Source of the DNA: a virus | Direction: 5' to 3' (one strand) | IMG/VR virus record: IMGVR_UViG_3300042868_008486 | Span: 1 to 64,000 of that record | DNA length: 64,000 nucleotides | Shown: positions 1 through 64,000 of the stretch, in pieces | How positions within the stretch are numbered: position 1 is the first letter of the stretch | Layout of the letters: the number at the start of each line of letters is the position of its first letter | Notes under the pieces: model-generated | The model's database searches: none | What the model was told of the DNA's origin: nothing | The model's input: the letters and a program-made list of their open reading frames with translations, nothing else | Made by a program: the position numbers and the translations under genes

Positions 1-19
1 CCGTTACACTTGGGGGTCC
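1..19 (-). tRNA. tRNA, 5' end only, cut by the left edge
   Basis: Read on the minus strand, this starts with GGACCCC, a CA linker and AGTGTAACGG, which looks like an acceptor strand running into a tRNA D-arm. It lies downstream of two strong leftward promoters and a boxA-like site, as other tRNA groups here do. Only 19 nt are visible, so the identity cannot be given. Confidence 0.4.
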
Positions 20-134
20 ACTTTATCCTACTTTCGTAGTTTATTTAATGACCATACACGGCCAATATCTTTATCAGTTTGTTACTCAAAATCAACCACA
101 AGGGTCTCATCATCAAACATTCTGAACGGATAAT

Positions 135-149
135 CAAATTTCAAAGAAC
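135..149 (-). promoter_or_regulatory. boxA-like antitermination element
   Basis: The minus strand reads GTTCTTTGAAATTTG, close to the GTTCTTTGACATATTGG pattern I recall from flavobacterial rRNA leaders and to E. coli boxA (TGCTCTTTAACA). It lies about 27 nt downstream of a promoter -7 box and upstream of the edge tRNA. Confidence 0.5.
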
Positions 150-175
150 GTCTCGGACATTTCCGATTTGTTTTG

Positions 176-206
176 TAAAGTTAAGTATTTAATTTTGATT
201 TGTCAA
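176..206 (-). promoter_or_regulatory. leftward promoter TTG-N20-TAACTTTA
   Basis: The -33 TTG is at 204-206 and the -7 box TAACTTTA at 176-183, with exactly 20 nt between. It reads toward the boxA-like element and the edge tRNA. Confidence 0.6.
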
Positions 207-286
207 ACACTTTTTTTAACTTTTTTTTGAGGTTTAGGAAACCACGGTTTTATAACTAATTGTCAACCTTTCCCTCATTTGTTTTA

Positions 287-317
287 CAAAGATACTTAAT
301 GTTTTTTGTTCTGTCAA
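287..317 (-). promoter_or_regulatory. leftward promoter TTG-N20-TATCTTTG
   Basis: TTGACA begins at the -33 position (TTG at 315-317) and the -7 box TATCTTTG is at 287-294 with a 20-nt spacer. This is a perfect match to the Bacteroidota consensus. The interval 1-415 has no credible coding region. No clear terminator is visible between 320 and the end of the 416-1069 gene. Confidence 0.7.
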
Positions 318-415
318 GTACTTTGTAAACTTTATTTTCTGATTTAAATTACTTTGTTTCAGAATTGTTTAACAAATGTATGAAATAAATATCGGTAATC
401 AAGTAAAAAAACAGA

Positions 416-1069
416 TTATTTTAATAAATTTTTAATTCTTGAGATTTCTTCGTTCAAATTATCCTCGGAATCGTTTTTTTTCTGTTTTAGTCTTTCGTCT
501 TTTTCTTTATTATGTAATTGGAACATACCTTTACCAATTTTCTTTAATTCTTTACCGGCAATATCCGCACCTTTTAAAAGTTGGTTTGCCGCAAATTCGA
601 TTGGTAAAGTGACAGGTGATAACGCATTAATTTCATAGTCTTTTGAATCACGATATCTTTTTGTTGGTTTTGTTTCTTTTTTGTCACTTACTTTAGATTT
701 ATCTTTAGATTCCTCATCTTTAAATAATTCACCATTTAAGAACTTCTTAGGATTGAGGTAATCTAAATTAGACGATAATACTGAATAAGTTATTGGTTCT
801 TCAGAAAAAAAACCAATTGTTGACCCACCACGAACATTATCGCTAAGATGAGCAAGAGTGTTATTAACACCACAAAATTGAGAATAGAATTTAGAGCCCC
901 CAATATTATGTTGAATTAATAAATAACCATCAGAACAACTATTATTATTAGTTTTAACCACAACACCATCATAGGGGGACATAACTTTGTCCATCCTATA
1001 TGACTTCAACTCCGCACTTTTAGATTTAAAATCTATATCTCCGTGGGTTATTTTATTTGATTTACTCAT
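416..1069 (-). CDS. degenerate M23-like peptidase domain protein with C-terminal tag
   Basis: 217 aa. Residues about 28-115 follow the M23 (LytM/lysostaphin) pattern: SPYDGVVV, then DGYLLIQHN, then LNPKKFL. The position where active enzymes have HLHFEV reads ITYSVL, so the zinc-binding histidines appear lost and it may be a non-catalytic wall-binding or scaffold domain. A charged linker leads to the C-terminus EEISRIKNLLK, shared in form with the next two genes upstream. It is last in a three-gene operon and its start overlaps the preceding stop (ATGA). The phage wall-remodelling role is inferred. Confidence 0.8.
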   Translation of the reverse strand: MSKSNKITHGDIDFKSKSAELKSYRMDKVMSPYDGVVVKTNNNSCSDGYLLIQHNIGGSKFYSQFCGVNNTLAHLSDNVRGGSTIGFFSEEPITYSVLSSNLDYLNPKKFLNGELFKDEESKDKSKVSDKKETKPTKRYRDSKDYEINALSPVTLPIEFAANQLLKGADIAGKELKKIGKGMFQLHNKEKDERLKQKKNDSEDNLNEEISRIKNLLK

Positions 1070-1752
1070 TTCATTAATTTTTTAATTCTAGTAATTTCTT
1101 CAGTAATTGTTTGAACATTTTCAAGTGACTCATCATTTTCTTTAAACCCTAATAAATTTAACATTGATTTAAATATTGGGTTACCCATTGGCTTAGTATC
1201 ACTAGTTTCATCACCGTTAGTTTCATCCCCTTTAGTTTCGGTGTCAGTTGTGGTTTCTGAATCAGAGTCTGTTTTATCATTTTCAGGTGTCATTGGTTTA
1301 CCTGAACCTAATTTTTTTGCACTTTCAACGTGTTCCCAATGCCAAGGTTCGGTCCTTGGATTACTAAATGGGTTTGAGAAACCAAATTTCGATGCGTTGT
1401 CAGTTAACCATTTATGGGCTTTATCACCATATTTAACGACTAAATCAAGAGCAGCACCCCATCCGTGATTTGAAGTACCAGGATATGCGACAGGTGTTCC
1501 TGCGGTCCCTTTCTTTCTTCTTTTCTTGGTTTTCTTATAATAATCCCAATCAAATATTTTGTCTTGGATTTCAAATGGTCGATATGAATCAGTGATTGAC
1601 CAAGTGACACCATCTTCTTTAGCGGCTTTAACCATTTTATCGTAGGCCGCCGCGGCTTCGGGATTTAATTTATGATTACTATTTGAAGAGAGAGGTGTCA
1701 GATTGGTTAACTTACCATTAGTTTCTTCAAAAATCAATTTTTGATTTTTCAT
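1066..1752 (-). CDS. VanY-type D-Ala-D-Ala carboxypeptidase (peptidase M15)
   Basis: 228 aa. The M15B zinc site is complete: SYRPFEIQ near residue 56, SNHGWGAALDL near 95-105 (zinc His and Asp) and EPWHWEH near 136-142 (catalytic Glu, zinc His). The family cleaves peptidoglycan peptide stems. An acidic Ser/Thr/Asp linker follows, then GNPIFKSMLNLLGF and EEITRIKKLMK, almost identical to the C-terminus of the neighbour at 1749-2441. No signal peptide is seen, so it probably acts from the virion or after lysis. It overlaps both neighbours by 4 nt. Confidence 0.9.
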   Translation of the reverse strand: MKNQKLIFEETNGKLTNLTPLSSNSNHKLNPEAAAAYDKMVKAAKEDGVTWSITDSYRPFEIQDKIFDWDYYKKTKKRRKKGTAGTPVAYPGTSNHGWGAALDLVVKYGDKAHKWLTDNASKFGFSNPFSNPRTEPWHWEHVESAKKLGSGKPMTPENDKTDSDSETTTDTETKGDETNGDETSDTKPMGNPIFKSMLNLLGFKENDESLENVQTITEEITRIKKLMK

Positions 1753-2441
1753 TTCATTAATTGTTTAATTCTAATTATTTCCTCGGTTATCGGTTTAACA
1801 CTTTCAAGGGACTCGTCATTTTCTTTAAACCCCAATAGATTTAACATTGATTTAAATATTGGATTACCCATTGACTTTTCACCTTCAGGTTCATCAGTTT
1901 TTGATTCGTCATCTTTAGTTTCACTATCTTTACTCACATCCCCTTTAGTTTCATCATCGGGAGTATCACTCGAACCTAATGACGGGTTTGAGGATGATGT
2001 TCCACTATCGGAATTTCGTGAAACGTGAACGTGGTTATCGTGATTGGGGAACCCAAATGTTAATACCGCTTTATCATTTCCACTTTCACTATTTTTAACG
2101 TAACCCATTTTAACTAGTTCATTAACGAACTTATTAATGGCATCATAAATACCATTACTTTTGGCTGCGGATAATGATGAAAATCCTTTACCATTAACCA
2201 TAGCAATATCTACGGCATTCCCTTTAGGGTGTCTACCACTATTTCTATGTCCTGTCACCGCAGTTGTTACGGAAACTTTAACACCGGCAGCTTTGGCAGC
2301 TTTATCAACATCGGCTAATAACGATGGGTTAATCTTATCTTTTGAAGGTGTACTTGAACCAACAACCCTATCTTTAAAATCGGTATTTTGATATAACGAT
2401 GAATTAACGCTAGATGGTGCTTCATATATATTCTTATCCAT
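1749..2441 (-). CDS. M15-like murein peptidase with C-terminal tag
   Basis: 230 aa. TGHRNSGRHPKGNAVDI near residues 63-79 supplies the His and Asp ligands of an M15 or hedgehog/DD-peptidase fold, and FPNHDNHVHVSRN near 149-161 supplies the second His motif. The C-terminal 40 residues (GNPIFKSMLNLLGF and EEIIRIKQLMK) duplicate those of the next gene. It is first in the operon, with a TATTTAT box 4 nt before the ATG. Peptide-stem cleavage is likely but the exact bond is unknown. Confidence 0.85.
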   Translation of the reverse strand: MDKNIYEAPSSVNSSLYQNTDFKDRVVGSSTPSKDKINPSLLADVDKAAKAAGVKVSVTTAVTGHRNSGRHPKGNAVDIAMVNGKGFSSLSAAKSNGIYDAINKFVNELVKMGYVKNSESGNDKAVLTFGFPNHDNHVHVSRNSDSGTSSSNPSLGSSDTPDDETKGDVSKDSETKDDESKTDEPEGEKSMGNPIFKSMLNLLGFKENDESLESVKPITEEIIRIKQLMK

Positions 2442-2445
2442 ACCA

Positions 2446-2452
2446 ATAAATA
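2446..2452 (-). promoter_or_regulatory. TATTTAT late-type promoter box
   Basis: The coding strand reads TATTTAT-TGGT-ATG in front of the M15-like peptidase. The spacer is 4 nt and there is no TTG at the -33 distance. Confidence 0.6.
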
Positions 2453-2466
2453 GTTGGGATATAAAA

Positions 2467-2488
2467 AAAAGTGGGTTTCCCCACTTTT
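2467..2488 (-). terminator. terminator of the 8285-2487 operon
   Basis: An AAAAGTGGG/CCCCACTTTT hairpin is followed on the minus strand by an eight-T run. It overlaps the RNA ligase stop codon. Confidence 0.75.
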
Positions 2489-3542
2489 ATAACTTTTTGA
2501 ACTCAGGTCTTATTAGTCTCCATATAGTTTCGTCGTAATCTTTTTTATCCCACATTTGAAACATCACACCTCTAAGTCCTTCTTTTATGTTTTTCATAAC
2601 AAACTCTGCGTATTCTTTCTTAGTTGGTTCAGGGTCAACATCACCATATTTCCCGTATCTAAACCCATCGTGCATTTTACCACAATATTCAGATATTGAA
2701 TAGTGAGCGTATCTCAAATCTTTAACGTAAGATTTTATTTTAGAATAGAATTCATCAGGAACTTCTTTCATCATTTCTAAAACATCATCACCATTTCTCA
2801 AACATTCCCATATACCGGTAGTAGATACGTTAGTCATTATTTTATGTAGACGTAAGTATTCCACACCTTTAACTTTCATTCTATCACCATTTGAGAATAA
2901 CACTATAAACCCTTCAGCGTCGTCTCTAACCATTTGTTTTAACACAGAATAGTCAGATATACCATCGTAACGTTTAACAACTTTTAAACCGATATTTCGT
3001 ATAAGATTTTGTATTCTCATATCTAAATCCCCGTGTAAGTTTACTTCATATCCGTGTTTAGTGTTTGTCGAGCCAAGTAAAACAACATCTTCAAAATCAT
3101 ATGAACAAACTATTCTGTTTTCAGCATATATTATTTCAAATAAGTAAGTGAAGTCTTTATGTAATTTGTTGTAATCATAATTAGATAACATTTCCATACC
3201 TTTCACCGCTTGGTCGGAAGTAAATGAACCACGAGTTGCCATAACCCATTCCCCTTCGTAGTGGAATAATATCCCCAATGAACCATCCATTTTCTCATAG
3301 ACTTTGAAATCATCAGTTGGGGTGTGTTTACCTTCCTCCATATTGAAGAATTTTCTAAATGGTCTTGCAACTATATTACCGTTGTCGTCAGTTACTAAAC
3401 CACGACACATCAAAGTCACCTCATCCCATAAGTTCTCAAACTGAACTTTCTCAGTGTAATTCCATATGGTTAATGGTAAAGTTGGATGTACTTGTTTGTA
3501 CAATAACCCATCATTGTAATATTTTTCTAAAGTTGCTTTCAT
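2487..3542 (-). CDS. T4 Rnl1-like RNA ligase
   Basis: 351 aa, close to T4 RnlA (374 aa). Motif I is EKMDGSLGILF near residue 84, with the lysine as AMP acceptor. ARPFRKFFNMEE lies upstream and a GFIVLF element downstream, as in the RnlA family, and MKVKGVEYLRLH matches the distal lysine motif. The family joins 5'-phosphate and 3'-OH RNA ends, classically repairing cleaved tRNA anticodon loops. It is the last gene of a leftward operon that also has a second RNA ligase and a cyclic-phosphate receiver domain. A TATATTTG box sits 4 nt before the ATG. Confidence 0.9.
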   Translation of the reverse strand: MKATLEKYYNDGLLYKQVHPTLPLTIWNYTEKVQFENLWDEVTLMCRGLVTDDNGNIVARPFRKFFNMEEGKHTPTDDFKVYEKMDGSLGILFHYEGEWVMATRGSFTSDQAVKGMEMLSNYDYNKLHKDFTYLFEIIYAENRIVCSYDFEDVVLLGSTNTKHGYEVNLHGDLDMRIQNLIRNIGLKVVKRYDGISDYSVLKQMVRDDAEGFIVLFSNGDRMKVKGVEYLRLHKIMTNVSTTGIWECLRNGDDVLEMMKEVPDEFYSKIKSYVKDLRYAHYSISEYCGKMHDGFRYGKYGDVDPEPTKKEYAEFVMKNIKEGLRGVMFQMWDKKDYDETIWRLIRPEFKKL

Positions 3543-3546
3543 ACAA

Positions 3547-3554
3547 CAAATATA
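3547..3554 (-). promoter_or_regulatory. TATATTTG box before the RNA ligase
   Basis: The coding strand reads TATATTTG-TTGT-ATG. The box lies just before the end of the upstream secreted-protein gene, giving the ligase its own possible promoter. Confidence 0.5.
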
Positions 3555-4496
3555 CTAAATTCTTTTAATAATCGTACCGTCTGAATAGTGAAAAAATTTC
3601 ATTCCAGGTGAATCTACCGTAACGTCTTGACCTAATGTGTTTGTTATCTTAATTAATTCGGGGGTGAATTTACGATTATCAATTGATATGATATTAAAAT
3701 CTTTTGATTTACCATCATAATCGGTTTGCGTTAAATAATAATATGAAATATCATTAAAATAACCCCTCTCTAAGTATTGGTAAAAATGCGTAAATGATGA
3801 GGTTCCGACACCATCAACTTTTGCGACTTCCACCCAATTAATTGGGTAATATGTTTTAAAAATTGTGAAGAATTGATTATTAGTTTCTGTGGCAGTCGCC
3901 CATTCAAGTAAATTACCATCCTCAGTTTGTTTACCCTTGAAGTATAATAATTCAATAGGTAAACCTACAGGTTCAGATTCAAAGATTGATAAGTCATCTA
4001 AATATGCTGATGTTGGACCACCATAGATTGTGTTAGTCCATATTTGAAAATAACCCGACCCTGCGTATGTGGATAATATAGTAAACGACCATTGATACCA
4101 AGTATTCCAATTTGAATTACAACTTGAGTTAGTTTGATTATCAGTTGTTAATAATGTTGTTTGATTTGGTAACTCATTAGTGTTTACAACTACCGAACAA
4201 ACACGTTTTGTGTAAAAGGTTATTGTGTAATTATAATTCGCTTTAAAAGTAATAGGAATATAAATATAAATTGAATTACCATTTGCCGCGGATGAAAATC
4301 TTGAGGAATACTTCGTCGCGTCAAAAACATTACGATAATTTCCTGTGGCACTTTCATTCCTGTTAAAGACCCAAACATTTGAAGTTGATGACCATCCTGA
4401 TGGTGATACACTTGAGAAGTGTTGGTCAACAAGATAAGTCTGTCCATAAGTGAATATAGACAGACTTAACATTAAGATATTAATTAAAGTTTTCAT
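3555..4496 (-). CDS. secreted adhesin-like protein of Bacteroidota type (T9SS-cargo-like)
   Basis: 313 aa. Residues 1-19 form a signal peptide ending TYGQ, the usual Bacteroidota signal-peptidase context. Residues about 20-175 are a beta-rich, aromatic carbohydrate-binding-like domain. From about 180 the text LPIELLYFKG and TATETNNQFFTIF, with the later NTLGQDV, is the module found just before or within type IX secretion C-terminal domains of flavobacterial proteins. In a phage operon of RNA-repair genes it is out of place and was probably taken from a host. It may modify the infected cell surface. Confidence 0.85.
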   Translation of the reverse strand: MKTLINILMLSLSIFTYGQTYLVDQHFSSVSPSGWSSTSNVWVFNRNESATGNYRNVFDATKYSSRFSSAANGNSIYIYIPITFKANYNYTITFYTKRVCSVVVNTNELPNQTTLLTTDNQTNSSCNSNWNTWYQWSFTILSTYAGSGYFQIWTNTIYGGPTSAYLDDLSIFESEPVGLPIELLYFKGKQTEDGNLLEWATATETNNQFFTIFKTYYPINWVEVAKVDGVGTSSFTHFYQYLERGYFNDISYYYLTQTDYDGKSKDFNIISIDNRKFTPELIKITNTLGQDVTVDSPGMKFFHYSDGTIIKRI

Positions 4497-5527
4497 TTCT
4501 CATTTAATAAGAATTTATTAGAGATTGCTTTGAAACTGATTTTTCTGTCGTGTGAACGAATAACTAGCCCCTCTCTTTCGGTTTTAATATTTAAAACAGA
4601 CTTACCTTCAGCCATTAACAATAATTCATCAATTGTTTCAGGTAATGTAAAATCTAAGTCGAGAATTGGAACCGTTTTCACTTCCAAAATTTTAGTCAAT
4701 TCAAGCAAATCATCTAACGATAAATAGTCGTACTTGTCAATATCAAATCCGTTGAATATTCTAACTGTTTGACCAATACGTTGGTAAGGATTTCCTTGAA
4801 TTCCTTCACCGATGATTTCACCTTGTACCGCAAGGTTTTTCTCCAATCCAACCAACTTATCACGTAATCCTGATTCGATTGCGAATTTCCACATAGAATT
4901 GTTCACATCCTCCAATAAATCCAAGTTTCTTGAACACACTCCAAATACCCCGTCTTTAACGTAGTAAGTTACACTAGAACCATCTAATTTCTCAGTTACG
5001 TAGAATTTCGCCAATTTGTAGATAGGGTATTCTTTTGTCAAGTTTTGAACTCTTTCTTCATCAGTTTTCTTTAAAAATGAAGGAAAATTACCTTTAACTT
5101 GTCCTGCCAATTGTGCGGGAATTGGTGGTTCGTATTTCACAATGTTTAACATTTCTGTTACGTCAAGACCTTCAAACCAACCCATATCCATATTCGGTGT
5201 GTTTCTTTTGAAAACATCGTAAGCCTCTTTAAGGGGTAAGATTAACCCTTGAGAGATTTGACCTCGTAATCTGATTGTTTTCAAACGGAAACCTTCATTA
5301 CCGTCCGCCATTTTTTTGTATGAACTCTTACGTAAAAATTCAAACTCAGGTTCAATAGGTAAAAATGAGTCAACCTCACAGTAAACAATTAAGTCACCTA
5401 CTTTATGATTTACATCTTTAGCAACAACAACTTTCCATCCGTCAATTGTTGCCAATTCAATTTTGTCAGCCCCTTCGATTGGACTTAAATCAGAAATTTG
5501 TCTAATACTCGCTAATTTTCTTTCCAT
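4493..5527 (-). CDS. RNA ligase, DRB0094 (Rnl5) family
   Basis: 344 aa. The N-terminus (about 1-110) is the OB-fold-like module beginning MERKLASIRQISDLSPIEG, with GDLIVYCEVDSFLP. The ligase core follows, with motif I TEKLDGSSVTYY near residue 180 and EIIGEGIQGNPY downstream, and EGLVIRS plus KAISNKFLL near the end. This arrangement is typical of Deinococcus-type RNA ligases that seal nicked RNA. It overlaps genes on both sides, so it is translationally coupled. The second ligase of a different family nearby suggests different substrates. Confidence 0.9.
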   Translation of the reverse strand: MERKLASIRQISDLSPIEGADKIELATIDGWKVVVAKDVNHKVGDLIVYCEVDSFLPIEPEFEFLRKSSYKKMADGNEGFRLKTIRLRGQISQGLILPLKEAYDVFKRNTPNMDMGWFEGLDVTEMLNIVKYEPPIPAQLAGQVKGNFPSFLKKTDEERVQNLTKEYPIYKLAKFYVTEKLDGSSVTYYVKDGVFGVCSRNLDLLEDVNNSMWKFAIESGLRDKLVGLEKNLAVQGEIIGEGIQGNPYQRIGQTVRIFNGFDIDKYDYLSLDDLLELTKILEVKTVPILDLDFTLPETIDELLLMAEGKSVLNIKTEREGLVIRSHDRKISFKAISNKFLLNEK

Positions 5528-5687
5528 TTGTTCTTGTGTTAAATAATTTTATATATTTTATTCTCAATGTTTTGTATTGTCTTATCATAAACTGACTTAT
5601 ATTGTCAGGGTTTGATGAATGTAATTCAATCATATAATTGGTTGACCTTACCTCATCCAATAAATCGAGTAATTCATATTTTTCCAT
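5502..5687 (-). CDS. small hypothetical protein
   Basis: 61 aa from the ATG at 5687 (MEKYELLDLL). A longer in-frame reading to 5741 exists, but the ATG at 5687 overlaps the upstream stop region in the style of this operon. It is helical and charged with no recognised motif. It overlaps the start of the RNA ligase gene at 5527. Confidence 0.6.
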   Translation of the reverse strand: MEKYELLDLLDEVRSTNYMIELHSSNPDNISQFMIRQYKTLRIKYIKLFNTRTNGKKISEY

Positions 5688-6036
5688 CGTCAATTCTTTT
5701 AACCATTTCCGATTGTGTGTATACTTCCTCACCCGATTCAAATTTAATCAATAAATCTAAATTCACAACTTTATTATCCATATATTTTTCAGTGTAAGTG
5801 TAATTACAATTTGTTTGAATAACAATACCGTGGTTTTGAAATAATTTATCAATCCCTGACCGGTGTTTTAACGTGTCTTTATCAATGTTATAACTACCAT
5901 CCCAAATCAAGACTCTATCACCTACATCTTTAATTCTATCGTCTTTATGTTGTTTGATATACTCTTGTATTTCTTTTAACATATTAACCGATTCTAAGAA
6001 TAAATCATCTTGATTATTTTCGTCGTAAGTTTCCAT
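5674..6036 (-). CDS. hypothetical protein
   Basis: 120 aa, acidic N-terminus, then a short beta-rich part (GDRVLIWDGSYNIDKDTL) resembling phage proteins that check or display a value, but no family is recognised. It lies between the phosphoesterase and the small gene at 5502, overlapping the latter. Confidence 0.7.
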   Translation of the reverse strand: METYDENNQDDLFLESVNMLKEIQEYIKQHKDDRIKDVGDRVLIWDGSYNIDKDTLKHRSGIDKLFQNHGIVIQTNCNYTYTEKYMDNKVVNLDLLIKFESGEEVYTQSEMVKRIDDGKI

Positions 6037-6041
6037 AATAA

Positions 6042-6710
6042 TTAACCAATAACATTTAACATTTCATCAGTGTGGTGGTCCTTTTCAATCTCAGAATGAA
6101 TTGGTTGTCTATCTAACAATGGAACCAACTCTCCCATAAGATTGTATGGTCTAAACTCTAAATGACCATCAATACCAGCATCAATTCTTCTCCCTTTTCC
6201 TAATCTTCTATTGTTAGGTAAGTGACAGTGACCGTGTATGTGCATCGCACCTTTACGTAAGTTATTCCACGAGTCAATTGGGTAGTGCATCAATTGAATT
6301 TCTCTTTTCCCAATCTTCAATGTGTTGTAGTGAGAAACACTCAAAAACAATTCTTGAACGTTGTCTTTATTATTCTCAATGTGGTGGTCGTGATTCCCCA
6401 AGATTAAGTGTATGTTTTTACATACAACTCTATCTCTGAATTTTCGGATTGACTCGAACCCACCAAAAGACCAATCACCCAAGTGAATTAAGATATCGTC
6501 TTCTTTAACGTATTGGTTAATGTTATTAACTATTGTGTCATTCATTAAATCAAGATTACTGAAGTCACGAGTTTCTTTAATTGGAATTGAACCGTCAGGT
6601 TTTCTCCAACTTGTTGTACCACGACAAATGTTTGTGTGATTGTAGTGAGTATCTGATGTTACCCAAACATTTGGGTATTTTCCTTGTTTATTTGCGTTAA
6701 TTTTAATCAT
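6042..6710 (-). CDS. calcineurin-like metallophosphoesterase
   Basis: 222 aa. All metal-site blocks are present: SDTHYNHTNI near residue 19, HLGDWSFGG near 76, GNHDHH near 104, MHYPIDSW near 140 and HIHGHCHLP near 157. The family hydrolyses phosphomono- or diesters. Here it sits in an operon with RNA ligases and a cyclic-phosphate receiver, so RNA-end or 2',3'-cyclic phosphate processing is a reasonable guess. A second, different phosphoesterase is at 39758. Confidence 0.9.
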   Translation of the reverse strand: MIKINANKQGKYPNVWVTSDTHYNHTNICRGTTSWRKPDGSIPIKETRDFSNLDLMNDTIVNNINQYVKEDDILIHLGDWSFGGFESIRKFRDRVVCKNIHLILGNHDHHIENNKDNVQELFLSVSHYNTLKIGKREIQLMHYPIDSWNNLRKGAMHIHGHCHLPNNRRLGKGRRIDAGIDGHLEFRPYNLMGELVPLLDRQPIHSEIEKDHHTDEMLNVIG

Positions 6711-7227
6711 ATTGTAAATCTAGTAATTTTTCACCACTAAACCAAGATGGAACGTCTCTTTTTTTCCACGCCGCCAAATCTGATTTAGCTCCTTTATAAT
6801 ATTTTCGGTAAGATAATACTGCCGAGGTGATAGGATGACAATAACTTACCGTTTTAAACTCGTCTGGCATCGCCAATGGGGGACAAGTGAATTCTGTGTC
6901 AGGAATGTTTGGTCTGTTGAATAGACACCATTTAATGACCTCAACCGATTTATGAGTTTTACCATATCTAAATGTATATTCTTCACCCAACGCTAAACCT
7001 AATTCACACAAGTACAAATAGTTTGGTAATGTCTCACGAGCCCAAATCGCACAAGGGTGGTTCTTATGTGTCATCTTGTATGGGATTAGTTCTTTATCCA
7101 CATTACCAGTTAAATGTTGAACTGAACACAATAGTTGTGCAGTTTCCAATATCATTTTAACAACGTGTTTGTCTACGTGATATTGTGCATTTTTCTTAAC
7201 GTCGGTATCTAAAAAGAATATGTTCAT
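6703..7227 (-). CDS. conserved phage protein of unknown function
   Basis: 174 aa from the ATG at 7227 (MNIFFLDTDV). Conserved-looking blocks are YHVDKHVVKMILETAQLL, THKNHPCAIWARE, RYGKTHKS and SYRKYYKGAKSDLAAWKKR. I recognise this pattern from many tailed phages but not a proven activity. The His/Asp/Lys-rich N-terminus suggests an enzyme. It overlaps the phosphoesterase gene by 8 nt and lies in the RNA-processing operon. Confidence 0.8.
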   Translation of the reverse strand: MNIFFLDTDVKKNAQYHVDKHVVKMILETAQLLCSVQHLTGNVDKELIPYKMTHKNHPCAIWARETLPNYLYLCELGLALGEEYTFRYGKTHKSVEVIKWCLFNRPNIPDTEFTCPPLAMPDEFKTVSYCHPITSAVLSYRKYYKGAKSDLAAWKKRDVPSWFSGEKLLDLQYD

Positions 7228-7228
7228 A

Positions 7229-7687
7229 TTATACAGTATGTTCAATTTGTACTCTAACACAAGTTTGTGATTGTCCTTCATTCATCAAGAAGTTGTTACA
7301 ATACCCCATTATATTAGCGGACCCAATTGGGTTTGCTGAATGTACAACAATTTCAGGGAACTTAATAGGTTTTTGTTTTTTATCAAATCTTGACATATTG
7401 ATTCTATTCTCATTTAATCCGTAGAATTCTGATACCAACCATTTAATTGCGTCGTAACCTGTTTTTTCTTCGATGTTATCGTAATCTAATTTATAATTTT
7501 TAGATACGTTATTGAAGTATTCTTGCATCGCACTATCACCTAAGTCGTGGTCCAATGAAATTAATTTGATATTAGTTAAACCAACTTTGTTTACCAAATT
7601 AACAAACTCATAGAAGTTTCTTACTACTAACCAATCTTTATCGACAGGTGTTCTTACATCATCTAAATATATTTTTACTTTTTCCAT
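7229..7687 (-). CDS. cyclic-phosphate processing receiver (cREC) domain protein
   Basis: 152 aa from the ATG at 7687 (MEKVKIYLDDVRTP). The family marks are LDDVRTP near residue 7, ISLDHDLG near 41, TGYDAIKWLV near 77 and VVHSANPIGSANI near 117. cREC domains are receiver-fold proteins proposed to process cyclic phosphates on RNA ends, often beside RNA ligases, as here. A TATATTTG box precedes the gene with a 14-nt leader. Its C-terminus ends 2 nt before the next start. Confidence 0.85.
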   Translation of the reverse strand: MEKVKIYLDDVRTPVDKDWLVVRNFYEFVNLVNKVGLTNIKLISLDHDLGDSAMQEYFNNVSKNYKLDYDNIEEKTGYDAIKWLVSEFYGLNENRINMSRFDKKQKPIKFPEIVVHSANPIGSANIMGYCNNFLMNEGQSQTCVRVQIEHTV

Positions 7688-7710
7688 AATCTTTCTTTTA
7701 ACAAATATAA

Positions 7711-8058
7711 TCAATATCTATGAACGTACACTATCAATCCAAGTTTTTTTGATGTGTCTATCATATTTTTAGTCCCTTTACTCTCACCGTCCCAAAACGC
7801 AATTAACATATCACCATATTCGGCCATTTGTCTATTACGGATGTGACCGGCACCTTTACCGTGTTTATTCCAATCGGCAGGAAATACCTTTAAATCAAAA
7901 CCCTTTTCTTTGGAATATTGTTCACCCAATTTATCGGTTCCTCTAGCACCACCACTAACAATTTCAGGTGTGGTAAGTGTTGGTATAACACCGTCACATA
8001 TCTCACGTAGTAATTCATAATCGTTGAATTCTCTACCACCAGCAATAATGACTTTCAT
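7711..8058 (-). CDS. SLOG-family (YspA/DprA-like) nucleotide-binding protein
   Basis: 115 aa. IIAGGREFNDY at residues 4-14, IVSGGARGTDKLGEQY near 33-48 and HIRNRQMAEYGDMLIAFWDG near 72-91 are the nucleotide-binding loops of the SLOG (DUF2493/YspA) group. Relatives bind or sense nucleotide-derived ligands and are widespread in phages. The gene abuts its upstream neighbour by 1 nt. Confidence 0.85.
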   Translation of the reverse strand: MKVIIAGGREFNDYELLREICDGVIPTLTTPEIVSGGARGTDKLGEQYSKEKGFDLKVFPADWNKHGKGAGHIRNRQMAEYGDMLIAFWDGESKGTKNMIDTSKKLGLIVYVHRY

Positions 8059-8285
8059 TATCTGAAGAAATATTTTCTTGAATAATACCCAAGGGTGTTT
8101 ATGTCAATATCATCATTATTAATGAACATAAATCCTTGATATTGGTCGGCGATATGTAACGCACTTTCAATCATAGTACAAATACCAATTTTAAAATCTT
8201 TGGTTGCGATTTCATCGGTTCTTGATAATTGAAGGTTTGCGTAATCAACCATATCTTTAACTGAAACTGTTTTTCTTTTTGCCAT
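8058..8285 (-). CDS. hypothetical protein
   Basis: 75 aa: a basic start (MAKRKTVSVKDM), then a helical segment. It is probably the first gene of the leftward operon. A TATCTTCG box (one mismatch to TAnnTTTG) lies about 25 nt upstream, just before the tRNA array. No family is recognised. Confidence 0.7.
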   Translation of the reverse strand: MAKRKTVSVKDMVDYANLQLSRTDEIATKDFKIGICTMIESALHIADQYQGFMFINNDDIDINTLGYYSRKYFFR

Positions 8286-8352
8286 AACATTAAGTTTTAT
8301 GTTACGAAGATATATAAATTTTGGGGAAAAACATACGGAATAGAAAAAAAAG

Positions 8353-8459
8353 TTATTAATACAGGATTCGAACCTGTGAGTCCCCGTGTATAGGTATCAT
8401 ACATACCACATTCCCGGACTTTATGTATGCTCAACCTTAAGCCACTCGGTCAATTAATT
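8353..8459 (-). tRNA. tRNA-like, type II, with an extra hairpin; anticodon not assigned
   Basis: The acceptor AATTAAT/ATTAATA, a D-arm ACC...GGT and a perfect T-arm ACAGG-TTCGAAT-CCTGT are present. Between the D- and T-arms are 56 nt, including an 8-bp hairpin CATACATA/TATGTATG with a 16-nt loop. That is too long for a normal anticodon arm plus variable arm. Either an insertion sits in the anticodon arm or the gene is degenerate. Confidence 0.5.
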
Positions 8460-8460
8460 A

Positions 8461-8670
8461 ACCACCCCTGAGATTACGGGGTGTAGATGTCCTCAGTTTT
8501 TCTTATACAAAACCCAACGCGTCTTACCGCTTAAAAATCAACCATTACGTCGGAGTGAGGATGGTGTTCCACACTATTAGCCCAACGACCCCCTTTACAA
8601 ATCCTAATGAGGTATCAGATATATCATTGTTTAAGTAACGATACCAAATCTAGTGAGTTTCTCGAACTCA
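8461..8670 (-). other. structured spacer without a recognisable gene
   Basis: Several short inverted repeats are visible: CTGAG/CTCAG around 8469-8497, GGTATC/GATACC around 8612-8646, and TGAGT/ACTCA around 8654-8670 with a 7-nt loop TCGAGAA resembling a shifted T-loop. No ORF of note and no intact tRNA. Confidence 0.4.
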
Positions 8671-8673
8671 TTG

Positions 8674-8748
8674 TGGAGACAGTGGGAATCGAACCCACCA
8701 CACGGTGATTGCAAATCATCATCGCCACGCCTTGGAACATTTGCCCCC
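8674..8748 (-). tRNA. tRNA-Ala(UGC)
   Basis: Acceptor GGGGGCA/TGTCTCC has a G3-U70 pair, the alanine identity element. Anticodon loop TTTGCAA gives UGC (one stem mismatch). T-arm GTGGG-TTCGATT-CCCAC. The D-arm is atypical. Confidence 0.75.
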
Positions 8749-8753
8749 AAATT

Positions 8754-8855
8754 TAGACAACAGGTAATACTCACATTTATTATTACCTAACTCAACGACC
8801 TCTGCAGTTGTGAATCTGTTTTAAAGGTTTTCCTCGGTGAAGAGTTTGTTGTCTA
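8754..8855 (-). ncRNA. tRNA-like structured element E1
   Basis: An 8-bp perfect terminal stem TAGACAAC/GTTGTCTA encloses an 8-bp hairpin AGGTAATA/TATTACCT in the T-arm position, and a CAAC/GTTG arm containing CTGCAG. It lacks a TTCGA T-loop. It shares AACTGCAG and GTTGAGTT with the element at 10192. Confidence 0.45.
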
Positions 8856-8860
8856 TTTTT

Positions 8861-9019
8861 TTATTTGAAAGACTTTGATTGGTCCTCCCTATTTAATTCT
8901 TTCTCAATGTAGATATTGACCATATGTATTAGTGTGTCAGAATCAATATCAATTGTTTGACTTTCCTTACTTTCTTTCAGAAACGGAAAGATATTTTTAA
9001 AATACTCCTCGAATTTCAT
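8861..9019 (-). CDS. small acidic protein
   Basis: 52 aa, MKFEEYFKNIFPFLKES to SKSFK. The reading frame is uninterrupted and of coding character (many Glu, Asp, Lys), ending right beside structured element E1. It directly follows the gene at 9024 in the same direction with a 4-nt gap. No function recognised. Confidence 0.6.
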   Translation of the reverse strand: MKFEEYFKNIFPFLKESKESQTIDIDSDTLIHMVNIYIEKELNREDQSKSFK

Positions 9020-9023
9020 TTTA

Positions 9024-9356
9024 TTATAACTTTATAAATGTTTCATTTTTGATTGATTTACTAATCCATCTTGCTAATTCAGAACCTCTTATTTCCGAAT
9101 TGAAAGAAGTTGTCCCAAGGTCTTCAGATAATGTTGTGACCACATCTGACTCCTTAACTTTCGCACCAACTTCTAATGTTGATACATTATGTGTGACCTT
9201 TACATCAACTGTTGAAATTGGAAACTCGTACATATCACCAAAAACCTCAATCTTGTAATACAAATTACCTGCAATATAGTGACTAAATTTAGCCATTGCT
9301 TTAGACTTCATTAAGTCTTTTTTAATTTCAGTTTCGTTTAACTCAATTGTAACCAT
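9024..9356 (-). CDS. hypothetical protein within the tRNA array
   Basis: 110 aa from the ATG at 9356 (MVTIELNETEIKK). An earlier in-frame ATG at 9386 would overlap the upstream gene by 44 nt. It is beta-rich after a helical start, with repeated Thr/Val/Glu and no known motif. It probably forms a small operon with 9343-9663 and 8861-9019. Confidence 0.65.
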   Translation of the reverse strand: MVTIELNETEIKKDLMKSKAMAKFSHYIAGNLYYKIEVFGDMYEFPISTVDVKVTHNVSTLEVGAKVKESDVVTTLSEDLGTTSFNSEIRGSELARWISKSIKNETFIKL

Positions 9357-9663
9357 TTTCCAATTTCCATTTATTATGTAATTCATTTATTGTGTGATAA
9401 GGACTACCTACACCTTCATAAATCTCATCAAAACCATTTTCTTTAGTAATAACAGATTCTTCAGCTTTAATTGCCCCCCTATATTTATCCCCGTAACTTC
9501 CTTGAACTGTTTTTGTTGCCGGGTCAATATCACCCCAAGATGCTCTCCAACTTCTTGGTTCAATATATTCTACGAAATATTGTTTACCTGTTTCAGGAAA
9601 TACAACAATTTCTTTTCCTGTTTCGTCTCGATTTACTAAGAAATCTCTTTTTACATCTTCCAT
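9343..9663 (-). CDS. hypothetical protein within the tRNA array
   Basis: 106 aa beginning MEDVKRDFLVNRDETGK. EPRSWRASWGDIDPATKTV in the middle suggests a compact domain; I do not recognise the family. First of three small genes placed between tRNA groups, immediately downstream of tRNA-Gly. Confidence 0.7.
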   Translation of the reverse strand: MEDVKRDFLVNRDETGKEIVVFPETGKQYFVEYIEPRSWRASWGDIDPATKTVQGSYGDKYRGAIKAEESVITKENGFDEIYEGVGSPYHTINELHNKWKLENGYN

Positions 9664-9692
9664 AACTGACTGTTATACTGTTTATTTTATTG

Positions 9693-9765
9693 AGCGGGTG
9701 GGGGGAATCGAACCCTCGTCCTTAGATTGGAAGTCTAATATAATAAGCCACTATACGACACCCGC
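9693..9765 (-). tRNA. tRNA-Gly(UCC)
   Basis: Acceptor GCGGGTG/CACCCGC; anticodon arm TTAGA-CTTCCAA-TCTAA; T-loop TTCGATT. Confidence 0.9.
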
Positions 9766-9851
9766 AATTTGGGTAGAATCAGACGCGTTCTGTCTACCGA
9801 GACCTCGACGTTGTACTATGTTTCAAGTCAGAGCGTACCGAGACACTATTG

Positions 9852-9931
9852 TGAACCTGGAGGGAGTCGAACCCTCAATCCTAAAAATCGCGGCTTAAAC
9901 ACGACGCGTATACCAATTTCGCCACAGGTCC
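9852..9931 (-). tRNA. tRNA-Leu(UAA)
   Basis: Acceptor GGACCTG/CAGGTTC; anticodon arm TCGTG-TTTAAGC-CGCGA; longer variable region; T-arm GAGGG-TTCGACT-CCCTC. Confidence 0.9.
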
Positions 9932-9937
9932 TTTTTG

Positions 9938-10010
9938 TACCCCTACAGGGATTCTAACCCCGATTAAACCCTTAGAAGGGGTTGGTCCTATACAGTTGAA
10001 CGATAGGGGC
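9938..10010 (-). tRNA. tRNA-Arg(UCU) with a variant T-loop
   Basis: Acceptor GCCCCTA/TAGGGGT; anticodon arm AACCC-CTTCTAA-GGGTT. The T-loop reads TTAGAAT, so the near-universal C56 is A. Confidence 0.85.
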
Positions 10011-10019
10011 GAATTATTG

Positions 10020-10091
10020 CGGACTATGTAGGATTCGAACCTACGACCTATCCGTTAACAGCGGAGTGCTCTACCACTGAGCTAATAGTCC
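10020..10091 (-). tRNA. tRNA-Asn(GUU)
   Basis: Acceptor GGACTAT/ATAGTCC; loop CTGTTAA; T-arm GTAGG-TTCGAAT-CCTAC; standard D-arm TAGCTCAGTGGTAGAGC. Confidence 0.9.
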
Positions 10092-10103
10092 ATTTAATTG
10101 TTG

Positions 10104-10176
10104 AGGTCCCTAACGGATTCGAACCGTTATCCCTGGGTTACAAAGCCAGAATAATAAGCCATTATACTAAGAGACC
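10104..10176 (-). tRNA. tRNA-Thr(UGU)
   Basis: Acceptor GGTCTCT/AGGGACC; anticodon loop TTTGTAA, with a C-C mismatch closing the stem CTGG/CCAG; T-arm AACGG-TTCGAAT-CCGTT. Confidence 0.75.
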
Positions 10177-10191
10177 AATTAAGAGTGTTAT

Positions 10192-10305
10192 TAATTCGTT
10201 TTACCTAAGACCGCGAATCCACGTAAAACTCAACTTCACCAATATTTTTACTGCAGTTCCAATATTGTCACATTGCTACTATATTGAACTAATAACTACG
10301 AATTA
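10192..10305 (-). ncRNA. tRNA-like structured element E2
   Basis: Terminal stem TAATTCG/CGAATTA; a 7-bp hairpin GTTTTAC/GTAAAAC with an 18-nt loop in the T-arm position; a central 6-bp hairpin AATATT/AATATT; and AGTTCAATATAGTAGC near the 5' end, resembling a D-arm. No standard T-loop. Confidence 0.45.
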
Positions 10306-10319
10306 CCCATCATAATTTC

Positions 10320-10390
10320 ACCATCGTTAGGGCTCGAACCTAAAGCTTCCGACTCCACGTCAGATGTGTTGACCAATTTACACCACTAGT
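10320..10390 (-). tRNA. tRNA, atypical anticodon loop (reads UGG)
   Basis: Acceptor ACTAGTG pairs with CGATGGT through wobbles and one mismatch. T-arm TTAGG-TTCGAGC-CCTAA is normal. Anticodon arm TCTGA-CGTGGAG-TCGGA puts UGG at 34-36 but G at position 33 instead of U. Confidence 0.55.
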
Positions 10391-10425
10391 TACTTAGATT
10401 GACAAATAATTGTTTTTCTCTTTGC

Positions 10426-10497
10426 TGAATAATAAGGGTTCGAACCTTAATCTGAAATCCGTATTACCATCATCCGTGCTCCATTACACTATATCCA
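10426..10497 (-). tRNA. tRNA-like gene, probably degenerate
   Basis: T-arm TAAGG-TTCGAAC-CCTTA and the D-arm AGTGTAATGGAGCAC are clear, but the 5' acceptor does not pair with TTATTCA. The best anticodon arm (loop GATGGTA) has a mismatch and no U33. Identity not assigned. Confidence 0.45.
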
Positions 10498-10500
10498 ATC

Positions 10501-10518
10501 GACAGTTTCGAACCTGTC
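10501..10518 (-). other. orphan T-arm
   Basis: GACAG-GTTCGAAA-CTGTC forms a T-arm-like hairpin with an 8-nt loop, preceded by the hairpin TAAAGG/CCTTTA, but no D-arm or acceptor partner can be found. Likely a tRNA fragment. Confidence 0.4.
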
Positions 10519-10547
10519 ATATAAAGGGTTATAACTCCTTTATTTTG

Positions 10548-10619
10548 CGGTCTATGCGAGAATCGAACTCGCGGCACATCCGTGACAGGGATGTATGTTA
10601 GCCACTACACCAATAGACC
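10548..10619 (-). tRNA. tRNA-Asp(GUC)
   Basis: Acceptor GGTCTAT/ATAGACC; anticodon arm CATCC-CTGTCAC-GGATG; T-arm GCGAG-TTCGATT-CTCGC; discriminator G. Confidence 0.95.
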
Positions 10620-10626
10620 ATAATAA

Positions 10627-10808
10627 AAACAAGTTTTTCGTGACCTTTACACATCATAACCAATTTTACTCGGTGATTACATTTTCGTCATTGGGGTAGC
10701 TAATCCCCGACTTATAGTAATTCTACCCTCAATACTTTACTATCGCGAATCAAGTACCATCTTGGGATTTATAGACAGTGAGGGTTTACTCACCGTCTTC
10801 ACTTGTTT
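10627..10808 (-). ncRNA. long structured element E3
   Basis: AAACAAGT at 10627 pairs with ACTTGTTT at 10801. Within are GGGG/CCCC around 10698, ATAGTAA/TTACTAT, and GTGAG/CTCAC. At 182 nt it may hold two elements. No tRNA or ORF is seen. Confidence 0.35.
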
Positions 10809-10810
10809 AG

Positions 10811-10882
10811 TAGCGGGTACAGGATTCGAACCTGTGTCTTTGGGTTATGAGCCCAACGGGGTGACCACTCCCCCAACCCGCG
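10811..10882 (-). tRNA. initiator tRNA-fMet(CAU)
   Basis: Acceptor CGCGGGT/ACCCGCT leaves position 1-72 unpaired (C opposite U), and the anticodon stem TTGGG-CTCATAA-CCCAA carries the three G-C pairs diagnostic of initiators. T-arm ACAGG-TTCGAAT-CCTGT. Confidence 0.9.
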
Positions 10883-10887
10883 ATATG

Positions 10888-10963
10888 AATTACCCATAGG
10901 ACTCGAACCTACAACCCTTCGCCCTTTTGAGCGATGTGCAAACCAATTTACACCATAAGTAAT
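10888..10963 (-). tRNA. tRNA with atypical anticodon arm
   Basis: Acceptor ATTACTT/GGGTAAT and T-arm GTAGG-TTCGAGT-CCTAT are good. The D-arm GGTGTAAATTGG matches that of the tRNA at 10320, suggesting a paralogue. The anticodon stem TCGC/GCGA leaves TCAAAAGG in the loop, so the anticodon is unclear. Confidence 0.55.
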
Positions 10964-10967
10964 TAAT

Positions 10968-11029
10968 CAAGAACAATAAACAGAAATTAGTGTCGACAAA
11001 TTTCCTTAGGCAATATGTTTATTTTCTTG
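10968..11029 (-). ncRNA. structured element E4
   Basis: CAAGAA-C-AATAAAC pairs with GTTTATT-TTCTTG (13 bp, one bulge). Inside is the hairpin GAAATT/AATTTC. 62 nt, lying between tRNAs. Confidence 0.4.
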
Positions 11030-11059
11030 TTAGGGTTCGGTTAATTACTCCGACCTTTG

Positions 11060-11133
11060 TATCGCGTACGGGATTCGAACCCGTGATTTTCACCTTGAAA
11101 GGGTGACGACTTAAACCTCTCGTCTAACGCGAC
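11060..11133 (-). tRNA. tRNA-Glu(UUC)
   Basis: Acceptor GTCGCGT/ACGCGAT; anticodon arm TCACC-CTTTCAA-GGTGA; T-arm ACGGG-TTCGAAT-CCCGT. A promoter and a boxA-like site lie immediately upstream. Confidence 0.95.
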
Positions 11134-11150
11134 ATTTTGTTTTTTCTATT

Positions 11151-11167
11151 CCGATATGTCAAAGACC
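11151..11167 (-). promoter_or_regulatory. boxA-like element
   Basis: The minus strand reads GGTCTTTGACATATCGG, about 20 nt downstream of a promoter -7 box and about 17 nt upstream of tRNA-Glu. Confidence 0.6.
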
Positions 11168-11187
11168 TTTTGTTTTCTTTTGTCTTA

Positions 11188-11218
11188 CAAATCTAATCAT
11201 TTTCTTTTGTTCTCACAA
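11188..11218 (-). promoter_or_regulatory. tRNA promoter TTG-N20-TAGATTTG
   Basis: TTG at 11216-11218, 20-nt spacer, TAGATTTG at 11188-11195. It is followed by TAAGACAAAA and the boxA-like site, the same order as at 11528. Confidence 0.75.
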
Positions 11219-11243
11219 GCTCTTTGTGATATTTTTTTTTCTG

Positions 11244-11317
11244 TAGTTCAGAAGGGATTTGAACCCCCAACCTTGACGATATAAGCGTCCTGCTCTCACC
11301 TGTTGAGCTACTGAACC
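11244..11317 (-). tRNA. tRNA-Ile(UAU)
   Basis: Acceptor GGTTCAG/CTGAACT; anticodon arm GACG-CTTATAT-CGTC; T-arm GGGGG-TTCAAAT-CCCTT (wobble); standard D-arm TAGCTCAACAGGTGAGAGC. Confidence 0.8.
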
Positions 11318-11365
11318 AAATACGTTTCACGTTTTAGGCCAATTAAACTAACCGCCCGTCGTCAC

Positions 11366-11389
11366 GGACAGTACCGGAGTCGAACCGAT
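11366..11389 (-). other. orphan T-arm plus 3' acceptor strand
   Basis: ATCGG-TTCGACT-CCGGT followed by ACTGTCC, but no GGACAGT-like 5' strand upstream. Downstream, GGTTAGTTTAATTGG resembles a D-arm, so a rearranged or decayed tRNA is possible. Confidence 0.35.
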
Positions 11390-11402
11390 ATGTGATAACG
11401 AA

Positions 11403-11478
11403 GTACCCTTGGTGGGATTCGAACCCACAAAAAAATAGTTTCTAAAACTATCGTGTATACCTTTCCACCACAAGGGTA
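11403..11478 (-). tRNA. tRNA-Leu(UAG)
   Basis: Acceptor TACCCTT/AAGGGTA; anticodon arm ATAGT-TTTAGAA-ACTAT; T-arm GTGGG-TTCGAAT-CCCAC; first tRNA after the promoter at 11528. Confidence 0.9.
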
Positions 11479-11490
11479 TCTACTTCTATT

Positions 11491-11507
11491 CCAATATGTC
11501 AATGAAC
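11491..11507 (-). promoter_or_regulatory. boxA-like element
   Basis: GTTCATTGACATATTGG, the same 17-mer as at 14818, 20 nt below the promoter -7 box. Confidence 0.65.
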
Positions 11508-11527
11508 TCTTGTTCTGTTTTGTCTTA

Positions 11528-11558
11528 CAAATCTAATACTTTTATTTTGATTTGCCAA
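11528..11558 (-). promoter_or_regulatory. tRNA promoter TTG-N20-TAGATTTG
   Basis: TTTGG with TTG at 11556-11558, 20-nt spacer, TAGATTTG at 11528-11535. It drives tRNA-Leu(UAG) and the tRNAs below it, directly after a terminator. Confidence 0.75.
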
Positions 11559-11576
11559 ACTTAGGTCACAAAAAAA

Positions 11577-11600
11577 ACCCCTCTCTTTTGGAGAAGGGTT
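11577..11600 (-). terminator. terminator below the YqeY gene
   Basis: ACCCCTCTC-TTTT-GGAGAAGGGT with an eight-T run on the minus strand. It separates YqeY transcription from the tRNA promoter at 11558. Confidence 0.75.
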
Positions 11601-11624
11601 TCATTTAAATTTTATCTTAATGAA

Positions 11625-11813
11625 TTAACACATCTTCTCCGATACACAAGGATTGTCTCCCTCCGTTCTCGCATTTAAAAGTATGTTATTCAAATTTTGC
11701 ATTGTGTTGTCTTTTTTATTAAATATATTGTACTTTTTGAAAAGTTCAATAGTTAGTGAAAAATTTTTAACAAATTGGTTTAGATTTTTAATTTTCAAGT
11801 ACTTCTTTAACAA
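11625..11813 (-). CDS. small hypothetical protein (start uncertain)
   Basis: 62 aa, overlapping the end of the YqeY gene by 26 nt. An internal ATG at 11702 would give only 25 aa (MQNLNNILLN). Lys/Asn-rich N-terminal half, cysteine-containing end (NPCVSEKMC). Coding status is uncertain. Confidence 0.35.
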   Translation of the reverse strand: MLKKYLKIKNLNQFVKNFSLTIELFKKYNIFNKKDNTMQNLNNILLNARTEGDNPCVSEKMC

Positions 11814-12186
11814 TTTTTGAAACTAAAGTATTGTCGGCTTTACCCTTATATACTTTATTGAAAGCACCCATCATTTTACCAACATTATCAATACCATCTT
11901 TTTTAAATGTTCTGATGATTGAACGGATACTAAATTCATCCATTAACTTTGGTAAATATGGTTTAATGTATTCTAATTCTTTTAAAGATTCATCAGTGTT
12001 TGTCTGTGTTAATGATTTTTCCATTTTCTTTAAAATAGAAAGAACTACCTCATCTGTCACACTAACACCTCTACCTTCTTCATTTTGGATTTCACCTTTT
12101 AGTACACCTAAAAAGTTTTTCTTTTCCATTTCTTTGTTTTTAAATGCCGTCATAAATTCGACATTAATTTGTTCTCTTAGTGACAT
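11788..12186 (-). CDS. GatB/YqeY-domain protein
   Basis: 132 aa, close to YqeY (about 148 aa). The all-helical family pattern is seen in EIQNEEGRGVSVTDE, YIKPYLPKLM and VGKMMGAFNKVYKGKAD. YqeY domains are related to the tail of GatB, the amidotransferase subunit that binds tRNA during Glu-tRNA to Gln-tRNA conversion. Placement inside a tRNA array supports a tRNA-linked role, but none is proven for stand-alone YqeY. Confidence 0.9.
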   Translation of the reverse strand: MSLREQINVEFMTAFKNKEMEKKNFLGVLKGEIQNEEGRGVSVTDEVVLSILKKMEKSLTQTNTDESLKELEYIKPYLPKLMDEFSIRSIIRTFKKDGIDNVGKMMGAFNKVYKGKADNTLVSKIVKEVLEN

Positions 12187-12203
12187 AGTTATTTGTTTTT
12201 AAG

Positions 12204-12284
12204 TGGGTGCGGAGGGATTCGAACCCCCACGCGATTAAGACCTGAGCTACAATCAGGCGAGCCAGCCAATTGCTCAACACACCC
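12204..12284 (-). tRNA. tRNA reading GUA (Tyr-like), type II
   Basis: Acceptor GGGTGTG/CGCACCC; D-stem GAGC/GCTC; anticodon arm CCTGA-TTGTAGC-TCAGG; long variable region; T-arm GGGGG-TTCGAAT-CCCTC. Position 37 is G rather than A, so a second tyrosine tRNA is only tentative. Confidence 0.7.
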
Positions 12285-12293
12285 ATAAAGAAA

Positions 12294-12357
12294 ATATCGT
12301 AGATTGTCCTTCACAATTTAACGGCGGGTTTGAACTTAATCAACTCTCCTACGATAT
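12294..12357 (-). ncRNA. tRNA-sized structured element E5
   Basis: 9-bp terminal stem ATATCGTAG/CTACGATAT and a 5-bp hairpin ATTGT/ACAAT in the T-arm position with loop GAAGG. 64 nt, between two tRNAs. Confidence 0.45.
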
Positions 12358-12362
12358 CTTGG

Positions 12363-12445
<83 letters not shown>

Positions 12446-12471
12446 ATTATATGACAATTAATGTCATTTCG

Positions 12472-12543
12472 CGCACCACCAAGGACTCGAACCCTGACCA
12501 AATGGGTTGGAACCATTTATGCTAGCCATTACACCAATGATGC
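12472..12543 (-). tRNA. tRNA-Trp(CCA)
   Basis: Acceptor GCATCAT/GTGGTGC; anticodon arm AATGG-TTCCAAC-CCATT; T-arm CAGGG-TTCGAGT-CCTTG. Confidence 0.9.
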
Positions 12544-12570
12544 GAATAATGAAATTTTTATATTTCATTG

Positions 12571-12644
12571 AGGACAGAGAGAGGTTCGAACTCCCGAATA
12601 ATGGGTTTGCAGCCCACCCCTTTAGACCACTCAGGCATCTGTCC
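12571..12644 (-). tRNA. tRNA-Cys(GCA)
   Basis: Acceptor GGACAGA/TCTGTCC; anticodon loop CTGCAAA on TGGG/CCCA; T-arm GGGAG-TTCGAAC-CTCTC. Confidence 0.9.
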
Positions 12645-12650
12645 AATTTA

Positions 12651-12750
12651 ATATTAAGTCGCGAGTAATCCATCTGTCGCTTATTACTAGAATCTTGTGG
12701 CTTACTTACTATAGTTCATACCGTTACCACTAGGAAACCCAACTTAATAT
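12651..12750 (-). ncRNA. tRNA-like structured element E6
   Basis: 9-bp terminal stem ATATTAAGT/ACTTAATAT; GCGA/TCGC hairpin with a 12-nt loop next to the 3' strand; GGGTTTCCTAGTGGTAACGG near the 5' end resembles a D-arm. 100 nt. Confidence 0.45.
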
Positions 12751-12767
12751 CTTCGTACTAATTATTT

Positions 12768-12837
12768 TAGAGATTGGTTCCCGAAGGATTAAACCATCAC
12801 TTGTACTTCGTGTCAGGAGGTAAACCCCATATCTCTA
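12768..12837 (-). ncRNA. tRNA-sized structured element E7
   Basis: 7-bp acceptor-like stem TAGAGAT/ATCTCTA, GGGG/CC(T)C arm, and a 5-bp T-arm-position hairpin TGGTT/AACCA with a 12-nt loop TAATCCTTCGGG. 70 nt, the size of a tRNA but without TTCGA. Confidence 0.5.
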
Positions 12838-12840
12838 ATG

Positions 12841-12912
12841 TAGCCCCTGTAGGACTCGAACCTACACTATCTTGTATGTAAAACAAGTACTTCACCTTTA
12901 AGCTAAAGGGCT
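12841..12912 (-). tRNA. tRNA-Val(UAC)
   Basis: Acceptor AGCCCTT/AGGGGCT; anticodon arm CTTGT-TTTACAT-ACAAG; T-arm GTAGG-TTCGAGT-CCTAC. Confidence 0.9.
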
Positions 12913-12919
12913 AATTATT

Positions 12920-12996
12920 GTGACCCCGGTGAGAATCGAACTCACGACCCGTACATTAAAAGTGTACTGCTCTAAACCAACTGAGCTACGAAGTCA
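12920..12996 (-). tRNA. tRNA-Lys(UUU)
   Basis: Acceptor TGACTTC/GGGGTCA; anticodon arm GTACA-CTTTTAA-TGTAC; T-arm GTGAG-TTCGATT-CTCAC. Confidence 0.95.
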
Positions 12997-13118
12997 AATT
13001 TGGAAGGTCACCACAAACACCTTCCACGGTGAGTATTTTAATGTCGTTTTGTCTAATTACACCTAAGTGTCATAGTCGCAGGTCTCACTTCACGACAAAC
13101 CCGATTGGTATTAAGTAG

Positions 13119-13192
13119 TCGGTACGGTAGGATTTGAACCTACGACCTTTCACGTATCAGGCGAATGCTCTTACCAGCTGAGCTACGTACCG
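13119..13192 (-). tRNA. tRNA-Ile(GAU)
   Basis: Acceptor CGGTACG/CGTACCG; anticodon arm TTCGC-CTGATAC-GTGAA; T-arm GTAGG-TTCAAAT-CCTAC. The 120 nt before it hold the hairpin GGAAGGT/ACCTTCC but no gene. Confidence 0.9.
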
Positions 13193-13202
13193 TTATTTTT
13201 GG

Positions 13203-13274
13203 TCGGGGTAGCAGGTGTCGAACCTGCCGCCTCTTGGTCCCAAACCAAGCGTCTCACCCCAAGACTATACCCCG
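13203..13274 (-). tRNA. tRNA-Pro(UGG)
   Basis: Acceptor CGGGGTA/TACCCCG; anticodon arm CTTGG-TTTGGGA-CCAAG; T-arm GCAGG-TTCGACA-CCTGC. Confidence 0.95.
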
Positions 13275-13287
13275 TTTGTTTGTTTAA

Positions 13288-13318
13288 CAAAGATAAGTAA
13301 TCATTTTCATTCTCACAA
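13288..13318 (-). promoter_or_regulatory. promoter TTG-N20-TATCTTTG before tRNA-Pro
   Basis: TTG at 13316-13318, TATCTTTG at 13288-13295, spacer exactly 20. No boxA-like site follows; the tRNA starts about 14 nt downstream. Confidence 0.75.
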
Positions 13319-13340
13319 TACCTTAGTTAATTTTTTTTTG

Positions 13341-13412
13341 TATCGTTATCAGGACTCGAACCTGAACCCACACCTTATGAGAGTGTTGTGACTACCTTTA
13401 CACTATAACGAC
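13341..13412 (-). tRNA. tRNA-Met(CAU), elongator type
   Basis: Acceptor GTCGTTA/TAACGAT is fully paired; anticodon arm ACACT-CTCATAA-GGTGT lacks the initiator G-C triplet. A lysidine-type tRNA-Ile(CAU) cannot be excluded. Confidence 0.85.
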
Positions 13413-13417
13413 GTTTG

Positions 13418-13505
13418 CGGAAGATGTAGGGTTCGAACCTACGCGTCATATTTCAGACCTACTTGTTTAGCAAACAAGCCTCTTTACCAATTTGAGTAAT
13501 CTTCC
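13418..13505 (-). tRNA. tRNA-Ser(GCU)
   Basis: Acceptor GGAAGAT/ATCTTCC; anticodon arm CTTGT-TTGCTAA-ACAAG; long variable arm; T-loop TTCGAAC. Confidence 0.9.
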
Positions 13506-13545
13506 AAAATACACCGACCTAGCTCGGTATCACACATCGGATACG

Positions 13546-13617
13546 TAGTCCCCCAAGGACTCGAACCTTGACATTATCGTCCGTAGCGATAGGTGCTATC
13601 CGTTACACCAAGGAACC
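13546..13617 (-). tRNA. tRNA-Arg(ACG)
   Basis: Acceptor GGTTCCT/GGGGACT; anticodon arm TATCG-CTACGGA-CGATA; A34 would need deamination to inosine by host TadA. Confidence 0.9.
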
Positions 13618-13619
13618 AA

Positions 13620-13733
13620 ATAATAAGGTTGGAGACTTATAATCGACCATTATAAGGTTGGAGCCTTATAATCACCCATTATTAGGTCTGAACCTAATAT
13701 TCACCCATTATTAGGTTATAACCTTATATTGAG
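13620..13733 (-). repeat. four tandem hairpins, about 29-nt period
   Basis: Four successive imperfect inverted repeats of related sequence (ATTATAAGGTTGG-type, then ATTATTAGGTC and ATTATTAGGTTATAACC) are joined by CACCC-type linkers. Each can form a stem of 6-10 bp. They lie between tRNA-Arg and the end of the gene at 13711. Confidence 0.7.
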
Positions 13734-13908
13734 TTTTTCTGTAGTGTTTCCAAGTTTTATACATTCTAACTTGATAACTCATTTTGTTTCCGTAGAAACT
13801 TATTCCTTCATCCCAATAAATTGGGTAAAAGTCATTAATCAATCTATTTCGGTATTCTCTACCATTTTGTGCTTTGTTCAGTTTTGCTCTGTTGATGTTT
13901 GTACTCAT
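13711..13908 (-). CDS. small basic hypothetical protein
   Basis: 65 aa from the ATG at 13908 (MSTNINRAKLNKAQNGREY). Rich in Arg, Lys and Tyr (RMYKTWKHYRKTQYKVIT at the C-terminus), so nucleic-acid binding is possible. It sits among tRNA genes. A longer reading to 13938 exists. Confidence 0.6.
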   Translation of the reverse strand: MSTNINRAKLNKAQNGREYRNRLINDFYPIYWDEGISFYGNKMSYQVRMYKTWKHYRKTQYKVIT

Positions 13909-13934
13909 AGTTGTGGTTTTTAACCTACAACTTG

Positions 13935-14150
13935 TCAAATTTTTTCTTCATTTTGTTTAATGTAATCTAATGCAATGTGTATCAAACCGTTGAGATATTG
14001 CCATTTCGGACTTGCGTTCGGATAATGACCGAATATCTCAACTAATTTTTCTTCTTGCCATTTCCTTTCACTAATGATTGGAGATAACCATCGACCATTT
14101 TCTAAGTCGGCATTTACAAATGTTTTTTCTGTCTCTGCGATTTCTAAGTT
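13935..14150 (-). pseudogene. ORF without a start codon (gene remnant?)
   Basis: An open frame of about 71 codons ends in TGA at 13935 and encodes coding-like text (NADLENGRWLSPIISERKWQ, then IFGHYPNASPKWQYLNGLI). A TAA lies at 14151-14153, and no ATG, GTG or TTG occurs before the middle of the frame. Either the 5' end was lost when tRNAs were inserted, or an unusual start is used. Confidence 0.45.
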
Positions 14151-14163
14151 TTAAAAATTAATT

Positions 14164-14239
14164 GGGAGTATAGTGAGATTCGAACTCACCCTATTAGCAC
14201 CACAAACTAACGTGCTCGACCACTGACACTATATACTCC
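14164..14239 (-). tRNA. tRNA-His(GUG)
   Basis: Acceptor GGAGTAT/ATACTCC; anticodon arm TTAGT-TTGTGGT-GCTAA; C73 present as in histidine tRNAs; T-arm GTGAG-TTCGAAT-CTCAC. The D-arm is unusual. Confidence 0.85.
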
Positions 14240-14242
14240 ATA

Positions 14243-14298
14243 AAAACCCCACTTCATCGGATTAATGGACCGACTGCCATATCGGGAGTGGGGGTTTT
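14243..14298 (-). ncRNA. structured element E9
   Basis: AAAACCCCACT pairs with AGTGGGGGTTTT (11 bp, one bulge) around a 33-nt interior containing CCGA/TCGG. 56 nt between tRNA-His and tRNA-Phe. It could alternatively act as a terminator. Confidence 0.45.
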
Positions 14299-14317
14299 CC
14301 CATCAGTAGGGACTCCG

Positions 14318-14390
14318 TGGGACAGGAGGGAATCGAACCCCCATTGCTTGTTCTTCAGACAAGTGCCTTGACCAACTTGGCAACTGACCC
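14318..14390 (-). tRNA. tRNA-Phe(GAA)
   Basis: Acceptor GGGTCAG/CTGTCCC (one mismatch); anticodon arm CTTGT-CTGAAGA-ACAAG; T-loop TTCGATT. Confidence 0.9.
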
Positions 14391-14399
14391 AAATATTTT

Positions 14400-14490
14400 C
14401 ATCAAATCACCGATTACCACAATTACGGTGAGACCTTCGGGAACTGCCGTCCCGTGTTTTCTTTTTACCCGTGGATTAAACTATTTGATG
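14400..14490 (-). ncRNA. cloverleaf-like element E10 with expanded T-loop
   Basis: 8-bp terminal stem CATCAAAT/ATTTGATG; a textbook 5-bp/7-nt anticodon-type arm CGGGA-CGGCAGT-TCCCG; T-arm-position stem CACCG/CGGTG with a 13-nt loop. The 5' part AGTTTAATCC resembles a D-loop. Position 33 is G and there is no TTCGA. Confidence 0.55.
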
Positions 14491-14496
14491 GGGTAG

Positions 14497-14571
14497 TTGT
14501 CCCGGCAGGAATCGAACCTGCGATATCCACATTCAAAGTGTGGTGGCTCTGCCAACGTCGCCTACAGGACA
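14497..14571 (-). tRNA. tRNA-Gln(UUG)
   Basis: Acceptor TGTCCTG/CGGGACA; anticodon arm CCACA-CTTTGAA-TGTGG; T-arm GCAGG-TTCGATT-CCTGC. Confidence 0.95.
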
Positions 14572-14719
14572 ATAATGGTTACTTACGTAACCTTTTGATT
14601 AATTTTCTCAACAACCTAAATTTTATTTTAACCTCTTTAGGTTGTTGTCTTAACATTACTCTACTTGACTCAAATGTTCCCGTCAATACTTCTCTTTTTT
14701 TCATTTTACTTTTATTTTG

Positions 14720-14802
14720 CGGAAGACGAGGGAATCGAACCCCCAAAGCTTTTACACCCAGCCGCTTTCAAGGCGGTGTCCTCGTCCATTCGGGCGCCTT
14801 CC
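14720..14802 (-). tRNA. tRNA-Ser(UGA)
   Basis: Acceptor GGAAGGC/GTCTTCC; anticodon loop CTTGAAA on CCGC/GCGG; long variable arm; T-loop TTCGATT. First tRNA after the promoter and boxA-like site. Confidence 0.9.
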
Positions 14803-14817
14803 GTATTATTATCTAAA

Positions 14818-14834
14818 CCAATATGTCAATGAAC
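14818..14834 (-). promoter_or_regulatory. boxA-like element
   Basis: GTTCATTGACATATTGG, identical to 11491-11507, starting 11 nt below the promoter -7 box. Confidence 0.65.
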
Positions 14835-14845
14835 TTTTCTGTTGT

Positions 14846-14877
14846 CAAAGATACAAATTTCATTTTGTAACTTCCAA
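14846..14877 (-). promoter_or_regulatory. tRNA-array promoter TTG-N21-TATCTTTG
   Basis: TTG at 14875-14877 and TATCTTTG at 14846-14853. It directly follows a terminator, so the rightmost tRNAs form their own transcription unit. Confidence 0.75.
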
Positions 14878-14896
14878 ATTTTATTTCAAAAAAAAA

Positions 14897-14919
14897 CCCC
14901 CGAACTTTTGGTTCAGGGG
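14897..14919 (-). terminator. terminator upstream of the tRNA array
   Basis: CCCCTGAAC-CAAAA-GTTCGGGG followed by nine T on the minus strand. It ends transcription coming from the archaemetzincin gene. Confidence 0.8.
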
Positions 14920-15131
14920 TCTTACTAAATTAATATACGTTTATATTTAACTTAATATGTTTTCTGAACCATATGACGTGCTAAACCACATCGGATACGA
15001 TACGCTACACACGCGAATCTGTTTCGATGGACTTACTTGTTTAATATGTTGTTCAGTTGTTCTCATTTTTATTATTCTTTTAATATATATCAACAAATTT
15101 AGTAAAAGTTCTTTGGTTGTCAAGTTTTTTT

Positions 15132-15704
15132 TTAATTTTTTCTACATTTTTCACAAAATGTGATTGTGTTCACATCATTACTTCTGTTTTCAGACATAAC
15201 ACAATTTGAGTTATCACAATGACTCAAACCTAAATTGTGTCCTATCTCGTGAATTATGACACGTTTTAATTCATTTGGTCGGTTCTTACCAACAATTATG
15301 ATATTACCATAAAGTTCACCTAATCCACCAATCGTATTTTTATCTTCTACTGAATAACACCCATCATCAGTTAATAAAATTTTATTTTGGTTATTGTCAA
15401 AATCCTCTAAAGATTTCTCACAATCAATTAACCCATTGATGTAATAATCAGAACTCAATTGAATTGGGTCAATTATTTTAGTTGGAACACCATAAGTCTC
15501 TTCAACAATTTGTTTAGCGTGACGTAAAGTACTATTTGAATAATTACCAAGACCTTGAATATAGATTGTATCACCATCTGTCATTTTTTTCAAATCAATT
15601 GAATTTGTGATAAATGTTGGTAATGGGATTTTACCTGATTTAACTTTAGAAGTTAAAGTAACCATAACCAAAACTATAACACCAAATTTTATTATCTCTT
15701 TCAT
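15132..15704 (-). CDS. archaemetzincin-like secreted zinc protease
   Basis: 190 aa. The N-terminus (about 1-22) is a signal or membrane anchor. HEIGHNLGLSHC near residues 152-163 is the HExxHxxGxxH metzincin site, followed by CVMS and FCEKCRK. The cysteine spacing (CxxxxCVM and CxxC) is that of archaemetzincins, which carry a second zinc. The family is mainly archaeal and vertebrate with scattered bacterial members. A TATCTTTG box precedes the gene with a 16-nt leader. The target is unknown. Confidence 0.85.
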   Translation of the reverse strand: MKEIIKFGVIVLVMVTLTSKVKSGKIPLPTFITNSIDLKKMTDGDTIYIQGLGNYSNSTLRHAKQIVEETYGVPTKIIDPIQLSSDYYINGLIDCEKSLEDFDNNQNKILLTDDGCYSVEDKNTIGGLGELYGNIIIVGKNRPNELKRVIIHEIGHNLGLSHCDNSNCVMSENRSNDVNTITFCEKCRKN

Positions 15705-15758
15705 ATCCGTTTCTTTTTATCAAAGATATAAAAAATACTTAATAATCAAGCAAGGTTA

Positions 15759-15941
15759 TCAATTATTTTTCCATTCTTTCCAATACTCAAAATCTTTCAA
15801 GTCTTCTAAAAATTGTTTCTCAACTAACACATAGTTACTTGATTGTTCCATTTCTGATAACATTTTGAAAAATTCTTGACCATCAATTGATTCTGCGAAT
15901 TGTCGATGTTCTTCTTCTAATATTTCGTGAAAACTCCCCAT
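15759..15941 (-). CDS. small acidic helical protein
   Basis: 60 aa (MGSFHEILEEEHRQFAE). Almost wholly helical with alternating Glu/Lys and hydrophobic residues, compatible with a coiled coil or a host-protein-binding peptide. It follows 15943-16125 after 1 nt and precedes the archaemetzincin. Confidence 0.6.
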   Translation of the reverse strand: MGSFHEILEEEHRQFAESIDGQEFFKMLSEMEQSSNYVLVEKQFLEDLKDFEYWKEWKNN

Positions 15942-15942
15942 A

Positions 15943-16125
15943 TTAGATTTTTTTAACTTCGTATTCGTGACCTGAATCTGAATTGGTTTCGAAGATTGTC
16001 TTCATTTCAGTTGCTTTATCTAAGTCTTCGAACTCCCAAACTTCGTGGTCACTATTTAATAAGATTACTGGTATTGAAACACCATTTCTTTTCTTCACTT
16101 TTTTGATAATAACATACATTCCCAT
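15943..16125 (-). CDS. small hypothetical protein
   Basis: 60 aa from the ATG at 16125 (MGMYVIIKKVKKRNGVSIP). The beta-rich pattern with HEVWEF and HEYEVKKI suggests a small domain. A TATCTTTA box lies about 16 nt upstream. A longer reading to 16176 would run through that box, so the shorter start is preferred. Confidence 0.6.
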   Translation of the reverse strand: MGMYVIIKKVKKRNGVSIPVILLNSDHEVWEFEDLDKATEMKTIFETNSDSGHEYEVKKI

Positions 16126-16233
16126 AACATTTAATTTTTTTGTAAAGATATAAACTATTTCGAGTAAATCAAACATTTTAAAATTTTGACTATTAATCTT
16201 TTTAGATATATACTTAATAACAAAATAAATAAA

Positions 16234-16725
16234 ATGGATAAGGTATTAGTATTAAACTCTGATTATACCCCAATTAACGTAACAAGTACAATACGTGGGT
16301 ATAATTTAGTTATTAAAGGTAAAGCTGAGATATTGAAGACGGGGGAAAAACCTATAGTAACCGGAAACATACCTGTGCTTAGACCTTTGATTATCAGACT
16401 ATTGAGTTACGTTAAATTTAGAGTTCGTAATCTTAAAATTAACAGACATAGAATTTTTAAAAGGGATAATTACGAATGTGCTTATTGTGGTAGTGGGAAA
16501 CATCTTACTATTGACCATATTATTCCCAAATCAAGAGGTGGGGGTAATACTTGGACTAACTTGGTTACTTGTTGTCGAAATTGTAATAGAACTAAAGATG
16601 ACAAAACACCTGATGAAGCGGGAATGAAATTAAAATACAAACCATTTGAACCTTCAATCTTTTCTAATGTAATTAATCCAACAATTGAAGATATTTGGAT
16701 TGATTTTCAAAAGACATTTAGTTAA
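16234..16725 (+). CDS. HNH endonuclease
   Basis: 163 aa from the ATG at 16234 (MDKVLVLNSDYTPINV). The HNH core lies in the second half: YECAYCG near residue 82, LTIDHIIPKSRGGGNTW near 92 and NLVTCCRNCNRTK near 109, with two CxxC zinc pairs. The N-terminal LNxDYTP block marks a widespread bacterial and phage HNH group that is not intron-borne. It may act in packaging, homing or host DNA breakdown. It is divergent from the leftward genes beside it. Confidence 0.9.
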   Translation: MDKVLVLNSDYTPINVTSTIRGYNLVIKGKAEILKTGEKPIVTGNIPVLRPLIIRLLSYVKFRVRNLKINRHRIFKRDNYECAYCGSGKHLTIDHIIPKSRGGGNTWTNLVTCCRNCNRTKDDKTPDEAGMKLKYKPFEPSIFSNVINPTIEDIWIDFQKTFS

Positions 16726-16733
16726 AAAACAAA

Positions 16734-16753
16734 GAGGTGTCTCTCGACACCTC
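16734..16753 (-). terminator. terminator at the end of the structural operon
   Basis: GAGGTGTC-GAGA-GACACCTC followed by TTTGTTTTTT on the minus strand. A second hairpin CCTTTCGGG/CCCGAAGG lies at about 16799-16822. Confidence 0.6.
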
Positions 16754-16826
16754 GTTGCTAGATTTGGAACACCCCCTTTCTTTTAAAATGGTTTATTCCT
16801 TTCGGGTAACTATCCCGAAGGTAAGT

Positions 16827-18470
16827 TTAAGATAATGCTTTAGTTTTTAATGTATTAAAGACACCATCCATATTTCCACTAATTTTACTTAACGCTGGAC
16901 ATATTGCCGCTGCTAATCCTCGTTCTATTGATTGTGCAAAGTCTGAACTATCTAAACCTTGAACAATAGAATTTCTTAATATATCAAAGAAACCACCCGT
17001 CAATCCTGCATTATCTTTAACTTTATCTAACGCCTCTTCAGCGATTGATTTTGCTAATAATGGTGTTAAGTAATCACACGTTAATATTTTACCTGAAGTA
17101 TAATCACCAAGTGGTATATTTCCAATTGCTTTCACAATTGTACCGGCAACCCAACTATCTGTATTAATTCCCAATTTATTTAATAAGGTCTCAGCGATTT
17201 TTTCTTTAAAGTAACCTAAAATTCCTTCAGTTCCTAAACCAAACATACCTTTTAATGAATCCCATAATCCTTCAGATATTAATTTTGGTGATAAACCTAA
17301 ATTAACTAAATCAAATGATTCGTTAAATAATTCAGATACTGACTCTTTTTTCACTTTTGAAGACTCGGTAATCATTTTAAAACGTGCATTAATTATTTTA
17401 CTTTCTGTGACTAATGTTTTTTTTTTACTCTCAGATAACATTGATAATTTACCTTTGATGATTGATTTAAGAACATCGTCTTTAGACTCATTCATTCGTT
17501 GTTCGAATTTGTATCTTAAACCCCAACCACCATTGTTACGTTTCAAAAAGTTAATTTCATCTTCAATACCCATAATACCCCCTAAAAAGTTCATACCTTG
17601 GGTAGCACATTTATAAGCATAATCCCTAACAGTTTCAACTTCAGTAGCTCCTGCGGTTACAGGTACATTTTTCGATGCGTTTTTATATAATATTTTGATA
17701 GCTTTTCTACATTCATTTCTTGATATTTTTTGACCCTCTAAAGTTGCTGCTAATTCTTTTGCACTTGTTGCGGTCGCCCCTTTAACTGCTTGAGAACTTT
17801 TTTTCCAAACGACTAAATTTTTTGATGATTTTCCATTTTTTTGTAACACCTTATTAAATTCGTCAACAATATTTTCACCACCATTCTTAGTTAATATTGT
17901 TAACGCGTTACCTGTTAATGTGTATTCAGGTGTTCCATAAGGGGCTTCTGTAAATGTATATCCTATTTTATCAAAAAAGTTTTTAACATTTGGCATTTGG
18001 TCAATCCAATTATTTGTAATACCAACTGATTGGTAAATAAAATGTACCCCTTTTTCTGGAAACGTTTGAGAATTGATGGAGTTTAAGTCGACCGCTTTAT
18101 AAGTTCCTTTGTCTATTTCACCACGACCACCAGGAATATCTGATAATCTTTTATAACCTGTATTTTGTGCAAGTAACGCCTCTACAACCTTTTTTTGGTC
18201 AGGACCTAATGGTAAATCAATTTTACCTTTAACCGCTTCACAAGCACTATATGTACCTTCATTATTTAGTTTACCATTAGTACCATAAGCTTTATAAGTA
18301 AAATCATCATATAAAAACACAATACCTTTACCCGGTACACTTTGTCTTAACGCAGGTTTTTTAGTGTTTTCATCAGTAACCAATTGATAACCCTTCCAAC
18401 CACAATCACGTAATAATAACGTTAATGTTTCATTTTGGGTAGTTTCTTGTTCTTTTATAACTCGTTTCAT
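16827..18470 (-). CDS. large putative virion protein with processing sites
   Basis: 547 aa. It begins MKRVIKEQ, like the end of the capsid-targeting leaders in this genome. Residues about 20-240 contain two repeats of the pattern GKGIVFLYDD/GVHFIYQ, and about 330-395 is a linker rich in ESK with several I/L-x-E sites. LISEGLWDSLKGMFG at about 397-411 starts a helical, glycine-rich C-terminal domain. The same EGLWDS text occurs in the 494-aa protein at 19598. I infer prohead-protease cleavage after E400 and a membrane-active or injected C-terminal part. Confidence 0.8.
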   Translation of the reverse strand: MKRVIKEQETTQNETLTLLLRDCGWKGYQLVTDENTKKPALRQSVPGKGIVFLYDDFTYKAYGTNGKLNNEGTYSACEAVKGKIDLPLGPDQKKVVEALLAQNTGYKRLSDIPGGRGEIDKGTYKAVDLNSINSQTFPEKGVHFIYQSVGITNNWIDQMPNVKNFFDKIGYTFTEAPYGTPEYTLTGNALTILTKNGGENIVDEFNKVLQKNGKSSKNLVVWKKSSQAVKGATATSAKELAATLEGQKISRNECRKAIKILYKNASKNVPVTAGATEVETVRDYAYKCATQGMNFLGGIMGIEDEINFLKRNNGGWGLRYKFEQRMNESKDDVLKSIIKGKLSMLSESKKKTLVTESKIINARFKMITESSKVKKESVSELFNESFDLVNLGLSPKLISEGLWDSLKGMFGLGTEGILGYFKEKIAETLLNKLGINTDSWVAGTIVKAIGNIPLGDYTSGKILTCDYLTPLLAKSIAEEALDKVKDNAGLTGGFFDILRNSIVQGLDSSDFAQSIERGLAAAICPALSKISGNMDGVFNTLKTKALS

Positions 18471-18491
18471 TTTAATATTTAATATTTAGAT

Positions 18492-19562
18492 TTATTTAAA
18501 TAATGACGATGCGTTTTCGGCATCAACATCGACTAATGTATAATTATCCGCAGGATTTAGTGTTGTTGTTGTAGTTGTAGATGAACCACCACAATTTGCT
18601 TTAATTTTATCGTAAACTTCTTTAGTGATTTCAGCACCATAACCTTTATCTTTTAAAGTCTTTTCAGTGTTAGGTCCAAACTTACCATCCGCAGTTAAAC
18701 CTAAACATTGTTGAACTTCAGCAATCACTGAATTTTGACATCCTTTTTTATATGGGAAATCAGTACAATTAGTGTAGGTAGTTCCACCAGTACCACCACC
18801 TGTGTCACCACCACCTGAGCCACCATCAGTATTATCAGGTTTTGGGTTAGGTATTTTTTCATCATCATTTCCTGACATCATCCACCAAGTAACTGCCGCG
18901 GCACCTAAAATCAGTGCCATTCTTTTTCTACCTTTAGATGTTAATTTACCGGCTCCGTCAACCCAACCCCATTTTTGGAATTTACCTTTCCACCAAGTTT
19001 TACTTTTGGTTGCGTTTCGTTTAACAAAATCAAGGACTTTTTGACCTGATTTATCAAGATTTTTACCTGCCGCGGTTACTGTGTTATCGGCAGAACCTTG
19101 AGCGACTTTGGATAGTCTTTGACTATATGTTTGAGTAACCTCTTGACCTGTTTTTTTGTAAATGTCATCTAATTGACCATTTAACTTCATATTTTTTAAC
19201 TCAGTGGTTATTGCCAATTTTTCTTGAGGTGCTAATTTTTGACCTAGTTTGGTCTCAACTGCTGATTGTATTTTAGCGTAATTTTTAGTAACAAATCCAT
19301 CACCTAAGACTTTTTTAACATTACCTTTTAATAAATCCTCAGCGGTTTCTTTACTAGCATTTTTAATTACGTCATCAATTGTGTCTCTAATTGCGTCTTT
19401 AATACCTGTTTTAATTGAGGCTCTTAATGCGTCATCAGTCATACCGGCAATTGCACCTTCACGGATTAAAAACTTATTAGTCTTATTGGACATCAATTCT
19501 TGAATACGGATTGACTCCTCTAAAAACATTATTTGTTTATCTAAAAATTCTAAATCTTTCAT
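18492..19562 (-). CDS. peptidoglycan-binding virion protein with one membrane segment
   Basis: 356 aa. Residues 1-40 are a helical leader (FLEESIRIQELM, then FLIREG, an I-x-E site). Residues 40-190 are helical and Lys/Thr-rich, one membrane segment (MALILGAAAVTWWMM) lies near 215-230, then a Gly/Ser/Thr linker. PG_binding_1 (VQQCLGLTADGKFGPNTE) lies near 280-310. The order of membrane segment and wall-binding domain suits a protein that bridges the envelope during genome entry. Second of a four-gene run. Confidence 0.8.
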   Translation of the reverse strand: MKDLEFLDKQIMFLEESIRIQELMSNKTNKFLIREGAIAGMTDDALRASIKTGIKDAIRDTIDDVIKNASKETAEDLLKGNVKKVLGDGFVTKNYAKIQSAVETKLGQKLAPQEKLAITTELKNMKLNGQLDDIYKKTGQEVTQTYSQRLSKVAQGSADNTVTAAGKNLDKSGQKVLDFVKRNATKSKTWWKGKFQKWGWVDGAGKLTSKGRKRMALILGAAAVTWWMMSGNDDEKIPNPKPDNTDGGSGGGDTGGGTGGTTYTNCTDFPYKKGCQNSVIAEVQQCLGLTADGKFGPNTEKTLKDKGYGAEITKEVYDKIKANCGGSSTTTTTTLNPADNYTLVDVDAENASSLFK

Positions 19563-19597
19563 ACTTTTTTTTTTTATAAATACATTTTAATAAATGA

Positions 19598-21082
19598 TTA
19601 TTTCATTGAACCTTTTAATTTACCAAATTTGGATTCTAACCACGAATTTGATTTTACCATTTTATCACCAAATGATTTCATATTATCGGTCCCAACAATT
19701 TTTTCCAATCCACCTGGTTCCATTTCAATACCAAAGGCAAATGCTAATTTAGGGTCGACATTACCTGTGATTGGTAATTTATATGCCTTCTGAATATCTT
19801 TAATTGCTTGTGTTGTTTCGGGTCCGTAAATACCATCTACTTTTCCGTTATATTTTAATGTGGGAACACCACCCATATTAGCCGGAGTTTGTTTCGCTAA
19901 TAATATACCTTCTTGGACTTTTTTAACTTTATCTCCTTTATCACCTTCTTTAATTGTTTTTTCTTTAAAGAATTCTGCGATACCGACACCAATACCTGTC
20001 CCGACCGCTAGTTTACCTAACCCTTTTTTAGTTGCGATTTCTTTACCTGTTTTAATTAACGCTTCTTTACCAACATTTAATCCAAATGTTTCACTAATCC
20101 AACTAACCATTTTAGTTATTATAGTATCAATACCTGAGAATACTTTACCAATAAACCCACCAATATTTTTACCAAAAACTTTAACTATGAATTTTTGAGC
20201 ATCACCTAAAAATTTACTTAACATTGGTAATTTTTTAATTAATTTTGTTAAAATACCTTTAGCCGCTGGACTTTTAGCTCCGGCCTTAACCGCTTGTTTT
20301 AATGTGACACCCGCAGCCTTACCTGCCGCCGCAGTGAATAATAAAGATAGAATATCAGTTATTAAAAATAAAAATGGCATTTGTTGTCTTTCAGGGTCTT
20401 CAGGGTCGTAATCATTTGATAATATCTCATAGATATCTAACACAACAATTAACCCCCATATTGCTCTCATAACTACAACAGTTGGGAACATTGATAATAT
20501 CACATCGGCAATAATACCAATATAACTATTTAAATTACGTCGTACCCAACGTAAAAATGGTAATACACCTTTTTTCAATATAGGTATAATGACTTTTTGA
20601 GCCACAACACTTACACCCTTTTTAATACCTTCCCACGCACTACTAGCGACTGACTTAACACCGTTCCACGCTTTACTCGCACCTGACTTGATACTATCCC
20701 ATAAACCTTCACAAATAACACTAACCTCATCCCAAGATTCGTTGATTATTGTTTTAGTAACTTCTTTATTGGTAGTTTCAGTTATTAAATAATTTTTGTC
20801 AAATTTTTTATCCCATTCAATTAAAATATTCATTTTATCGTTAGGTGATGATACTAAGTTTTCAAGTACCATATTTAAAAACTTTCTAGGTGTTGACACC
20901 CATTCTGTCAAAGATAATTGACCCTTATTATAACGATATTCAGAATCTGATTTATTAATCTTATATAGATTTGAAATAAGATTTGAATTGTATGGTACGA
21001 ATACTGCAGATTCTTCTAAGATATAAAACCCTTTAGTTGTAAAAATAAATTTTTCATCATTAGAAATTCCTATATATTTCAT
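19598..21082 (-). CDS. large membrane-active virion protein with peptidoglycan-binding domain
   Basis: 494 aa. Residues 1-125 are a globular head ending in VICE, then EGLWDSIKSGASKAW, predicted to be cut after E125 by analogy with 16827-18470. Residues 130-175 are amphipathic, 180-260 hold long hydrophobic helices, and 260-360 are Lys/Gly/Ile-rich. A PG_binding_1 domain lies near 375-440 (GDKGDKVKKVQEGIL, DGIYGPETTQAI). I infer an injected pore or wall-contacting protein. TATTTAT lies 13 nt before the ATG. Confidence 0.8.
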   Translation of the reverse strand: MKYIGISNDEKFIFTTKGFYILEESAVFVPYNSNLISNLYKINKSDSEYRYNKGQLSLTEWVSTPRKFLNMVLENLVSSPNDKMNILIEWDKKFDKNYLITETTNKEVTKTIINESWDEVSVICEGLWDSIKSGASKAWNGVKSVASSAWEGIKKGVSVVAQKVIIPILKKGVLPFLRWVRRNLNSYIGIIADVILSMFPTVVVMRAIWGLIVVLDIYEILSNDYDPEDPERQQMPFLFLITDILSLLFTAAAGKAAGVTLKQAVKAGAKSPAAKGILTKLIKKLPMLSKFLGDAQKFIVKVFGKNIGGFIGKVFSGIDTIITKMVSWISETFGLNVGKEALIKTGKEIATKKGLGKLAVGTGIGVGIAEFFKEKTIKEGDKGDKVKKVQEGILLAKQTPANMGGVPTLKYNGKVDGIYGPETTQAIKDIQKAYKLPITGNVDPKLAFAFGIEMEPGGLEKIVGTDNMKSFGDKMVKSNSWLESKFGKLKGSMK

Positions 21083-21108
21083 ATTGTTTTAATTTATAAA
21101 TATTACGA

Positions 21109-21363
21109 CTATAGTAAAGTATTTGCTTTACCACGATTTATTTTAACGATGTCAGCCCATTTAGTTAACCCTATTTGGTTTGCGGGTCCTCTAGTCACAC
21201 CTGACTCCCATTTTGTAACTGTGGGATATGGGGGTTTACCACCACCTCCACCACCTGTACTCGGTGCTGCGGCGGGAGCGGCATCTTGTTCCCCAAGTTC
21301 TGACGAATCATCAATATTCGTGAAATGGTTTAAAAGACTTATTATGTTATCAATATTGCTCAT
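21109..21363 (-). CDS. small virion-type protein with capsid leader
   Basis: 84 aa: helical leader MSNIDNIISLLNHF ending LGEQ (residues 23-26, an L-x-E-Q site), a flexible Ala/Pro/Gly linker, then a compact tail (VTKWESGVTRGPANQIG). The linker composition suits an extended part inside a particle. First of the run 21363 to 16827, with TATTTAT 5 nt before the ATG. Confidence 0.75.
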   Translation of the reverse strand: MSNIDNIISLLNHFTNIDDSSELGEQDAAPAAAPSTGGGGGGKPPYPTVTKWESGVTRGPANQIGLTKWADIVKINRGKANTLL

Positions 21364-21368
21364 ATAGT

Positions 21369-21375
21369 ATAAATA
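21369..21375 (-). promoter_or_regulatory. TATTTAT late-type promoter box
   Basis: Coding strand TATTTAT-ACTAT-ATG (5-nt spacer); probably drives the genes down to 16827. Confidence 0.55.
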
Positions 21376-21424
21376 TTTTTGTTTTCATAAATATTTTAAT
21401 ATCTTTGTTGAAAATGTGAACCCT

Positions 21425-21940
21425 ATGAAATATATTGTAATAATCGTAATCTCTCTGTTAACATTAACATCTTGTTATAAACAGTATTCCCAACCAAAAA
21501 CCTTATCATTAAGTGGTGAGTATATCGTGGATAAAATCACGTATTCTAAAATTGAGAATTCAACAACTCCTGACGAGACAGTGTATTATGGTGGTGACAT
21601 TTATGTTAATCCTAATGGGACATTCCCTATGGATAGTATAAGTGTTGGATTCACACGTTGGCATTTAGACTATAGTGTAATATCGTTTGACCCACATACC
21701 TTAAATACAGGTCAAGTTATTTGGGAAAAACAATATTTCTACACGGTTACAAATCATTACACTAACTATGATTTAGGTTATCTTGACTTCACAATGGATA
21801 ATGGGGGTCGACGAGTATTTAAAATAATTGATGATGGTGTTGAAAACCTGGTATTAAGAACTACGGGTCAATGGGGAGCTTACGGAGCGTCAGGTCCTGA
21901 AGAATCTTTGACACTTTATTTAACTAGAGTAGGTCCATAA
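21425..21940 (+). CDS. secreted lipoprotein
   Basis: 171 aa from the ATG at 21425 (MKYIVIIVISLLTLTSCY). The lipobox LTSC is at residues 13-16, so the mature protein is lipid-anchored at Cys16. The rest is a beta-rich lipocalin-like or Bacteroidota lipoprotein domain (SLSGEYIVDKITYSK, later LVLRTTGQWG). A TATCTTTG box lies 17 nt upstream. In a phage it may change the infected host's surface, for example in superinfection exclusion; that is inferred. Confidence 0.8.
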   Translation: MKYIVIIVISLLTLTSCYKQYSQPKTLSLSGEYIVDKITYSKIENSTTPDETVYYGGDIYVNPNGTFPMDSISVGFTRWHLDYSVISFDPHTLNTGQVIWEKQYFYTVTNHYTNYDLGYLDFTMDNGGRRVFKIIDDGVENLVLRTTGQWGAYGASGPEESLTLYLTRVGP

Positions 21941-21945
21941 AAAAA

Positions 21946-21964
21946 CCCCTCTTTATCGGAGGGG
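21946..21964. terminator. bidirectional terminator
   Basis: CCCCTC-TTTATCG-GAGGGG between converging genes; the minus strand ends in a seven-T run. Confidence 0.75.
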
Positions 21965-21973
21965 CTTTAATAT

Positions 21974-22291
21974 TTAAAATAGTTCTGACTTAGGTAGTCT
22001 TTTTGGATTTACTAAGTAATATTCATTAAGAAATGAAATTACCTCATCGTCGTCAATATCATACTCATCCGAGTAATCAAACGCATCTGAGAATTCATCA
22101 TCAAAGTCTTCACCAAACGCGTCACTAATTTTATTCTTAGAATCAAAATCAAACCCAAAACCGATAGTTTCATCTAAATCTATTTGGTCTGTTCTAATTT
22201 CATCTTCTTTGTCAAATAACAATCTAAATGTCACATCTAATGTTTCTGATGTTTCATTGATATAAAAGGATACTAATTCTTTAACTTCCAT
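21974..22291 (-). CDS. acidic hypothetical protein
   Basis: 105 aa. A strongly acidic middle (residues about 35-85, FGFDFDSKNK and DEFSDAFDYSDEYDIDDDE) follows a beta-rich start. Such acidity is shared with the next two upstream genes, suggesting related packaging or DNA-mimic roles. No family recognised. Confidence 0.7.
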   Translation of the reverse strand: MEVKELVSFYINETSETLDVTFRLLFDKEDEIRTDQIDLDETIGFGFDFDSKNKISDAFGEDFDDEFSDAFDYSDEYDIDDDEVISFLNEYYLVNPKRLPKSELF

Positions 22292-22342
22292 AATTTAATC
22301 TTTAATTAAAAAATATCTGAAAACTTATTAAAAGTTAATATA

Positions 22343-23074
22343 TTAGTTATATTTTTTAAATCTTTTGAACATATCCAATGATTTGTTAACTTGTTCCATA
22401 ATTGGTTCAGCGTCTTCATCATCAATACCTAATTCAAATGAAAATTCATCATCATTTGATTCTTCATTGTCGTGAGTCAAATCAAGACTAAATTCAACAT
22501 TATCGTCACCATATTCGTCATCATCAAATGGTATAATATCACCTAAATCGAAATTTTCGATATCACCATCAAAATCAACTGTTCCGTGTTTAACATCACT
22601 ATCTCTGTCGGCAATCATATCCAATGGTGCTCCAAATCTGTCTTCTTGTAATTCAAAATCAAATTCAGTGTCATAATCAACGTCGTGTTTCGGCCAATCT
22701 TCAGATGGGTCTTCCTCATAATGGAATGGTCTTTTAGCTGGTTTACTAAAATGTTTTTTAATGTCGGACTTTGCAGATTTTTCGGCTTTAGGGTTAGAAT
22801 AATCATCTTCTTCCGCAGAAAATAAACCTGTGGACTTATTATCAAATCTCATTTCATTGATACTTTCATTTATTCCAAAGTTTTTATAACCACTAACTTC
22901 ACCTCTACTATTAACAGTAACACCTTCTTTATCTTTGGCCATATCAACTACGTATAATGGTGTCATATTATTACCATTACCATATTCTGTCACATAACCA
23001 TCATAAGTTGTTTTATGTTTATCTAATATGTTTTCTCTTTCTTCGTTTGTTACATCGAAATAATATTTTCTCAT
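22343..23074 (-). CDS. acidic virion-type protein
   Basis: 243 aa. The N-terminus (MRKYYFDVTNEERENILDKH) is a variant of the E-rich leaders of this genome, followed by a conserved-looking MAKDKEGVTVNSRGEVSGY. INEMRF near residue 70 holds an I-x-E site. From about 125 the chain is mostly Asp/Glu. TATTTAT lies 15 nt upstream of the ATG. It may be an internal head protein; the acidic tail could be removed or bind basic partners. Confidence 0.75.
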   Translation of the reverse strand: MRKYYFDVTNEERENILDKHKTTYDGYVTEYGNGNNMTPLYVVDMAKDKEGVTVNSRGEVSGYKNFGINESINEMRFDNKSTGLFSAEEDDYSNPKAEKSAKSDIKKHFSKPAKRPFHYEEDPSEDWPKHDVDYDTEFDFELQEDRFGAPLDMIADRDSDVKHGTVDFDGDIENFDLGDIIPFDDDEYGDDNVEFSLDLTHDNEESNDDEFSFELGIDDEDAEPIMEQVNKSLDMFKRFKKYN

Positions 23075-23107
23075 AATTTTTGTTTTCTTATAAATATCGT
23101 TTATTGA

Positions 23108-23833
23108 TTAATAATCATCATCTTCATCCTCTTCGTCCTCATACCCGTCTTCATAGTAATCTTCATCCTCGTCCTCATCATCAAGAGTACTGTCAAATTC
23201 TTTTGACATTGGAAACGACATATATATTTGCATAAGAGTTGAAGTATCCCTTCTCATACGTCTCTCAACTGATTGGGGGGTAATTTCTTTATCTTCATCC
23301 TCAAGCATAGACATTGCTCCTGAAATCATCACATTACGAACTTCATCTGCGTGTTCTAATGCGTATTTTAACGCTTTTTTATTACTAATGTTTTTATATG
23401 TGATAAAATGTTCTAATCTTTCTTTACCACAAGATAAGAAATACCCTGATTCCAACATATTAACAATACTTGTTGCTCGAATAGCGGTTAAAAATAACTT
23501 TATTTTTTTCCAATCGTAGTTTTTTAATATTTGACGATTTTTTAAAACAAAGTCTGACATTGATTTTTGACTCTCAGTTAACTTTTTTCTAGGTTTAACT
23601 GACTCAGTACGTCTTTTTCTTCGGTTATTAAAGTCTTCCTCATATAACCATATATCTTCACCTGAGATTAAGTTAAGACGAGAACCATTGTCCCAATCGA
23701 CATAATATAAGTCATCCCCAAAAACATTACTTGAACTTAAAACGGTTCCCGCAGTTCCCGGTGGGACTGCAGAATAAGGGTCGGACATTTTGAGTACTAC
23801 TACTCTATCACCTTTTTGTAATTCTGGATTCAT
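23108..23833 (-). CDS. DUF4314-like domain protein with acidic tail
   Basis: 241 aa. Residues 5-65 match the DUF4314 (SH3-like) pattern: GDRVVVLKMSDPYSAVPPGT, then YYVDWDNGSRLNLI and EDIWLYEED. A basic helical middle domain follows (NRRKRRTESVKPRKK, ESGYFLSCG), and the last 30 residues are almost all Asp/Glu/Tyr. The function of DUF4314 is unknown. TATTTAT lies 16 nt before the ATG. Divergent from 23880. Confidence 0.8.
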   Translation of the reverse strand: MNPELQKGDRVVVLKMSDPYSAVPPGTAGTVLSSSNVFGDDLYYVDWDNGSRLNLISGEDIWLYEEDFNNRRKRRTESVKPRKKLTESQKSMSDFVLKNRQILKNYDWKKIKLFLTAIRATSIVNMLESGYFLSCGKERLEHFITYKNISNKKALKYALEHADEVRNVMISGAMSMLEDEDKEITPQSVERRMRRDTSTLMQIYMSFPMSKEFDSTLDDEDEDEDYYEDGYEDEEDEDDDY

Positions 23834-23868
23834 ATTTTGATTTTATTAGATAAATATAATTAATAAGG

Positions 23869-23875
23869 TATTTAT
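23869..23875 (+). promoter_or_regulatory. TATTTAT late-type promoter box
   Basis: TATTTAT-ATGT-ATG before the gene at 23880; 4-nt spacer on the plus strand, showing that the rule holds in both orientations. Confidence 0.6.
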
Positions 23876-23879
23876 ATGT

Positions 23880-24515
23880 ATGAGAAAAACTATTTTAATA
23901 ACTGAAGCACAACAACGTGTAATTTTGTGCGAGTTGGCTAATAAGGAAATTGATAGTACTATTGGTGAAAACGATAAATTAGTTAAACGAATCGCGAAAC
24001 AAGCGTCAGACCAAATTAAATTTGATTTAAGTATATTGGGTACTTTTAGTTTGGCTATTGGTGGTTTAATGGGTCCGTTGGAAAAGTTCATTCACGGTGA
24101 ATACCCTGAAATGTCAACTATGGAGATTAGTTTATTGTTAGCGGGCGTTGGGTTCCAATATATGTTGGATAATAAAGTTCCGTTATCAAAGTTAATTCAA
24201 AAGATTAAAGAAGATGGTTTGTACGATATCTACCAAAAAGTTCTTAAAAAATCTGACGTATTAAAAGATTCTTTCTTATCATTTGTTGATAGTTTAGGGG
24301 TTAGTGTTAAAAAGACCGCAAATATTATGGGATACACATTCTTAATCCCGTTAATCCCCCTTATATATAATATGGTAACTAATGGTCAATTCAGTGAGAA
24401 TGATACCGTTGAAATAATTAAAAGATTGTCAGGATTTGTCGGTCTTAATTATGGTGGTATTGGTTTAAAAGAATTGTTGTCATTAATGGTTGCCCGTTTC
24501 CGTAAAGAAAAATAA
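23880..24515 (+). CDS. putative virion protein with capsid leader and membrane segments
   Basis: 211 aa. Leader MRKTILITEAQQRVILCELA at residues 1-20. Hydrophobic segments lie at about 55-75 and 155-175 (TFLIPLIPLIYNMV), with amphipathic helices between. It resembles, in outline, internal proteins that insert in the host membrane. No family recognised. Confidence 0.75.
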   Translation: MRKTILITEAQQRVILCELANKEIDSTIGENDKLVKRIAKQASDQIKFDLSILGTFSLAIGGLMGPLEKFIHGEYPEMSTMEISLLLAGVGFQYMLDNKVPLSKLIQKIKEDGLYDIYQKVLKKSDVLKDSFLSFVDSLGVSVKKTANIMGYTFLIPLIPLIYNMVTNGQFSENDTVEIIKRLSGFVGLNYGGIGLKELLSLMVARFRKEK

Positions 24516-24586
24516 CATTAAATTTGACTTTTATTAAAATGATATTATAATTGGAATACAATAATAAAATCAATAAATAAAAATTT

Positions 24587-25075
24587 ATGTTTAACAAAAA
24601 TTACCCAAGCATCTTTGATAGCTTTTTAAGTAATGAGACAGATTTATTCGAATCTTTCTTCAATCAATTTAACAAAACGTTAAAACCAACAGTTGGTGAA
24701 ACTAAAACTGAAAGTGGGGTTAATGAAGATGGTAGTAAATGGTACAAAACTACATTCACATCTAAAGATGGTAGTTACACTCAGTCAGTGTATTCTTCAA
24801 CACCTAACTTATCTAAAACTTGGACACCAAAAAGTAAAACTAAAACAACCGTTACTGACTCAACAATTACTGAATTGACTGAGAATTTAAATAAAGCGGT
24901 TGAGGCTCAAGATTACGAAAATGCGGTTAAATGGAGAGACGAAATTAAGGCTTATGAGAAAAACGCTGATGAGGTTAACACATTGAAGTCTAAATTAGAA
25001 ACTGCGGTTTCAACTCAAAATTATGAGGACGCAATCAAATTGAGAGACAAAATCAATAAATTGACTAATAAGTAA
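24587..25075 (+). CDS. protein with two UVR-like motifs
   Basis: 162 aa. After a Ser/Thr-rich region, the C-terminal 70 residues hold two copies of the UVR (UvrB/UvrC/McsA) helical hairpin: ENLNKAVEAQDYENAVKWRD and SKLETAVSTQNYEDAIKLRD. UVR motifs mediate protein-protein contacts in repair and protease adaptors. The N-terminal part (FESFFNQFNKTL) resembles small heat-shock or DnaJ-like C-termini seen in Bacteroidota. Function unknown. Confidence 0.8.
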   Translation: MFNKNYPSIFDSFLSNETDLFESFFNQFNKTLKPTVGETKTESGVNEDGSKWYKTTFTSKDGSYTQSVYSSTPNLSKTWTPKSKTKTTVTDSTITELTENLNKAVEAQDYENAVKWRDEIKAYEKNADEVNTLKSKLETAVSTQNYEDAIKLRDKINKLTNK

Positions 25076-25096
25076 TATTAGTTCATATAAAATAAA

Positions 25097-25122
25097 AAAG
25101 GTCATATAACTATGACCTTTTT
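25097..25122. terminator. bidirectional terminator
   Basis: AAAAAAGGTCATA-TAAC-TATGACCTTTTTT between converging genes at 24587 and 25124; symmetric T runs both ways. Confidence 0.85.
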
Positions 25123-25123
25123 T

Positions 25124-26140
25124 TTATCTCTGATAATTTAATATTTGTGTTTTAACTTGTTCTTCCTCATCAGGTGTTAAACCGTGAATGTCTCTATGGT
25201 TCTCAAACCAATCATTAACAACCACATCAATTGGTACTTTCCTTAATTTGGCTAGTCGTTTAAATCCTTGGTATTGTGCGGGAATTTCGTGAGCCTGTGT
25301 ATAATACTCTAAAGATGTGTCAGGTTCGTCTACAACTCTTTCAAATTCCCCGTGATATTCTTGTTTAGAATGTTCCATTTCGTGAGCCAAGACTTCATTT
25401 AATTCGCCAGCCAATTCGTATAGTTGTTTTGTTATAGTATTTGGGTTGTATTCGATTCCAATTTCAATAACATCGTCATCGGGGGAATAATAACCTTCTA
25501 CTTTATAACCACCAATAATGTCGTTTAATTTTAATGTTAATTCAACAGAATATGTTTGTTTAGAGTTGATGAAACTATATTCCTGTTCACCATTAATATC
25601 TTCAGGTAAAAACACACCACCTTCTTTTTTATCTTTAACTGTATTAAGAATGTCTTTAACGATAGTTCTAATTGCTAGTCGATTCATACGAATTTCATTT
25701 AATTGTTTTGTGTCCAACTCAAGTTCTGACGAATATACTAAAATTTGCTCAATTTTAAAATGTTTAATTTGTAATGGTTCTAAAAATTCTAAAATTTCTT
25801 GTTCAATTTGTCCTAACACATACAATTGGTTCATTAAATCCATAATATCCATAATACCATTATTCTCATTAAAGTCAAAATTGCTCTCTTTAAAAAGAGT
25901 AAGGACTTTTTTAAATGTTTCATTTAAATTAAAAATGGTTACGGAAATCGTGTAAAATTCAGTCCAATCACCAATTCTTACCATTTTTTTATTTTCGGGT
26001 AAAAATTGGAACATATAATCAAATGAATAATAATCTTTTTTAAATTTAAAATGTTTTTTAACTAATCTTTTATTGATGTTATCAATAACTTTTTTTGGTA
26101 AAACTTTATTTACAGTTTTTATGTCTTTTTTGTCGTCCAT
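25124..26140 (-). CDS. putative zinc metallopeptidase (HExxH)
   Basis: 338 aa. LAHEMEHSKQEYHGEFE near residues 250-266 gives an HExxH motif with nearby Glu/His, and YYTQAHEIPAQYQGFKRLA follows, similar in layout to the protein at 44969 (HEIKHAYDHF). The N-terminal 200 residues are not recognised. Several phage proteins of this form are virion-associated. TATTTAT lies 19 nt upstream. Substrate unknown. Confidence 0.75.
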   Translation of the reverse strand: MDDKKDIKTVNKVLPKKVIDNINKRLVKKHFKFKKDYYSFDYMFQFLPENKKMVRIGDWTEFYTISVTIFNLNETFKKVLTLFKESNFDFNENNGIMDIMDLMNQLYVLGQIEQEILEFLEPLQIKHFKIEQILVYSSELELDTKQLNEIRMNRLAIRTIVKDILNTVKDKKEGGVFLPEDINGEQEYSFINSKQTYSVELTLKLNDIIGGYKVEGYYSPDDDVIEIGIEYNPNTITKQLYELAGELNEVLAHEMEHSKQEYHGEFERVVDEPDTSLEYYTQAHEIPAQYQGFKRLAKLRKVPIDVVVNDWFENHRDIHGLTPDEEEQVKTQILNYQR

Positions 26141-26204
26141 ATCTTAATTCAATATACTTATAAATACCAAATATGGTATTAAACTCAACCTCATTTATTT
26201 TTTT

Positions 26205-26615
26205 ATGGAATTAATATCAAGTCACCCGATTAAAAAGTCGGATTTAGGCTTTCACGGGAACCTATTCGGTGGGTCATTATTAAAGTGGATTGATTCGGCT
26301 GCGGCGGGATATGCAATGCAACTATGTGATACACCAAGAATGGTTACTGTCTCAATCGACAAATGTAATTTTGAAAAACCTGCAAAGGAAAATCAATTGT
26401 TAAAAATCTATGGTTACCCCTCAAGAATAGGGAATACCTCAATAACAATTTATATGGAGGCTAGGTCCCATAATGTTTACACCGGTAAACAAGAATTAGT
26501 TTTGAAAACAAATATCACATTTGTTAGGATTGATGATACAGGTTCCCCAATTCCAATTAGTGACAGAGTAAAAAATAAGATTAATAAGATAATCGAAGAG
26601 ATTGTATTAGTCTAA
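26205..26615 (+). CDS. acyl-CoA thioesterase, hotdog fold
   Basis: 136 aa, the size of YciA-type enzymes. HGNLFGGSLLKWIDSAAAGYA near residues 18-38 holds the catalytic Asp and helix, VTVSIDKCNFEKPAKENQLL near 47-66, and ITIYMEARS near 79-87. The family hydrolyses acyl-CoA. This is a host-derived metabolic gene that could alter lipid turnover in infected cells. Its stop overlaps the end of the converging gene at 26607. Confidence 0.85.
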   Translation: MELISSHPIKKSDLGFHGNLFGGSLLKWIDSAAAGYAMQLCDTPRMVTVSIDKCNFEKPAKENQLLKIYGYPSRIGNTSITIYMEARSHNVYTGKQELVLKTNITFVRIDDTGSPIPISDRVKNKINKIIEEIVLV

Positions 26616-27494
26616 GAAATGGACCTTAATTTTAAGTTCTGACGAACCTTTAATGACTCTATGATAAACACCTTCAGGGATTACAATTTGTGTCCCTGGT
26701 GTTAATCTTTTTGGTAGTTCATTATCAAATTGAATCTCCCATCCATCACCTTCGATAACTTCAACCAATCTATCTTCACGGTCACGATGCCATTTCAATT
26801 CCTCATCATCAACATTCTCAGAAAAAACTCTAACTCTAACACTTTCATTTATTTCTTCATCATATGGTAATTCGTCATCAGATTTATCCGTGTCCAATTC
26901 TTCAACATCCATATGTAATGAATACCCTTCAAATTCATCAGATTTTTTGACCATACGAGTTAATACAATATTAAGTGTTTTCTCACCGGCTTTTATAAGT
27001 GAATCGTTATTTGGTTCATTTGTGTTTAATCTAACAATGACCCTAATAGACATACGATTATAAGGTATCCAATTAGTATTTTCAGGAGCAACGTATTCTA
27101 CTTCAAAATAGTTATCATCAGAATCAAAACTTGACAAACTTTTTTCTAATTCAGTTCTAAACTCTTCCGATAATGAAACTAACGAATCAAATCTTTCAGG
27201 AACATCTGTATTATAATAAATTCGGTAATTAATTGAATTAACGAGTCTACTTATTCGAGCTAATTCACGAATTTTAGAATTAAATGCCTCTTGATTATTT
27301 TCATCTTCCCAAAAACTATCATCAGAATTTATATAGATATCAAATTTTGGTTTTTGATTATATATGTCATATAATTCTTGAACTAACTCAACACTTGGTA
27401 AGTCATTAATCTCAACACCTAATTCTTTACTTGTTAATCTAATTGCGTGTTTGATATATTTTTCAAATATATTTTTAACTTGTTCTTTTGTCAT
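26607..27494 (-). CDS. cupin-domain protein
   Basis: 295 aa. The last 80 residues form a cupin: WHRDREDRLVEVIEGDGWEI, LTPGTQIVIPEGVYHRVIKG and LKIKVHFLD, with His in WHRD and VYHR as likely metal ligands. The first 200 residues are acidic and helical. It follows 27496-28887 with 1 nt between, so it is co-transcribed. Ligand unknown. Confidence 0.75.
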   Translation of the reverse strand: MTKEQVKNIFEKYIKHAIRLTSKELGVEINDLPSVELVQELYDIYNQKPKFDIYINSDDSFWEDENNQEAFNSKIRELARISRLVNSINYRIYYNTDVPERFDSLVSLSEEFRTELEKSLSSFDSDDNYFEVEYVAPENTNWIPYNRMSIRVIVRLNTNEPNNDSLIKAGEKTLNIVLTRMVKKSDEFEGYSLHMDVEELDTDKSDDELPYDEEINESVRVRVFSENVDDEELKWHRDREDRLVEVIEGDGWEIQFDNELPKRLTPGTQIVIPEGVYHRVIKGSSELKIKVHFLD

Positions 27495-27495
27495 A

Positions 27496-28887
27496 TTACC
27501 AATTTCTTGAAGATTTTAATCCTAATTTTTTTGCGTATCTACCGACATTACAACTCCAATATCCTGCGGTTGTTCTATCTTTCTTTTGGTCACATTTATG
27601 TCTTGCTCTAAATGATTTTGCTGCCCCCTTGTTATTATTTTTAACTCTTAAATTGGGGTCACCAAAAGTGACTTTCTTAACAGTTCCTTTACCTGTCTTA
27701 ACATATACCGCAAATTTCTTTGGTCCGCCTGGTGTTCTAAAAGGACTACCTAATTTCACATTCTTACCTCGGTGTAATGCCTCATTAATTGAATCTTCCA
27801 ATTCATCGTGTTTAAATACTTTTGAATCTAAATCTCTATTTTCAATCGGAGCATATTCGAATGTGAAAGTGTCTCGACCAAATGGGTCACGGTCATCAAT
27901 ATCAATTCTTTCTAAATCTTTTTTGAAAAAGTAAGGTTTATTTTTATTAATAAAAACAAAATAATCAAAATCTAAATCTAAAAATCTTTTGAAGTGTGGA
28001 ACACCGGTAACTCTAAAATGTCGAATAAAAGTTTTAAATAGAATATTGTATATATTACCCATTAAGAATAATTTAGTAATACCATCAAATGTTATACTAA
28101 AATACCTCATTGACCCCATCTTTTTGATAAGTTTAATCCTATGGTCCTCACTTAAATTTAACCCCTCACGGATTTCTCTTTCATCTTCATTTTCTTCCTC
28201 ATACATTGGTGCGTCCAAGTAAACTTCTTCACCACCTTCAAGGATTACTTTTTTACCTAAATCAGATTCTACTAACCAAGTATCTTCTTCATTAAGACGT
28301 ATTAAGTTTTTATTATATAATGACCTAACTTCATTAACTAAGTTGAAGAACCCCTCAGAATAAATTCTAAACACATTCTCACTCAACGAAATCTCATTAT
28401 CAATATGATATTTTAAAATCTCAGATACGTTAACTTTACCTTCTAATTTCATAGTTTTTTTACCCCATTTTTTACCTTTACCTTTAGTTCCACAAGCCGA
28501 TGGTGTTGGTCTACACGCCGGATATTTTGACCTATCCTCACCCTCACTTCTTCCACAGGACTTACAAGTTTTTTTACCATTGGAATCTGTACGACAAGTA
28601 TTACAGTCAACCCAACCTTGAGATTTACCTTTACCACCTTGTCTTGAAAACCATCCGTGTAACCCTGACTTCTTTTCTTTGCTATAATCAGTTTTTTTGG
28701 CTTCGTCAATTGGTTCAACTTCTTCTTTCCAAATTTTACCTTGTCGACATTTAACTACCGCACCTGACGCATACGCAGAAGGCCAAGTGTCGTATTTTTG
28801 TTTAGCTAGTCTAACACATCTATCCGCCTTCTTCTTCTTATTTTTAGATTCATTAAGGACTTCATATATTAATTCATCAATATTCAT
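27496..28887 (-). CDS. cysteine-rich multi-module phage protein
   Basis: 463 aa. Residues 1-14 (MNIDELIYEVLNES) form a short leader ending L-N-E-S. Residues 16-55 carry a Lys-rich module (ADRCVRLAKQKYDTWPSAY). Residues about 65-145 hold WVDCNTC, CKSCGR, YPACRPTPSAC and KGKGKKWGKK, a probable zinc module I recall from marine phages and large viruses. The centre is unrecognised. The C-terminus has RARHKCDQKKDRTTAGYWSC. TATTTAT precedes the gene. Likely virion or DNA-binding. Confidence 0.75.
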   Translation of the reverse strand: MNIDELIYEVLNESKNKKKKADRCVRLAKQKYDTWPSAYASGAVVKCRQGKIWKEEVEPIDEAKKTDYSKEKKSGLHGWFSRQGGKGKSQGWVDCNTCRTDSNGKKTCKSCGRSEGEDRSKYPACRPTPSACGTKGKGKKWGKKTMKLEGKVNVSEILKYHIDNEISLSENVFRIYSEGFFNLVNEVRSLYNKNLIRLNEEDTWLVESDLGKKVILEGGEEVYLDAPMYEEENEDEREIREGLNLSEDHRIKLIKKMGSMRYFSITFDGITKLFLMGNIYNILFKTFIRHFRVTGVPHFKRFLDLDFDYFVFINKNKPYFFKKDLERIDIDDRDPFGRDTFTFEYAPIENRDLDSKVFKHDELEDSINEALHRGKNVKLGSPFRTPGGPKKFAVYVKTGKGTVKKVTFGDPNLRVKNNNKGAAKSFRARHKCDQKKDRTTAGYWSCNVGRYAKKLGLKSSRNW

Positions 28888-28916
28888 TGGTCGTTGTTTT
28901 ATTAAATAAATATCCC

Positions 28917-28924
28917 TATCTTTG
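28917..28924 (+). promoter_or_regulatory. promoter TTG-N20-TATCTTTG
   Basis: TATCTTTG-GGTT-ATG before the P-loop kinase gene, with TTG 20 nt upstream of the box. This is the best full promoter among the 4-nt-spacer cases. Confidence 0.7.
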
Positions 28925-28928
28925 GGTT

Positions 28929-29333
28929 ATGAATAATAAATATCTATATATCCTAAGAGGTTTACCGGGTGCTGGTAAAAGTACATTAGCAAGAACTATC
29001 GGAGCCGTTTATTTTGAAGCTGATATGTTTTTTTTGGAAGGTAAAGAATATAAATTTAACCCAACCAAATTAAAGGACGCTCACGCTTGGTGTCAAAACC
29101 AAGTTAGAACATCTATGAAGAATTCTGATTCAAAGTTGGGGGATAGTAAAATTGCCGTCGCAAATACTTTCACTCAAGAATGGGAAATGCAACCATATAT
29201 TGATATGGCTAAAGAATTTGGGTTTACCGTATTTACGTTGGTGGTTGAGAATCGTCACGGTGGAACAAATGTTCACAACGTTCCCGAAGAAGTAATTGAT
29301 AAAATGAAAGAAAGATTTGAAATTAAATTATGA
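28929..29333 (+). CDS. P-loop kinase (NEDD4BP2L/polynucleotide-kinase-like)
   Basis: 134 aa from the ATG at 28929. Walker A GLPGAGKSTLA at residues 9-19, FEADMF near 28, and HAWCQNQVR near 50 as in the zeta-toxin/NEDD4BP2 kinase clade. VANTFTQEWEMQPYIDMAK near 77-95 is the family's substrate-side block. Members phosphorylate nucleotides or nucleic-acid 5' ends. Beside two RNA ligases elsewhere in the genome, a role in RNA 5'-end healing is plausible. Confidence 0.85.
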   Translation: MNNKYLYILRGLPGAGKSTLARTIGAVYFEADMFFLEGKEYKFNPTKLKDAHAWCQNQVRTSMKNSDSKLGDSKIAVANTFTQEWEMQPYIDMAKEFGFTVFTLVVENRHGGTNVHNVPEEVIDKMKERFEIKL

Positions 29334-29560
29334 AACTAATTAATATATTTTTTAAAACTGCCCAAATATATATTGCACTTAAAATATGTTCGGCATTGTA
29401 CTTGGTTCATTACTTACCTAAACAACATTCAATAGACAATGTAATATGGTGGGTTTCTGTATTAATACTTGATATGTGGTTAAATTTAGTCGTATTCAGT
29501 AGTGATACTGTTAATATCACTATTAAAGAGCCTGAGAAGACTGAGGACGAAAAAGAATAA
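29330..29560 (+). CDS. small membrane protein
   Basis: 76 aa. Two hydrophobic stretches (about 10-30 and 38-56, VIWWVSVLILDMWLNLVV) with an acidic tail EPEKTEDEKE. It overlaps the kinase stop by 4 nt. Could be a membrane-acting early protein or holin-like; no family recognised. Confidence 0.65.
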   Translation: MKLINIFFKTAQIYIALKICSALYLVHYLPKQHSIDNVIWWVSVLILDMWLNLVVFSSDTVNITIKEPEKTEDEKE

Positions 29561-29782
29561 TTATTTAGAACGACTTCGTAATAAGAAATATAATCCAAAG
29601 AATAATCCCGAAATGGAATATAAAACGAGATTTGCTTTCATTAAACTTCCTGTTAGTGTAATAAGATAATATTGAACCACGTCGAACCCGAAAGGATTGA
29701 AAAACATCGCTAACACAAGACATTTTACTGCCATATTTCCCATAAAGATTTTCTTCCACGTCTTGATTTGTCCCTTCATCAT
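29561..29782 (-). CDS. small membrane protein
   Basis: 73 aa (MMKGQIKTWKKIFMGNM). Two membrane segments at about 17-40 and 52-68, and a basic C-terminus RSRSK, giving inside-positive topology at both ends. It converges on 29330 with no gap. An overlapping frame at 29565-29786 is less plausible. Confidence 0.6.
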   Translation of the reverse strand: MMKGQIKTWKKIFMGNMAVKCLVLAMFFNPFGFDVVQYYLITLTGSLMKANLVLYSISGLFFGLYFLLRSRSK

Positions 29783-29879
29783 CCATATATTTTAATTTAA
29801 GATTTATGCGTATATCAGCATTTTCTTGGATAAATATAAATACGTTAATATTTATAAAAGAATACTAAAAAATTCTAAT

Positions 29880-30407
29880 ATGAAAAGATTTATTATAGAC
29901 GAAAACAAACTTCGAAACACGATACGTAAAAAAATCCTTGAGCAATCATCAATGGAGGATAAAGAGCAAGAACAAAAACCAAGATGTTTGACCAATAATA
30001 TTGTCCGATTGGAGGATATCGTTGGTAGAGCTGACGAGTTAGACAATTATACACCAGGTATAACTAAAAGATTATCGGGAGTAAACTCAATGGTTGATAC
30101 TTTAGGTATCCTAAATAACATTAGATTATTTAAAGATGTTAATGATGGTGGTGCTCACTTATCGTATGAAATGATGAACAATTTAAATAAATTTCGTAAT
30201 AAAAACTATTACGATGAAACAACAGGAAATTGTCATAAAGCGATGGATAAAGTGATTGAGTTATATAAAGAACACGAACACGGAACCGAACTAGTTAAAG
30301 ATATTGAACGAGTATTGAATCTTCAATCTAAAGAAGATGAATTTACACCTTCTTCAAGAAGTAAAGAATACTTAAAACAATGTTTAAACCTGATTAAAGG
30401 TAAATAA
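29880..30407 (+). CDS. putative capsid-targeted protein
   Basis: 175 aa from the ATG at 29880. Leader MKRFIIDENKLRNTIRKKIL ends I-L-E-Q at residues 19-22. The mature part is helical and charged (IVRLEDIVGRADELDNY, MDKVIELYKEHEHG) with no known family. TATTTAT lies 24 nt upstream. It is followed by a strong terminator, so it is a single-gene unit. Confidence 0.75.
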   Translation: MKRFIIDENKLRNTIRKKILEQSSMEDKEQEQKPRCLTNNIVRLEDIVGRADELDNYTPGITKRLSGVNSMVDTLGILNNIRLFKDVNDGGAHLSYEMMNNLNKFRNKNYYDETTGNCHKAMDKVIELYKEHEHGTELVKDIERVLNLQSKEDEFTPSSRSKEYLKQCLNLIKGK

Positions 30408-30446
30408 AGAAATCCGATTAGGACCGTTACCGTTATGGTAACACTT

Positions 30447-30477
30447 AAAGGGGAAGGTTCGCTACCATTCCCCTTTT
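30447..30477 (+). terminator. terminator after the 29880 gene
   Basis: AAAGGGGAA-GGTTCGCTACCA-TTCCCCTTTTTT. Confidence 0.85.
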
Positions 30478-30508
30478 TTAATGCCCGATATTTATCAATA
30501 AAAACATT

Positions 30509-30787
30509 ATGAAAAAAATTAAATGGTTCTTCACCGAATTTATGAATATGTATTCGGGGAAAAAGTCTTATTTCTCGAAAAAGAGAATTGAGTCAGGAAT
30601 TGCGTTTGTTATCGCACAATGGGGGATGATATTCTTCTTATTAGAAAAACATTCAACATTAAGTATGGGTGAATTTGTTTTATGGGCAACAGTTGAATTT
30701 GCAGTGGCAGGTTGGATGGTTAATAAAATCCAAAAAGAAAAATCGACAAATTCGGAAAATACGGATGAAACTGAAAACCCTCAATAA
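30509..30787 (+). CDS. two-helix membrane protein, possible holin
   Basis: 92 aa. A basic start (MKKIKWFFTEF), KKSYFSKKRIESG, then membrane segments at about 32-50 (AFVIAQWGMIFFLL) and 58-76 (FVLWATVEFAVAGWMV), and an acidic polar tail. The size and topology suit a holin, and the KRIESGIAFVI pattern recurs in marine phages from memory. TATTTAT lies 13 nt upstream. Holin assignment is a guess. Confidence 0.7.
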   Translation: MKKIKWFFTEFMNMYSGKKSYFSKKRIESGIAFVIAQWGMIFFLLEKHSTLSMGEFVLWATVEFAVAGWMVNKIQKEKSTNSENTDETENPQ

Positions 30788-30799
30788 AGAGGGTTTTTT
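30777..30799 (+). terminator. terminator after the 30509 gene
   Basis: ACCCTC-AATAAA-GAGGGT followed by seven T; the stop codon TAA lies in the loop. Confidence 0.8.
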
Positions 30800-31323
30800 T
30801 ATTGTAAGAATGATAGGACTTTTTCCTTGATTCCGGATTGTTTAATACCTTCCTTCATTTTCTTAGTATGAACAAAGTTAGGTAACGCACTTAAATCTAA
30901 ATCATCAATAACAACCCAATGAGTTACTTCAGGGTGGTTATTTAACCAATTGGTAATCTCAGTTACTCTGTTACTTTCTAAGTCACTCAATGTCTTTAAA
31001 ACAACATTTGGTGTAAAATCAATTGGTGATTTACTCACACCATATACTTTGAACATATCTTGTAATTGTTCCAAAGTACAATGTAGTTTCCAATCAGATG
31101 ATACAACAATCTCAGCGTCTGTTAATTCCAACACCTCATTCAATACTTTAACCGCTTTTGCGTTGAAGTTATCCATCTTGATATGTGCGGGAATTTGGGG
31201 GTCATTAACATACCCTTCACTTTCAGGGTTCGCCAATTTCCATTTTTTAATCTTTTTAATGCGTCCACCCCACTCGGTTGATAAACACATTACACCATCG
31301 TTATCTAAAAATATTACTTTCAT
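30799..31323 (-). CDS. HAD-superfamily phosphatase
   Basis: 174 aa. Motif I VIFLDNDGVM at residues 3-12 (nucleophile Asp7), motif II VVSSDWK near 72, motif IV HWVVIDDLDL near 133-142. This resembles the HAD enzymes of phage RNA-repair sets and the HAD_2/Swiss-Army-Knife group. It ends a leftward pair with 31327. Confidence 0.85.
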   Translation of the reverse strand: MKVIFLDNDGVMCLSTEWGGRIKKIKKWKLANPESEGYVNDPQIPAHIKMDNFNAKAVKVLNEVLELTDAEIVVSSDWKLHCTLEQLQDMFKVYGVSKSPIDFTPNVVLKTLSDLESNRVTEITNWLNNHPEVTHWVVIDDLDLSALPNFVHTKKMKEGIKQSGIKEKVLSFLQ

Positions 31324-31326
31324 AAG

Positions 31327-31812
31327 TTATTTAATTTGGTATGCGAAATAAATTTCTTTTCTCAATTTTATTGCGTCTTCGTAGTTACCGATAACAACAC
31401 CATTTTTAATTGTGAATGCGTGACCTTTAACTATGATGAAAAATGTTCCTTCAGAGTATTTCTTAATGAATGTCCCTACCGTCATTTTTCTTTTAACGAC
31501 CTCACCCTTTACTTTAACATCATAATGTAATCCCCCGTATACACCATAACCAATCGGTTTAATTTTCTTGTAATTACAAGTATAACGTGCTTCGGACAAT
31601 TTGTTAAGTGTTGCGAATGTACCACGAGTTCCTTGTCTTGGTTGTCTACCAAATTTCTCAGTGATAATTTTCCACGCCTTGTCATAAGGAATGTCAAACG
31701 CTGATGCGAATGCTCTTACAACACAATCATTAGTTTCTGATTTAGCGATTTTTGATTCATCATATCCTTTAATCGCTTTAGATGTTATTTCGTATGGGGC
31801 TTTCGTTTTCAT
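31327..31812 (-). CDS. conserved phage protein, papain-like cysteine-peptidase layout
   Basis: 161 aa. NDCVVRAFASAFDIPYDKAW near residues 28-47 puts a Cys at the start of a helix, and FIIVKGHAFTIKNGVVIGN near 127-145 supplies a His and an Asn/Asp in the order of papain-fold enzymes. Similar sequences are common in large phages. Activity is not proven. TATCTTTG lies 4 nt before the ATG. Confidence 0.75.
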   Translation of the reverse strand: MKTKAPYEITSKAIKGYDESKIAKSETNDCVVRAFASAFDIPYDKAWKIITEKFGRQPRQGTRGTFATLNKLSEARYTCNYKKIKPIGYGVYGGLHYDVKVKGEVVKRKMTVGTFIKKYSEGTFFIIVKGHAFTIKNGVVIGNYEDAIKLRKEIYFAYQIK

Positions 31813-31816
31813 ATAT

Positions 31817-31824
31817 CAAAGATA
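31817..31824 (-). promoter_or_regulatory. TATCTTTG promoter box
   Basis: Coding strand TATCTTTG-ATAT-ATG; a TTG lies 18 nt upstream of the box. Confidence 0.6.
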
Positions 31825-31880
31825 CAAAAATTCCCCAAAGTGCAATAACCTTGGGGATAATTTTTTTTGAAAACTATTGA

Positions 31881-32084
31881 CTATTCGGAATCTTTTTCTT
31901 TCAGTTTCTTTTCTACCTCAACAATTTGGGCAAACCCACTAAATGCGAACATACTTGAACAAGCCCAAGCAACCATTTCCCAGGTTGAGTTACGAGAAAG
32001 AGTCGCACAATATAACGATGTAAAACCACCAAGTAATAATGAATATTTATTAACCACCCGCATTATCTTTTCAAACTTTTCCAT
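31881..32084 (-). CDS. small two-helix membrane protein
   Basis: 67 aa (MEKFEKIMRVVNKYSLLLGG). Hydrophobic stretches at about 15-30 and 35-53, then an acidic/basic tail (VEKKLKEKDSE). Divergent from the 55-aa gene at 32174. No family recognised. Confidence 0.6.
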   Translation of the reverse strand: MEKFEKIMRVVNKYSLLLGGFTSLYCATLSRNSTWEMVAWACSSMFAFSGFAQIVEVEKKLKEKDSE

Positions 32085-32161
32085 ATCTAAATCTTTTTAA
32101 CAAACATAAACTAAATTATTGATTATTTCAAAACAGATAACTAATTATTTGAAAAAAGTTT

Positions 32162-32169
32162 TATCTTTG
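32162..32169 (+). promoter_or_regulatory. TATCTTTG promoter box
   Basis: TATCTTTG-TGAT-ATG before a 55-aa gene; it helps validate that short gene. Confidence 0.6.
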
Positions 32170-32173
32170 TGAT

Positions 32174-32341
32174 ATGGCAAAAAAAGTAATAGAGACTGAA
32201 CATAAGAAATGGGAGAGGGTATATGAGTTTGATGACTATACCACAATTTGGCGATATGATAGCAAAAGGAGTTTAATTAATCCGGTTGAGGTTGAAATAA
32301 AATATAAGTCAGAAAGGAAAAAGTCGATTAAATCTGATTAA
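32174..32341 (+). CDS. small basic protein
   Basis: 55 aa, MAKKVIETEHKKWERVYEFD to KKSIKSD. Rich in Lys, Glu and aromatic residues (TTIWRYDSKRSL). A promoter box sits at the standard 4-nt distance, and the stop overlaps the converging gene's stop by 4 nt. No family recognised. Confidence 0.65.
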   Translation: MAKKVIETEHKKWERVYEFDDYTTIWRYDSKRSLINPVEVEIKYKSERKKSIKSD

Positions 32342-33024
32342 CAATCTTTTGGATTGTCTTTGGTGGCATATTTAACCCCCATAATAGTACCGACGATACT
32401 AAATGCGTTTGTTAATAGAATTCCGAACATATTACTCCAAGCCGGACCGATTGTATTAACTTCCTTATTCATAATAATTGAGAAGATATACATCCCCGTA
32501 GTCACGATTGCTATGAATGCGATAACACCTAACGCAACTTTAACGATATTACCCATCAATTCGGTTTGGGTTTTTTTCTGTAATAAATCTAAGTCAGTTA
32601 ATGCGTTAGTCTTTGCGTGTTCAGCATCTTCTCTCGCCAACTCAGTTCGTTTCATTTCATCCTGAAGTTCGTTTTGAATTCTTTCATTCTCTTCTTTCCA
32701 GGTAAGAAGTTCATTATTTTGACATTCAATTTGTTTTTTGGAATTCTCAACGTTATCTAACGTAATTTGTAACTCGTCTAATATTCGAACATTTTCGGTA
32801 TTTAACGATTCTAATTCCTTATTCTTATTTTGAATTTGTTTAGTTATATCTAAACGTTTTTTTCGTGATTCTTTGTCTTTTTCAGTGCAAGTTTTAATAT
32901 ATTGTGAGAAGTCAGAATCCTCTTCAGCGTCAATTAATTTCAATAAGTTACCCTCAAGACCAATATTCTTGGTCTTGTAAAGGTCAATTAATTGTTTTTT
33001 TGTATTTGCACTAAACTTAATCAT
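32338..33024 (-). CDS. coiled-coil membrane protein linked to the two-component genes
   Basis: 228 aa. A heptad-rich coiled coil spans about residues 45-150 (ELESLNTENVRILDELQ), followed by two membrane segments at about 160-180 (VALGVIAFIAIVTTGMYIF) and 195-215. It overlaps the response-regulator stop by 4 nt, so it belongs to the same operon and may anchor or tune the signalling complex. Confidence 0.75.
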   Translation of the reverse strand: MIKFSANTKKQLIDLYKTKNIGLEGNLLKLIDAEEDSDFSQYIKTCTEKDKESRKKRLDITKQIQNKNKELESLNTENVRILDELQITLDNVENSKKQIECQNNELLTWKEENERIQNELQDEMKRTELAREDAEHAKTNALTDLDLLQKKTQTELMGNIVKVALGVIAFIAIVTTGMYIFSIIMNKEVNTIGPAWSNMFGILLTNAFSIVGTIMGVKYATKDNPKDC

Positions 33025-33458
33025 TTATACACTTTGAACTCAGCGGTTCTATTTTTGAAATTAGGGTAATCTTCTCTGAACTCTTCTAATCTTGGTTCAA
33101 TCTCATCTGATTTGACCAACCAAAATTGTGCTCCGGCTTGTAACGCTTTTGCTTGTTCTGATGGTTCATTTGATGATGAAATAATTCCGATAACTACGTG
33201 GTTACCATATTCAAAATTAATCTTTCTCACTAACTCAATTCCGTCAAATGATGAACCAATTATATTTAAATCAACAAATACACATTCAGGTTTTTCTGAG
33301 TTATTTCCTGAATCAAACCATTGTTTAAACATTCTTGCCGCCTCATCTGAGCTATTAACAGATTTTAGTGATAAACTGATATCTAATAACGAACAAGCGT
33401 CTTCAAATACTAAGTGGAATAAATCCTCGTCATCGACTAATAATATAGATTCTATCAT
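33021..33458 (-). CDS. single-domain response regulator
   Basis: 145 aa, receiver domain only. Acidic pocket VDDEDLF near residues 8-14, phospho-acceptor FVDLNIIG near 71 (Asp73), the Ser region IISSS near 97-101 and switch Lys in WLVKSDE near 113. No output domain, so it may act by protein contact. It directly follows the histidine kinase gene, and a TATTTAT box precedes it, suggesting late expression. Confidence 0.85.
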   Translation of the reverse strand: MIESILLVDDEDLFHLVFEDACSLLDISLSLKSVNSSDEAARMFKQWFDSGNNSEKPECVFVDLNIIGSSFDGIELVRKINFEYGNHVVIGIISSSNEPSEQAKALQAGAQFWLVKSDEIEPRLEEFREDYPNFKNRTAEFKVYK

Positions 33459-33508
33459 TTTTTAAATTTTATAACAATAAATACTTTACTTTTAAAAGTA
33501 ATTTGGAT

Positions 33509-35647
33509 TCACCTCAATTTTATTTTCATTTTTGTACCTGTTTCATTTTTTTCACAAGTAATGGTAAAACCGTGTTCGTGTAAAATTGCGATACAAATAT
33601 TCAACCCCAAACCTGTTCCTGATTCTTTTTGACCTTCTTTTCTATGATATGGTTGTGATAGGTATTCGAATTCTGATTGAGTCATACCACGACCATTGTC
33701 CTGTAATGCTAAGTGGTTTTCGTCTTCCATATAGACCGCAACCACCTTATTATCCGAATCGTTATATTTTAAACCATTACGAATTAAATTATCAATTGCC
33801 GTACAAAATAGAGGTTCATTAACATCCAATGTTGGTAACCAATCAATTGCAACTTGACTTGAATATGCGGTGGATGTTAAGTATGAGTTTAAGATGTCTC
33901 TTAGATTTAAATTTTCTTTTGTTAATACAACATCTTGTTTAACTAAATTTGTAAATTCATAAACTCCCTTATAAACTTTCTGTGTATGTTTTAAACCTTC
34001 CTTCAACATTTTAAGTGGGGCTTCCAATTTTAATGTTTCAATATCTTCAGGTTTTAATCTTCGTTCTAACGAACTAATTCCTCTTGGGATGTATGTGTTT
34101 ATCCCTGAGTGCATATCGTGTCTTAGAATCTTCGCAGCGTGTTCTAAATATGTGTTTTTCTTTTCTATCTCTCTCTTTTGTTCATAAGAAGTTGTAATGT
34201 CTGTTGAAATTTTCATAACACGATAAACCTTACCATCAACACTAAGAATTGGGTTGTAAGTTGCTTGTAAATAAACTAAAGAACCATCTTTTTTAATTCT
34301 AATAATTTCACCTGAAAATGATAAACCATCTTTTAATTTTTCCCAAAAAATACGATACTCGTCACTTTTTGAATATTCTTCATCCACAAAAATTCTATGA
34401 TGATTTCCAATTACTTCAGCATTAGATGAATATCCCATAGTTTCTAAGAACAAATTATTGGCAAAAACGATATTACCTTCTAAATCAAATTCAATAACCG
34501 CATTAGATTTATTAATAGCATTCATTCTATTATGAATTTCTACTTCCTTTTTTTTAAGTTCAGTAACGTCTTGTCTAATTGACGTATAACCTTTTACTTT
34601 ACCGCTATCACTATCAAAATCGGCTTTAATATAGGTGTCAACCCAATATAATTCACCTTCTTTATTTTTATTGATAACTAAGTCATTCCAAATCCCACCT
34701 TTTTTAACGGTCTTATACATATTAGCCCAAAATTTCTTATCGTGAATTCCCGAATTAACAATATTATGGTCTTTACCTAAACACTCATCAAGACTCCAAC
34801 CTGAAACATCTTCAAATTTTTTATTAACGTAAACAATTTTACCTCTTTTATCTGTTTTACTGACCAAGACTGATGAGTCCACAAAATGTTCAAACTCACC
34901 TAATTCATTTTTAAGTTCATTACCTTCTTGAACTGAATAAGCAAATGAAAATAATGACGATAACATTTCGGCAAAATTTACTTCCACTTTATGCCATTCC
35001 CTAACCGTATAACTTTCAATACATATTACACCAATTACTTCACCTTTATAAACGATTGGAACGTCAAGCATTGCTCTAACACCTAATGGGTCTGAATAAG
35101 TTTCTTTAAAACATTGTGTTGATGGATGTAAATTAACATCATTTGCAATTATAATCGGATTTGTTTTAAGTCCATTGAAGTATGGTTTATAATCTTTTTC
35201 AAAAATCTCAATCCCGTTAACCCATTCACCTGTTTTTTTCTCATATAATTGTTCACACACAATACTTGTTTTTTTCTGGTTATATAACCAAATTGAACAT
35301 CTATCGGCACATACGCTATTTGTAACTTCTTTAGTTAATAATTTAGCACCTTCATTAACATTTCCCTCATAAAATAAATGATTGTGTGTTTGTGATATTA
35401 AAGTTTCATTTAAATTTCTTGCGTAATAATTCAATTTAATTGATTCTTTATTTTTTTTCACATAATCATAAATTATTTTGAAAAATAGGGGGATAAATAA
35501 AACAAAACAGATAAATTCAACCCACATTACTGAATTACATAGGGGTAGAATATTAAACACCACTAAAAGTTTTATTATCAAAAACATTGTCATCACAACG
35601 ACTGAGGTATAAAAAGAATATCGTGTGTTTTTTTCTAGTGATATCAT
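33509..35647 (-). CDS. membrane sensor histidine kinase with GAF and two PAS domains
   Basis: 712 aa. Two membrane segments at about 10-60; GAF domain about 80-250 (CADRCSIWLYN, RAMLDVPIVYKGEVIGVICIE); PAS 1 about 255-370 (KIVYVNKKFEDVSGWSLDE); PAS 2 about 375-495. The H-box LRHDMHSGIN is near 505 and the HATPase near 590-712, with N box IDNLIRNGLKYND, G1 DNGRGM and G2 GTGLGLNI. All catalytic parts look intact. A complete kinase-regulator pair is very unusual in a phage. TATTTAT lies 17 nt before the ATG. Confidence 0.9.
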   Translation of the reverse strand: MISLEKNTRYSFYTSVVVMTMFLIIKLLVVFNILPLCNSVMWVEFICFVLFIPLFFKIIYDYVKKNKESIKLNYYARNLNETLISQTHNHLFYEGNVNEGAKLLTKEVTNSVCADRCSIWLYNQKKTSIVCEQLYEKKTGEWVNGIEIFEKDYKPYFNGLKTNPIIIANDVNLHPSTQCFKETYSDPLGVRAMLDVPIVYKGEVIGVICIESYTVREWHKVEVNFAEMLSSLFSFAYSVQEGNELKNELGEFEHFVDSSVLVSKTDKRGKIVYVNKKFEDVSGWSLDECLGKDHNIVNSGIHDKKFWANMYKTVKKGGIWNDLVINKNKEGELYWVDTYIKADFDSDSGKVKGYTSIRQDVTELKKKEVEIHNRMNAINKSNAVIEFDLEGNIVFANNLFLETMGYSSNAEVIGNHHRIFVDEEYSKSDEYRIFWEKLKDGLSFSGEIIRIKKDGSLVYLQATYNPILSVDGKVYRVMKISTDITTSYEQKREIEKKNTYLEHAAKILRHDMHSGINTYIPRGISSLERRLKPEDIETLKLEAPLKMLKEGLKHTQKVYKGVYEFTNLVKQDVVLTKENLNLRDILNSYLTSTAYSSQVAIDWLPTLDVNEPLFCTAIDNLIRNGLKYNDSDNKVVAVYMEDENHLALQDNGRGMTQSEFEYLSQPYHRKEGQKESGTGLGLNICIAILHEHGFTITCEKNETGTKMKIKLR

Positions 35648-35685
35648 AATTAACTATTTACTTTATAAATATCTTAAAAACAAAA

Positions 35686-35710
35686 AACCCCCAACTTAAA
35701 GAAGGGGGTT
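35686..35710 (-). terminator. terminator after the YceI-like gene
   Basis: AACCCCCTTCTTTAAGTTGGGGG hairpin with six T on the minus strand. Confidence 0.75.
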
Positions 35711-35730
35711 AACAAATAAATAAACCTTAA

Positions 35731-36255
35731 TTAATCGACTTTGGTAAACTGAACACTAACGTTTAAGATAACATCATCAGAGACTAAGAGACCTCCTTTA
35801 TCTGTTACCGCATTAAATGATAAACCAAACTCAGAACGTTTAATAGTACCACCTAATTCAAAACCATATTTTGTATTACCGTAGAAATCCACATCATTAC
35901 CATTGTAGTTACCAACTAAAGAAACTTCTTTTTCAACTCCGTGAATATTAATTAATCCTTTAATTTGATACTCATTATCGTTTTTAGTAATCTCAGTTGA
36001 TTTGAACGTCAATTTAGGAAAATTCTCAGCATCAAAGAAGTCGGCAGATTTTAAGTGATTATCACGGTCGGCAATACTTGTTGTGATTGAATCAACATTC
36101 GCATCAAATGAAATTTGTGCATCTGTAAAATCATCTGAATCTGAAATCATTTCAGCTTCAAAATCTGTAAAACGACCTGTAACGGTGGAAATCATTAAAT
36201 GTTTCACTTTAAACTCAATCTCTGAGTGTAATTTATCAATAATAAATTTTGACAT
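35731..36255 (-). CDS. YceI-family protein (cytoplasmic form)
   Basis: 174 aa, typical size. Pattern KFIIDKLHSEIEFKVKHLMI at residues 3-22, ADRDNHLKSADFFDAENFPK near 62-81, and FGLSFN near 140. YceI proteins are lipocalin-like barrels that bind isoprenoid or amide lipids, usually periplasmic. This one has no signal peptide. Probably host-derived; it may buffer lipids in infected cells. Monocistronic, divergent from the endolysin. Confidence 0.9.
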   Translation of the reverse strand: MSKFIIDKLHSEIEFKVKHLMISTVTGRFTDFEAEMISDSDDFTDAQISFDANVDSITTSIADRDNHLKSADFFDAENFPKLTFKSTEITKNDNEYQIKGLINIHGVEKEVSLVGNYNGNDVDFYGNTKYGFELGGTIKRSEFGLSFNAVTDKGGLLVSDDVILNVSVQFTKVD

Positions 36256-36326
36256 ACTAAATATTTTTTTTTATGTCTAATTAATAGGGATTAAAAATGT
36301 ATTTATCAATATAAAAATTAAATATT

Positions 36327-37130
36327 ATGATAAAAATTGGTTCGAAAGGTGAGGACGTGAAAAAATTACAAGTAAAATTAGGTTTAACACCTGATGGTAA
36401 CTTTGGTCCCAACACAGAAAAGGCCGTTAAAGAATGGCAAACAAAAAATGGTTTAACACCTGATGGTATTGTTGGGGAAAAATCATTAACCCTATTAGGT
36501 ATTACCTCAGTGGTAACACCAACATCTAATTCGATTGACTTGTCAAAATTAAAAGGACATATTCCTGATTCAGTGTTAGAACAAATACCGGAGGTTCGAC
36601 TAAGGTTCAATTGTAACTCAGTTTTAAGATTATGTCATTTCTTGGCTCAATGTCATCACGAGTCAGGAGGGTTTAAAGCGGTCTCTGAAAATTTAAACTA
36701 TTCATCAAAAGGTCTTAAAAATACATTTGGTAAATATTTTCCAGGTAACTTATCAGAATCTTATGCAAAACAACCTGAAAAAATCGCATCAAGAGTTTAT
36801 AGTAGTAGAATGGGGAATGGTGACGAATCAAGTCAAGAAGGTTGGAAATACCGTGGCCGAGGTTACATCCAATTAACCGGAAAACAAAATTATAGTAAGT
36901 TCACATCATTTATTGGTGAGGATTGTATCGGTAATCCTGATTTGGTTGCTAACAAATATCCGTTGGCATCTGCGGCATTTTTCTTTGATTCTAATAAACT
37001 ATGGTCAATTTGTGATTTAGGTGCAACTGATGATGTTGTTACTAAAGTTACCAAACGTGTTAACGGAGGAACAATTGGATTATCTGACCGTATCAAACAT
37101 TTTAAAGAATACCATTCATTATTAAAATAA
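36327..37130 (+). CDS. endolysin: peptidoglycan-binding plus GH19
   Basis: 267 aa. PG_binding_1 at residues 1-60 (GSKGEDVKKLQVKLGL, DGNFGPNTEKAVKEW). The GH19 chitinase/lysozyme domain follows at about 75-265, with catalytic Glu in HFLAQCHHESGGF near 113, second acid region DESSQEGWKYRGRGYIQLTG near 168-187 and NYSKF. It cleaves the glycan chain for lysis. No signal peptide, so it needs a holin; TATTTAT lies 20 nt upstream. A decayed second copy of the GH19 domain is at 38481-39719. Confidence 0.9.
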   Translation: MIKIGSKGEDVKKLQVKLGLTPDGNFGPNTEKAVKEWQTKNGLTPDGIVGEKSLTLLGITSVVTPTSNSIDLSKLKGHIPDSVLEQIPEVRLRFNCNSVLRLCHFLAQCHHESGGFKAVSENLNYSSKGLKNTFGKYFPGNLSESYAKQPEKIASRVYSSRMGNGDESSQEGWKYRGRGYIQLTGKQNYSKFTSFIGEDCIGNPDLVANKYPLASAAFFFDSNKLWSICDLGATDDVVTKVTKRVNGGTIGLSDRIKHFKEYHSLLK

Positions 37131-37156
37131 ATCAATTAATATTTATGGTAAATTAA

Positions 37157-37828
37157 ATGATGAAAGAACGAATAGCTGGAATAGCGTCATTACCTGACAG
37201 AGTTGATTGTTTAGAAGATACTGTCAATAGTTTATATGACCAAGTTGATAGGATTGTTGTTGGATTGAATAATTATACTGAAATTCCTGAATTTTTAAAA
37301 ATGAAGAAGATTGATGCTTATTTACTTGACAATAGTTTAGGTGATGCTGCAAAATTTTATAAAATTGACGATTTCCCAAATCATTATTATTTTTCTTGTG
37401 ATGATGATATTATATATCCAAATAACTATTGTGATGTCTTAATTGAAAAATGTGAAAAATATAAATCAATTGTTGGGTTACACGGGGTTATTTTAAGAAA
37501 ACCTGTTACAAGTTATTATAAAAACAGAACCGTTTATCATTGTCTAAAACCATTAAATCGAGATATTGAAGTTGATTTACTTGGTAGTGGTGCTTGTTTA
37601 ATTGACACCTCAATGCTGAAAATAAGTATCAATGATTTTCCAATTCCAAATATGGGTGATATTTGGTTAGGGGATTTATGTAAAAAACAGAATATAACAT
37701 CATATACCATTGAAAGAGGTGATAATTGGTTATTATATAATGAAAAAATGAATAATAAATGGACAATATTTGACGATTTTAAATCGAAAAAAGATATTGA
37801 ACAAACCAAAATAGTTTCAAAATGGTAA
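37157..37828 (+). CDS. glycosyltransferase-like protein
   Basis: 223 aa; it could also start at the second ATG of ATGATG. A GT-A-like fold is suggested by AGIASLPDRVDCLEDTVNSL at the N-terminus, YFSCDDDIIYPNNY near 77-90 (DxD-type metal site) and DLLGSGACLIDTSML near 140. Probably adds sugars to a phage or host surface molecule. It overlaps the methyltransferase gene by 7 nt. TATTTAT lies 10 nt upstream. Confidence 0.8.
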   Translation: MMKERIAGIASLPDRVDCLEDTVNSLYDQVDRIVVGLNNYTEIPEFLKMKKIDAYLLDNSLGDAAKFYKIDDFPNHYYFSCDDDIIYPNNYCDVLIEKCEKYKSIVGLHGVILRKPVTSYYKNRTVYHCLKPLNRDIEVDLLGSGACLIDTSMLKISINDFPIPNMGDIWLGDLCKKQNITSYTIERGDNWLLYNEKMNNKWTIFDDFKSKKDIEQTKIVSKW

Positions 37829-38511
37829 AGACAACAATTAAATACAATAATACTAATATCATATTTGAAGGATTATTTGATAGTGACCATATCTATCGAC
37901 ACTTAAACATAACTAATAATTTTTACGAATTAAAATTATTGGAGAAAATTAAATCTTTAAACCTTAAAGGGACTTATGTTGATGTTGGAGCAAATATAGG
38001 TAATCACACCCTATTTTTTTCTAAGTTTTGCCCATCTGACAAAGTAGTTTCAATTGAGTTATCTCAAAACATTTTTAACACATTAAAACGAAACGTCACT
38101 GAAAATAACAATCTTCAAAATGTTGAGGTGATTAATGTTGGTGTCGGTGAAAAATATAAAACAGTAACAATTTCAGATATGGATGTTACTAATGTTGGTA
38201 TGACAAAAATAACCGGTGATGGGGGTGACATAATTGTTGACACGCTTGACAATCTATTACAAAATGAATCTAACATTTCAATAATTAAATTAGATGTTGA
38301 GGGTTATGAAAAAAACGCATTAATAGGTGCTAAAGAAATAATTAAAAAACATTCCCCAATAATAATCGCCGAACTTAAAGACGATAAGGAATTTAACGAG
38401 TTTAAAGAAATTGCTGATGAAATAGGGTATGAGACCGATAAAGTCAATTACGCATCAACCCCAACTTATATTTGGGTTAAAAAAAAAAAGATTATAAATT
38501 CGTTTATATAA
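37822..38511 (+). CDS. FkbM-family methyltransferase
   Basis: 229 aa. SAM-binding motif I YVDVGANIGNHTLFFSKF near residues 53-70, acidic loop VSIELSQN, and IIKLDVEGYEKNAL near 154-167, the FkbM signature. It methylates sugars or small molecules. The C-terminus runs through A AAA AAG at 38484-38490 and stops at 38511, while the -1 frame continues into a glycosyltransferase, so a fusion product by frameshift is possible. Confidence 0.85.
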   Translation: MVKTTIKYNNTNIIFEGLFDSDHIYRHLNITNNFYELKLLEKIKSLNLKGTYVDVGANIGNHTLFFSKFCPSDKVVSIELSQNIFNTLKRNVTENNNLQNVEVINVGVGEKYKTVTISDMDVTNVGMTKITGDGGDIIVDTLDNLLQNESNISIIKLDVEGYEKNALIGAKEIIKKHSPIIIAELKDDKEFNEFKEIADEIGYETDKVNYASTPTYIWVKKKKIINSFI

Positions 38512-39719
38512 TACCATCATACGAAAGGTATGTTAAAGTTAAAAATCTAATTGACGGTATTTTATCCCAAACTGAGGATTGTTTAATAATTTTATTAGAC
38601 GATGGGTCCAAAGATGTTAGATACAATGAATTTAAAACCTACAATAATTTAGTTTATCTAAAAAATCCAACTAACAACGGTAAAGATAATTTTTGGAAAA
38701 CTGTAAATAAGTTGTTGGATGAAATGTCCAAATACACATTTAAATATGGTGTAATGACCGGTGATGATTTTGAATTGGTGGAGAATTATCAGTCAAGATT
38801 ATTAAGTTATATTAATGACTCTGATATTGTTAGGTTATTTACACAAACAAGTGTTACAACCACAAATTGGGGTTATGTGAATTGGATTGATGGGGCGTTT
38901 TGTGCACCTTACTCGTTCTTTAAACGAATTAACTTTGAGTTATTTCCAATCATAAAAAGACGTAATCAGATGTCGTCAGGTGTTGGACAACAAATGAGCC
39001 AACGACTAAATAGTTTAAAATTTAGTGTTAAAAATTATGGGTCATTAATTATTCATAATGGAAATGATGATTCAAAAATGCACCCAACTTTAAGAAAACG
39101 TCAACCATTAGAAACTGATTTGACCAACATAGAATTTGAAATTCAGAAATTAATGATAAGTACATCAGTTACCTCTGAAAATGTTGAGATACCCGTAACT
39201 AATGTAAATGTTAAAACATTATCCTCAGAAAACGTTTTAGATATTTTAAAATTAAAAAACCATATCCCTGATTCGATATTACTACAATTACCAATTATTA
39301 TTAATAGATTCAATTGTAATACAATTATACGATTATCACATTTATTATCTCAATGCCACTATAACACAAATGGTTTTAATAAAGAGGTGGTACGTGAAAA
39401 ACCTAACACCAAAATAATAAATAGAAAAACATTTAATCAAAAAGTATTTAACCACCTTCAAATATTGACTGAAAAAGATTATATTATATTTGGTAAAAAA
39501 ATTGGTAAAAATTTGGTTGATAACCCAAGTTTGGTAGAATTAAAATATTCGTTAGTTGCATCCGCTTATATTTTTGACGTTAAAAATTTATGGTCTATTT
39601 GTGATTTTGGAATTAATGAATTGGTTGTTGGGAAATTAACTAAACGTATATATGAGGATTCAAAAAGTGTATCAGATAGGTATATGTTATTTAAAAAATA
39701 TTATAACATCTTAAAATAA
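38481..39719 (+). CDS. GT2 glycosyltransferase fused to an inactive GH19 domain
   Basis: The open frame has no start codon until ATG 38712 (335 aa), but residues encoded from 38490 read YKFVYIIPSYERY and CLIILLDDGSKD, the true start of a GT2 domain. The most likely route is a -1 shift from the upstream methyltransferase. The C-terminal 165 residues copy the endolysin GH19 domain (LKNHIPDSILLQLP against LKGHIPDSVLEQIP), with the catalytic block HHESGGF changed to HYNTNGF. It may be a sugar-adding enzyme tethered to the wall. Confidence 0.75.
   Translation, partial: KKKDYKFVYIIPSYERYVKVKNLIDGILSQTEDCLIILLDDGSKDVRYNEFKTYNNLVYLKNPTNNGKDNFWKTVNKLLDEMSKYTFKYGVMTGDDFELVENYQSRLLSYINDSDIVRLFTQTSVTTTNWGYVNWIDGAFCAPYSFFKRINFELFPIIKRRNQMSSGVGQQMSQRLNSLKFSVKNYGSLIIHNGNDDSKMHPTLRKRQPLETDLTNIEFEIQKLMISTSVTSENVEIPVTNVNVKTLSSENVLDILKLKNHIPDSILLQLPIIINRFNCNTIIRLSHLLSQCHYNTNGFNKEVVREKPNTKIINRKTFNQKVFNHLQILTEKDYIIFGKKIGKNLVDNPSLVELKYSLVASAYIFDVKNLWSICDFGINELVVGKLTKRIYEDSKSVSDRYMLFKKYYNILK
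38484..38490 (+). promoter_or_regulatory. dnaX-type -1 frameshift heptamer A AAA AAG
   Basis: In the methyltransferase frame an 11-A run ends exactly as A AAA AAG. The -1 frame has a stop just upstream (TAA at 38478) and opens at 38481 into a glycosyltransferase lacking its own start. Only a weak hairpin (CATAC/GTATG at 38518-38532) is seen downstream. Confidence 0.55.
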
Positions 39720-39720
39720 G

Positions 39721-39746
39721 AAAACCCCCAATCACTTGGGGGTTTT
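39721..39746. terminator. bidirectional terminator
   Basis: AAAACCCCCAA-TCAC-TTGGGGGTTTTTT between converging genes. Confidence 0.85.
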
Positions 39747-39757
39747 TTGATTTAGGG

Positions 39758-40456
39758 TTAGAATGTAATCTCATTGGTAATTGGGTCCCATTCAAAGGTC
39801 CAAGGTGTTTGAGAGTATAAGTAACGCTCATTTAACAAGGACGCATTAAAGTAGTGAGTGTGTCCGTCGAAGTAGTGACCATAACCGGTGTGGATGTGAC
39901 CACAAACGTGGATTTTTGGTTTAATCAATTTAATTCTGTCCGCTAATAATTCACAACCTAAGTGTTCACCTCGGCGACCTTCAACATCATCAAGAAATCC
40001 GTAAGCCGGTCCGTGAGTTACCAAGATATCTGTAGTGTCAGGAATCGCATCCCATTTAGCAAATAATTCAGGACCTTTTTTAGGTAGATTAAAAGCCCAA
40101 TCATAAAACTCAGGTTGCCAAGGAGAACCATAGATGTTAACTAATGGACCATCACCATCTTGGATAGTGATTGTTTCGTCTTGGATGTAATCAATTGTTT
40201 TATAACCTGTTAAGTTACCCTTAACTTTTTCTGCGTTGTTTTGAAATCCCCAATCGTGATTACCGGCAATGTATATTTTGTGGGTATAATTAAGACCATC
40301 AAACCATTTTGCAAATTCAGTTATTTCGTGTTCATACCCCATTGAGGATATATCACCCGCGTGGATTAATAAATCACCACCAGGTAAATCACCCAATGAA
40401 TTATTGTGTACGTGTTTATGTTTGTTGTGCGTATCACTTATTAATGTTACTTTCAT
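39758..40456 (-). CDS. calcineurin-like metallophosphoesterase
   Basis: 232 aa. SDTHNKHKH at residues 7-15, LLIHAGDISSMG near 30-41, IAGNHDWGF near 63-71, ILVTHGPAYGFLDD near 117-130 and HVCGHIHTGYG near 158-168 give the full dimetal site. Closer to the cytosolic single-domain enzymes than to the one at 6042. Substrate unknown; it may degrade nucleotide signals or RNA ends. Confidence 0.9.
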   Translation of the reverse strand: MKVTLISDTHNKHKHVHNNSLGDLPGGDLLIHAGDISSMGYEHEITEFAKWFDGLNYTHKIYIAGNHDWGFQNNAEKVKGNLTGYKTIDYIQDETITIQDGDGPLVNIYGSPWQPEFYDWAFNLPKKGPELFAKWDAIPDTTDILVTHGPAYGFLDDVEGRRGEHLGCELLADRIKLIKPKIHVCGHIHTGYGHYFDGHTHYFNASLLNERYLYSQTPWTFEWDPITNEITF

Positions 40457-40503
40457 ATCGTATAATTTTTTATAAAGTTAATCTTTTTATTTGAATTGCA
40501 AAA

Positions 40504-40674
40504 TTATCTTTCAATATTTGAAATTTCAGTGTTATCAATTCTCACAAAACTACATTCTGAAAAATCAACACCGTCACTCCAAAAACAATTCCCATCCCAA
40601 AAATAAATACCCCATTTGTCGATACTATCTTCTGTCTTATGATTAAGTCCCCAATAATATCCAATTTCTCTCAT
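40504..40674 (-). CDS. small aromatic-rich protein
   Basis: 56 aa, MREIGYYWGLNHKTEDSIDK, then WGIYFWDGNCFWSDG. The Trp/Tyr density and intact frame argue for a real gene of a type seen in Bacteroidota phages. It starts 12 nt below the stop of 40686-41174, so it is likely co-transcribed. Function unknown. Confidence 0.6.
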   Translation of the reverse strand: MREIGYYWGLNHKTEDSIDKWGIYFWDGNCFWSDGVDFSECSFVRIDNTEISNIER

Positions 40675-40685
40675 TTTGTTTGTTT

Positions 40686-41174
40686 TTATAAATTATCAAG
40701 TGGGGATATCATATCCTTATCTTCTAAAAATAATTTATCATTCTCAGTTAATGAATCCTTTCCGTATTTTAATATTTTATCCAAAAGGATGTCTTTAGTT
40801 AAATACTCTTTTCTAAAATTAAAAAAGTCATAATTCATTTCAAATTGAAAAAACCCAAAGACTGACGTGTCAAACGTGTTCAACAAAACGTCTTCAGTTA
40901 TATCGTCAATTGTTGTGTAACCTTCCATATCATTATGGATTTGATTATCGTATTTTCTTACCTCATCAATTTCTTTCTCACTACAAAACAGAATATTGTA
41001 CTCAAGTTCACCCTCTCTCCAATGACATACTTTACCATCATATTTAAAAGTATACATTTCAATCCTCCCCAACAAGTCAATAATCATTTTTAATTCATAC
41101 TCACTAAATTGTTTCATACCGGTTTCACTTTGTTCTTGTGTGAAACTTGAAATTATTCTATATATTTTCGACAT
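40686..41174 (-). CDS. hypothetical protein with Bacteroidota C-terminal motif
   Basis: 162 aa. The unrecognised N-terminal domain is aromatic-rich (WREGELEYNILFC, FQFEMNYDFFNFR). The C-terminus DKILKYGKDSLTENDKLFLE matches a motif found at the ends of Bacteroidota rhomboid-like and other proteins (ILDKISKxGxDSLTxEE), suggesting a host-derived docking segment. It overlaps 41158-41361. Confidence 0.65.
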   Translation of the reverse strand: MSKIYRIISSFTQEQSETGMKQFSEYELKMIIDLLGRIEMYTFKYDGKVCHWREGELEYNILFCSEKEIDEVRKYDNQIHNDMEGYTTIDDITEDVLLNTFDTSVFGFFQFEMNYDFFNFRKEYLTKDILLDKILKYGKDSLTENDKLFLEDKDMISPLDNL

Positions 41175-41361
41175 TATTTTTTGTTAAATGTATGATTAAA
41201 TCATCAATTGACAAATCGTCTTTAATTTTGCCAAGATTGTAAGTAGTAAAAGTCTTATCAGGGTTAGATACTTTTACCATAACATAATCTAACTCTGATA
41301 CATACAATTTTTCAATAACCCCCTTACCTTTGGGGGTATTTATCTCAATTAGTCCCACCAT
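41158..41361 (-). CDS. small hypothetical protein
   Basis: 67 aa, MVGLIEINTPKGKGVIEKLY. A beta-rich start resembles small SH3-like domains (GVIEKLYVSELDYVMVKV). It overlaps both neighbours, a sign of operon membership. No family assigned. Confidence 0.65.
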   Translation of the reverse strand: MVGLIEINTPKGKGVIEKLYVSELDYVMVKVSNPDKTFTTYNLGKIKDDLSIDDLIIHLTKNNVENI

Positions 41362-41960
41362 CCTTCAACACGATTTGACATTATTTTAAAAACTAATTTA
41401 CGACATCTATCTTGATTTTCGTGAGCAATTTCCATTGCAATTAGTTTTTTATCTTTTTCTTCTACAGGTCGACTGAATCGGTTAACCTCACCTGACATCA
41501 CACGTTTGTATTGACGTGGGTATTTTTTGAAATACTCGTCAAAATTTTCACTAATTTCTTCAATCTCCAATCTTTTAGAATCTCGGTATTTCTCAGGGAT
41601 ATCATCTTTATCTGTAATATCTAACCAAAGAATGTTAGATTCGTGATAATCCATATATTCCATATCGTAGTGGTCATCTTGACAACGTTGGATTAAACGT
41701 GAAGTCAATCTCATTAATTCAGCATCACGTTTAGCTCTAGTATGTCTATCTTTTCCACCGATATAATCGGCTTGGTTATTCAATTTAACTCTAATAACTT
41801 CATAAATGAAAAATGAATCCCAATCACGGTCTTTCCATATTACAGGAAACCATTTCCATAGGTTTTTAATGCCTTCAATGAAATCTTTGTGGTAATATCT
41901 ACCATCAAATTTCCACCATAATCTTATTTTTTCAAATACTGTTATTTTTTCATTTTCCAT
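41349..41960 (-). CDS. conserved phage protein of unknown function
   Basis: 203 aa. Trp/Asp-rich N-terminus (LWWKFDGRYYHKDFIEG, LWKWFPVIWKDRDWD), YIGGKDRHTRAKRDAELMRL in the middle and KLVFKIMSNRVEGWWD at the end. This layout recurs in many large phages from memory, with no known role. It overlaps the genes on both sides. Confidence 0.8.
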   Translation of the reverse strand: MENEKITVFEKIRLWWKFDGRYYHKDFIEGIKNLWKWFPVIWKDRDWDSFFIYEVIRVKLNNQADYIGGKDRHTRAKRDAELMRLTSRLIQRCQDDHYDMEYMDYHESNILWLDITDKDDIPEKYRDSKRLEIEEISENFDEYFKKYPRQYKRVMSGEVNRFSRPVEEKDKKLIAMEIAHENQDRCRKLVFKIMSNRVEGWWD

Positions 41961-42135
41961 CTTTCAATACTTTTTTAGTTGAGTCATATCTTTCATAAAA
42001 CATACTCTTAGGTGTCCAACTGTATCTATTAGTTTCAATACTTAATCTAAAAAATACTTCACCTTCAAGTTCAACATATTTGTCAACTTCACCCGTGATT
42101 GGGTCTATAATCAAATATTCGTTTATAATCTTCAT
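41950..42135 (-). CDS. small hypothetical protein
   Basis: 61 aa from the ATG at 42135 (MKIINEYLIIDPITGEVDKY). The promoter box TATATTTG lies 4 nt before this ATG, which decides the start against a longer reading to 42162. First gene of the leftward run to 40504. Confidence 0.65.
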   Translation of the reverse strand: MKIINEYLIIDPITGEVDKYVELEGEVFFRLSIETNRYSWTPKSMFYERYDSTKKVLKDGK

Positions 42136-42139
42136 AGGA

Positions 42140-42147
42140 CAAATATA
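42140..42147 (-). promoter_or_regulatory. TATATTTG promoter box
   Basis: Coding strand TATATTTG-TCCT-ATG, immediately after a terminator. Confidence 0.6.
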
Positions 42148-42165
42148 CGGACTTATTTCCAATAA

Positions 42166-42197
42166 AAAAAGGAGTAACGTTTAAATTACTCCTTTTA
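42166..42197 (-). terminator. terminator
   Basis: GGAGTAA-TTTAAACG-TTACTCC followed by seven T on the minus strand; separates 42249-42497 from the next operon. Confidence 0.75.
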
Positions 42198-42248
42198 AAT
42201 ATATAGAGGCTCTCGTGATGAGAGTGATAGTAATAATAAATACCACTA

Positions 42249-42497
42249 TTATTTTAAAAAATCAACACTCCTGTTATTTTGTGAACGATTTTTTTTGATT
42301 TTGTTAGATTGGAACTTTTTAATTTTATTGAAAAGTACACCAATAGTGTAAATTCTTGACTCATCTAATTTACCTCCCCACTTAACCATTAGTTTTTTGA
42401 ATAGGTTATCCGCAACCGATATTTGGTCTAAAGTCACACAAGATGTTAATACATCTATAACCCAATTGAATTCTACTTGAAATTGTGTCTTTTCCAT
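42249..42497 (-). CDS. small helical protein
   Basis: 82 aa (MEKTQFQVEFNWVIDVLTSC). Helical, with a Lys/Asn-rich C-terminus (KKFQSNKIKKNRSQNNRS) suited to nucleic-acid contact. Preceded by TATCTTTG with a leader of about 24 nt. No family recognised. Confidence 0.65.
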   Translation of the reverse strand: MEKTQFQVEFNWVIDVLTSCVTLDQISVADNLFKKLMVKWGGKLDESRIYTIGVLFNKIKKFQSNKIKKNRSQNNRSVDFLK

Positions 42498-42532
42498 ATC
42501 GTTTAGTTTTAAAGTTTAATCAAAGATAGTGA

Positions 42533-42865
42533 TTAAAAGTCTGAAGTTAAAATTAAATCTACGAATTTTTTAATAGTTCTTCTTTTTAATGAAACATCAA
42601 CACCGGGGAACACATCATCAATTTCGTTAAATAAACGGTTGACCAATGATTTTTTATTATCATCAACAGAGAGTAATTTATCATCAATTCGAATCATAAT
42701 TCTATTTTTCATAAAATCATCATTAAAGAAAGTGCTATTTCCAAATGGTTTTGATACAGGAAAATGTCTTTTAAGGAATGTTAGGATTTGTTTATCCGTA
42801 TTCTCTTCGTTATATTTTTTTAAAATCTCTTCTCTCTCAGATTCGGTTATTATTAATCGTCCCAT
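42533..42865 (-). CDS. putative capsid-targeted protein
   Basis: 110 aa from the ATG at 42865, chosen because TATTTAT lies exactly 4 nt before it. Leader MGRLIITESEREEILKKYNE, then FLKRHFPVSKPFGNSTFF and a helical C-terminus (RRTIKKFVDLILTSDF). No known domain. Confidence 0.7.
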   Translation of the reverse strand: MGRLIITESEREEILKKYNEENTDKQILTFLKRHFPVSKPFGNSTFFNDDFMKNRIMIRIDDKLLSVDDNKKSLVNRLFNEIDDVFPGVDVSLKRRTIKKFVDLILTSDF

Positions 42866-42869
42866 AAAC

Positions 42870-42876
42870 ATAAATA
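42870..42876 (-). promoter_or_regulatory. TATTTAT late-type promoter box
   Basis: Coding strand TATTTAT-GTTT-ATG in front of a MGRLIITE leader. Confidence 0.6.
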
Positions 42877-42916
42877 TTAAGGTTTAGTTCTTTTACAAAG
42901 ATACTTATTATTTAAT

Positions 42917-43195
42917 ATGTTTCTTGTAAAATATTTTGATTTACATTTTAATCGTTTATATAAAAACGAATTGGAACTACTCTATGGAGAAGGTGCAAAA
43001 ATTGTTGTGAATAATGTATCGTATTCAACTAACAATAAATCGTATGTTGTTGATGTTAAATTAATACTTGGTGACACAACGTATGATGATATGACGGACC
43101 TATATAGTGATGGGTTAAATTATTTAGTTACAGAATCTTGGAAAGGTTCCGGGTTTAAAACAAAAATATCTTTAATTTATTCCGTAGACATTTGA
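42917..43195 (+). CDS. hypothetical protein
   Basis: 92 aa (MFLVKYFDLHFNRLYKNELE). Alternating beta pattern (IVVNNVSYSTNNKSYVVDVKLIL) like the small genes at 53751-54798, perhaps one family of single-domain phage proteins. No recognised function. Confidence 0.65.
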   Translation: MFLVKYFDLHFNRLYKNELELLYGEGAKIVVNNVSYSTNNKSYVVDVKLILGDTTYDDMTDLYSDGLNYLVTESWKGSGFKTKISLIYSVDI

Positions 43196-43238
43196 TTATT
43201 CGAAAAACGTGCATTATACTTAATAAAAAAAACAAATT

Positions 43239-43673
43239 ATGAAGAAAATTGAAACAGGTGACACAATTAAAGTTCACTACACAGGAAAATTAGAAGATGG
43301 TACTGTTTTTGACACATCTTTGTCTGATGGACGTGAACCATTAGAGGTAAAATTAGGAGAATCACCACTTATCCAAGGATTTGTTGACGGATTACTTGAA
43401 ATGACAGTTGGTGAGAAGAAAACTGTTGAAATTGATGTTGAAAACGCTTATGGTCAAATTAATGAGAATTTGATTTCTGTTGTTCCTAAAGACCAAGTAC
43501 CTGAAGGGGTTCAAGTTGGTGAAGGATTACAAGCGATGACACCAAACGGAATGCCAATCAATGTATTAGTAACTGAAGTTAATGAAGAAACTATTACGGT
43601 TGATGCTAATCACCCATTGGCTGGTAAAAAATTAATATTTGACTTAGAAGTTGTTGAATTAGTTGAAGCTTAA
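43239..43673 (+). CDS. SlyD-like FKBP peptidyl-prolyl isomerase
   Basis: 144 aa. FKBP core VHYTGKLEDGTVFDTS near residues 12-27 and SPLIQGFVDGLLEMTVGEKK near 43-62, then the insert-in-flap domain (YGQINENLISVVPKDQVPEG) and return strand NHPLAGKKLIFDLEVVEL. It catalyses proline isomerisation and acts as a chaperone; the metal-binding His tail of SlyD is absent. Rare in phages; could help fold virion proteins. Confidence 0.9.
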   Translation: MKKIETGDTIKVHYTGKLEDGTVFDTSLSDGREPLEVKLGESPLIQGFVDGLLEMTVGEKKTVEIDVENAYGQINENLISVVPKDQVPEGVQVGEGLQAMTPNGMPINVLVTEVNEETITVDANHPLAGKKLIFDLEVVELVEA

Positions 43674-43693
43674 TTAAAAAAAGAATATATCAA

Positions 43694-43717
43694 AACCCGG
43701 CAATAGTCGGGTTTTTT
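43694..43717 (+). terminator. terminator after the FKBP gene
   Basis: AACCCG-GCAATAGT-CGGGTT followed by seven T; it overlaps the end of the converging gene at 43717. Confidence 0.8.
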
Positions 43718-44103
43718 TATTCATACATATTTTCAACCAAGTCAGGATTTTTCTTTTCGAACACTTTGATTAGTTGACCGGCCAATGAATTGGCTTCGTC
43801 TTCATTCGGTCCCCCAATATCAGGTCCCATATCTCGTTTTAAAACGTTCATTTGGTATTCGTGAACCCATTCGTGTGCCAACGTCCTAAAGATGTCACGA
43901 GTCATTCTATTTTTACATAAAACATTAATCTGATTAGGTAATCGACTACCTGTTGTCATACCACCAACTCTTTCACCTAAAAAAGTGATTGTAATATCAT
44001 CCTTCAATGGTAGACAATGGTTTAATAACTTAATAAACTCATCATAAACTTTATAGTTGTCTTTATTTATATCTGATTTCTTATGTTCTATAGTAACTTT
44101 CAT
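43717..44103 (-). CDS. small HExxH metallopeptidase-like protein
   Basis: 128 aa. TLAHEWVHEYQMN near residues 76-88 is the HExxH helix and NEDEANSLAGQLI near 101-113 supplies a downstream Glu, an arrangement like ImmA/IrrE or SprT-type zinc proteins. Single-domain size suggests a virion or injected peptidase. It is divergent from 44139, sharing an AT-rich region with TATTTAT boxes both ways. Confidence 0.75.
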   Translation of the reverse strand: MKVTIEHKKSDINKDNYKVYDEFIKLLNHCLPLKDDITITFLGERVGGMTTGSRLPNQINVLCKNRMTRDIFRTLAHEWVHEYQMNVLKRDMGPDIGGPNEDEANSLAGQLIKVFEKKNPDLVENMYE

Positions 44104-44138
44104 ACCTATTAAATATTTATAATAAATACTTTTAAATT

Positions 44139-44969
44139 ATGAGTAAGAGATTAATAATTACTGAATCAGAAAAAAACGAAATAAAAGGTCTATATAATAT
44201 TAACGAACAGGATAAGCCAGGCTTTGGTGATGCGATAATGGCATTATTAAAAAAATCAGAAGATGAGTCTAATTCAGACGATAAAACTAAAACTGATGAT
44301 ACCAAATCAGATAATTCTGACGATTCATATTTAAATGATAAAACTTCAGGTTCTGTTGATTCTAAATGGATGAAAGTTACCAAAAAAGTAATTGATAAAT
44401 TTGAAGGTGGTTATTGGAATGGTTCAACATCAAAGAATAATCAAACAACTAAATTAGGTATTTGTAGTAATCATCCTGACGGAAGTATGGGTGCTTCAAC
44501 TGAAACTATGTTTGGGTTAGACAGATATAATGGTAGTATTGAAAAAACATCTGATGGTCAAGAATTTTTCAGACTTATTGATAAACAGAAGAAAGACCTT
44601 GGTATGGCCCAATTCTGTAAAAAATGGAAATGGAATTATAAAGGTGGTGAATTAGAAGATACGTTAAAAAATTTAGCGGCTAAAGTAATGAAACATAGTT
44701 ATGATAGAAATGCCGGTAATTACTTCTCACCTGAACTTAGAAAACGTGTTGAAAGTAATGATAGATTATTAATGCACTTCTCATATGCTAGTTGGAATGG
44801 ACCTGGTTTCTTCCAAAAATTCGCAAAAAGTTTAAATAACGCAGTTAAAGATGGTAAGTCTGATAAAGAATTATTAAAACAAGCAATTGAGGATAGAAAA
44901 GGAACTCGATTATTGAGACAGGAAAAAGTTGCAGCAGTATTAACTGACCCTAATTTAAATTTAGCATAA
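44139..44969 (+). CDS. capsid-targeted lysozyme-like protein
   Basis: 276 aa. Leader MSKRLIITESEKNEIKGLYN ends I-N-E-Q at residues 21-24, followed by an acidic Ser/Asp linker to about residue 70. From about 77 the enzyme-like domain begins: KVIDKFEGGYWNG resembles the catalytic EGGY block of GH108-type muramidases, then DGSMGASTETMFGLDR and FSYASWNGPGFFQKFA. Activity is inferred. Likely packaged and injected to cut peptidoglycan at entry. Overlaps 44969 by 1 nt. Confidence 0.75.
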   Translation: MSKRLIITESEKNEIKGLYNINEQDKPGFGDAIMALLKKSEDESNSDDKTKTDDTKSDNSDDSYLNDKTSGSVDSKWMKVTKKVIDKFEGGYWNGSTSKNNQTTKLGICSNHPDGSMGASTETMFGLDRYNGSIEKTSDGQEFFRLIDKQKKDLGMAQFCKKWKWNYKGGELEDTLKNLAAKVMKHSYDRNAGNYFSPELRKRVESNDRLLMHFSYASWNGPGFFQKFAKSLNNAVKDGKSDKELLKQAIEDRKGTRLLRQEKVAAVLTDPNLNLA

Positions 44970-46111
44970 TGAGAAAATTAATAGAAAGTGTACTCCACGA
45001 AGAATTGGGGGTCCCATCAAACATTGTTGAAGCGGCAAAAAGTATTACTGAAAACGTATACTATGAACTAAAAAAAATATTTAGTGGTGATGGTTATCTA
45101 ACTGAAGATAATTATCCATTATCATTCCGAATAAATACGAACATTAGTGATTTAACCATCAAAAATATTTCCTTTATGTTAGAAATTAAAGAGGCGGGTG
45201 TTGATGAGTTAACTTTGGGAGGTGCAGGATTTAATCCAAGACAAAGTGTTGATTACAATAAATTTGTTTATGTTTCAAAAAAAGACCCAAGTGATTTACA
45301 CATTATGTTAAAATTCTACATACCTGATGATGAAGATGTTGATGTAACATTTGATGACTTTTTCACATACTATGAAGAAAATTTTAATGATGTTGTAAAT
45401 AACATTTCACACGAAATAAAACACGCTTACGACCATTTTAAAAAACCTGAAGAATCTATCCCATCATCAGTTGAATATCAATCATCAATTAATTTTGGAT
45501 TTGGTATTAGACCATTACAAGAATTCTTTTTTGATGTTTACTACAGTCATCAAACTGAAAATTTGGTGAGAGCCACTGAGATTTATACAAGTGTTAAAAC
45601 AGAAAAGATTAATGAAGACAGATTTCTTGAGTTTTTATTAAAGACCGAATCATACAAACGTTATAAGAACCTACAAAATTTTACGTTTGAGCAATTTTAT
45701 AATTCATTATTAGATTCGGTTGACGTTATTAAAGAAAGACTTGAGTCAAACGAAATTGATATTCCTGAAACAGATGATGAGGTTGTTAAATTAATTTTAC
45801 AATTAGCCTACACTAACATTACCAATAAAAAAATTGACACTTTAAATAAACATTTAGCAAGTGGTTTTGCCGAAATGTTTATGGGTATTGACCCTGAAAG
45901 TGAAAAAGGTAAATTTTTCAATAAAAACGCATCTAAATTTGGTAGATATGAAAATAATTATTTAGGTTTTTATAAAGACCAAATAAAAAAATTCAATATA
46001 GTCGGAGATAAAATGGTTAAAAAAATCTCAAAGTTATATGCAATTGCTAACAATGAAGATTCTAACCAAAGTGATATCATCAAAAAAATATATAACAAAG
46101 TAAACCCCTAA
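44969..46111 (+). CDS. putative HExxH metallopeptidase, virion type
   Basis: 380 aa. Leader MRKLIESVLHEELGVPS. NISHEIKHAYDHFKKPEE near residues 147-164 is an HExxH motif, and the downstream LVRATEIYTSVKTEK resembles the third-ligand region in the protein at 25124. A helical C-terminal half has no match. Co-expressed with the lysozyme-like gene before it, so the two may form a wall-entry module. Confidence 0.75.
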   Translation: MRKLIESVLHEELGVPSNIVEAAKSITENVYYELKKIFSGDGYLTEDNYPLSFRINTNISDLTIKNISFMLEIKEAGVDELTLGGAGFNPRQSVDYNKFVYVSKKDPSDLHIMLKFYIPDDEDVDVTFDDFFTYYEENFNDVVNNISHEIKHAYDHFKKPEESIPSSVEYQSSINFGFGIRPLQEFFFDVYYSHQTENLVRATEIYTSVKTEKINEDRFLEFLLKTESYKRYKNLQNFTFEQFYNSLLDSVDVIKERLESNEIDIPETDDEVVKLILQLAYTNITNKKIDTLNKHLASGFAEMFMGIDPESEKGKFFNKNASKFGRYENNYLGFYKDQIKKFNIVGDKMVKKISKLYAIANNEDSNQSDIIKKIYNKVNP

Positions 46112-46128
46112 TTAAATAGGGGTTTTTT
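46103..46128 (+). terminator. terminator
   Basis: AACCCCTA-ATTAAA-TAGGGGTT followed by six T; the stop codon lies within the stem. Confidence 0.8.
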
Positions 46129-46129
46129 A

Positions 46130-46432
46130 TTAATTAGATAAATCAGTGGGTTCAAAACCAAAGAACTCAGATAATTTACTAAACTCCGGTTTCATACCAC
46201 TTGAGTAATCACTATATTTTAAATCTCTACCTTCAGAATCAATTAGACTAAGCATACCACTAACATATTTGAATATGTTTTTATCGTTCAAGATTGCTAT
46301 TAATTCACGATGTTCATCAATCATCATATAACCTTCCATAGTTTTATATGCGGTTAATATGTTTCCCTCCGAATTTAACAATACAATACTTGGGAATTTC
46401 TTATTCAACAAACTAATTTCTTTTTTCTTCAT
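46130..46432 (-). CDS. hypothetical protein
   Basis: 100 aa (MKKKEISLLNKKFPSIVLLN). Alpha-beta pattern with EGNILTAYKTMEGYMMID. Last in a leftward run with 46436 and ThyA. No family recognised. Confidence 0.65.
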   Translation of the reverse strand: MKKKEISLLNKKFPSIVLLNSEGNILTAYKTMEGYMMIDEHRELIAILNDKNIFKYVSGMLSLIDSEGRDLKYSDYSSGMKPEFSKLSEFFGFEPTDLSN

Positions 46433-46435
46433 AAC

Positions 46436-46669
46436 TTAACTTATTATATTGATTTCACTTTCTGTTTCAATGACAACTCTCGCACCACAACTTAATATAG
46501 GTTTTTTATCCCCACTACCACAATATATTATCTTACTTGGACCAAGTATCTCAACTTCATTACAATAAGTGTTCTTACGTCCTTGTTTTATCGTAATTAC
46601 GGGTAAGTCAGTATCTTTTGTTTTGTTTGACCTGATATGATGTTGATTAACGTGTATCCGTGTCTTCAT
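46436..46669 (-). CDS. small hypothetical protein
   Basis: 77 aa (MKTRIHVNQHHIRSNKTKDT). Basic His/Arg-rich N-terminus and beta-rich rest (NEVEILGPSKIIYCGSGDKK). TATATTTG lies 5 nt before the ATG. The N-terminal HVNQHHIRSN pattern is familiar from other phages, without known function. Confidence 0.65.
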   Translation of the reverse strand: MKTRIHVNQHHIRSNKTKDTDLPVITIKQGRKNTYCNEVEILGPSKIIYCGSGDKKPILSCGARVVIETESEINIIS

Positions 46670-46674
46670 TTCTT

Positions 46675-46682
46675 CAAATATA
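46675..46682 (-). promoter_or_regulatory. TATATTTG promoter box
   Basis: Coding strand TATATTTG-AAGAA-ATG (5 nt), just below the ThyA stop codon. Confidence 0.5.
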
Positions 46683-46687
46683 ATAAA

Positions 46688-48016
46688 TTAATTTGATAAT
46701 GGTGCTTTTATTGTTGGATGTGATTGATATCCGATAATCTCAAAATCCGTAATTTCCATATTCTTAATAAGAACATCAATATCACTATGTAAAGGACCAA
46801 CACCACATTCACCTGATTCAGTAGGCCAAAACTCAGTGTTAATGTTTAATGTTGGTAATTGAAATGGTGTCCTTGTTCTTGTCGGAATTTTAAATTCATC
46901 ACAAACTTTTGTGAATTCTTCATCACTCATTCCTTCCTGTATCTTAGACAAATCTAATTTGGGGTTTTCATAACACATACAAACTCTTTCATCAACTCGT
47001 AATTCTCTACCAATTTGTTCTTTTGCTTGTTCAATATGGTTTGAATATAAATGAGTATCTCCCAAGTTTCCAATTAATTGGTCAGGAACCATATTCACCT
47101 CTTTAGCAATGATTTCCAATAACAATCCATAAGATGCAATATTGAATGGTAAACCTAAGAATGTATCTACTGAACGTTGATTCCACATTAATGAGATTGC
47201 TCTTCTTTGAGGAACTACATTAGTCCCTAAATTATCTAAAAATTCGTGTCTGTATACTAATTTTAATTCTTCAGTTTCATCAGGGTGATGTGTTTTAGTT
47301 AAACAATCTTCTCTTATTAACGGATTAAATTTATCTGCTATTGACAATCTCTCATCTAAACTCAACTCTCTTGTATAAACTTGAAATCCATAATGACAAG
47401 GTGGTAGTACCATTGAATCCAATTCTCCAACATTCCAAGCATTTACCATCAAACGTCTTGAATCAGGATTTGTTTTAAGTTCGTTGATTAAACACGAGAT
47501 TTGGTCAATAACTGTTTGGTCAGCTTCTTCATAAATGTTTTCATATGAACCGTCAGTTGAAAAATACATTTTCTTTTTAGTCCATCTTCTCCATTGCTTA
47601 CCATACACAGGACCTAAATCACCCCACTTCTTAGCAAACTCATCATCTGTTTTGATTTTGTTGATGAATTCTTCTTGCGTGTAGGAACGTTTGACTGTTT
47701 CATCCTCATAAAATTCGTGACCATCTTTATAAGCGGTACAGTAATTCTTATAAGCATCACCATCCCAAATATGACAATCATTATCAACAAGGTATTTGAT
47801 GTTTGTATCACCACGTAAGAACCATAACAATTCGGTAATAACTCCTTTCATATACATTTTCTTTGTTGTAAGAAGAGGAAATCCGTCCTTCATATTATGA
47901 CGAATGGTATAACCAAAGATAGATTTAGTTCCCGTACCGGTTCTATCTTTCTTATCAACCCCATAATCTAATATGGTTTGAAGTAAATCTGTGTATTGTT
48001 TATCTAACGTGTTCAT
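46688..48016 (-). CDS. thyA: thymidylate synthase (ThyA type) with insertions
   Basis: 442 aa against about 264 in E. coli. Folate and dUMP sites are intact: RTGTGTKSIFGY near residue 26, YGKQWRRW near 136, the nucleophile block VLPPCHYGFQVY near 217-228, and FNIASYGLL near 301-309. Extra segments sit before the RRW block and around 180 and 235-275. It methylates dUMP to dTMP using methylene-THF, regenerated with the DHFR at 50668. A phage gene for nucleotide supply. Confidence 0.95.
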   Translation of the reverse strand: MNTLDKQYTDLLQTILDYGVDKKDRTGTGTKSIFGYTIRHNMKDGFPLLTTKKMYMKGVITELLWFLRGDTNIKYLVDNDCHIWDGDAYKNYCTAYKDGHEFYEDETVKRSYTQEEFINKIKTDDEFAKKWGDLGPVYGKQWRRWTKKKMYFSTDGSYENIYEEADQTVIDQISCLINELKTNPDSRRLMVNAWNVGELDSMVLPPCHYGFQVYTRELSLDERLSIADKFNPLIREDCLTKTHHPDETEELKLVYRHEFLDNLGTNVVPQRRAISLMWNQRSVDTFLGLPFNIASYGLLLEIIAKEVNMVPDQLIGNLGDTHLYSNHIEQAKEQIGRELRVDERVCMCYENPKLDLSKIQEGMSDEEFTKVCDEFKIPTRTRTPFQLPTLNINTEFWPTESGECGVGPLHSDIDVLIKNMEITDFEIIGYQSHPTIKAPLSN

Positions 48017-48021
48017 ATAAT

Positions 48022-48663
48022 TTATTTTTTCTTTTTTTTGGTTTCAGGATAAACACCTAAAGAATACCCTAACATTAATTCAAGATTCCCTAAGTTTGTT
48101 TCAGTTCTCACAGGGGTGTCATTATTATAGAATAACGAACAAAGAACTATTTTTTTCTGTGACAAACTATAAACTACTTTCCAACAAATTGAAGGTATCT
48201 TCATCCCATTCACTTCGATATTTGGGGTTCCCCAATATCCACCTGTATAAATCATTAGTGAATCGGTTTGGGACATTTTCCTAATCTCGGTTTCCATCGC
48301 TTTCCAAATCCCTCTATTAAGTTTTCTTGTTTGTGGTAATCTATTATAATCTCTAAAAGTTAAAGAATCAAGACGACAGTTATACGCAAAGTCTTCGGCG
48401 TTAGCCAAATGTCCTTTATCGTATAAAGTCCCTTTATATTGATTCTCATTCACTAATTTTAATTTAGTATCGTTCACCCAATTGGTGGCTCTTTGACACT
48501 TACCACCACCTTTATACAACTTGTATTTCACATATAATGGTTGTTCTAATTGTTTATTAACGTAAGCGGTGTAAGCTTCATTTATAATTGTCGTGTCAAC
48601 TTTATATTGACTCAATAATGGTAAACTTACCATTAAACATAACACTAAAAAAAATCCTTTCAT
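48022..48663 (-). CDS. secreted DNA/RNA non-specific endonuclease (NUC1/EndA type)
   Basis: 213 aa. Signal peptide at residues 1-18 (MKGFFLVLCLMVSLPLLS). Catalytic block YDKGHLANAEDF near 80-91 replaces the usual DRGH, with His as base, and NRLPQTRKLNRGIWKAMET near 107-125 contains the metal-binding Asn. TGGYWG follows. It would act outside the cytoplasm, perhaps destroying extracellular DNA or competing phage DNA. It has a Lys-rich C-terminus. Confidence 0.85.
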   Translation of the reverse strand: MKGFFLVLCLMVSLPLLSQYKVDTTIINEAYTAYVNKQLEQPLYVKYKLYKGGGKCQRATNWVNDTKLKLVNENQYKGTLYDKGHLANAEDFAYNCRLDSLTFRDYNRLPQTRKLNRGIWKAMETEIRKMSQTDSLMIYTGGYWGTPNIEVNGMKIPSICWKVVYSLSQKKIVLCSLFYNNDTPVRTETNLGNLELMLGYSLGVYPETKKKKK

Positions 48664-48924
48664 TTATTTTGTTTCTTCAATTGTGTATTGTCCACAAATA
48701 ATAACTCTTTTATGGTCTTCGTTAATCATACTAAGACAAGATTTATCAATTACCTTATACGTTATTGCGTGATATCGGTATTTATGTGAATCTATAATTA
48801 AATACTTACATTGGTTGTATTTGTTATCTTCACATTTTACGAATAACACTGAACTAACAATAATCATTACCATTACAATAATACCAACTATGGCATCAAA
48901 TTTATTCATATAACCATCCGTCAT
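48664..48924 (-). CDS. small membrane-anchored protein
   Basis: 86 aa. One membrane segment at about 10-30 (AIVGIIVMVMIIVSSVLFV), then a cysteine-containing outside domain (CKYLIIDSHKYRY, ICGQYTIEETK). It overlaps the gene upstream by 4 nt and abuts the secreted nuclease, so it may accompany or inhibit it; speculative. Confidence 0.65.
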   Translation of the reverse strand: MTDGYMNKFDAIVGIIVMVMIIVSSVLFVKCEDNKYNQCKYLIIDSHKYRYHAITYKVIDKSCLSMINEDHKRVIICGQYTIEETK

Positions 48925-49217
48925 AACAATTCTGTTATTAATTTAACAACTTCACTCTTGTATCCACCGATAGTCCATTCAGTAATGGTTTCAATATTTG
49001 GATTACCATACTTAGCACCATTTTTATAGTTGTAGATATTAGCGACCTCACCGTTTTCAAATTCCACTTTCCATTCAGCATCAACTTTACCATCACCTGA
49101 CGCCTTTCTTGGTTCTCCAAATAATTCAACCAACTTAGCGTAAGTTGTTGTGAAATCAGCTTTGTGCGATGTTCCAACCACGTTGATGTGTTCGTCGTTA
49201 TGTGTTCTATATTTCAT
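48921..49217 (-). CDS. conserved small phage protein
   Basis: 98 aa. TTYAKLVELFGEPRKASGDG, WKVEFENGEVANIYNYKNG and ITEWTIGG look conserved and resemble small proteins found in diverse tailed phages. Role unknown. TATATTTG precedes it with a leader of about 20 nt. Confidence 0.7.
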   Translation of the reverse strand: MKYRTHNDEHINVVGTSHKADFTTTYAKLVELFGEPRKASGDGKVDAEWKVEFENGEVANIYNYKNGAKYGNPNIETITEWTIGGYKSEVVKLITELL

Positions 49218-49250
49218 ATTCTTTAGATTTTAAAACAAATATAAATAAAA

Positions 49251-49277
49251 AACCCCAAACTTTTTAGATTTGGGGTT
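49251..49277 (-). terminator. terminator after the 49287 gene
   Basis: AACCCCAAA-TCTAAAAAG-TTTGGGGTT followed by a T run on the minus strand. Confidence 0.8.
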
Positions 49278-49286
49278 AAATTATTT

Positions 49287-50219
49287 TTAATAATCTGATA
49301 TTTGATACGCTCTGAGTGGTTTGACATCATCTAAACCATAAACCTCACTAAGCCATACCTTTAATAGTGATTGGATTTCATCCCAATCATAACCTAAAAC
49401 TTCACCAAAAAACGCCCATACTCTATCATTATCAATATTAACAATATGTCTACCATCATCGTTATAATACGCAAATAATGGTTTACCATTTTCATCACGA
49501 TAAAACAAAACCTCACCTTTCTTAACCGGATTTAAATTATTAAATTGGTTAAGGAATGATAATGGATTATCTTGATATGCTCGTTTGATTATATCTAAAT
49601 TACCACCGAACAATTTAATAGCGTTTTCATATCCCAAGTCTTCGACTGCGTGTCTTACCTTCTTATTTAATGGGTTATCACTTTCTTCTTTTAATACATT
49701 TTTGATTGTATCTCTTAAAGATTCCCCTTCACGTATCATACCATCCCACAAACCTGTTTTATCAAGTAATCCAAAGGCTTCTTCATCACTAATCACATCT
49801 TCATAACCTGGCCAATTATATGGTCTACCATTGAATGATTTGATAAATAGATTTTGGTGTGATGGGATTTCCAAATCAATATCGTATATTTCAAATCCGT
49901 GGTCATCGGCAACCGCACCAATCCATTGTTTTAATAGATATATCTCTTCACCTGATAGATTTTTAAAATCAACAATCATATCAACAATTATCTCAACAAA
50001 TTCTTCATCCATAATATCATAATCCAATATATTAAAATAAAAAAATGCGTCAGGAAAACGTCTTTGTGAAACACTACAACTACCTTTTAAATTGCCAAGA
50101 TGATGACCTAATTCAGGGTTATCATCAACCACTTGTTTAAATTTGTAGAAACCACCCAACATTTTAATTGCTTGAGATAGTCCAAACTTTTCAATTAAGT
50201 TATTAATTTTCTCAACCAT
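49287..50219 (-). CDS. protein with two LGG modules
   Basis: 310 aa. Two copies of a helical module: GLSQAIKMLGGFYKFKQVVD at residues 14-33 and ENAIKLFGGNLDIIKRAYQD near 203-222. The same module is in the proteins at 57521, 57946 and 58676. Between them is an acidic alpha-beta region ending in a leader-like VLKEESDNPL. The C-terminus has WLSEVYGLDDVKPLRAYQ, parallel to WLGEVYNLRGIKTVKS at 57521. Function unknown. It follows 50224-50640 as an operon. Confidence 0.75.
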   Translation of the reverse strand: MVEKINNLIEKFGLSQAIKMLGGFYKFKQVVDDNPELGHHLGNLKGSCSVSQRRFPDAFFYFNILDYDIMDEEFVEIIVDMIVDFKNLSGEEIYLLKQWIGAVADDHGFEIYDIDLEIPSHQNLFIKSFNGRPYNWPGYEDVISDEEAFGLLDKTGLWDGMIREGESLRDTIKNVLKEESDNPLNKKVRHAVEDLGYENAIKLFGGNLDIIKRAYQDNPLSFLNQFNNLNPVKKGEVLFYRDENGKPLFAYYNDDGRHIVNIDNDRVWAFFGEVLGYDWDEIQSLLKVWLSEVYGLDDVKPLRAYQISDY

Positions 50220-50223
50220 AATT

Positions 50224-50640
50224 TTAATCTTGAATACTAGGGATAACTTCCGAATCTAACCAATGTTCAAATTCATAATAACCACCCATTTCTTTTAATA
50301 CATTTTGTAATCGAACATCCTCATCAGATAATGTTGAATAGAAATCAAACTCAAGTAAATAACCACGTTTATCAGTAGCAATAACACCTAAGTATTCATC
50401 ACCGTAAAATCTAATCTCTCCGTAATATTCAATCTCACCATTTTCAATTTCCTTCATTTCAGAATAGGTAAATTTAATGGGTAAAGATTTAATCTCACCT
50501 TCAATTGTCATACCTTCTTTAGTATCGTATTCCTCATTACCGTAACCGGTATTACTATCGTAATCCTCATCGTCATAAACACTTTGTTCAAACAAGTGTT
50601 TGTATTTTTTATACTGACTTTCTGTAATTATTATTTTCAT
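50224..50640 (-). CDS. putative capsid-targeted protein
   Basis: 138 aa. Leader MKIIITESQYKKYKHLFEQ with L-F-E-Q at residues 16-19. The mature part is acidic and beta-rich (TIEGEIKSLPIKFTYSEM), ending in a helical ALEMGG-type segment (VLKEMGGYYEFEHWL) that recalls the LGG modules. TATTTAT lies 5 nt before the ATG. Function unknown. Confidence 0.75.
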   Translation of the reverse strand: MKIIITESQYKKYKHLFEQSVYDDEDYDSNTGYGNEEYDTKEGMTIEGEIKSLPIKFTYSEMKEIENGEIEYYGEIRFYGDEYLGVIATDKRGYLLEFDFYSTLSDEDVRLQNVLKEMGGYYEFEHWLDSEVIPSIQD

Positions 50641-50645
50641 ATACT

Positions 50646-50652
50646 ATAAATA
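50646..50652 (-). promoter_or_regulatory. TATTTAT late-type promoter box
   Basis: Coding strand TATTTAT-AGTAT-ATG (5 nt), opposite the DHFR start on the other strand. Confidence 0.55.
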
Positions 50653-50667
50653 TGTTACATTTTTAAA

Positions 50668-51045
50668 ATGAAAGCAATAATCGCAGTTAACAATTTAGGG
50701 TTCATTGGAATTGGGGATAAATTATTATGGAAATCAACCGATGACTTAAAACATTTTAAATCACTAACACTGAACCAAACTCTATTAGTTGGTTACAGAA
50801 CCTTTACAGGTCTACCACCATTAAAAAATAGAACACTTATTGTTGATGAAAGAGATAAATTAATTACCGATGTTGATTGGTGTATTGGGGGTAAAAAAAC
50901 GTATGAGAAATATTGTCATCTATTTACCGAAATCCATATCTCACATATTGATAATGATGATATTGGTAACGTAACATTTCCTGACCTATCAAACTTGAAT
51001 CCTGAATGTAAAGTTTTTAATTACCGGTTCGAATCCCAAAATTGA
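50668..51045 (+). CDS. dihydrofolate reductase (short form)
   Basis: 125 aa against about 160 normally. MKAIIAVNNLGFIGIGDKLLW with the substrate-loop DLKHFKSLT near residues 29-37 (Asp29), VGYRTFTGLPPLKNRTLIVD near 44-63 for NADPH binding, and WCIGGKKTYE near 74-83. The C-terminal strand region is compressed. It would regenerate tetrahydrofolate for the phage ThyA. Its end overlaps the converging gene at 51021. Confidence 0.85.
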   Translation: MKAIIAVNNLGFIGIGDKLLWKSTDDLKHFKSLTLNQTLLVGYRTFTGLPPLKNRTLIVDERDKLITDVDWCIGGKKTYEKYCHLFTEIHISHIDNDDIGNVTFPDLSNLNPECKVFNYRFESQN

Positions 51046-51377
51046 TAATCCATATTATAAATTGTTTGTAACTGAGGTTTTCTTTCACAATTTACCAATA
51101 ATAAGATATTCTCAAGTTTTTCATTAAAGTCGTGAACATCAAAACTTTTTCTCATTACAAAATTAATAATGATTAAACCATTATCAACATTAAACTCAAT
51201 ATTGTATTCTGATATATTTCTACGGTAGTTCTTATTTACAAATGAGTTAACCATATTGTGAAATAAATGGATGTCATATTGTTCAAAACAAGGACGACTA
51301 CGATGAATATGAATAGGGACTCTACCTATCATAGTATCAAGTCTCCTATCGTTATGTGTTATATTCAGTGTTCCCAT
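51021..51377 (-). CDS. hypothetical protein
   Basis: 118 aa from the ATG at 51377 (MGTLNITHNDRRLDTMIG). His/Arg-rich start (RVPIHIHRSRPCFEQYDIHL), then a beta-rich part. The longer reading to 51437 would cross a terminator. No recognised family; converges on DHFR with a 25-nt overlap. Confidence 0.6.
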   Translation of the reverse strand: MGTLNITHNDRRLDTMIGRVPIHIHRSRPCFEQYDIHLFHNMVNSFVNKNYRRNISEYNIEFNVDNGLIIINFVMRKSFDVHDFNEKLENILLLVNCERKPQLQTIYNMDYQFWDSNR

Positions 51378-51400
51378 AGTTGAAATTATAGTAAATAAAA

Positions 51401-51422
51401 AATCCCCAATCAAGTTGGGGAT
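51401..51422 (-). terminator. terminator after the 51431 gene
   Basis: AATCCCCAA-CTTG-TTGGGGATT with a T run on the minus strand. Confidence 0.75.
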
Positions 51423-51430
51423 TATATGTT

Positions 51431-51820
51431 TTACCACTGAGGGTCTTTATCTTTTCGTTCAATATTATCTTCAATAATCTTAACCTGAATTTCTCTTGAC
51501 TTACCAACAGAATTAACTTTGAGGTAATACTCAATATTGTGATATATTTGGAAACAATCAACGAATCTAATACCTCCCAATATTGTTGATACGTGCACTT
51601 TAAAAATAGTTAATGTAAATCCTGGATAAATCTCAGTCTCTTTCTCAACATTATTAACTGTGATTGAGTCAATACTTGTAACGTCATTTAAGATTTCAGG
51701 GTCAACCCAATCAGGTGTTGCTTGATTTTCATCAGCAATGTCCCATAACAAATTCAAACAATCATCGGTTAATTTTTGATAGAGACCTACTAATTTATTT
51801 TCGCTGATTAAAACTTTCAT
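51431..51820 (-). CDS. putative capsid-targeted protein
   Basis: 129 aa from the ATG at 51820, fixed by TATTTAT 4 nt upstream. Leader MKVLISENKLVGLYQKLTDD. The rest is beta-rich (DSITVNNVEKETEIYPGF, IFKVHVSTILGGIRF), similar in style to domains at 57946 and 61161. Function unknown. Confidence 0.7.
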   Translation of the reverse strand: MKVLISENKLVGLYQKLTDDCLNLLWDIADENQATPDWVDPEILNDVTSIDSITVNNVEKETEIYPGFTLTIFKVHVSTILGGIRFVDCFQIYHNIEYYLKVNSVGKSREIQVKIIEDNIERKDKDPQW

Positions 51821-51824
51821 ACAA

Positions 51825-51831
51825 ATAAATA
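51825..51831 (-). promoter_or_regulatory. TATTTAT late-type promoter box
   Basis: Coding strand TATTTAT-TTGT-ATG before a MKVLISE leader. Confidence 0.6.
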
Positions 51832-51846
51832 TGGTGTTAAACAAAA

Positions 51847-51868
51847 AACCCACCTGATGAGGTGGGTT
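51847..51868 (-). terminator. terminator after the 51873 gene
   Basis: AACCCACCT-CATC-AGGTGGGTT with six T on the minus strand. Confidence 0.8.
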
Positions 51869-51872
51869 TTAA

Positions 51873-52058
51873 TTAACTCATTAATTTCTTAATGGATAAC
51901 ATAATTTGTACTTGTTTATTTTCTAATACTTTAATACGTTTCATCTGTTCATCATTCATTTCAAAGTGTTCAGCTTTAATTTCCGATATTTGATTTCCGA
52001 CTCTAGTATGTTCGTTTAGTAATTGTCCGTACATCTGTGCTTTTTGAGAATTTTCCAT
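51873..52058 (-). CDS. small coiled-coil protein
   Basis: 61 aa (MENSQKAQMYGQLLNEHTRV). One long helix pair with regular Leu/Ile/Met spacing (ISEIKAEHFEMNDEQMKRIK), like small phage chaperone or whisker proteins. No promoter box is obvious. Confidence 0.65.
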   Translation of the reverse strand: MENSQKAQMYGQLLNEHTRVGNQISEIKAEHFEMNDEQMKRIKVLENKQVQIMLSIKKLMS

Positions 52059-52097
52059 AACTGTAATATAATAATGTTTGTTTTAATATCAAGGATT

Positions 52098-52652
52098 TTA
52101 TGCAAATTCAATTTCACACAGATACCCCATTTTATCTGTGTAATTTTTTTGAAAGTGTTTTGCAGTTAACCATAAAAATTCATCACGATATTCATTAACA
52201 ACTGCGAAATAATCATCATCATCATTTTCAACAGGGTACAATTCATCAAATGGTCTACCACCATCAACGATTGTGCTGAAATCAATATCAATCCAAACCG
52301 TAACATCTTTATCTTTAGTGTTAACATCAATACGAGCGAACCTAACGTCACCACTTAAATCATCATCACTTAATGTTATTTGGATGTAATCTTTCGACAT
52401 ATATAAATGGGGACTTGATGTTGATTGGTTAAACTTATAACCATCTTCCTCAAAATACTTTAATGGGTTTATGTTATGTTCTTCATTCCATTCTAAAACC
52501 CAACCTTCAAGATGATGGTGAAAAGACATCGGCATACGCATTAACTTCATCAAATTTTCATCAATTGACGCATACCCCCGTTTATCCCAAATCTTTCTAA
52601 ATGATTTTTTCCAAACATCCATTAATTGGTCCTCAGTTATTAATACTTTCAT
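52098..52652 (-). CDS. putative capsid-targeted protein
   Basis: 184 aa. Leader MKVLITEDQLMDVWKKSFRK, helical His/Met-rich middle (MPMSFHHHLEGWVLEWNEEH), then an alpha-beta domain with VWIDIDFSTIVDGGRP, similar to strands in 58676-61161 proteins. It starts 5 nt below the glycosyltransferase stop, so the TATTTA directly before its ATG may be coincidental. Confidence 0.7.
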   Translation of the reverse strand: MKVLITEDQLMDVWKKSFRKIWDKRGYASIDENLMKLMRMPMSFHHHLEGWVLEWNEEHNINPLKYFEEDGYKFNQSTSSPHLYMSKDYIQITLSDDDLSGDVRFARIDVNTKDKDVTVWIDIDFSTIVDGGRPFDELYPVENDDDDYFAVVNEYRDEFLWLTAKHFQKNYTDKMGYLCEIEFA

Positions 52653-52657
52653 AAATA

Positions 52658-53290
52658 TTATGCGTCTTTACGTTTACCTAAACCGGCCTTTGGTATGTAA
52701 ACAATGGGTTCCCATAACCAACTAACATTAGGTATTACTTTTGTTAATTTTTCTATAACACGGAAATCACTACAAGACCAAGAATCCCAAATAGCATCTT
52801 TCGAATATTTGAAATTGAATCCAATACAGGACCCCCCAATTTTAGTTAATCTCATATCACCATAACTAAGAGGTAATGTTCTACCACTTGAAAATTTCAT
52901 CCTCCAAGCAACTAAAGTATCATCATCAACGGTGTTGATTTTCTTGACCACTTTTTGAACTGAATTTTTATCAATAAATAAATCATCATCATCCAAATAA
53001 ATTATCCAACCATCAGTAACTTTTTCATTTAAAATGTTAAGATATAGGTTATGAACCATTTTACGACTTCTACGTGGTGGTTCAGTGTCCGATTGAATTA
53101 CATTTTCTTTATCTATTAGGACATAATCTGTAATCCCCATTTCTTCAATATAAGGGATTGAATCTTTATCATCGGTACAAACAATATGTCGAATATTCTT
53201 ATATGTTTGAGACCTAACAGATTCAACATTCCTTTTAAAACCTATTGGTCGTCCTGAAGTTCTTGTTAAAATATTAATTAATGGTTCCAT
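52658..53290 (-). CDS. GT2-family glycosyltransferase
   Basis: 210 aa. NILTRTSGRPIGFKRNVESV at residues 6-25 is the nucleotide-sugar site, and WIIYLDDDDLFID near 94-106 the DxD motif. Phage-type single-domain GT2, able to add sugars to virion proteins, DNA or host glycans. TATTTAT lies 8 nt before the ATG, which suggests late expression. Confidence 0.85.
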   Translation of the reverse strand: MEPLINILTRTSGRPIGFKRNVESVRSQTYKNIRHIVCTDDKDSIPYIEEMGITDYVLIDKENVIQSDTEPPRRSRKMVHNLYLNILNEKVTDGWIIYLDDDDLFIDKNSVQKVVKKINTVDDDTLVAWRMKFSSGRTLPLSYGDMRLTKIGGSCIGFNFKYSKDAIWDSWSCSDFRVIEKLTKVIPNVSWLWEPIVYIPKAGLGKRKDA

Positions 53291-53305
53291 ATATTAATAT
53301 AAATA

Positions 53306-53698
53306 TTAGAAAAAAAAGTTACGGGAATGGATTCTACAAACTTCATCATTCAAATGATTCAAATATCTCCCAAATGTTTGGTCAGACCTAATTCCCGACA
53401 TTATTCCCTTATCTAAATTGGGGTGTAACATAACAGTATTCTTATCCCCACCATATATATAGATTTTATTATGAAATGGGAACCCATTCATACTATAATA
53501 AATTGCGTCAAAATCAAAAACTTTACCACCAATACGATATCTAACATCAAAACTATTAGGGTCGTACATTGTATAATAATTAGTATTAATCCTGACAAAA
53601 TAATGGTCCTCAAAATAACTAATAGTATACTCGCAAGGACAAAAGAAATTCATAAATTTCTCAACTATCCTAAATTTTTTCAATTCAATCTCATCCAT
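53306..53698 (-). CDS. hypothetical protein
   Basis: 130 aa (MDEIELKKFRIVEKFMNFFC). Tyr/Phe-rich beta pattern (YFEDHYFVRINTNYYTMYD, KIYIYGGDKNTVMLH). No family recognised; the C-terminus NFFF is fully aromatic. Confidence 0.6.
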   Translation of the reverse strand: MDEIELKKFRIVEKFMNFFCPCEYTISYFEDHYFVRINTNYYTMYDPNSFDVRYRIGGKVFDFDAIYYSMNGFPFHNKIYIYGGDKNTVMLHPNLDKGIMSGIRSDQTFGRYLNHLNDEVCRIHSRNFFF

Positions 53699-53750
53699 AT
53701 TAGAATATTAAATAAAATTTCATTAATTTAGTAGTATCAAATATTGAATT

Positions 53751-54110
53751 ATGGAAAATTTTGACAAAATAAGAGAAGTCGTAATCAAATGTATCAAACG
53801 AAAATACGACAATAGTAAAATAACCTTCACCAATGATAATAACATATATCAACTTGATATTCGAATTTTTAGTAATTCCCCAACAAAACAATTAGAATGT
53901 GTTTGTGATGTTGAAGAGATATTAAAATTATGTCACATTAAAGAAGATATTAAAATTAGAGTTAATGACCGTAATCGGTTATTTATTCATATTGACGTAA
54001 TAAGTGAAAATTTAGTAAAATTTAGGAAAAAATTGGATTTACCAACACCAGTAATTACGGCAATACAGAATAGTTCTTATGGAATACATTGTAATACTGA
54101 CCCAATATGA
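53751..54110 (+). CDS. hypothetical protein
   Basis: 119 aa (MENFDKIREVVIKCIKRKYD). First of three small rightward genes that overlap by a few bases, each an alpha-beta domain of 110-120 aa. Possible paralogues by layout (helix, then several strands), but sequence similarity is weak. Function unknown. Confidence 0.65.
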   Translation: MENFDKIREVVIKCIKRKYDNSKITFTNDNNIYQLDIRIFSNSPTKQLECVCDVEEILKLCHIKEDIKIRVNDRNRLFIHIDVISENLVKFRKKLDLPTPVITAIQNSSYGIHCNTDPI

Positions 54111-54460
54111 TAGATAATATTTTCAGAAAATTCTTTTGGAGTATAGACGCAATTGAATTACGTTCACAAGATAGAGTTATGACCGTTTACGGTAGACAAG
54201 TAGGGTATTTAACTCTAGGTATCGCACCTAAAAATAAATTAGTTCCTGACGAACTAAAAAGTTATAATGGTGTTGTTGATACCGTCAAAATAATTATTCG
54301 TGACCACGCCAACATTAATCAAGCCCCACTAAGAGAATGGGGTAAAATGTGTTGTATTAAAGAATGTGATTTTGACCATTACATTAAACAAGTTTATATT
54401 GAAACATTACAACGTAAACGACGAGAAGAATTAATTAAGCCACATAAATTCATTTGGTGA
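54107..54460 (+). CDS. hypothetical protein
   Basis: 117 aa (MIDNIFRKFFWSIDAIELRS). Second of the three-gene set; overlaps the first by 4 nt. It has RVMTVYGRQVGYLTLG and a basic C-terminal helix (LQRKRREELIKPHKF). No family recognised. Confidence 0.65.
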   Translation: MIDNIFRKFFWSIDAIELRSQDRVMTVYGRQVGYLTLGIAPKNKLVPDELKSYNGVVDTVKIIIRDHANINQAPLREWGKMCCIKECDFDHYIKQVYIETLQRKRREELIKPHKFIW

Positions 54461-54798
54461 TGAAAGATATTGATATTAGATTATTGATTAAAAAAACAAT
54501 ATGTAAAATGGAGTCCCCATTCTCTTCGGTTAATGTGAAGATTTCAAAATTAATGTACTTAGATAGTGAAGTTTCACAACTATCTTTCAGTGCATCAACA
54601 TATTATCTTGTAACACAAAATAAAAATATTTATGAAATTGAAGTCATATACCACCCCCGTTCATTTCTGTCATCAACATTTGAACAAAGAAATAAATACG
54701 AGAATAGAGCAACCAATTCAATACAATTAATGTTAGGTGGGTTATTAAAAGTCGAACCTGAAGATATCAAACTCAAGTTCATTATTGGGGGATGTTAA
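54460..54798 (+). CDS. hypothetical protein
   Basis: 112 aa from the ATG at 54460, which overlaps the preceding TGA (TGATG coupling). MKDIDIRLLIKKTICKMESP, then strands (YYLVTQNKNIYEIEVIYHP). Third gene of the set; converges with 54795. Confidence 0.65.
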   Translation: MKDIDIRLLIKKTICKMESPFSSVNVKISKLMYLDSEVSQLSFSASTYYLVTQNKNIYEIEVIYHPRSFLSSTFEQRNKYENRATNSIQLMLGGLLKVEPEDIKLKFIIGGC

Positions 54799-55031
54799 TA
54801 CTGTTTCAGTAGAATAGTTGTGTCACTATCGGATTTGAAATTTTCAACTGACTTGTAAGTGTTGTAAGTTACCTTCAACACTTTTTCATCATTGGGGATA
54901 TTAACATACCCGTCGAAATTAGAATAATAAATAGACTTGTCAGTGGTTACTTTAACTGCCGGTAATGTCTCTTTGGTCTCAACATCTAAGAACCAAACCT
55001 TAATCATCAATGCTAATATTACTGTTTTCAT
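54795..55031 (-). CDS. small carboxypeptidase-regulatory-like domain protein
   Basis: 78 aa. A short hydrophobic N-terminus (MKTVILALMIKVWF) may be a signal or anchor. The rest follows the CarboxypepD_reg/TonB-receptor extension pattern: DVETKETLPAVKVTTDKS, FDGYVNIPNDEKVLKVTY. In Bacteroidota this beta-sandwich sits on outer-membrane proteins; alone it may interfere with such receptors (inferred). Confidence 0.65.
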   Translation of the reverse strand: MKTVILALMIKVWFLDVETKETLPAVKVTTDKSIYYSNFDGYVNIPNDEKVLKVTYNTYKSVENFKSDSDTTILLKQY

Positions 55032-55118
55032 ACTAATACGTATATTAAATTTTACTCAAATGGCCCGAAAATTGATTTATTAACGTTTTATTAATATATT
55101 TAATAATAAAGTAACATT

Positions 55119-55463
55119 ATGAAAAAATTTCTAATCTCAGTAATGTTTCTTCTAATCAGTTACATATCATATGCACAAGAAGAAGAAATAACAATGGTTG
55201 TTTCAACATACAGTAACAACACCATTGAACAAACAGGTTTCCTTGACAAAAATGGGAAAAAAGATTCCGTATGGACTCAATATAATGAAGTAGGTAAGAT
55301 AATCGGTGTGGGGTCATATTCCCACGGGGTTAAAGACGGGTATTGGTATTGTTATAACGATAACGGACGTAAAATCTTTGAAGTCCTATATGTTAACGGA
55401 GAAAAAAGAAAAGGTAAACAATGGGATGATAAGGGACATCTTATTGATAAAAGAAAGTGGTAA
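55119..55463 (+). CDS. secreted MORN-repeat (YwqK-like) protein
   Basis: 114 aa. Signal peptide 1-20 (MKKFLISVMFLLISYISYAQ). Then three MORN-like repeats: GFLDKNGKKDSVWTQYNEVG, GSYSHGVKDGYWYCYNDNG and VLYVNGEKRKGKQWDDKGH. Common in Bacteroidota secreted proteins. Its role in a phage is unknown; it may be another host-surface protein. Confidence 0.8.
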   Translation: MKKFLISVMFLLISYISYAQEEEITMVVSTYSNNTIEQTGFLDKNGKKDSVWTQYNEVGKIIGVGSYSHGVKDGYWYCYNDNGRKIFEVLYVNGEKRKGKQWDDKGHLIDKRKW

Positions 55464-55466
55464 ACA

Positions 55467-55490
55467 AAAACCCCAAGTTAATCTTGGGGT
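55467..55490 (-). terminator. terminator after the 55478 gene
   Basis: CCCCAAG-ATTAA-CTTGGGG followed by TTTTTGTTT on the minus strand; it overlaps the 3' end of 55478-55933. Confidence 0.7.
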
Positions 55491-55933
55491 TCATTAAAAT
55501 ATAATGACTTATCAACGTTTTTAATTTGAATACTAAAACTAGAACTTGTGAAATTAGGCCCTAACATACGTAAGTCCATTTTTAACATTGTTTGAATATT
55601 TGCGACCCATATATAAGGATGACCATCTTTATAAATTTTTTCTACAGGATAATTGTATAAACCATTATAATTACCATCATCATTATTAATGAATACAACC
55701 CACGGGAATGGTTTATCCGGAATTAATTCAAGTACGTAGTCGTAATGTCTTCTAAAATCATCCTCATAATCCCACTGTCTCTCACCCTCAAATAAATCAA
55801 CAAGTTCAACTTCAAATTTAAAATCAGTTTTAATACCTGCATATAATTTAAAATATCGGTTAATCATCACAGTTGCGAATTTTTGAATTGTTTTCAAAAC
55901 ACTCTCATCGGTAATATCTCTTTTTTTTTCCAT
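55478..55933 (-). CDS. hypothetical late protein
   Basis: 151 aa from the ATG at 55933 (MEKKRDITDESVLKTIQKFA), chosen because TATTTAT lies 4 nt upstream; a longer reading to 55957 would include the promoter. Alpha-beta domain with VVFINNDDGNYNGLYNYP. No family recognised. Confidence 0.7.
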   Translation of the reverse strand: MEKKRDITDESVLKTIQKFATVMINRYFKLYAGIKTDFKFEVELVDLFEGERQWDYEDDFRRHYDYVLELIPDKPFPWVVFINNDDGNYNGLYNYPVEKIYKDGHPYIWVANIQTMLKMDLRMLGPNFTSSSFSIQIKNVDKSLYFNEPQD

Positions 55934-55937
55934 ATCA

Positions 55938-55944
55938 ATAAATA
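55938..55944 (-). promoter_or_regulatory. TATTTAT late-type promoter box
   Basis: Coding strand TATTTAT-TGAT-ATG; decides the start of the gene at 55478-55933. Confidence 0.6.
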
Positions 55945-55991
55945 TGTTATTGTTCAATAAACTAACCTAGTTTATCGTAGCAAATTTATGT

Positions 55992-56246
55992 TTATCGTTT
56001 CACTTCCAAATCCTTAAATGAGTCGGGGTTAATGAATTCTGATTCAAGATAAGTAACAACAGACCTCATCACCTCACCCTCAGTCTGATTACTTTTCTCA
56101 CCAGCAATACGAATTACCATCGCTAACGCACCCGATAATACAGATAATGATTCACCGTATTCTATTGATTCCTTATTAGTCCCCAAATCCAAATACAATC
56201 TCCCGTCTTCACGAACTTCATATCCTATCTTAATGTAATTCTCCAT
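55992..56246 (-). CDS. small hypothetical protein
   Basis: 84 aa (MENYIKIGYEVREDGRLYLD). Helical centre (SLSVLSGALAMVIRIAGEKS) with hydrophobic face. TATCTTTG lies 4 nt before the ATG, so early-type expression. No family recognised. Confidence 0.65.
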   Translation of the reverse strand: MENYIKIGYEVREDGRLYLDLGTNKESIEYGESLSVLSGALAMVIRIAGEKSNQTEGEVMRSVVTYLESEFINPDSFKDLEVKR

Positions 56247-56250
56247 AAAT

Positions 56251-56258
56251 CAAAGATA
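56251..56258 (-). promoter_or_regulatory. TATCTTTG promoter box
   Basis: Coding strand TATCTTTG-ATTT-ATG, directly below a terminator hairpin. Confidence 0.6.
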
Positions 56259-56266
56259 CAAAAAAA

Positions 56267-56287
56267 CCCCACTTAAAAAAAGAGGGG
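56267..56287 (-). terminator. terminator of the 59182-56297 operon
   Basis: CCCCTC-TTTTTTTAA-GTGGGG with a seven-T run on the minus strand. Confidence 0.7.
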
Positions 56288-56296
56288 CTTCATATA

Positions 56297-57511
56297 TTAT
56301 TTTACCGTATCAATACTATTAATTTCCCAATCAATCTCATTGAACATTCGTTTTAATTTATATTCATATGTTCGATTAAACCAATCAACGATTAAATCAG
56401 GATTATTACCAAAGACTTCAAATAATTTAGAGTATCTTGGTTCCAAATATAATCTCCTATCATCTGAACCATAATCATTATCAAAAAACCCAATTAACTT
56501 AGAATTAAGATTAAATCTGTCTTTATCTATAACATAGATGTTAACACCATCTTCTGATGGGCTCATTACAAATTTAACATTCTCAGGTAATAACTGAGGG
56601 GCAACGTGTTTGATGTATTTATCAATCGTATTATCTTTTTTAGATTCGGTATTCTCATTAATAGATTTACCCTCATCTTCACTAAACTCTTCCGCATCAA
56701 CAAGTATTTGAATTTTATTATGGTCAATTCTATCAAAAAAACTACCGGTGATTGGGATTGAGTTGTTTGTTATCTTATTCCACTTATCAACAATATCCAT
56801 AGTTAAATGACTACGATAATTGGGTTGCCAAGTGGCATAACCACCAGCATCACTCTCCGTATAATGAACTATAACTAATGGAATATCTTTAAATCTTGAG
56901 GGATGTAAATAGGGGTCTTTTTTTCTTGTTACCTCCAAATGTGAAATATTGGGATATTCTTTATATAACCATTTCTTAAATAATTCAACCCTTTTATCAA
57001 TTGGAATTGAAACCCCCTCATTAATTACTTCATCATCATCAACAAACTCTTCAGTATCAATAACAATTTTTGCATTATATCCACTAAATTTCCATCTAGG
57101 TATGACAGGTATTTGACCACCTGTAACTTTATTCCATTCGTCACTTATTTCACCCGCTAACCAAGAGTCGTGATTAACCGCATCACTATCGGTTGTATAA
57201 TAAATTTTAATTAACGGATGACCGTCATATGTTGAGGTTTCCAAAAACGAAATCTCGTCAAAATTATTATGTAACCATTTTTTAAATAAGTTAACACTTT
57301 TTTCGGTTGAAATCTCTTCTTTCAACAATCTAAATCTCAATAACGGTTTACCGTTAATTGTTATATCACCCTTGTCATTCTTACCAATGGTTTTAACAAC
57401 AACCTTCTTATTCTTAAATTTCCCACCCATTAATGTATCCCCAACTTTAATGTCGAGTTTAATCATTTCATTAATGGATTTATATTGTTCTTCAGTTATT
57501 ATTATTTTCAT
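56297..57511 (-). CDS. capsid-targeted protein with an internal duplication
   Basis: 404 aa. Leader MKIIITEEQYKSINEMIKLD, a small SH3-like part (GDTLMGGKFKNKKVVVKTIG), then two copies of a domain of about 100 aa: SVNLFKKWLHNNFDEISFLE (near 75) and RVELFKKWLYKEYPNISHLE (near 175). Each has an IKIYYT/IVHYTES strand and ends in a D(T/A)EEF acidic strand. I-N-E sites (EVINEG, KSINEN) sit at the domain borders, suggesting proteolytic release. Last of a four-gene late operon. Confidence 0.8.
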   Translation of the reverse strand: MKIIITEEQYKSINEMIKLDIKVGDTLMGGKFKNKKVVVKTIGKNDKGDITINGKPLLRFRLLKEEISTEKSVNLFKKWLHNNFDEISFLETSTYDGHPLIKIYYTTDSDAVNHDSWLAGEISDEWNKVTGGQIPVIPRWKFSGYNAKIVIDTEEFVDDDEVINEGVSIPIDKRVELFKKWLYKEYPNISHLEVTRKKDPYLHPSRFKDIPLVIVHYTESDAGGYATWQPNYRSHLTMDIVDKWNKITNNSIPITGSFFDRIDHNKIQILVDAEEFSEDEGKSINENTESKKDNTIDKYIKHVAPQLLPENVKFVMSPSEDGVNIYVIDKDRFNLNSKLIGFFDNDYGSDDRRLYLEPRYSKLFEVFGNNPDLIVDWFNRTYEYKLKRMFNEIDWEINSIDTVK

Positions 57512-57520
57512 AGTATCATT

Positions 57521-57949
57521 TTAAATTTTAGTCCTCATCCAACTGAACAAATTTGCGAAATTAGATTTTACTGTTTTGATTCCCCTTAAATTATAAACCT
57601 CACCCAACCACTTCTCTGTAACTTTTTGAATAACAAGGTTGGTCAAATCAAAATATTCATCCAAAACCCACCAAATATCAGAACTAATGTAAACTTCATC
57701 ATTTCGTCTGTTGTAAACCATTAAGTTATAACCTTTTTTATAACGAAATAACGTCCAATCACCATCTGTTTCAGATTGAACAACTTCCAAATCATCAAAC
57801 AGGTGTAAGAACTCCATAAAAGTATCAATATTCAATACTTTACAAAAAGTATCAAACCCACCCATTAAGTCAATAACCTGTTTAACCCCATTGGTTTTAA
57901 TCAACTCTTTAAGTCTCTCAACTTTATTTTCGGTTATTATTATTTTCAT
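57521..57949 (-). CDS. capsid-targeted LMGG-module protein
   Basis: 142 aa. Leader MKIIITENKVERLKELIKTN, then VKQVIDLMGGFDTFCKVLNI, EFLHLFDDLEVVQSETDGDW and TLFRYKKGYNLMVYNRRNDE. It is a clear paralogue of the C-terminal half of 57946-58692 (about half the residues identical by eye). It overlaps that gene's stop by 4 nt. Function unknown. Confidence 0.8.
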   Translation of the reverse strand: MKIIITENKVERLKELIKTNGVKQVIDLMGGFDTFCKVLNIDTFMEFLHLFDDLEVVQSETDGDWTLFRYKKGYNLMVYNRRNDEVYISSDIWWVLDEYFDLTNLVIQKVTEKWLGEVYNLRGIKTVKSNFANLFSWMRTKI

Positions 57950-58692
57950 ATCATTTTAATATAACTAGGACCCAGTAAAGGTTCTGTTCTCTTTAAGTTT
58001 AAGTGGAAAACATCTTCAGCCCACTCCTTAGTGTATTCAATAATACTGTAGTATTCAATACCAAGTTTACCATTTAAAAAATCCCAAATTTCTTTTTCAC
58101 TTATGTAAAGACACTTTAGGAATTTATCGTAAATCATCACATTATTACCTTCCTGATATCTAAATAAAATGTAATCATTTTTATCTTTTGATTGAACTGC
58201 CTCTAAATCATCAAATAGATGTAAAAAGTCCATCGGACCACTAAGATTAAATATTTTACAAAATTTATCCCAACCACCCATTAATTTAATTGTGGTATTA
58301 GGTCCTTCACGATTAAGTATATATTTAAGTTTATCAACTTTATTTTCAGTAATAATACCGTCTTCAAGTTTACCATTAATTAATATTGGGACAATCCAAG
58401 GTTTTCCTGTGTAGTATAATTTTTCACGTAAATATTGTGCAAATCCTTGAACATCATCTTCATCAAAGTAAGCGTCTGCATAAACATCAATATAAACACT
58501 TAATGATGGTTTATGTTTGATATTTATCACTTTAACTTTATCTATATGGCTAAACAATGTTAGATACCAATTACTAGCACTAATCTCTTCATTACGATAA
58601 CGTTCCTTTAGTACGGATAATTCTTCATCAATCAATCGTTGGAATAACCCAAAAACCTTTTTATTTACTTCCTCGTTAATTAATATCTTCAT
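57946..58692 (-). CDS. capsid-targeted two-domain protein with LMGG module
   Basis: 248 aa. Leader MKILINEEVNKKVFGLFQRL; N-terminal alpha-beta domain with VYIDVYADAYFDEDDVQGF (a relative of VWIDIYGYDDTFDFDF at 61161). Then a second, internal leader-like ITENKVDKLKYILNREG near 115, followed by IKLMGGWDKFCKIFNL, FLHLFDDLEAVQS and FRYQEGNNVMIYD. This looks like a fusion of two leader-bearing genes. It overlaps 58676-59182. Confidence 0.8.
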   Translation of the reverse strand: MKILINEEVNKKVFGLFQRLIDEELSVLKERYRNEEISASNWYLTLFSHIDKVKVINIKHKPSLSVYIDVYADAYFDEDDVQGFAQYLREKLYYTGKPWIVPILINGKLEDGIITENKVDKLKYILNREGPNTTIKLMGGWDKFCKIFNLSGPMDFLHLFDDLEAVQSKDKNDYILFRYQEGNNVMIYDKFLKCLYISEKEIWDFLNGKLGIEYYSIIEYTKEWAEDVFHLNLKRTEPLLGPSYIKMI

Positions 58693-59182
58693 TGATATAA
58701 CTGTTTAATTTATATTTCTCTATAATTTGTTTGAATATCTGAGTTCTACCTCGTTTACCAATTGTATTTCTTTTTGATATAAATGAATATCCAAATCCTG
58801 AGTCACCACAAGTACCAAGAACTCTCCTATACTCTTGACCACTATGTCCATTAAATGGTGTAGACGCGTATGCAGTGAACTTATAATTCATACCACCACT
58901 AGTCCATTTAAAATCACCAAGTTTCTTTTCTTTCTTATTCCAACTATCTTCTAAATTAAGTGACTCAATTAATAAATTGTCGATATACATATTCTCACCT
59001 GTCGAATCGAATTTATATGGGACAAAACCTGTTGATTTATAAAATTCCTTTAAATCATCGTTAAATGCTACTTTCAACAAAGTTTTAATACCACCAACCA
59101 ATTTAACCACCTCATTAACACCTTTAGTATTAATTAACTCACGTAATTTTTCACCGGCTGATTCTTTAATCAAAATTCTCAT
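58676..59182 (-). CDS. capsid-targeted protein with LVGG module
   Basis: 168 aa from the ATG at 59182. Leader MRILIKESAGEKLRELINTK, then VNEVVKLVGGIKTLLKVAF and a Gly/Tyr-rich C-terminal domain (WTSGGMNYKFTAYASTPFNG, GTCGDSGFGYSFISKRN). First gene of the late operon to 56297. Function unknown. Confidence 0.75.
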   Translation of the reverse strand: MRILIKESAGEKLRELINTKGVNEVVKLVGGIKTLLKVAFNDDLKEFYKSTGFVPYKFDSTGENMYIDNLLIESLNLEDSWNKKEKKLGDFKWTSGGMNYKFTAYASTPFNGHSGQEYRRVLGTCGDSGFGYSFISKRNTIGKRGRTQIFKQIIEKYKLNSYINEDIN

Positions 59183-59186
59183 ACCA

Positions 59187-59193
59187 ATAAATA
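59187..59193 (-). promoter_or_regulatory. TATTTAT late-type promoter box
   Basis: Coding strand TATTTAT-TGGT-ATG; likely drives four leader-bearing genes down to 56297. Confidence 0.65.
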
Positions 59194-59210
59194 TAATAGA
59201 AAACAAAAAA

Positions 59211-59232
59211 CCCCCAACTTAAAGAAGGGGGG
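59211..59232 (-). terminator. terminator after the 59219 gene
   Basis: CCCCCAACTT/AAGGGGGG-type hairpin; the stop codon at 59219-59221 lies inside it. Six T follow on the minus strand. Confidence 0.7.
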
Positions 59233-60121
59233 TTTTAGTTAACATTAAACATATCACAGGACAACTATACTCTTTAATACCGGTACTACTGTGATTATAT
59301 GTGTAAGTCACATTTTGGGGGTCCTCAAATGAAATCCCCCTCACTTTTTCTTCAATACCTTCCAAATCATAAGAACCATCAACATCAATGATGAAAAACC
59401 TTGGAACATTCGAAAATCTTGACTCATCACCTAATTCCATCAAATACTTGGAAACAATATGTGGCTCAGATAACGCAACATCCCTCCAAGATTCCCCATA
59501 ATAATCCATAAATTGATTAGTAACACTTCGAGAAACTTTTTGGTCAAACCCAATTCCGTGAATATAATAATCAATACCACCTCTATGTGAAAATGTTGGA
59601 ATGATATCTTCGTCAGCATTAAAAATTAAATACTCCAAATAATCATTACGTAATGTATTGAAGATTTTTAGATATGAGAATTTCTCAATATCCTTTTGCA
59701 TCTTCTTCAAACTACCATCAAAATTAGTTTCATCGTAAGCGGAGGGGTAAACAATGGTCTTAACCGCATATGAATCGAACTGAGCGGAAACAAATGGCCA
59801 CTTATAATCAACGTAACCCAATTTAAAATACTCGGACTTATAATGATTGAACAATTTAATGGCATTCATACCATTCCTATATTTTTCAGTCGTTCTAAAC
59901 ATTTCACGTAAAATAACTCTCGCCTCATTGTAATTCCAATGTTCAACAATGAAATCGGTAACGTCAATTAATTTTGTATCAACAACCACATCACCTTTAC
60001 GATTGACTTTAACAGGAACGTTCCAAACGTCCTTCATTATTTTTAAAAATAAATGTTGGGTATCCTTTGAGCCAAGAATTAATCCAACTTGTTCTTTTGT
60101 GATTCCGTCCTTAATATTCAT
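59219..60121 (-). CDS. putative restriction-like (PD-(D/E)xK) protein
   Basis: 300 aa. The segment HRGGIDYYIHGIGFDQKVSRS near residues 172-192 gives D, then DQK at the usual distance of a PD-(D/E)xK nuclease core (Asp...Asp-x-Lys followed by a strand). Other parts are helical and unrecognised. TATATTTG lies 4 nt before the ATG, so it is early-type, unlike its late neighbours. Could cut host or rival DNA; tentative. Confidence 0.7.
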   Translation of the reverse strand: MNIKDGITKEQVGLILGSKDTQHLFLKIMKDVWNVPVKVNRKGDVVVDTKLIDVTDFIVEHWNYNEARVILREMFRTTEKYRNGMNAIKLFNHYKSEYFKLGYVDYKWPFVSAQFDSYAVKTIVYPSAYDETNFDGSLKKMQKDIEKFSYLKIFNTLRNDYLEYLIFNADEDIIPTFSHRGGIDYYIHGIGFDQKVSRSVTNQFMDYYGESWRDVALSEPHIVSKYLMELGDESRFSNVPRFFIIDVDGSYDLEGIEEKVRGISFEDPQNVTYTYNHSSTGIKEYSCPVICLMLTKTPLL

Positions 60122-60125
60122 AATT

Positions 60126-60133
60126 CAAATATA
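60126..60133 (-). promoter_or_regulatory. TATATTTG promoter box
   Basis: Coding strand TATATTTG-AATT-ATG before the nuclease-like gene. Confidence 0.6.
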
Positions 60134-60157
60134 AGAAAAATAAATCGCATAAAAAAA

Positions 60158-60176
60158 CCCCACGGATGAGGTGGGG
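60158..60176 (-). terminator. terminator after the 60189 gene
   Basis: CCCCAC-CTCATCC-GTGGGG followed by seven T on the minus strand. Confidence 0.75.
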
Positions 60177-60188
60177 TAATAAAAATTG

Positions 60189-60692
60189 TTAGGCCGTTTG
60201 TTGTTTTAATGTTTTACAAGCCGTAATATTAAACCCTTTTCCAAATTTCTGAGATAGTTTCCATATCGTATCCCAAGACACTGTGGCCTCACCACTCAAA
60301 TCTTCATATAATGGTTTACCAAATTTTTTATTATATGCGTTTAACACTGAACCCATTTGTTGTTGTGTTTTAATCTCACTAAACACTTTATTTAAATCAC
60401 CTGAAGTTCCAATACCTTTAATCGAATTATTTAATCTTAGTATCCAAGACTGAATTGTTTTATCCGCAGGATTTGGTTGACCTGACACTCCTCGTAATTT
60501 ACTAAATAACTCTAAGACTAATTCTGAAGTTTTTTTGGTTTGTTGACATATAGTTTGAGGTGAGGAGTCAACCGCGTCATAACCGGTATCGGGCATTGAT
60601 TCAAGACCCCCAAGAGAAAACGCCTGTTCTTTTATAACTCTCTTGACTATTCTAACTAAATCTGATTCAGATAATCTTATTACTTTTTTCAT
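60189..60692 (-). CDS. capsid-targeted protein, classic leader
   Basis: 167 aa. Leader MKKVIRLSESDLVRIVKRVI followed by K-E-Q (cut expected after E22). This exact style is very common on proteins of uncultured marine phages, from memory. The mature part is helical (TSELVLELFSKLRGV, VLNAYNKKFGKPLYEDL), Ser/Thr/Gln-rich, resembling annealing or scaffold-like proteins. It follows 60705-61112 by 12 nt. Confidence 0.8.
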   Translation of the reverse strand: MKKVIRLSESDLVRIVKRVIKEQAFSLGGLESMPDTGYDAVDSSPQTICQQTKKTSELVLELFSKLRGVSGQPNPADKTIQSWILRLNNSIKGIGTSGDLNKVFSEIKTQQQMGSVLNAYNKKFGKPLYEDLSGEATVSWDTIWKLSQKFGKGFNITACKTLKQQTA

Positions 60693-60704
60693 AATAATTT
60701 TTAA

Positions 60705-61112
60705 TTAAAATTCATCCTCTTCCTCAGAGTCATATCCATTTAATTTGTCTTCACAAAACTCAATAATATCTTTTAAATAATCAATAGCTTCATCATCAGA
60801 CATTTCCATTAGTTCATCTTCAATATCTTGATGAATACTTGGTAGGTCATACATTCTGTAATCACTATCATCTTCCTCCAATTCATTTTCTTCAGAACCC
60901 AAAACTTCCTCATCGTTAACTAATGAGTCAAAATCATCCTCATCTATTTCACTAAACGATTCTAATTGTTCACTAACCAATGGTTTAGCATTACCCAATT
61001 TATTTTCTACCAAGGCTTTAAACCTTTCAGTCTGTACTTGCAAACTACCGGTATGTTGTGAACGAATACTATTTCTTTCTTCTTCACTCATTTCATTTAA
61101 AATGTGTTTCAT
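60705..61112 (-). CDS. acidic putative capsid-targeted protein
   Basis: 135 aa. Leader MKHILNEMSEEERNSIRSQH (I-L-N-E type), V-S-E-Q near residues 46-49 as a second possible cleavage site, then an Asp/Glu-rich C-terminal half (EIDEDDFDSLVNDEEVLGSE). Similar acid tails are found in 22343 and 23108. TATTTAT lies 15 nt upstream of the ATG. Confidence 0.75.
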   Translation of the reverse strand: MKHILNEMSEEERNSIRSQHTGSLQVQTERFKALVENKLGNAKPLVSEQLESFSEIDEDDFDSLVNDEEVLGSEENELEEDDSDYRMYDLPSIHQDIEDELMEMSDDEAIDYLKDIIEFCEDKLNGYDSEEEDEF

Positions 61113-61160
61113 AATATCTTTTTTAATATAAATAGTTACTAGACATAAAAAAACTCAACA

Positions 61161-62489
61161 TTATTTAGAGAGTTCAATCAAATCGGACTCTTTAAACTTA
61201 TATGTTTTACCAACAGTCCCAATTGGGGAATTATTGAAAACATAAACATCCGAACCTTTAATGAATGCCATTCTATCAATAGGTTTATTACTGTAATTAA
61301 CCGCATTTGAGAACCCAATATTTGCTGAATAAATACCATCTTTTAATTCAATATTGGATAATGGTTTAATTTGATACGTTACACCATCAATTGTGGCATC
61401 AATACCATCAATTATGTCTTTTTTTGTGCCAAAACCTGAGATTTTAATATCAGAACCCGGATGAAATTGGTCCCTTATTTTTTCAGCATCAAGTTTTTCT
61501 TGTCTAAAATTGTTAACTATTGATTTAAGTTGGATGTCAAGAAGTTGTTTCATATCATCACTATCAACATCCCTGAATAAATCGGCCATCCAATTAATCA
61601 TTGACGACTCAATATTACCCTCATCATATGTAAATTTGTTATCTTTGATGTCTCTAGCCAAAAATAACTTCATTCTTTCGTGAATTGGTAGTTTAGTGTT
61701 AAAGAAATTGACAATTGACCAACCCCTCTTATCAAATGGAATAGGTTTTACACCGACAACACCCGCAACATACTCATTAGTCGATGGTGTCCAATAATCT
61801 TTAAAGGCAATCTCAAGGGCTTTCTTAATATTTGTTGACTTAATGTAAGACTCAAACTTCACAATATCGGGGAAATATGGAAATACTTTAGAATCAAACA
61901 CATTTTTCCATATATAAATTTTCTTATTCTTAGTTAAAAAGATATCTTTAGACGATAATTCGAAGGTTTCATTAGTAATTGTGTTATGTAATAGTACTTT
62001 ACAACCCGGTGTCTCTTTAATTTCATTAAAAACACGTTCAAGTTCAGATGGAGTGTCAGCAATACCATTAATGTATACTAATTCATATTGAAATCCAAAA
62101 TTAGTGTAATCAATTTCAATTACACATTCATCAATTGGTTCATCAGGAACCAAATCCAACTCCTGTTCATTCAAACTATCTTGTAATATCACCTCATTTG
62201 TGAATATCTTTAAATGGGGGAAACTTTTTCTAAGTCTATATTGTATTTCACTTGTTAAAAAATCAAAATCAAAGGTATCATCATAACCATAAATGTCAAT
62301 CCAAACTTTAATTCCATCATTATATGTCATATGATTAATCTCAACACCATCAATTGATGCTATTGCGTCCTGTGCATCCCAAGAAAACCCCTCACTATTA
62401 GATAGTATATCCTCAACTTGAACATTAATTAAATATTCAAGGATTTCTTTCAGTTTAGTTTCCTTACTCTCAGTAATTATTACTTTCAT
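61161..62489 (-). CDS. large capsid-targeted protein with possible nuclease-like C-terminus
   Basis: 442 aa. Leader MKVIITESKETKLKEILEYL; N-terminal domain with VWIDIYGYDDTFDFDF as at 57946; L-N-E-Q near residues 110-113 is a likely cleavage point. The C-terminal domain has GIDATIDGVTYQIKPLSNIE near 370-389, with Asp and Q-x-K in PD-(D/E)xK spacing, and VYVFNNSPIGTVGKTYKF. I infer release of an injected effector after cleavage; nuclease activity is uncertain because Gln replaces Asp/Glu. Confidence 0.75.
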   Translation of the reverse strand: MKVIITESKETKLKEILEYLINVQVEDILSNSEGFSWDAQDAIASIDGVEINHMTYNDGIKVWIDIYGYDDTFDFDFLTSEIQYRLRKSFPHLKIFTNEVILQDSLNEQELDLVPDEPIDECVIEIDYTNFGFQYELVYINGIADTPSELERVFNEIKETPGCKVLLHNTITNETFELSSKDIFLTKNKKIYIWKNVFDSKVFPYFPDIVKFESYIKSTNIKKALEIAFKDYWTPSTNEYVAGVVGVKPIPFDKRGWSIVNFFNTKLPIHERMKLFLARDIKDNKFTYDEGNIESSMINWMADLFRDVDSDDMKQLLDIQLKSIVNNFRQEKLDAEKIRDQFHPGSDIKISGFGTKKDIIDGIDATIDGVTYQIKPLSNIELKDGIYSANIGFSNAVNYSNKPIDRMAFIKGSDVYVFNNSPIGTVGKTYKFKESDLIELSK

Positions 62490-62493
62490 ATTG

Positions 62494-62500
62494 ATAAATA
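62494..62500 (-). promoter_or_regulatory. TATTTAT late-type promoter box
   Basis: Coding strand TATTTAT-CAAT-ATG before the 442-aa leader-bearing gene. Confidence 0.6.
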
Positions 62501-62508
62501 CTTACATA

Positions 62509-62838
62509 TTATGATTTGGATTCATACCAGGCTCGACTATTTGGATATTTTTCCCTATGTATACCAATTAACTCAACGGCCCTATCGTAATCATAGACTA
62601 GTTCTTTCTCAAAAATATCAAGTGTCTCACCACCTAATCCTCTTTCTACAAATAAAACGTGGGGAGATTCAAAACACTCATCAACAATATAACCCATTTC
62701 ATTCGCATATTCCCTCACATAAGAGTAAGATTTATCTAATAGCACTGAAAACTTCTTTAAACTATTAGTTAGACATACCACATTAACCTCAACACCGTTG
62801 ATTTTTGTGGTTAACATATATTGTTTCAATTTTCCCAT
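62509..62838 (-). CDS. small hypothetical protein
   Basis: 109 aa from the ATG at 62838 (MGKLKQYMLTTKINGVEVNV), fixed by TATATTTG 4 nt upstream. Helical C-terminal half (FEKELVYDYDRAVELIGIHR). No recognised family; early-type promoter among late genes. Confidence 0.65.
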   Translation of the reverse strand: MGKLKQYMLTTKINGVEVNVVCLTNSLKKFSVLLDKSYSYVREYANEMGYIVDECFESPHVLFVERGLGGETLDIFEKELVYDYDRAVELIGIHREKYPNSRAWYESKS

Positions 62839-62842
62839 ACAA

Positions 62843-62850
62843 CAAATATA
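62843..62850 (-). promoter_or_regulatory. TATATTTG promoter box
   Basis: Coding strand TATATTTG-TTGT-ATG, the same box and spacer as in front of the RNA ligase at 3542. Confidence 0.6.
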
Positions 62851-62864
62851 ATAAAAAAAAGAAA

Positions 62865-62886
62865 CCCCACCTAATAAAAGATGGGG
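62865..62886 (-). terminator. terminator after the 62919 gene
   Basis: CCCCA/TGGGG stem with an A/T-rich loop and a T-rich tail on the minus strand. Confidence 0.55.
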
Positions 62887-62918
62887 TCGGACCATAAATA
62901 CTATCTATGGTGGAGTAA

Positions 62919-63194
62919 CTATTTATTCATTTTATATATTTCAATCAACTCGTCACCAAACATACTCATAATCTCATTATGAATATCTTCATCAAACGAT
63001 TGTGAGAAATCTCTAGCACAATAACCTCTAAGAGTTGCCGTAATAACGTACTTATACGTGCTCCATTCAAACGAACTTGGGGGAACAGTTAATTTCTCCT
63101 CGCCACTTTTTAATTGGTCAACATAATCTCTCATACAATGATATCGTCGTTTCAGATAAATACTATACTGTCGTTCAGTTATAATGATTTTCAT
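62919..63194 (-). CDS. putative capsid-targeted small protein
   Basis: 91 aa. Leader MKIIITERQYSIYLKRRYHC, then a compact helical domain (YVITATLRGYCARDFSQSFD). TATTTAT lies 4 nt before the ATG. Function unknown. Confidence 0.7.
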   Translation of the reverse strand: MKIIITERQYSIYLKRRYHCMRDYVDQLKSGEEKLTVPPSSFEWSTYKYVITATLRGYCARDFSQSFDEDIHNEIMSMFGDELIEIYKMNK

Positions 63195-63198
63195 ATCA

Positions 63199-63205
63199 AT
63201 AAATA
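63199..63205 (-). promoter_or_regulatory. TATTTAT late-type promoter box
   Basis: Coding strand TATTTAT-TGAT-ATG before a MKIIITE leader. Confidence 0.6.
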
Positions 63206-63223
63206 CCTACAAATCATAAAAAA

Positions 63224-63244
63224 CCCCACCTGTTATAGATGGGG
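63224..63244 (-). terminator. terminator after the 63264 gene
   Basis: CCCCA-TCTATAACAGG-TGGGG stem with TTTTTT on the minus strand. Confidence 0.6.
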
Positions 63245-63263
63245 AAATTTAGTATTATTATGT

Positions 63264-64000
63264 TTAGTTTTTCACTTGAATACTCTTCTTAAAGGTTAAC
63301 GTAATATATGTATCATCATTACCGTATAAGTATAATTTACCAAATAAATCATAACCTAAAAATTTACTTCTCATTCTCAAAGGTCCGGCAACATCTAACT
63401 CAGCATTAACTGATTGATTTGGTGTCCGTCCGTCACCGTTTTTATTTAAATCCTCAACTTTAATAAATACTTGAAAAGGACCTGTAGATTGTTTAGGTTG
63501 TAATGTCATAGGTACTTTTAAATCTGAAGTAACTAAATCAGTATCACCATTGAATACTTTAATAGTGATTGGGGTTGTTGAGTTATTAGTAAAACCTTCA
63601 AATTTAAATGGTACTAACGTACCAACAGTTGTTGTTGTTGGTTTTTCCGATTTTGTTAAATCAAGATTTCTATTACCTACCAACTCTTCAACCTTACCTT
63701 CGCCAACTTGAGGTTTACCATCAGCACCAACTGTACCAACTTGAGGTTTACCATCAGCACCAACTGTACCAACTTGAGGTTTACCATCAGCACCAACTGT
63801 ACCAACTTGAGGTTTACCATCAGCACCAACTTGAGGGTTATTTACAGGTGCTTTTCCACCCGGAAATTGAGTCTCCAATTTTTGAATGGTGGTGGGGTAT
63901 TTTGATATATCTAAAATCTTACCTGATTTATTCTTTGCAACCCACTTATTATTCTGTTTCTGATATGTATAATTTTTATCACCAGGAACTGTTAACCAAG
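63264..64000 (-). CDS. repeat-containing putative virion protein, 5' end outside the window
   Basis: At least 245 codons; the frame is open to the right edge and reads WLTVPGDKNYTYQKQNNKWV there, so the start is missing. The edge segment resembles a short module on virion proteins (W-x-x-x-PGDxxYxYxxxNxxW). Next come four tandem copies of an 11-residue unit GTVGADGKPQV, then a beta-sandwich domain (PFKFEGFTNNSTTPITIKVF, LYLYGNDDTYITLTFKKS). Likely a fibre, decoration or internal protein. Confidence 0.75.
   Translation of the reverse strand, partial: WLTVPGDKNYTYQKQNNKWVAKNKSGKILDISKYPTTIQKLETQFPGGKAPVNNPQVGADGKPQVGTVGADGKPQVGTVGADGKPQVGTVGADGKPQVGEGKVEELVGNRNLDLTKSEKPTTTTVGTLVPFKFEGFTNNSTTPITIKVFNGDTDLVTSDLKVPMTLQPKQSTGPFQVFIKVEDLNKNGDGRTPNQSVNAELDVAGPLRMRSKFLGYDLFGKLYLYGNDDTYITLTFKKSIQVKN
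63703..63835 (-). repeat. 33-bp tandem repeat, four units
   Basis: In-frame direct repeats with nearly no variation encode GTVGADGKPQV units. The near identity at DNA level suggests recent expansion by slippage. Confidence 0.9.

What the first reader, a model, noticed from the sequence alone, without database searches (positions are those of the whole stretch)
8754..14490. tRNA-like structured elements lacking TTCGA loops between the tRNAs
At least eight spacers form closed units with 7-13-bp perfect or near-perfect terminal stems: 8754-8855, 10192-10305, 10627-10808, 10968-11029, 12294-12357, 12651-12750, 12768-12837, 14243-14298 and 14400-14490. Several have a hairpin exactly where a T-arm should be, but with an enlarged loop. 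The one at 14400 has a perfect 5-bp/7-nt anticodon-type arm and a 13-nt T-loop. They may be divergent tRNAs, tRNA mimics or decoys for host nucleases, or processing signals. I know of no described family.
Basis: partly seen in the sequence, partly recalled or inferred. Interest (0 to 1): 0.8.

Follow-up and report, generated by a model that had tools for sequence, protein, structure and literature searches.

The report
Conserved RNA cassettes between phage tRNA genes
Between the tRNA genes of this uncultured large phage lie many small, previously unlisted RNA genes, several with a self-complementary loop whose letters change from phage to phage while staying self-complementary, which suggests that they work as pairs of identical molecules.

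Summary
The stems are there, and in the tRNA-to-tRNA slots stems of at least 8 Watson-Crick pairs are commoner than chance: 10 observed against 2.1 +/- 1.5 in shuffles.

Eight of the nine intervals recur in other uncultured phages. Six show compensatory base changes (8754, 10192, 10968, 12651, 14243, 14400). 12294 is conserved without variation, 10627 rests on one short block, and 12768 has no real relative.

Most units fill a slot 1-15 nt from neighbouring tRNAs, come and go as clean cassettes, and match no Rfam family. They are not divergent tRNAs, but families C (10192) and I (14400) have a tRNA-like layout, with a T-arm-like hairpin directly on the terminal stem.

The main new feature is a palindromic apical loop in families A, C, D and H that changes sequence yet stays palindromic: D TCGA/GTAC/GATC/ACGT; A AGGCCT/ACGCGT; C TTGCAA/CTGCAG; H ACTATAGT/ATCTAGAT. 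I read this as homodimeric kissing loops. Dimerisation and function are inferred, not shown.

Unit 11318-11402 is a circularly permuted tRNA-like unit, conserved in one relative, in a phage encoding two RNA ligases.

The parts
8754..8855 (-). Family J unit: terminal stem, inner stem, T-arm-like hairpin with loop near AWAATGTGRA
   Evidence: Relatives L053, L057, L076, L226, L229 between tRNA-Met and tRNA-Glu, with different paired stems. Its CTGCAG palindrome is not kept in the relatives.
9766..9850 (-).
   Evidence: 79 stretches in viral contigs, 65 of 100 arrays by covariance model, 96.1% of cells paired
10180..10310 (-). Family C unit: 11-bp P1, P4/P2 arm with palindromic loop ACTGCAGT, T-arm-like P3 directly on P1 with an 18-nt loop
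   Evidence: 13 distinct members; 19 pairs with change on both sides, 21 on the model alignment; window match 110 bits
10620..10809 (-). Family G unit (probable), 190 nt
   Evidence: 22-base conserved block in L076, L226, L227, L228, L229; full-length similarity weak; cleanly absent in L197 between Asp and Met
10966..11058 (-). Family D unit: hairpin plus long stem P2 carrying a palindromic loop TGTCGACA
   Evidence: 13 distinct members, 96.5% paired, loop palindromic in 13 of 13 with four different cores; model match 95.6 bits
11318..11402 (-). Circularly permuted tRNA-like unit (3' half, linker, 5' half)
   Evidence: ARAGORN on the doubled spacer, none in 1900 doubled shuffles; relative in L197 with compensatory first acceptor pair and a different linker
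12292..12359 (-). Unit 12294: 64-nt closed hairpin-like element
   Evidence: Identical in L197 over 64 nt while the longest alignments of the two phages are 77-82% identical; no variation, so no covariation test
12645..12753 (-). Family H unit with palindromic loop ACTATAGT
   Evidence: L197 and L229; palindrome ACTATAGT against ATCTAGAT; stems GTGG/CCAC against GTAG/CTAC and GCGA/TCGC against TGAC/GTCA
12760..12839 (-). Unit 12768: closed by an 8-bp stem, unconfirmed
   Evidence: Stem present; no relative; absent in L197 together with tRNA-Val
12996..13117 (-).
   Evidence: L197, L085, L179, L186, L200 and in part L041, L036, L126
13506..13544 (-).
   Evidence: L197 38 of 39 bases, L007 and L172 in part
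14239..14317 (-). Family B unit: pseudoknot starting at the tRNA-Phe 3' end, plus one hairpin
   Evidence: 35 stretches in viral contigs; covarying pseudoknot and hairpin
14391..14495 (-). Family I unit: tRNA-like layout with covarying terminal stem, T-arm-like hairpin with a 13-nt loop, and a pseudoknot
   Evidence: L219, L238, L240, L241, L242, L244, L245 between tRNAs
2487..3542 (-). RNA ligase, T4 Rnl1 type; possible partner of the permuted tRNA
   Evidence: Pfam RNA_lig_T4_1, E 3.6e-15
4493..5527 (-). Second RNA ligase with PHA02142 OB-fold domain
   Evidence: Pfam PF21189 and PF09414

Best explanation
The spacers are a collection of separate small non-coding RNA genes carried as cassettes in the phage's tRNA operon. 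SHOWN: they are conserved, they have covarying structures, most fill a slot next to tRNA genes, several are gained or lost on their own, and in four families an apical loop stays palindromic while its sequence changes. INFERRED: they are transcribed with the tRNAs, cut free when the flanking tRNAs are processed (RNase P and 3' trimming), and stay as stable 40-190-nt RNAs. INFERRED: in families A, C, D and H two copies of the same RNA join by a kissing-loop contact; apart from CTGCAG, which families C and J share in this phage, the palindromes differ between families, so each RNA would recognise mainly itself. GUESSED: the dimers act in trans as structural or scaffold-like RNAs during infection, as is suspected for GOLLD and ROOL, which also sit near phage tRNA islands, rather than as tRNAs.
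For: Covariation: family C 19 pairs and 47 cells changed on both sides against 9.2 and 15.3 in shuffles; family D 43 cells against 14.9; families A and B likewise; family I by hand in six members. Slot position. Clean presence and absence against L197, with spacers of 4, 4 and 8 nt where the window has 190, 176 and 105. Palindromes: D 13 of 13 distinct sequences with four cores, against 6 of 64 in unrelated matches of the same pattern; A 19 AGGCCT and 13 ACGCGT of 38 full-length distinct sequences; C TTGCAA or CTGCAG in all; H ACTATAGT or ATCTAGAT. GOLLD lies about 6.4 kb downstream of the family D unit in the same 20-kb locus, L007.
Against: No expression data. Palindromes were first noticed by eye; six of 38 family A members lack one of the two, and families B, E, I and J show none that is clearly kept. 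A palindrome could instead bind a dimeric protein. Functions for GOLLD and ROOL are themselves unknown.
Confidence: 0.62

Rival explanations
1. Cis-acting elements for processing the long pre-tRNA: spacers or new self-cleaving ribozymes that free tRNA ends, in the manner of theta ribozymes.
For: Family A ends 1-4 nt before a tRNA in all members with a tRNA found downstream; the family B and I pseudoknots begin at a tRNA 3' end, the place where theta ribozymes cut (PMC10879173).
Against: Family B lacks the P3 of HDV-like ribozymes, and the base that could be the catalytic C is U in 5 of 13 members; no HDV family match in Rfam. The base before family I varies. Cis action does not explain the kept palindromes.
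Confidence: 0.2
2. tRNA mimics that act as decoys for host tRNA-cutting defence nucleases or as sponges for tRNA-binding factors.
For: tRNA-like layout of families C and I; RNA-repair genes beside the array; phage tRNAs are known to counter tRNA-targeting defences (PMC10264068).
Against: No anticodon loops; most families (A, B, D) are not tRNA-shaped; conserved letters lie in loops foreign to tRNA.
Confidence: 0.12
3. Decayed tRNAs or chance folding of AT-rich spacers.
For: Stems of 7 pairs are common by chance in such DNA; degenerate tRNAs do lie in the array.
Against: Compensatory changes, near-identity to L197 where the longest alignments are 77-82% identical, and unrelated phages sharing the same units.
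Confidence: 0.03

Closest known systems
GOLLD and ROOL RNAs (Rfam GOLLD RF02032; PMC12286853)
   Same: Phage ncRNAs near tRNA islands, homo-oligomers held in part by kissing loops, function unknown; one GOLLD lies in a related array here (L007)
   Different: They are about 400-900 nt; these are 40-190 nt, many families per array, and none matches their models
Theta ribozymes (HDV-like; PMC10879173)
   Same: Small structured RNAs touching phage tRNA genes; RNA ligase genes common in such phages
   Different: No HDV fold in the families tested; most have the tRNA-adjacent side or shape wrong for it
Palindromic kissing-loop dimers such as HIV-1 DIS (review PMC7357161; details from memory)
   Same: Self-complementary apical loop of about 6 nt, purines beside it
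   Different: Here on small independent RNAs, with a different palindrome in most families of one phage
T4 stable RNAs C and D (species 1 and 2), from memory
   Same: Non-tRNA stable RNAs inside a phage tRNA cluster
   Different: No sequence comparison made; T4 has two, this array has at least ten
Circularly permuted tRNA genes of algae and archaea, from memory
   Same: 3' half precedes 5' half, with the acceptor stem joined by a linker (unit 11318-11402)
   Different: I know of none described in a phage; the ligating enzyme would be a T4 Rnl1 type

Membership tests
tRNA | Match to the tRNA covariance model RF00005 | tested here: not met
   No match at the nine intervals even at E up to 10; only canonical and a few degenerate tRNAs match
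tRNA | TTCRA T-loop and 7-nt anticodon loop with U33 | tested here: not met
   Families C, I and J have 18-, 13- and 11-nt loops in the T-arm place; the family I arm has 5-7-nt loops without U33
GOLLD / ROOL | Match to the Rfam model | tested here: not met
   None in the window; GOLLD found only as a separate element in L007
GOLLD / ROOL | RNA-only homo-oligomer | not testable with these tools
   Inferred from palindromes only
HDV-like / theta ribozyme (family B) | Invariant catalytic C at the start of J4/2 | tested here: not met
   Column 64 is C in 8 and U in 5 of 13 sequences
HDV-like / theta ribozyme (family B) | Cleavage site at the tRNA 3' end | not testable with these tools
   The unit does start there; activity needs an assay
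Kissing-loop homodimer | Self-complementary apical loop kept through sequence change | tested here: met
   Families A, C, D and H
Kissing-loop homodimer | Dimer in solution | not testable with these tools
   None
Circularly permuted tRNA (unit 11318-11402) | T-arm, acceptor 3' strand, linker, acceptor 5' strand and D-arm in that order, with a paired acceptor stem | tested here: met
Circularly permuted tRNA (unit 11318-11402) | A canonical 7-nt anticodon loop after joining the ends | tested here: inconclusive
   Directly joined ends give a stem of about 7 bp and a loop of about 8 nt without clear U33
T4 stable RNAs C and D | Sequence or structural similarity | not tested
   No reference sequence at hand

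The most novel reading that the evidence does not exclude
These phages carry a set of nearly orthogonal self-recognising RNAs: many small RNA genes in the tRNA operon, several homodimerising through their own palindromic kissing loops, alongside a circularly permuted tRNA matured by a phage RNA ligase.
Probability: 0.4. Interest if true: 0.88.

Novelty: new variant of a known kind. Interest (0 to 1): 0.74.

Why it matters
Phage tRNA arrays are usually read as lists of tRNAs with filler between them. Here the filler holds at least ten conserved units, one family being present in 65 of 100 arrays and related loci examined. Palindromes that change yet stay palindromic are an uncommon sequence signature of RNA homodimers, of which few natural examples are known. 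That gives direct, testable predictions and links these small RNAs to the puzzle of GOLLD and ROOL near phage tRNA islands.

Tried and rejected
Divergent tRNA: no model match at the units. HDV/theta ribozyme: not met for family B. Known Rfam RNA: none. Annotated phages: none for A+B or C. Family A pattern in bacterial genomes: 8 scattered hits over many taxa, which I take as chance; their contexts were not examined. Relatives of 12768: only a match that reads like a dihydrofolate-reductase gene. More permuted tRNAs: only the L197 copy; a second ARAGORN junction hit (L187) has a 73-nt intron and a low score and was not counted. Taken over the whole region, long AT-rich stretches included, the number of 7-pair stems is close to chance. 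The automatic order check of family I failed for three relatives because my two segments overlap by one base; all their helices pair. Invariance of the 16-nt loop block of family C and of the 13-nt loop of family I is partly by construction, since those letters were the search patterns; a family C member found by the model alone (L128) has a different loop.

Full report
The window is part of a 186.8-kb virus record. The tRNA array lies on the minus strand at about 8.3-14.8 kb, with 24 genes found by ARAGORN and a few degenerate ones. Two RNA ligases, a metallophosphoesterase and a protein with a cyclic-phosphate-processing receiver domain (cREC) lie beside it.

Check of the observation. All nine intervals fold with the terminal stems described. 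In the tRNA-to-tRNA slots there are 10 stems of at least 8 Watson-Crick pairs against 2.1 +/- 1.5 in shuffles. Across the whole region, long AT-rich stretches included, the excess is smaller, so stem length alone would not have settled the matter.

Relatives. A protein anchor inside the array (a YqeY-like protein) gave 25 related viral loci. Core motifs then gave many more: family C 18 stretches (some of them chance), family B 35, family A 79, family D 95, most of them chance and separable by the absence of tRNAs, family G 6, family I 11 (a few of them chance). Searches of annotated phage genomes with A+B and with C found no match, and Rfam has none of the families.

Family by family. C (10192): an 11-bp terminal stem P1, a 4-bp P4 leading to a hairpin P2 with a palindromic loop, and a T-arm-like P3 directly on P1; 93.1% of cells pair, 19 pairs change on both sides, and sliding the partner by 1-3 columns leaves at most 49% paired. 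A covariance model finds the members and one new one, L128, at 85 bits. D (10968): 96.5% paired; the P2 stem is almost wholly different in L128 yet still pairs. A (9766-9850): 96.1% paired; found by model in 65 of 100 sources. B (14243): a pseudoknot, GGAGT/ACTCC or GAGGT/ACCTC, and a hairpin, GTCGG/CCGAC or GTCAG/CTGAC. I (14400): P1 CATCAAAT/ATTTGATG, TTAGTTAAA/TTTAACTAA or TTGTAA/TTACAA; P3 CACCG/CGGTG, GAACG/CGTTC or AATCG/CGGTT around the loop TAATTGTGGTAAT; and a pseudoknot strand before P1 that also covaries, TACCC/GGGTA, GGGT/ACCC or CCTTC/GAAGG. H (12651) and J (8754) rest on a few relatives each. G (10627) rests on one conserved block. Unit 12294 is identical in L197 over its 64-nt core, and family E (12996-13117) differs there by one base, although the longest alignments between the two phages are 77-82% identical. 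Unit 12768 has no relative.

Cassettes. Units mostly lie 1-15 nt from neighbouring tRNAs, next to different tRNAs in different phages; larger distances occur where another unit or an unrecognised tRNA lies between. In L197 three stretches are cleanly absent, leaving tRNA-to-tRNA spacers of 4-8 nt.

Palindromes. In D the four-base core of TGNNNNCA is TCGA, GTAC, GATC or ACGT, palindromic in 13 of 13 distinct sequences. Unrelated matches of the same search pattern are palindromic in 6 of 64 (three further matches that a loose context rule put with the true ones lie in contigs without tRNAs and are not palindromic). In A the loop is AGGCCT in 19 and ACGCGT in 13 distinct members of 38 full-length ones. 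In C it is TTGCAA or CTGCAG in all 13. In H it is ACTATAGT or ATCTAGAT. Facing bases of such a loop are too close to pair within one molecule, so the simplest reading is pairing between two copies. This is inference; a dimeric protein is an alternative.

Permuted tRNA. Unit 11318-11402 reads T-arm, acceptor 3' strand, linker, acceptor 5' strand, D-arm. ARAGORN recognises a tRNA when the unit is doubled, and none in 1900 doubled shuffles. In L197 the first acceptor pair is C-G instead of G-C, and the linker is different and longer, though one T-stem pair is lost there. How the anticodon loop would be made is unclear.

Function. Nothing here shows what the RNAs do. I favour stable, trans-acting, partly homodimeric RNAs released during tRNA processing (0.62 for the statement as a whole; that they are conserved RNA genes, about 0.95; that some homodimerise, about 0.65). 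Cis-acting processing elements are the main rival, strongest for families A, B and I.

Noticed in passing
G000 at about 118-122 kb (L001): A second tRNA cluster with Leu/Ser-like tRNAs of 113-123 nt whose acceptor, D and T arms are alike but whose middle parts differ greatly, and a repeated element with loops TTGAGAA and TTCTCAA that are complementary to each other.
   Followed up: no
window 2487-7714: RNA-repair neighbourhood: two RNA ligases, a metallophosphoesterase and a cREC-domain protein beside the tRNA array.
   Followed up: partly
L007 13876-14286 and 17287-17677: A GOLLD RNA (321 bits) and a tmRNA in the same locus as a family D unit.
   Followed up: no
window 10319-10390, 10425-10497, 10889-10962, 8353-8459, 8671-8748: Degenerate or unusual tRNAs with T-loops but low scores; 10889-10962 is conserved in many relatives (82-91% identity), so it may be functional.
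   Followed up: partly
window 13618-13735: Four tandem hairpin repeats of about 29 nt whose stems differ in sequence but still pair.
   Followed up: no
window 13275-13339: Looks like a Bacteroidota-type promoter (TANNTTTG) rather than an RNA unit; similar spacers recur in relatives, which would suggest a Bacteroidota host.
   Followed up: no
L128 4017-4137: Family C member whose otherwise invariant T-arm-like loop is replaced by one holding another palindrome, GCTAGC.
   Followed up: partly
window 8461-8669: Non-coding stretch about 90% identical in L197, of unknown nature.
   Followed up: no

Follow-up and report, generated by a model that had tools for sequence, protein, structure and literature searches.

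A poly-A slip site that probably links a methyltransferase to a glycosyltransferase in a tailed-phage-like genome

Organization of the locus

The DNA analyzed here (the window) covers the opening 64 kb of a 186,832-bp IMG/VR virus record (GC 32%). The record resembles a tailed-phage genome and carries an array of 24 tRNA genes that includes tRNA-Lys(UUU). A search with the T4 capsid family Gp23 gave no match, but the controls were equally silent. The features around the junction of a methyltransferase (MT) and a glycosyltransferase (GT) are as follows.

36327..37130, + strand: intact peptidoglycan-binding and GH19 lysozyme gene (Pfam PF01471 and PF00182), a paralogue of the C-terminus of the GT protein
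37157..37828, + strand: gene overlapping the MT start from upstream, probably a second type of glycosyltransferase; no Pfam or PHROG match
37822..38511, + strand: FkbM methyltransferase ORF from ATG 37822, 229 aa, the zero-frame product (PF05050; phrog_8156)
38478..38480, + strand: TAA in the -1 (GT) frame, directly upstream, read from the sequence
38479..38490, + strand: slip site A11G, identical in the related records L003, L004, and L005
38481..39719, + strand: -1-frame ORF of 412 codons (stop 39717-39719), without ATG, GTG, or TTG until 38712
38490..39116, + strand: GT2 (GT-A fold) glycosyltransferase domain (Pfam PF00535, structure model, Foldseek)
39225..39716, + strand: degenerate GH19 (chitinase/lysozyme-like) C-terminal domain

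The zero frame of the MT gene ends GTT AAA AAA AAA AAG ATT ATA AAT TCG TTT ATA TAA, with its stop at 38509-38511. The run is exactly 11 A long (38479-38489) and is followed by G38490. Its 3' end forms the slippery heptamer A_AAA_AAG (38484-38490), which lies in register for a -1 shift and upstream of the zero-frame stop. The TAA at 38478-38480 in the GT frame confines any shift to the A run, and the first potential start codon in that frame is TTG 38712, 231 nt in. An earlier note, made from the letters alone, had described an MT frame ending in an 11-A run read as A AAA AAG shortly before a stop, a -1-frame TAA just upstream, and a GT2 start lacking an initiation codon for about 230 nt. All of these are borne out, the GT2 assignment by a PF00535 match. 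The same note named corrected reads of 10 or 12 A as grounds for refutation. This is half right: the frames are fused only by 12 A or by 9, whereas with 10 A the MT frame would stop immediately and the GT would still lack a start. One A added in the RNA and a -1 ribosomal shift on A_AAA_AAG give an identical protein.

The arrangement exceeds what chance would give. When the whole record was searched for frames that stay open over 150 codons or more and whose first 50 codons or more lack a start, just three further entries came up, two of them overlapping in contig-end low-complexity repeats and one a short frame. A further interrupted frame lies outside the window at 70923-71657 of the record (L028 6923-7657, - strand), where an 83-aa ORF ends in a single TAA followed by ~160 open codons in frame. 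The part after this TAA has 129 codons without a start, and no match was found among named phages; stop readthrough and decay are alternative readings of the arrangement.

The A11 run is the longest A run within any gene of the phage. Across the whole record (G000, the window plus L028-L034), synonymous shuffles predicted more long runs within genes than were found: 46.8 expected against 21 observed for at least 8 A, 20.3 against 6 for at least 9 A, and 36.7 against 20 for at least 7 T. Such depletion is as expected if slipping on these runs matters in the host, and mutation bias could contribute.

Other parts of the window have features of their own. Positions 33021-35647 encode, judging by the ORF translation alone, a PAS/GAF-type sensor histidine kinase-like protein (712 aa) that adjoins a response-regulator-like gene. 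Between 42533 and 62489, many otherwise unlike small proteins have similar N-termini (MKIIITESQ, MKVLITEDQ, MKIIITENK, RLIITESE), for example those at 50224-50640, 52098-52652, 56297-58692, and 61161-62489. The shared leader is perhaps a targeting or packaging signal.

Encoded proteins

The MT matches Pfam PF05050 (Methyltransf_21, E = 3.3e-15, 57 bits against a cut-off of 22.7) and the PHROG methyltransferase family phrog_8156 (E = 1.1e-23). Translated alone, it has a complete FkbM domain and ends in the short tail KKKKIINSFI after the slip run. The GT2 domain matches PF00535 (E = 1.6e-5, 25.3 bits against a cut-off of 23.3), and its first beta strand, YKFVYIIPS, begins one residue past the slip site. 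An AlphaFold model built from nine alignment rows places strand 1 at residues 2-10, counted from GAT 38490. This model is confident only N-terminally (pLDDT 85-90 over the first 60 residues; overall mean only 61.8), and its PDB Foldseek matches are GT-A glycosyltransferases. A start at TTG 38712 was considered and rejected, as according to the model it would remove 74 residues, including the first strands of the GT fold. No relatives of the GT were found in the species-genome collection, and none of the GT2 part among named phages.

The C-terminal domain of the GT protein shares 33% identity (E = 2e-40) with the GH19 that the phage encodes at 36327-37127. It has ~40 residues fewer than the intact copy and falls below the PF00182 profile cut-off (16.8 against 25.5 bits), and the motif QCHHESGGF has become QCHYNTNGF, with loss of the Glu of HHESGGF (HYNTNGF). 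This tail looks like a dead lytic domain reused, a degenerate and shortened paralogue of the lysozyme.

The product of 37157-37828 resembles, by eye, the C-terminal part of a distant relative (L040), in which the similar domain is joined to the GT2 domain; on this likeness it is probably a second glycosyltransferase type. Given the families of the two enzymes and this neighbor, the MT/GT2 pair presumably decorates a glycan.

Relatives with the same frame break

Three other IMG/VR records (L003, L004, and L005) share the frame break: the run is exactly A11G, the MT ends at the same stop, and the GT frame again lacks a start. L003 matches the window without a single difference over 11,236 nt, so it is not an independent case. 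L005 shares an almost identical tract of ~420 nt with the window (about 38330-38750) and is diverged elsewhere, so its junction is probably shared with the window by recombination. In L004 the DNA of both genes, before and after the junction, differs from the window by ~15-20%. Its GT protein is 76-78% identical, the DNA around the junction is ~81-89% identical, and no shared stretch of identity between the two hints at a recent transfer. The frame break and both frames are thus kept in diverged relatives, with selection on the downstream frame, in only two clearly independent junction haplotypes. The middle of the slip-dependent protein also differs among these records: the GT2 domain is duplicated in tandem and in frame in L005 (2738-4018), and L004 (2399-3736) carries in triplicate a SENVETPVTNVNVKTLS linker that occurs once in the window.

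A length-tolerant pattern search of the viral collection, with 4 to 24 bases permitted between the flanks, returned only these three records, all with A11 and none with another run length. The pattern TGGGTN-A11-G, scanned for in viral contigs, also occurs in seven unrelated phage contigs with the run inside an ordinary in-frame gene. At the divergence between the window and its relatives AAA codons are seldom changed (68 of 70 Lys-Lys pairs), and lack of substitution in the A run is by itself weak evidence for selection.

Over the 74 codons of the start-less stretch (38490-38711), the comparison of the window and L004 in the GT frame gives a dN of 0.137, a dS of 0.541, and a ratio of 0.25. 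Ratios in the other two frames (38512-38711) are 0.88 and 1.1, with 7 and 12 stops. The same comparison gives dN/dS values of 0.28 downstream of the start-less part and 0.09 in the MT. This pattern points to purifying selection on the start-less part and, through it, to translation in the GT frame, although part of the signal could predate the loss of a base at the junction.

In-frame relatives and origin of the frame break

Wider searches identified four records (L025, L026, L036, and L037) in which MT, GT2, and a second GT2 (MT-GT2-GT2') form one uninterrupted ORF of ~775-785 aa. At the junction these relatives have PTYFWYKKEVKYDFVYIIPTYERY and PTYFWYKKNEIYDFVYIIPTYERF, against PTYIWVKKKKDYKFVYIIPSYERY in the window's predicted shift product; the three are of equal length across the junction, with no gap. 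In the more distant L040, GT2 is a separate gene whose start, MIDYIYIIPTY, falls at the same place as the slip site. This start and the modelled first strand both indicate that the slip site marks the beginning of the GT domain. The earlier note had held that a whole GT requires a frame change and is made fused to the MT, which agrees with the conserved break in divergent phages and the in-frame form in other relatives. The gap-free alignment over the junction suggests that the MT-GT2 fusion is probably ancestral and that it lost one base.

The N-terminal part of the MT in L025 (3501-4160) is almost identical to the window (37822-38481), and the 3' part of the same MT gene matches L036 and L037, a pattern that marks mosaic recombination inside the L025 MT gene.

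Mechanism and alternative explanations

The reading that we consider likely is that of one bifunctional gene with a slip site acting at the level of expression, in a lineage that depends on slippage for the MT-GT2 fusion. MT and GT2 would have started as a single continuous ORF, and a net loss of one base at the junction in the clade of the window would have produced A11G, so that the DNA frame now ends the protein after the MT. Most transcripts would give MT alone as the main product. When RNA polymerase copies the run as 12 A, the favored route, translation would continue into the GT frame; alternatively, the ribosome may re-pair tRNA-Lys(UUU) by -1 on A_AAA_AAG. Shifted translation would read ...WVKKKKDYKFVYIIPSYERY... 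and yield MT-GT2-(degenerate GH19) as a minority product, with the predicted junction peptide DYKFVYIIPSYER. The sequence, its conservation, the in-frame homologues, and the selection in the GT frame are observations; that slippage occurs, and at what rate, we infer.

RNA-polymerase slippage is placed first because of the A11 run, the lack of significant structure, the lack of a visible Shine-Dalgarno-like stimulator, and the low yield of bare heptamers. Bacterial transcriptional slippage has been described from runs of about 9 (PMC5009743), and the conserved A11 exceeds this length and falls in the size class (about 9 A or T and upward) that characterizes transcriptional-slippage (PTR) genes. 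In C. rodentium tssM1, an A11 run located 28 nt before a stop, without structure or Shine-Dalgarno signal, gives ~20% slippage with one added A, measured on RT-PCR products by mass spectrometry (PMC4256274). The retention of this run in a phage whose genes are otherwise poor in long A and T runs is a further point in favor. In pseudoknot-free folding, the RNA downstream of the run does no better than shuffles in the window or in L004 (z from -0.44 to -0.66 and from -0.39 to +0.31, respectively). Visual inspection of CCCCAACTTATATTTGGGTT, which precedes the run, revealed no Shine-Dalgarno-like stimulator. Between the two, we lean modestly toward RNA polymerase as the main slipper, and both could act together.

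The earlier note had proposed programmed -1 ribosomal frameshifting. As the sole mechanism, of the dnaX/IS3-family type, this is a special case of the reading above, so that the two probabilities overlap, and on its own it is rather unlikely. The heptamer is exact and in the correct register, and with the phage's own tRNA-Lys(UUU) gene it makes ribosomal slipping possible; the zero-frame stop is also close downstream, as at many -1 sites. The mechanism is nevertheless not established, since the heptamer requires 6 A where the run has 11, no stimulators were seen, as described, and the best heptamers without them reach only ~0.3% in E. coli, or at most ~3.7% with the best 3' context (PMC4066793). 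The earlier note left out transcriptional slippage, which is at least as likely. It also missed that the GT protein ends in a degenerate GH19 domain and that some relatives have the fusion in frame.

The other explanations fare less well. Phase variation, in which DNA polymerase slippage would turn the GT off (A11) or on (A12 or A9) within the phage population, is improbable: a homopolymer at the junction of glycan-type genes is the usual setting for slipped-strand switching (PMC3711429), yet all four records have A11 and the length-tolerant search found no other length. We give equally little credence to decay, in which the base loss killed the GT and left a recent pseudogene. The degenerate C-terminal GH19 and the heavy recombination in the region would fit such decay, but three records have an unbroken GT frame of ~1.2-1.8 kb, the start-less part is under selection, and the GT domain has been duplicated in frame in L005. 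Separate synthesis of the GT by re-initiation is highly improbable. Both an AUA overlapping the MT stop (38508-38510) and the TTG at 38712 occur at the same places in the window, L004, and L005; against this, AUA is a very poor start, either start would remove part or all of the modelled first strand, and relatives encode the fusion. Homopolymers are prone to sequencing error, and the earlier note had allowed for an error in the run. The same A11G in separate assemblies, including the diverged L004, makes a sequencing or assembly error very unlikely, the least probable of these readings.

Comparison with known systems

The junction is closest to C. rodentium tssM1, where the zero-frame stop likewise follows A11 by ~20-30 nt, an extra A brings the reading frame back, stimulators are not obvious, and a short and a long product are expected. 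The gene and host differ, and slippage was measured there, whereas in the phage we infer it; the phage instead has diverged relatives that keep the run and others with an in-frame fusion. E. coli dnaX has A_AAA_AAG in the same register, but with a Shine-Dalgarno-like stimulator and a stem-loop, neither of which was found in the phage, where the shift would also lengthen the protein. In the Campylobacter phage CPt10 methyltransferase CPt10_0091, transcriptional slippage was proposed for a poly-A frameshift (PMC2853527). This gene too belongs to a phage and is interrupted at a poly-A tract, but it is a single gene broken near its end and comes without a comparative test, whereas the window has a two-enzyme fusion with a conserved slip site. 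The in-frame MT-GT2-GT2' proteins share homologous MT and GT2 domains and an equal linker length with the predicted fusion, but have no frame break and end in a second GT2 rather than a degenerate GH19.

Slippage-dependent fusions are therefore already known, and a poly-A frame break in a phage had been suggested before (CPt10, PMC2853527). The new elements are the MT/GT enzyme pair and the coexistence of in-frame and slip-dependent forms, a pairing for which no published report was found in searches of an open-access library. Gene-calling programs will annotate this locus as a methyltransferase on its own and a glycosyltransferase cut short. We suggest, tentatively and as a somewhat doubtful extension, that a slippage-controlled pair arose from a constitutive MT-GT fusion, and that A11 was fixed to set the ratio of MT to MT-GT during infection, against the genome-wide avoidance of such runs. 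Related phages carry this fusion in two forms, as a single ORF and as a pair that depends on slippage, which makes it possible to trace and test how a recoding site arose.
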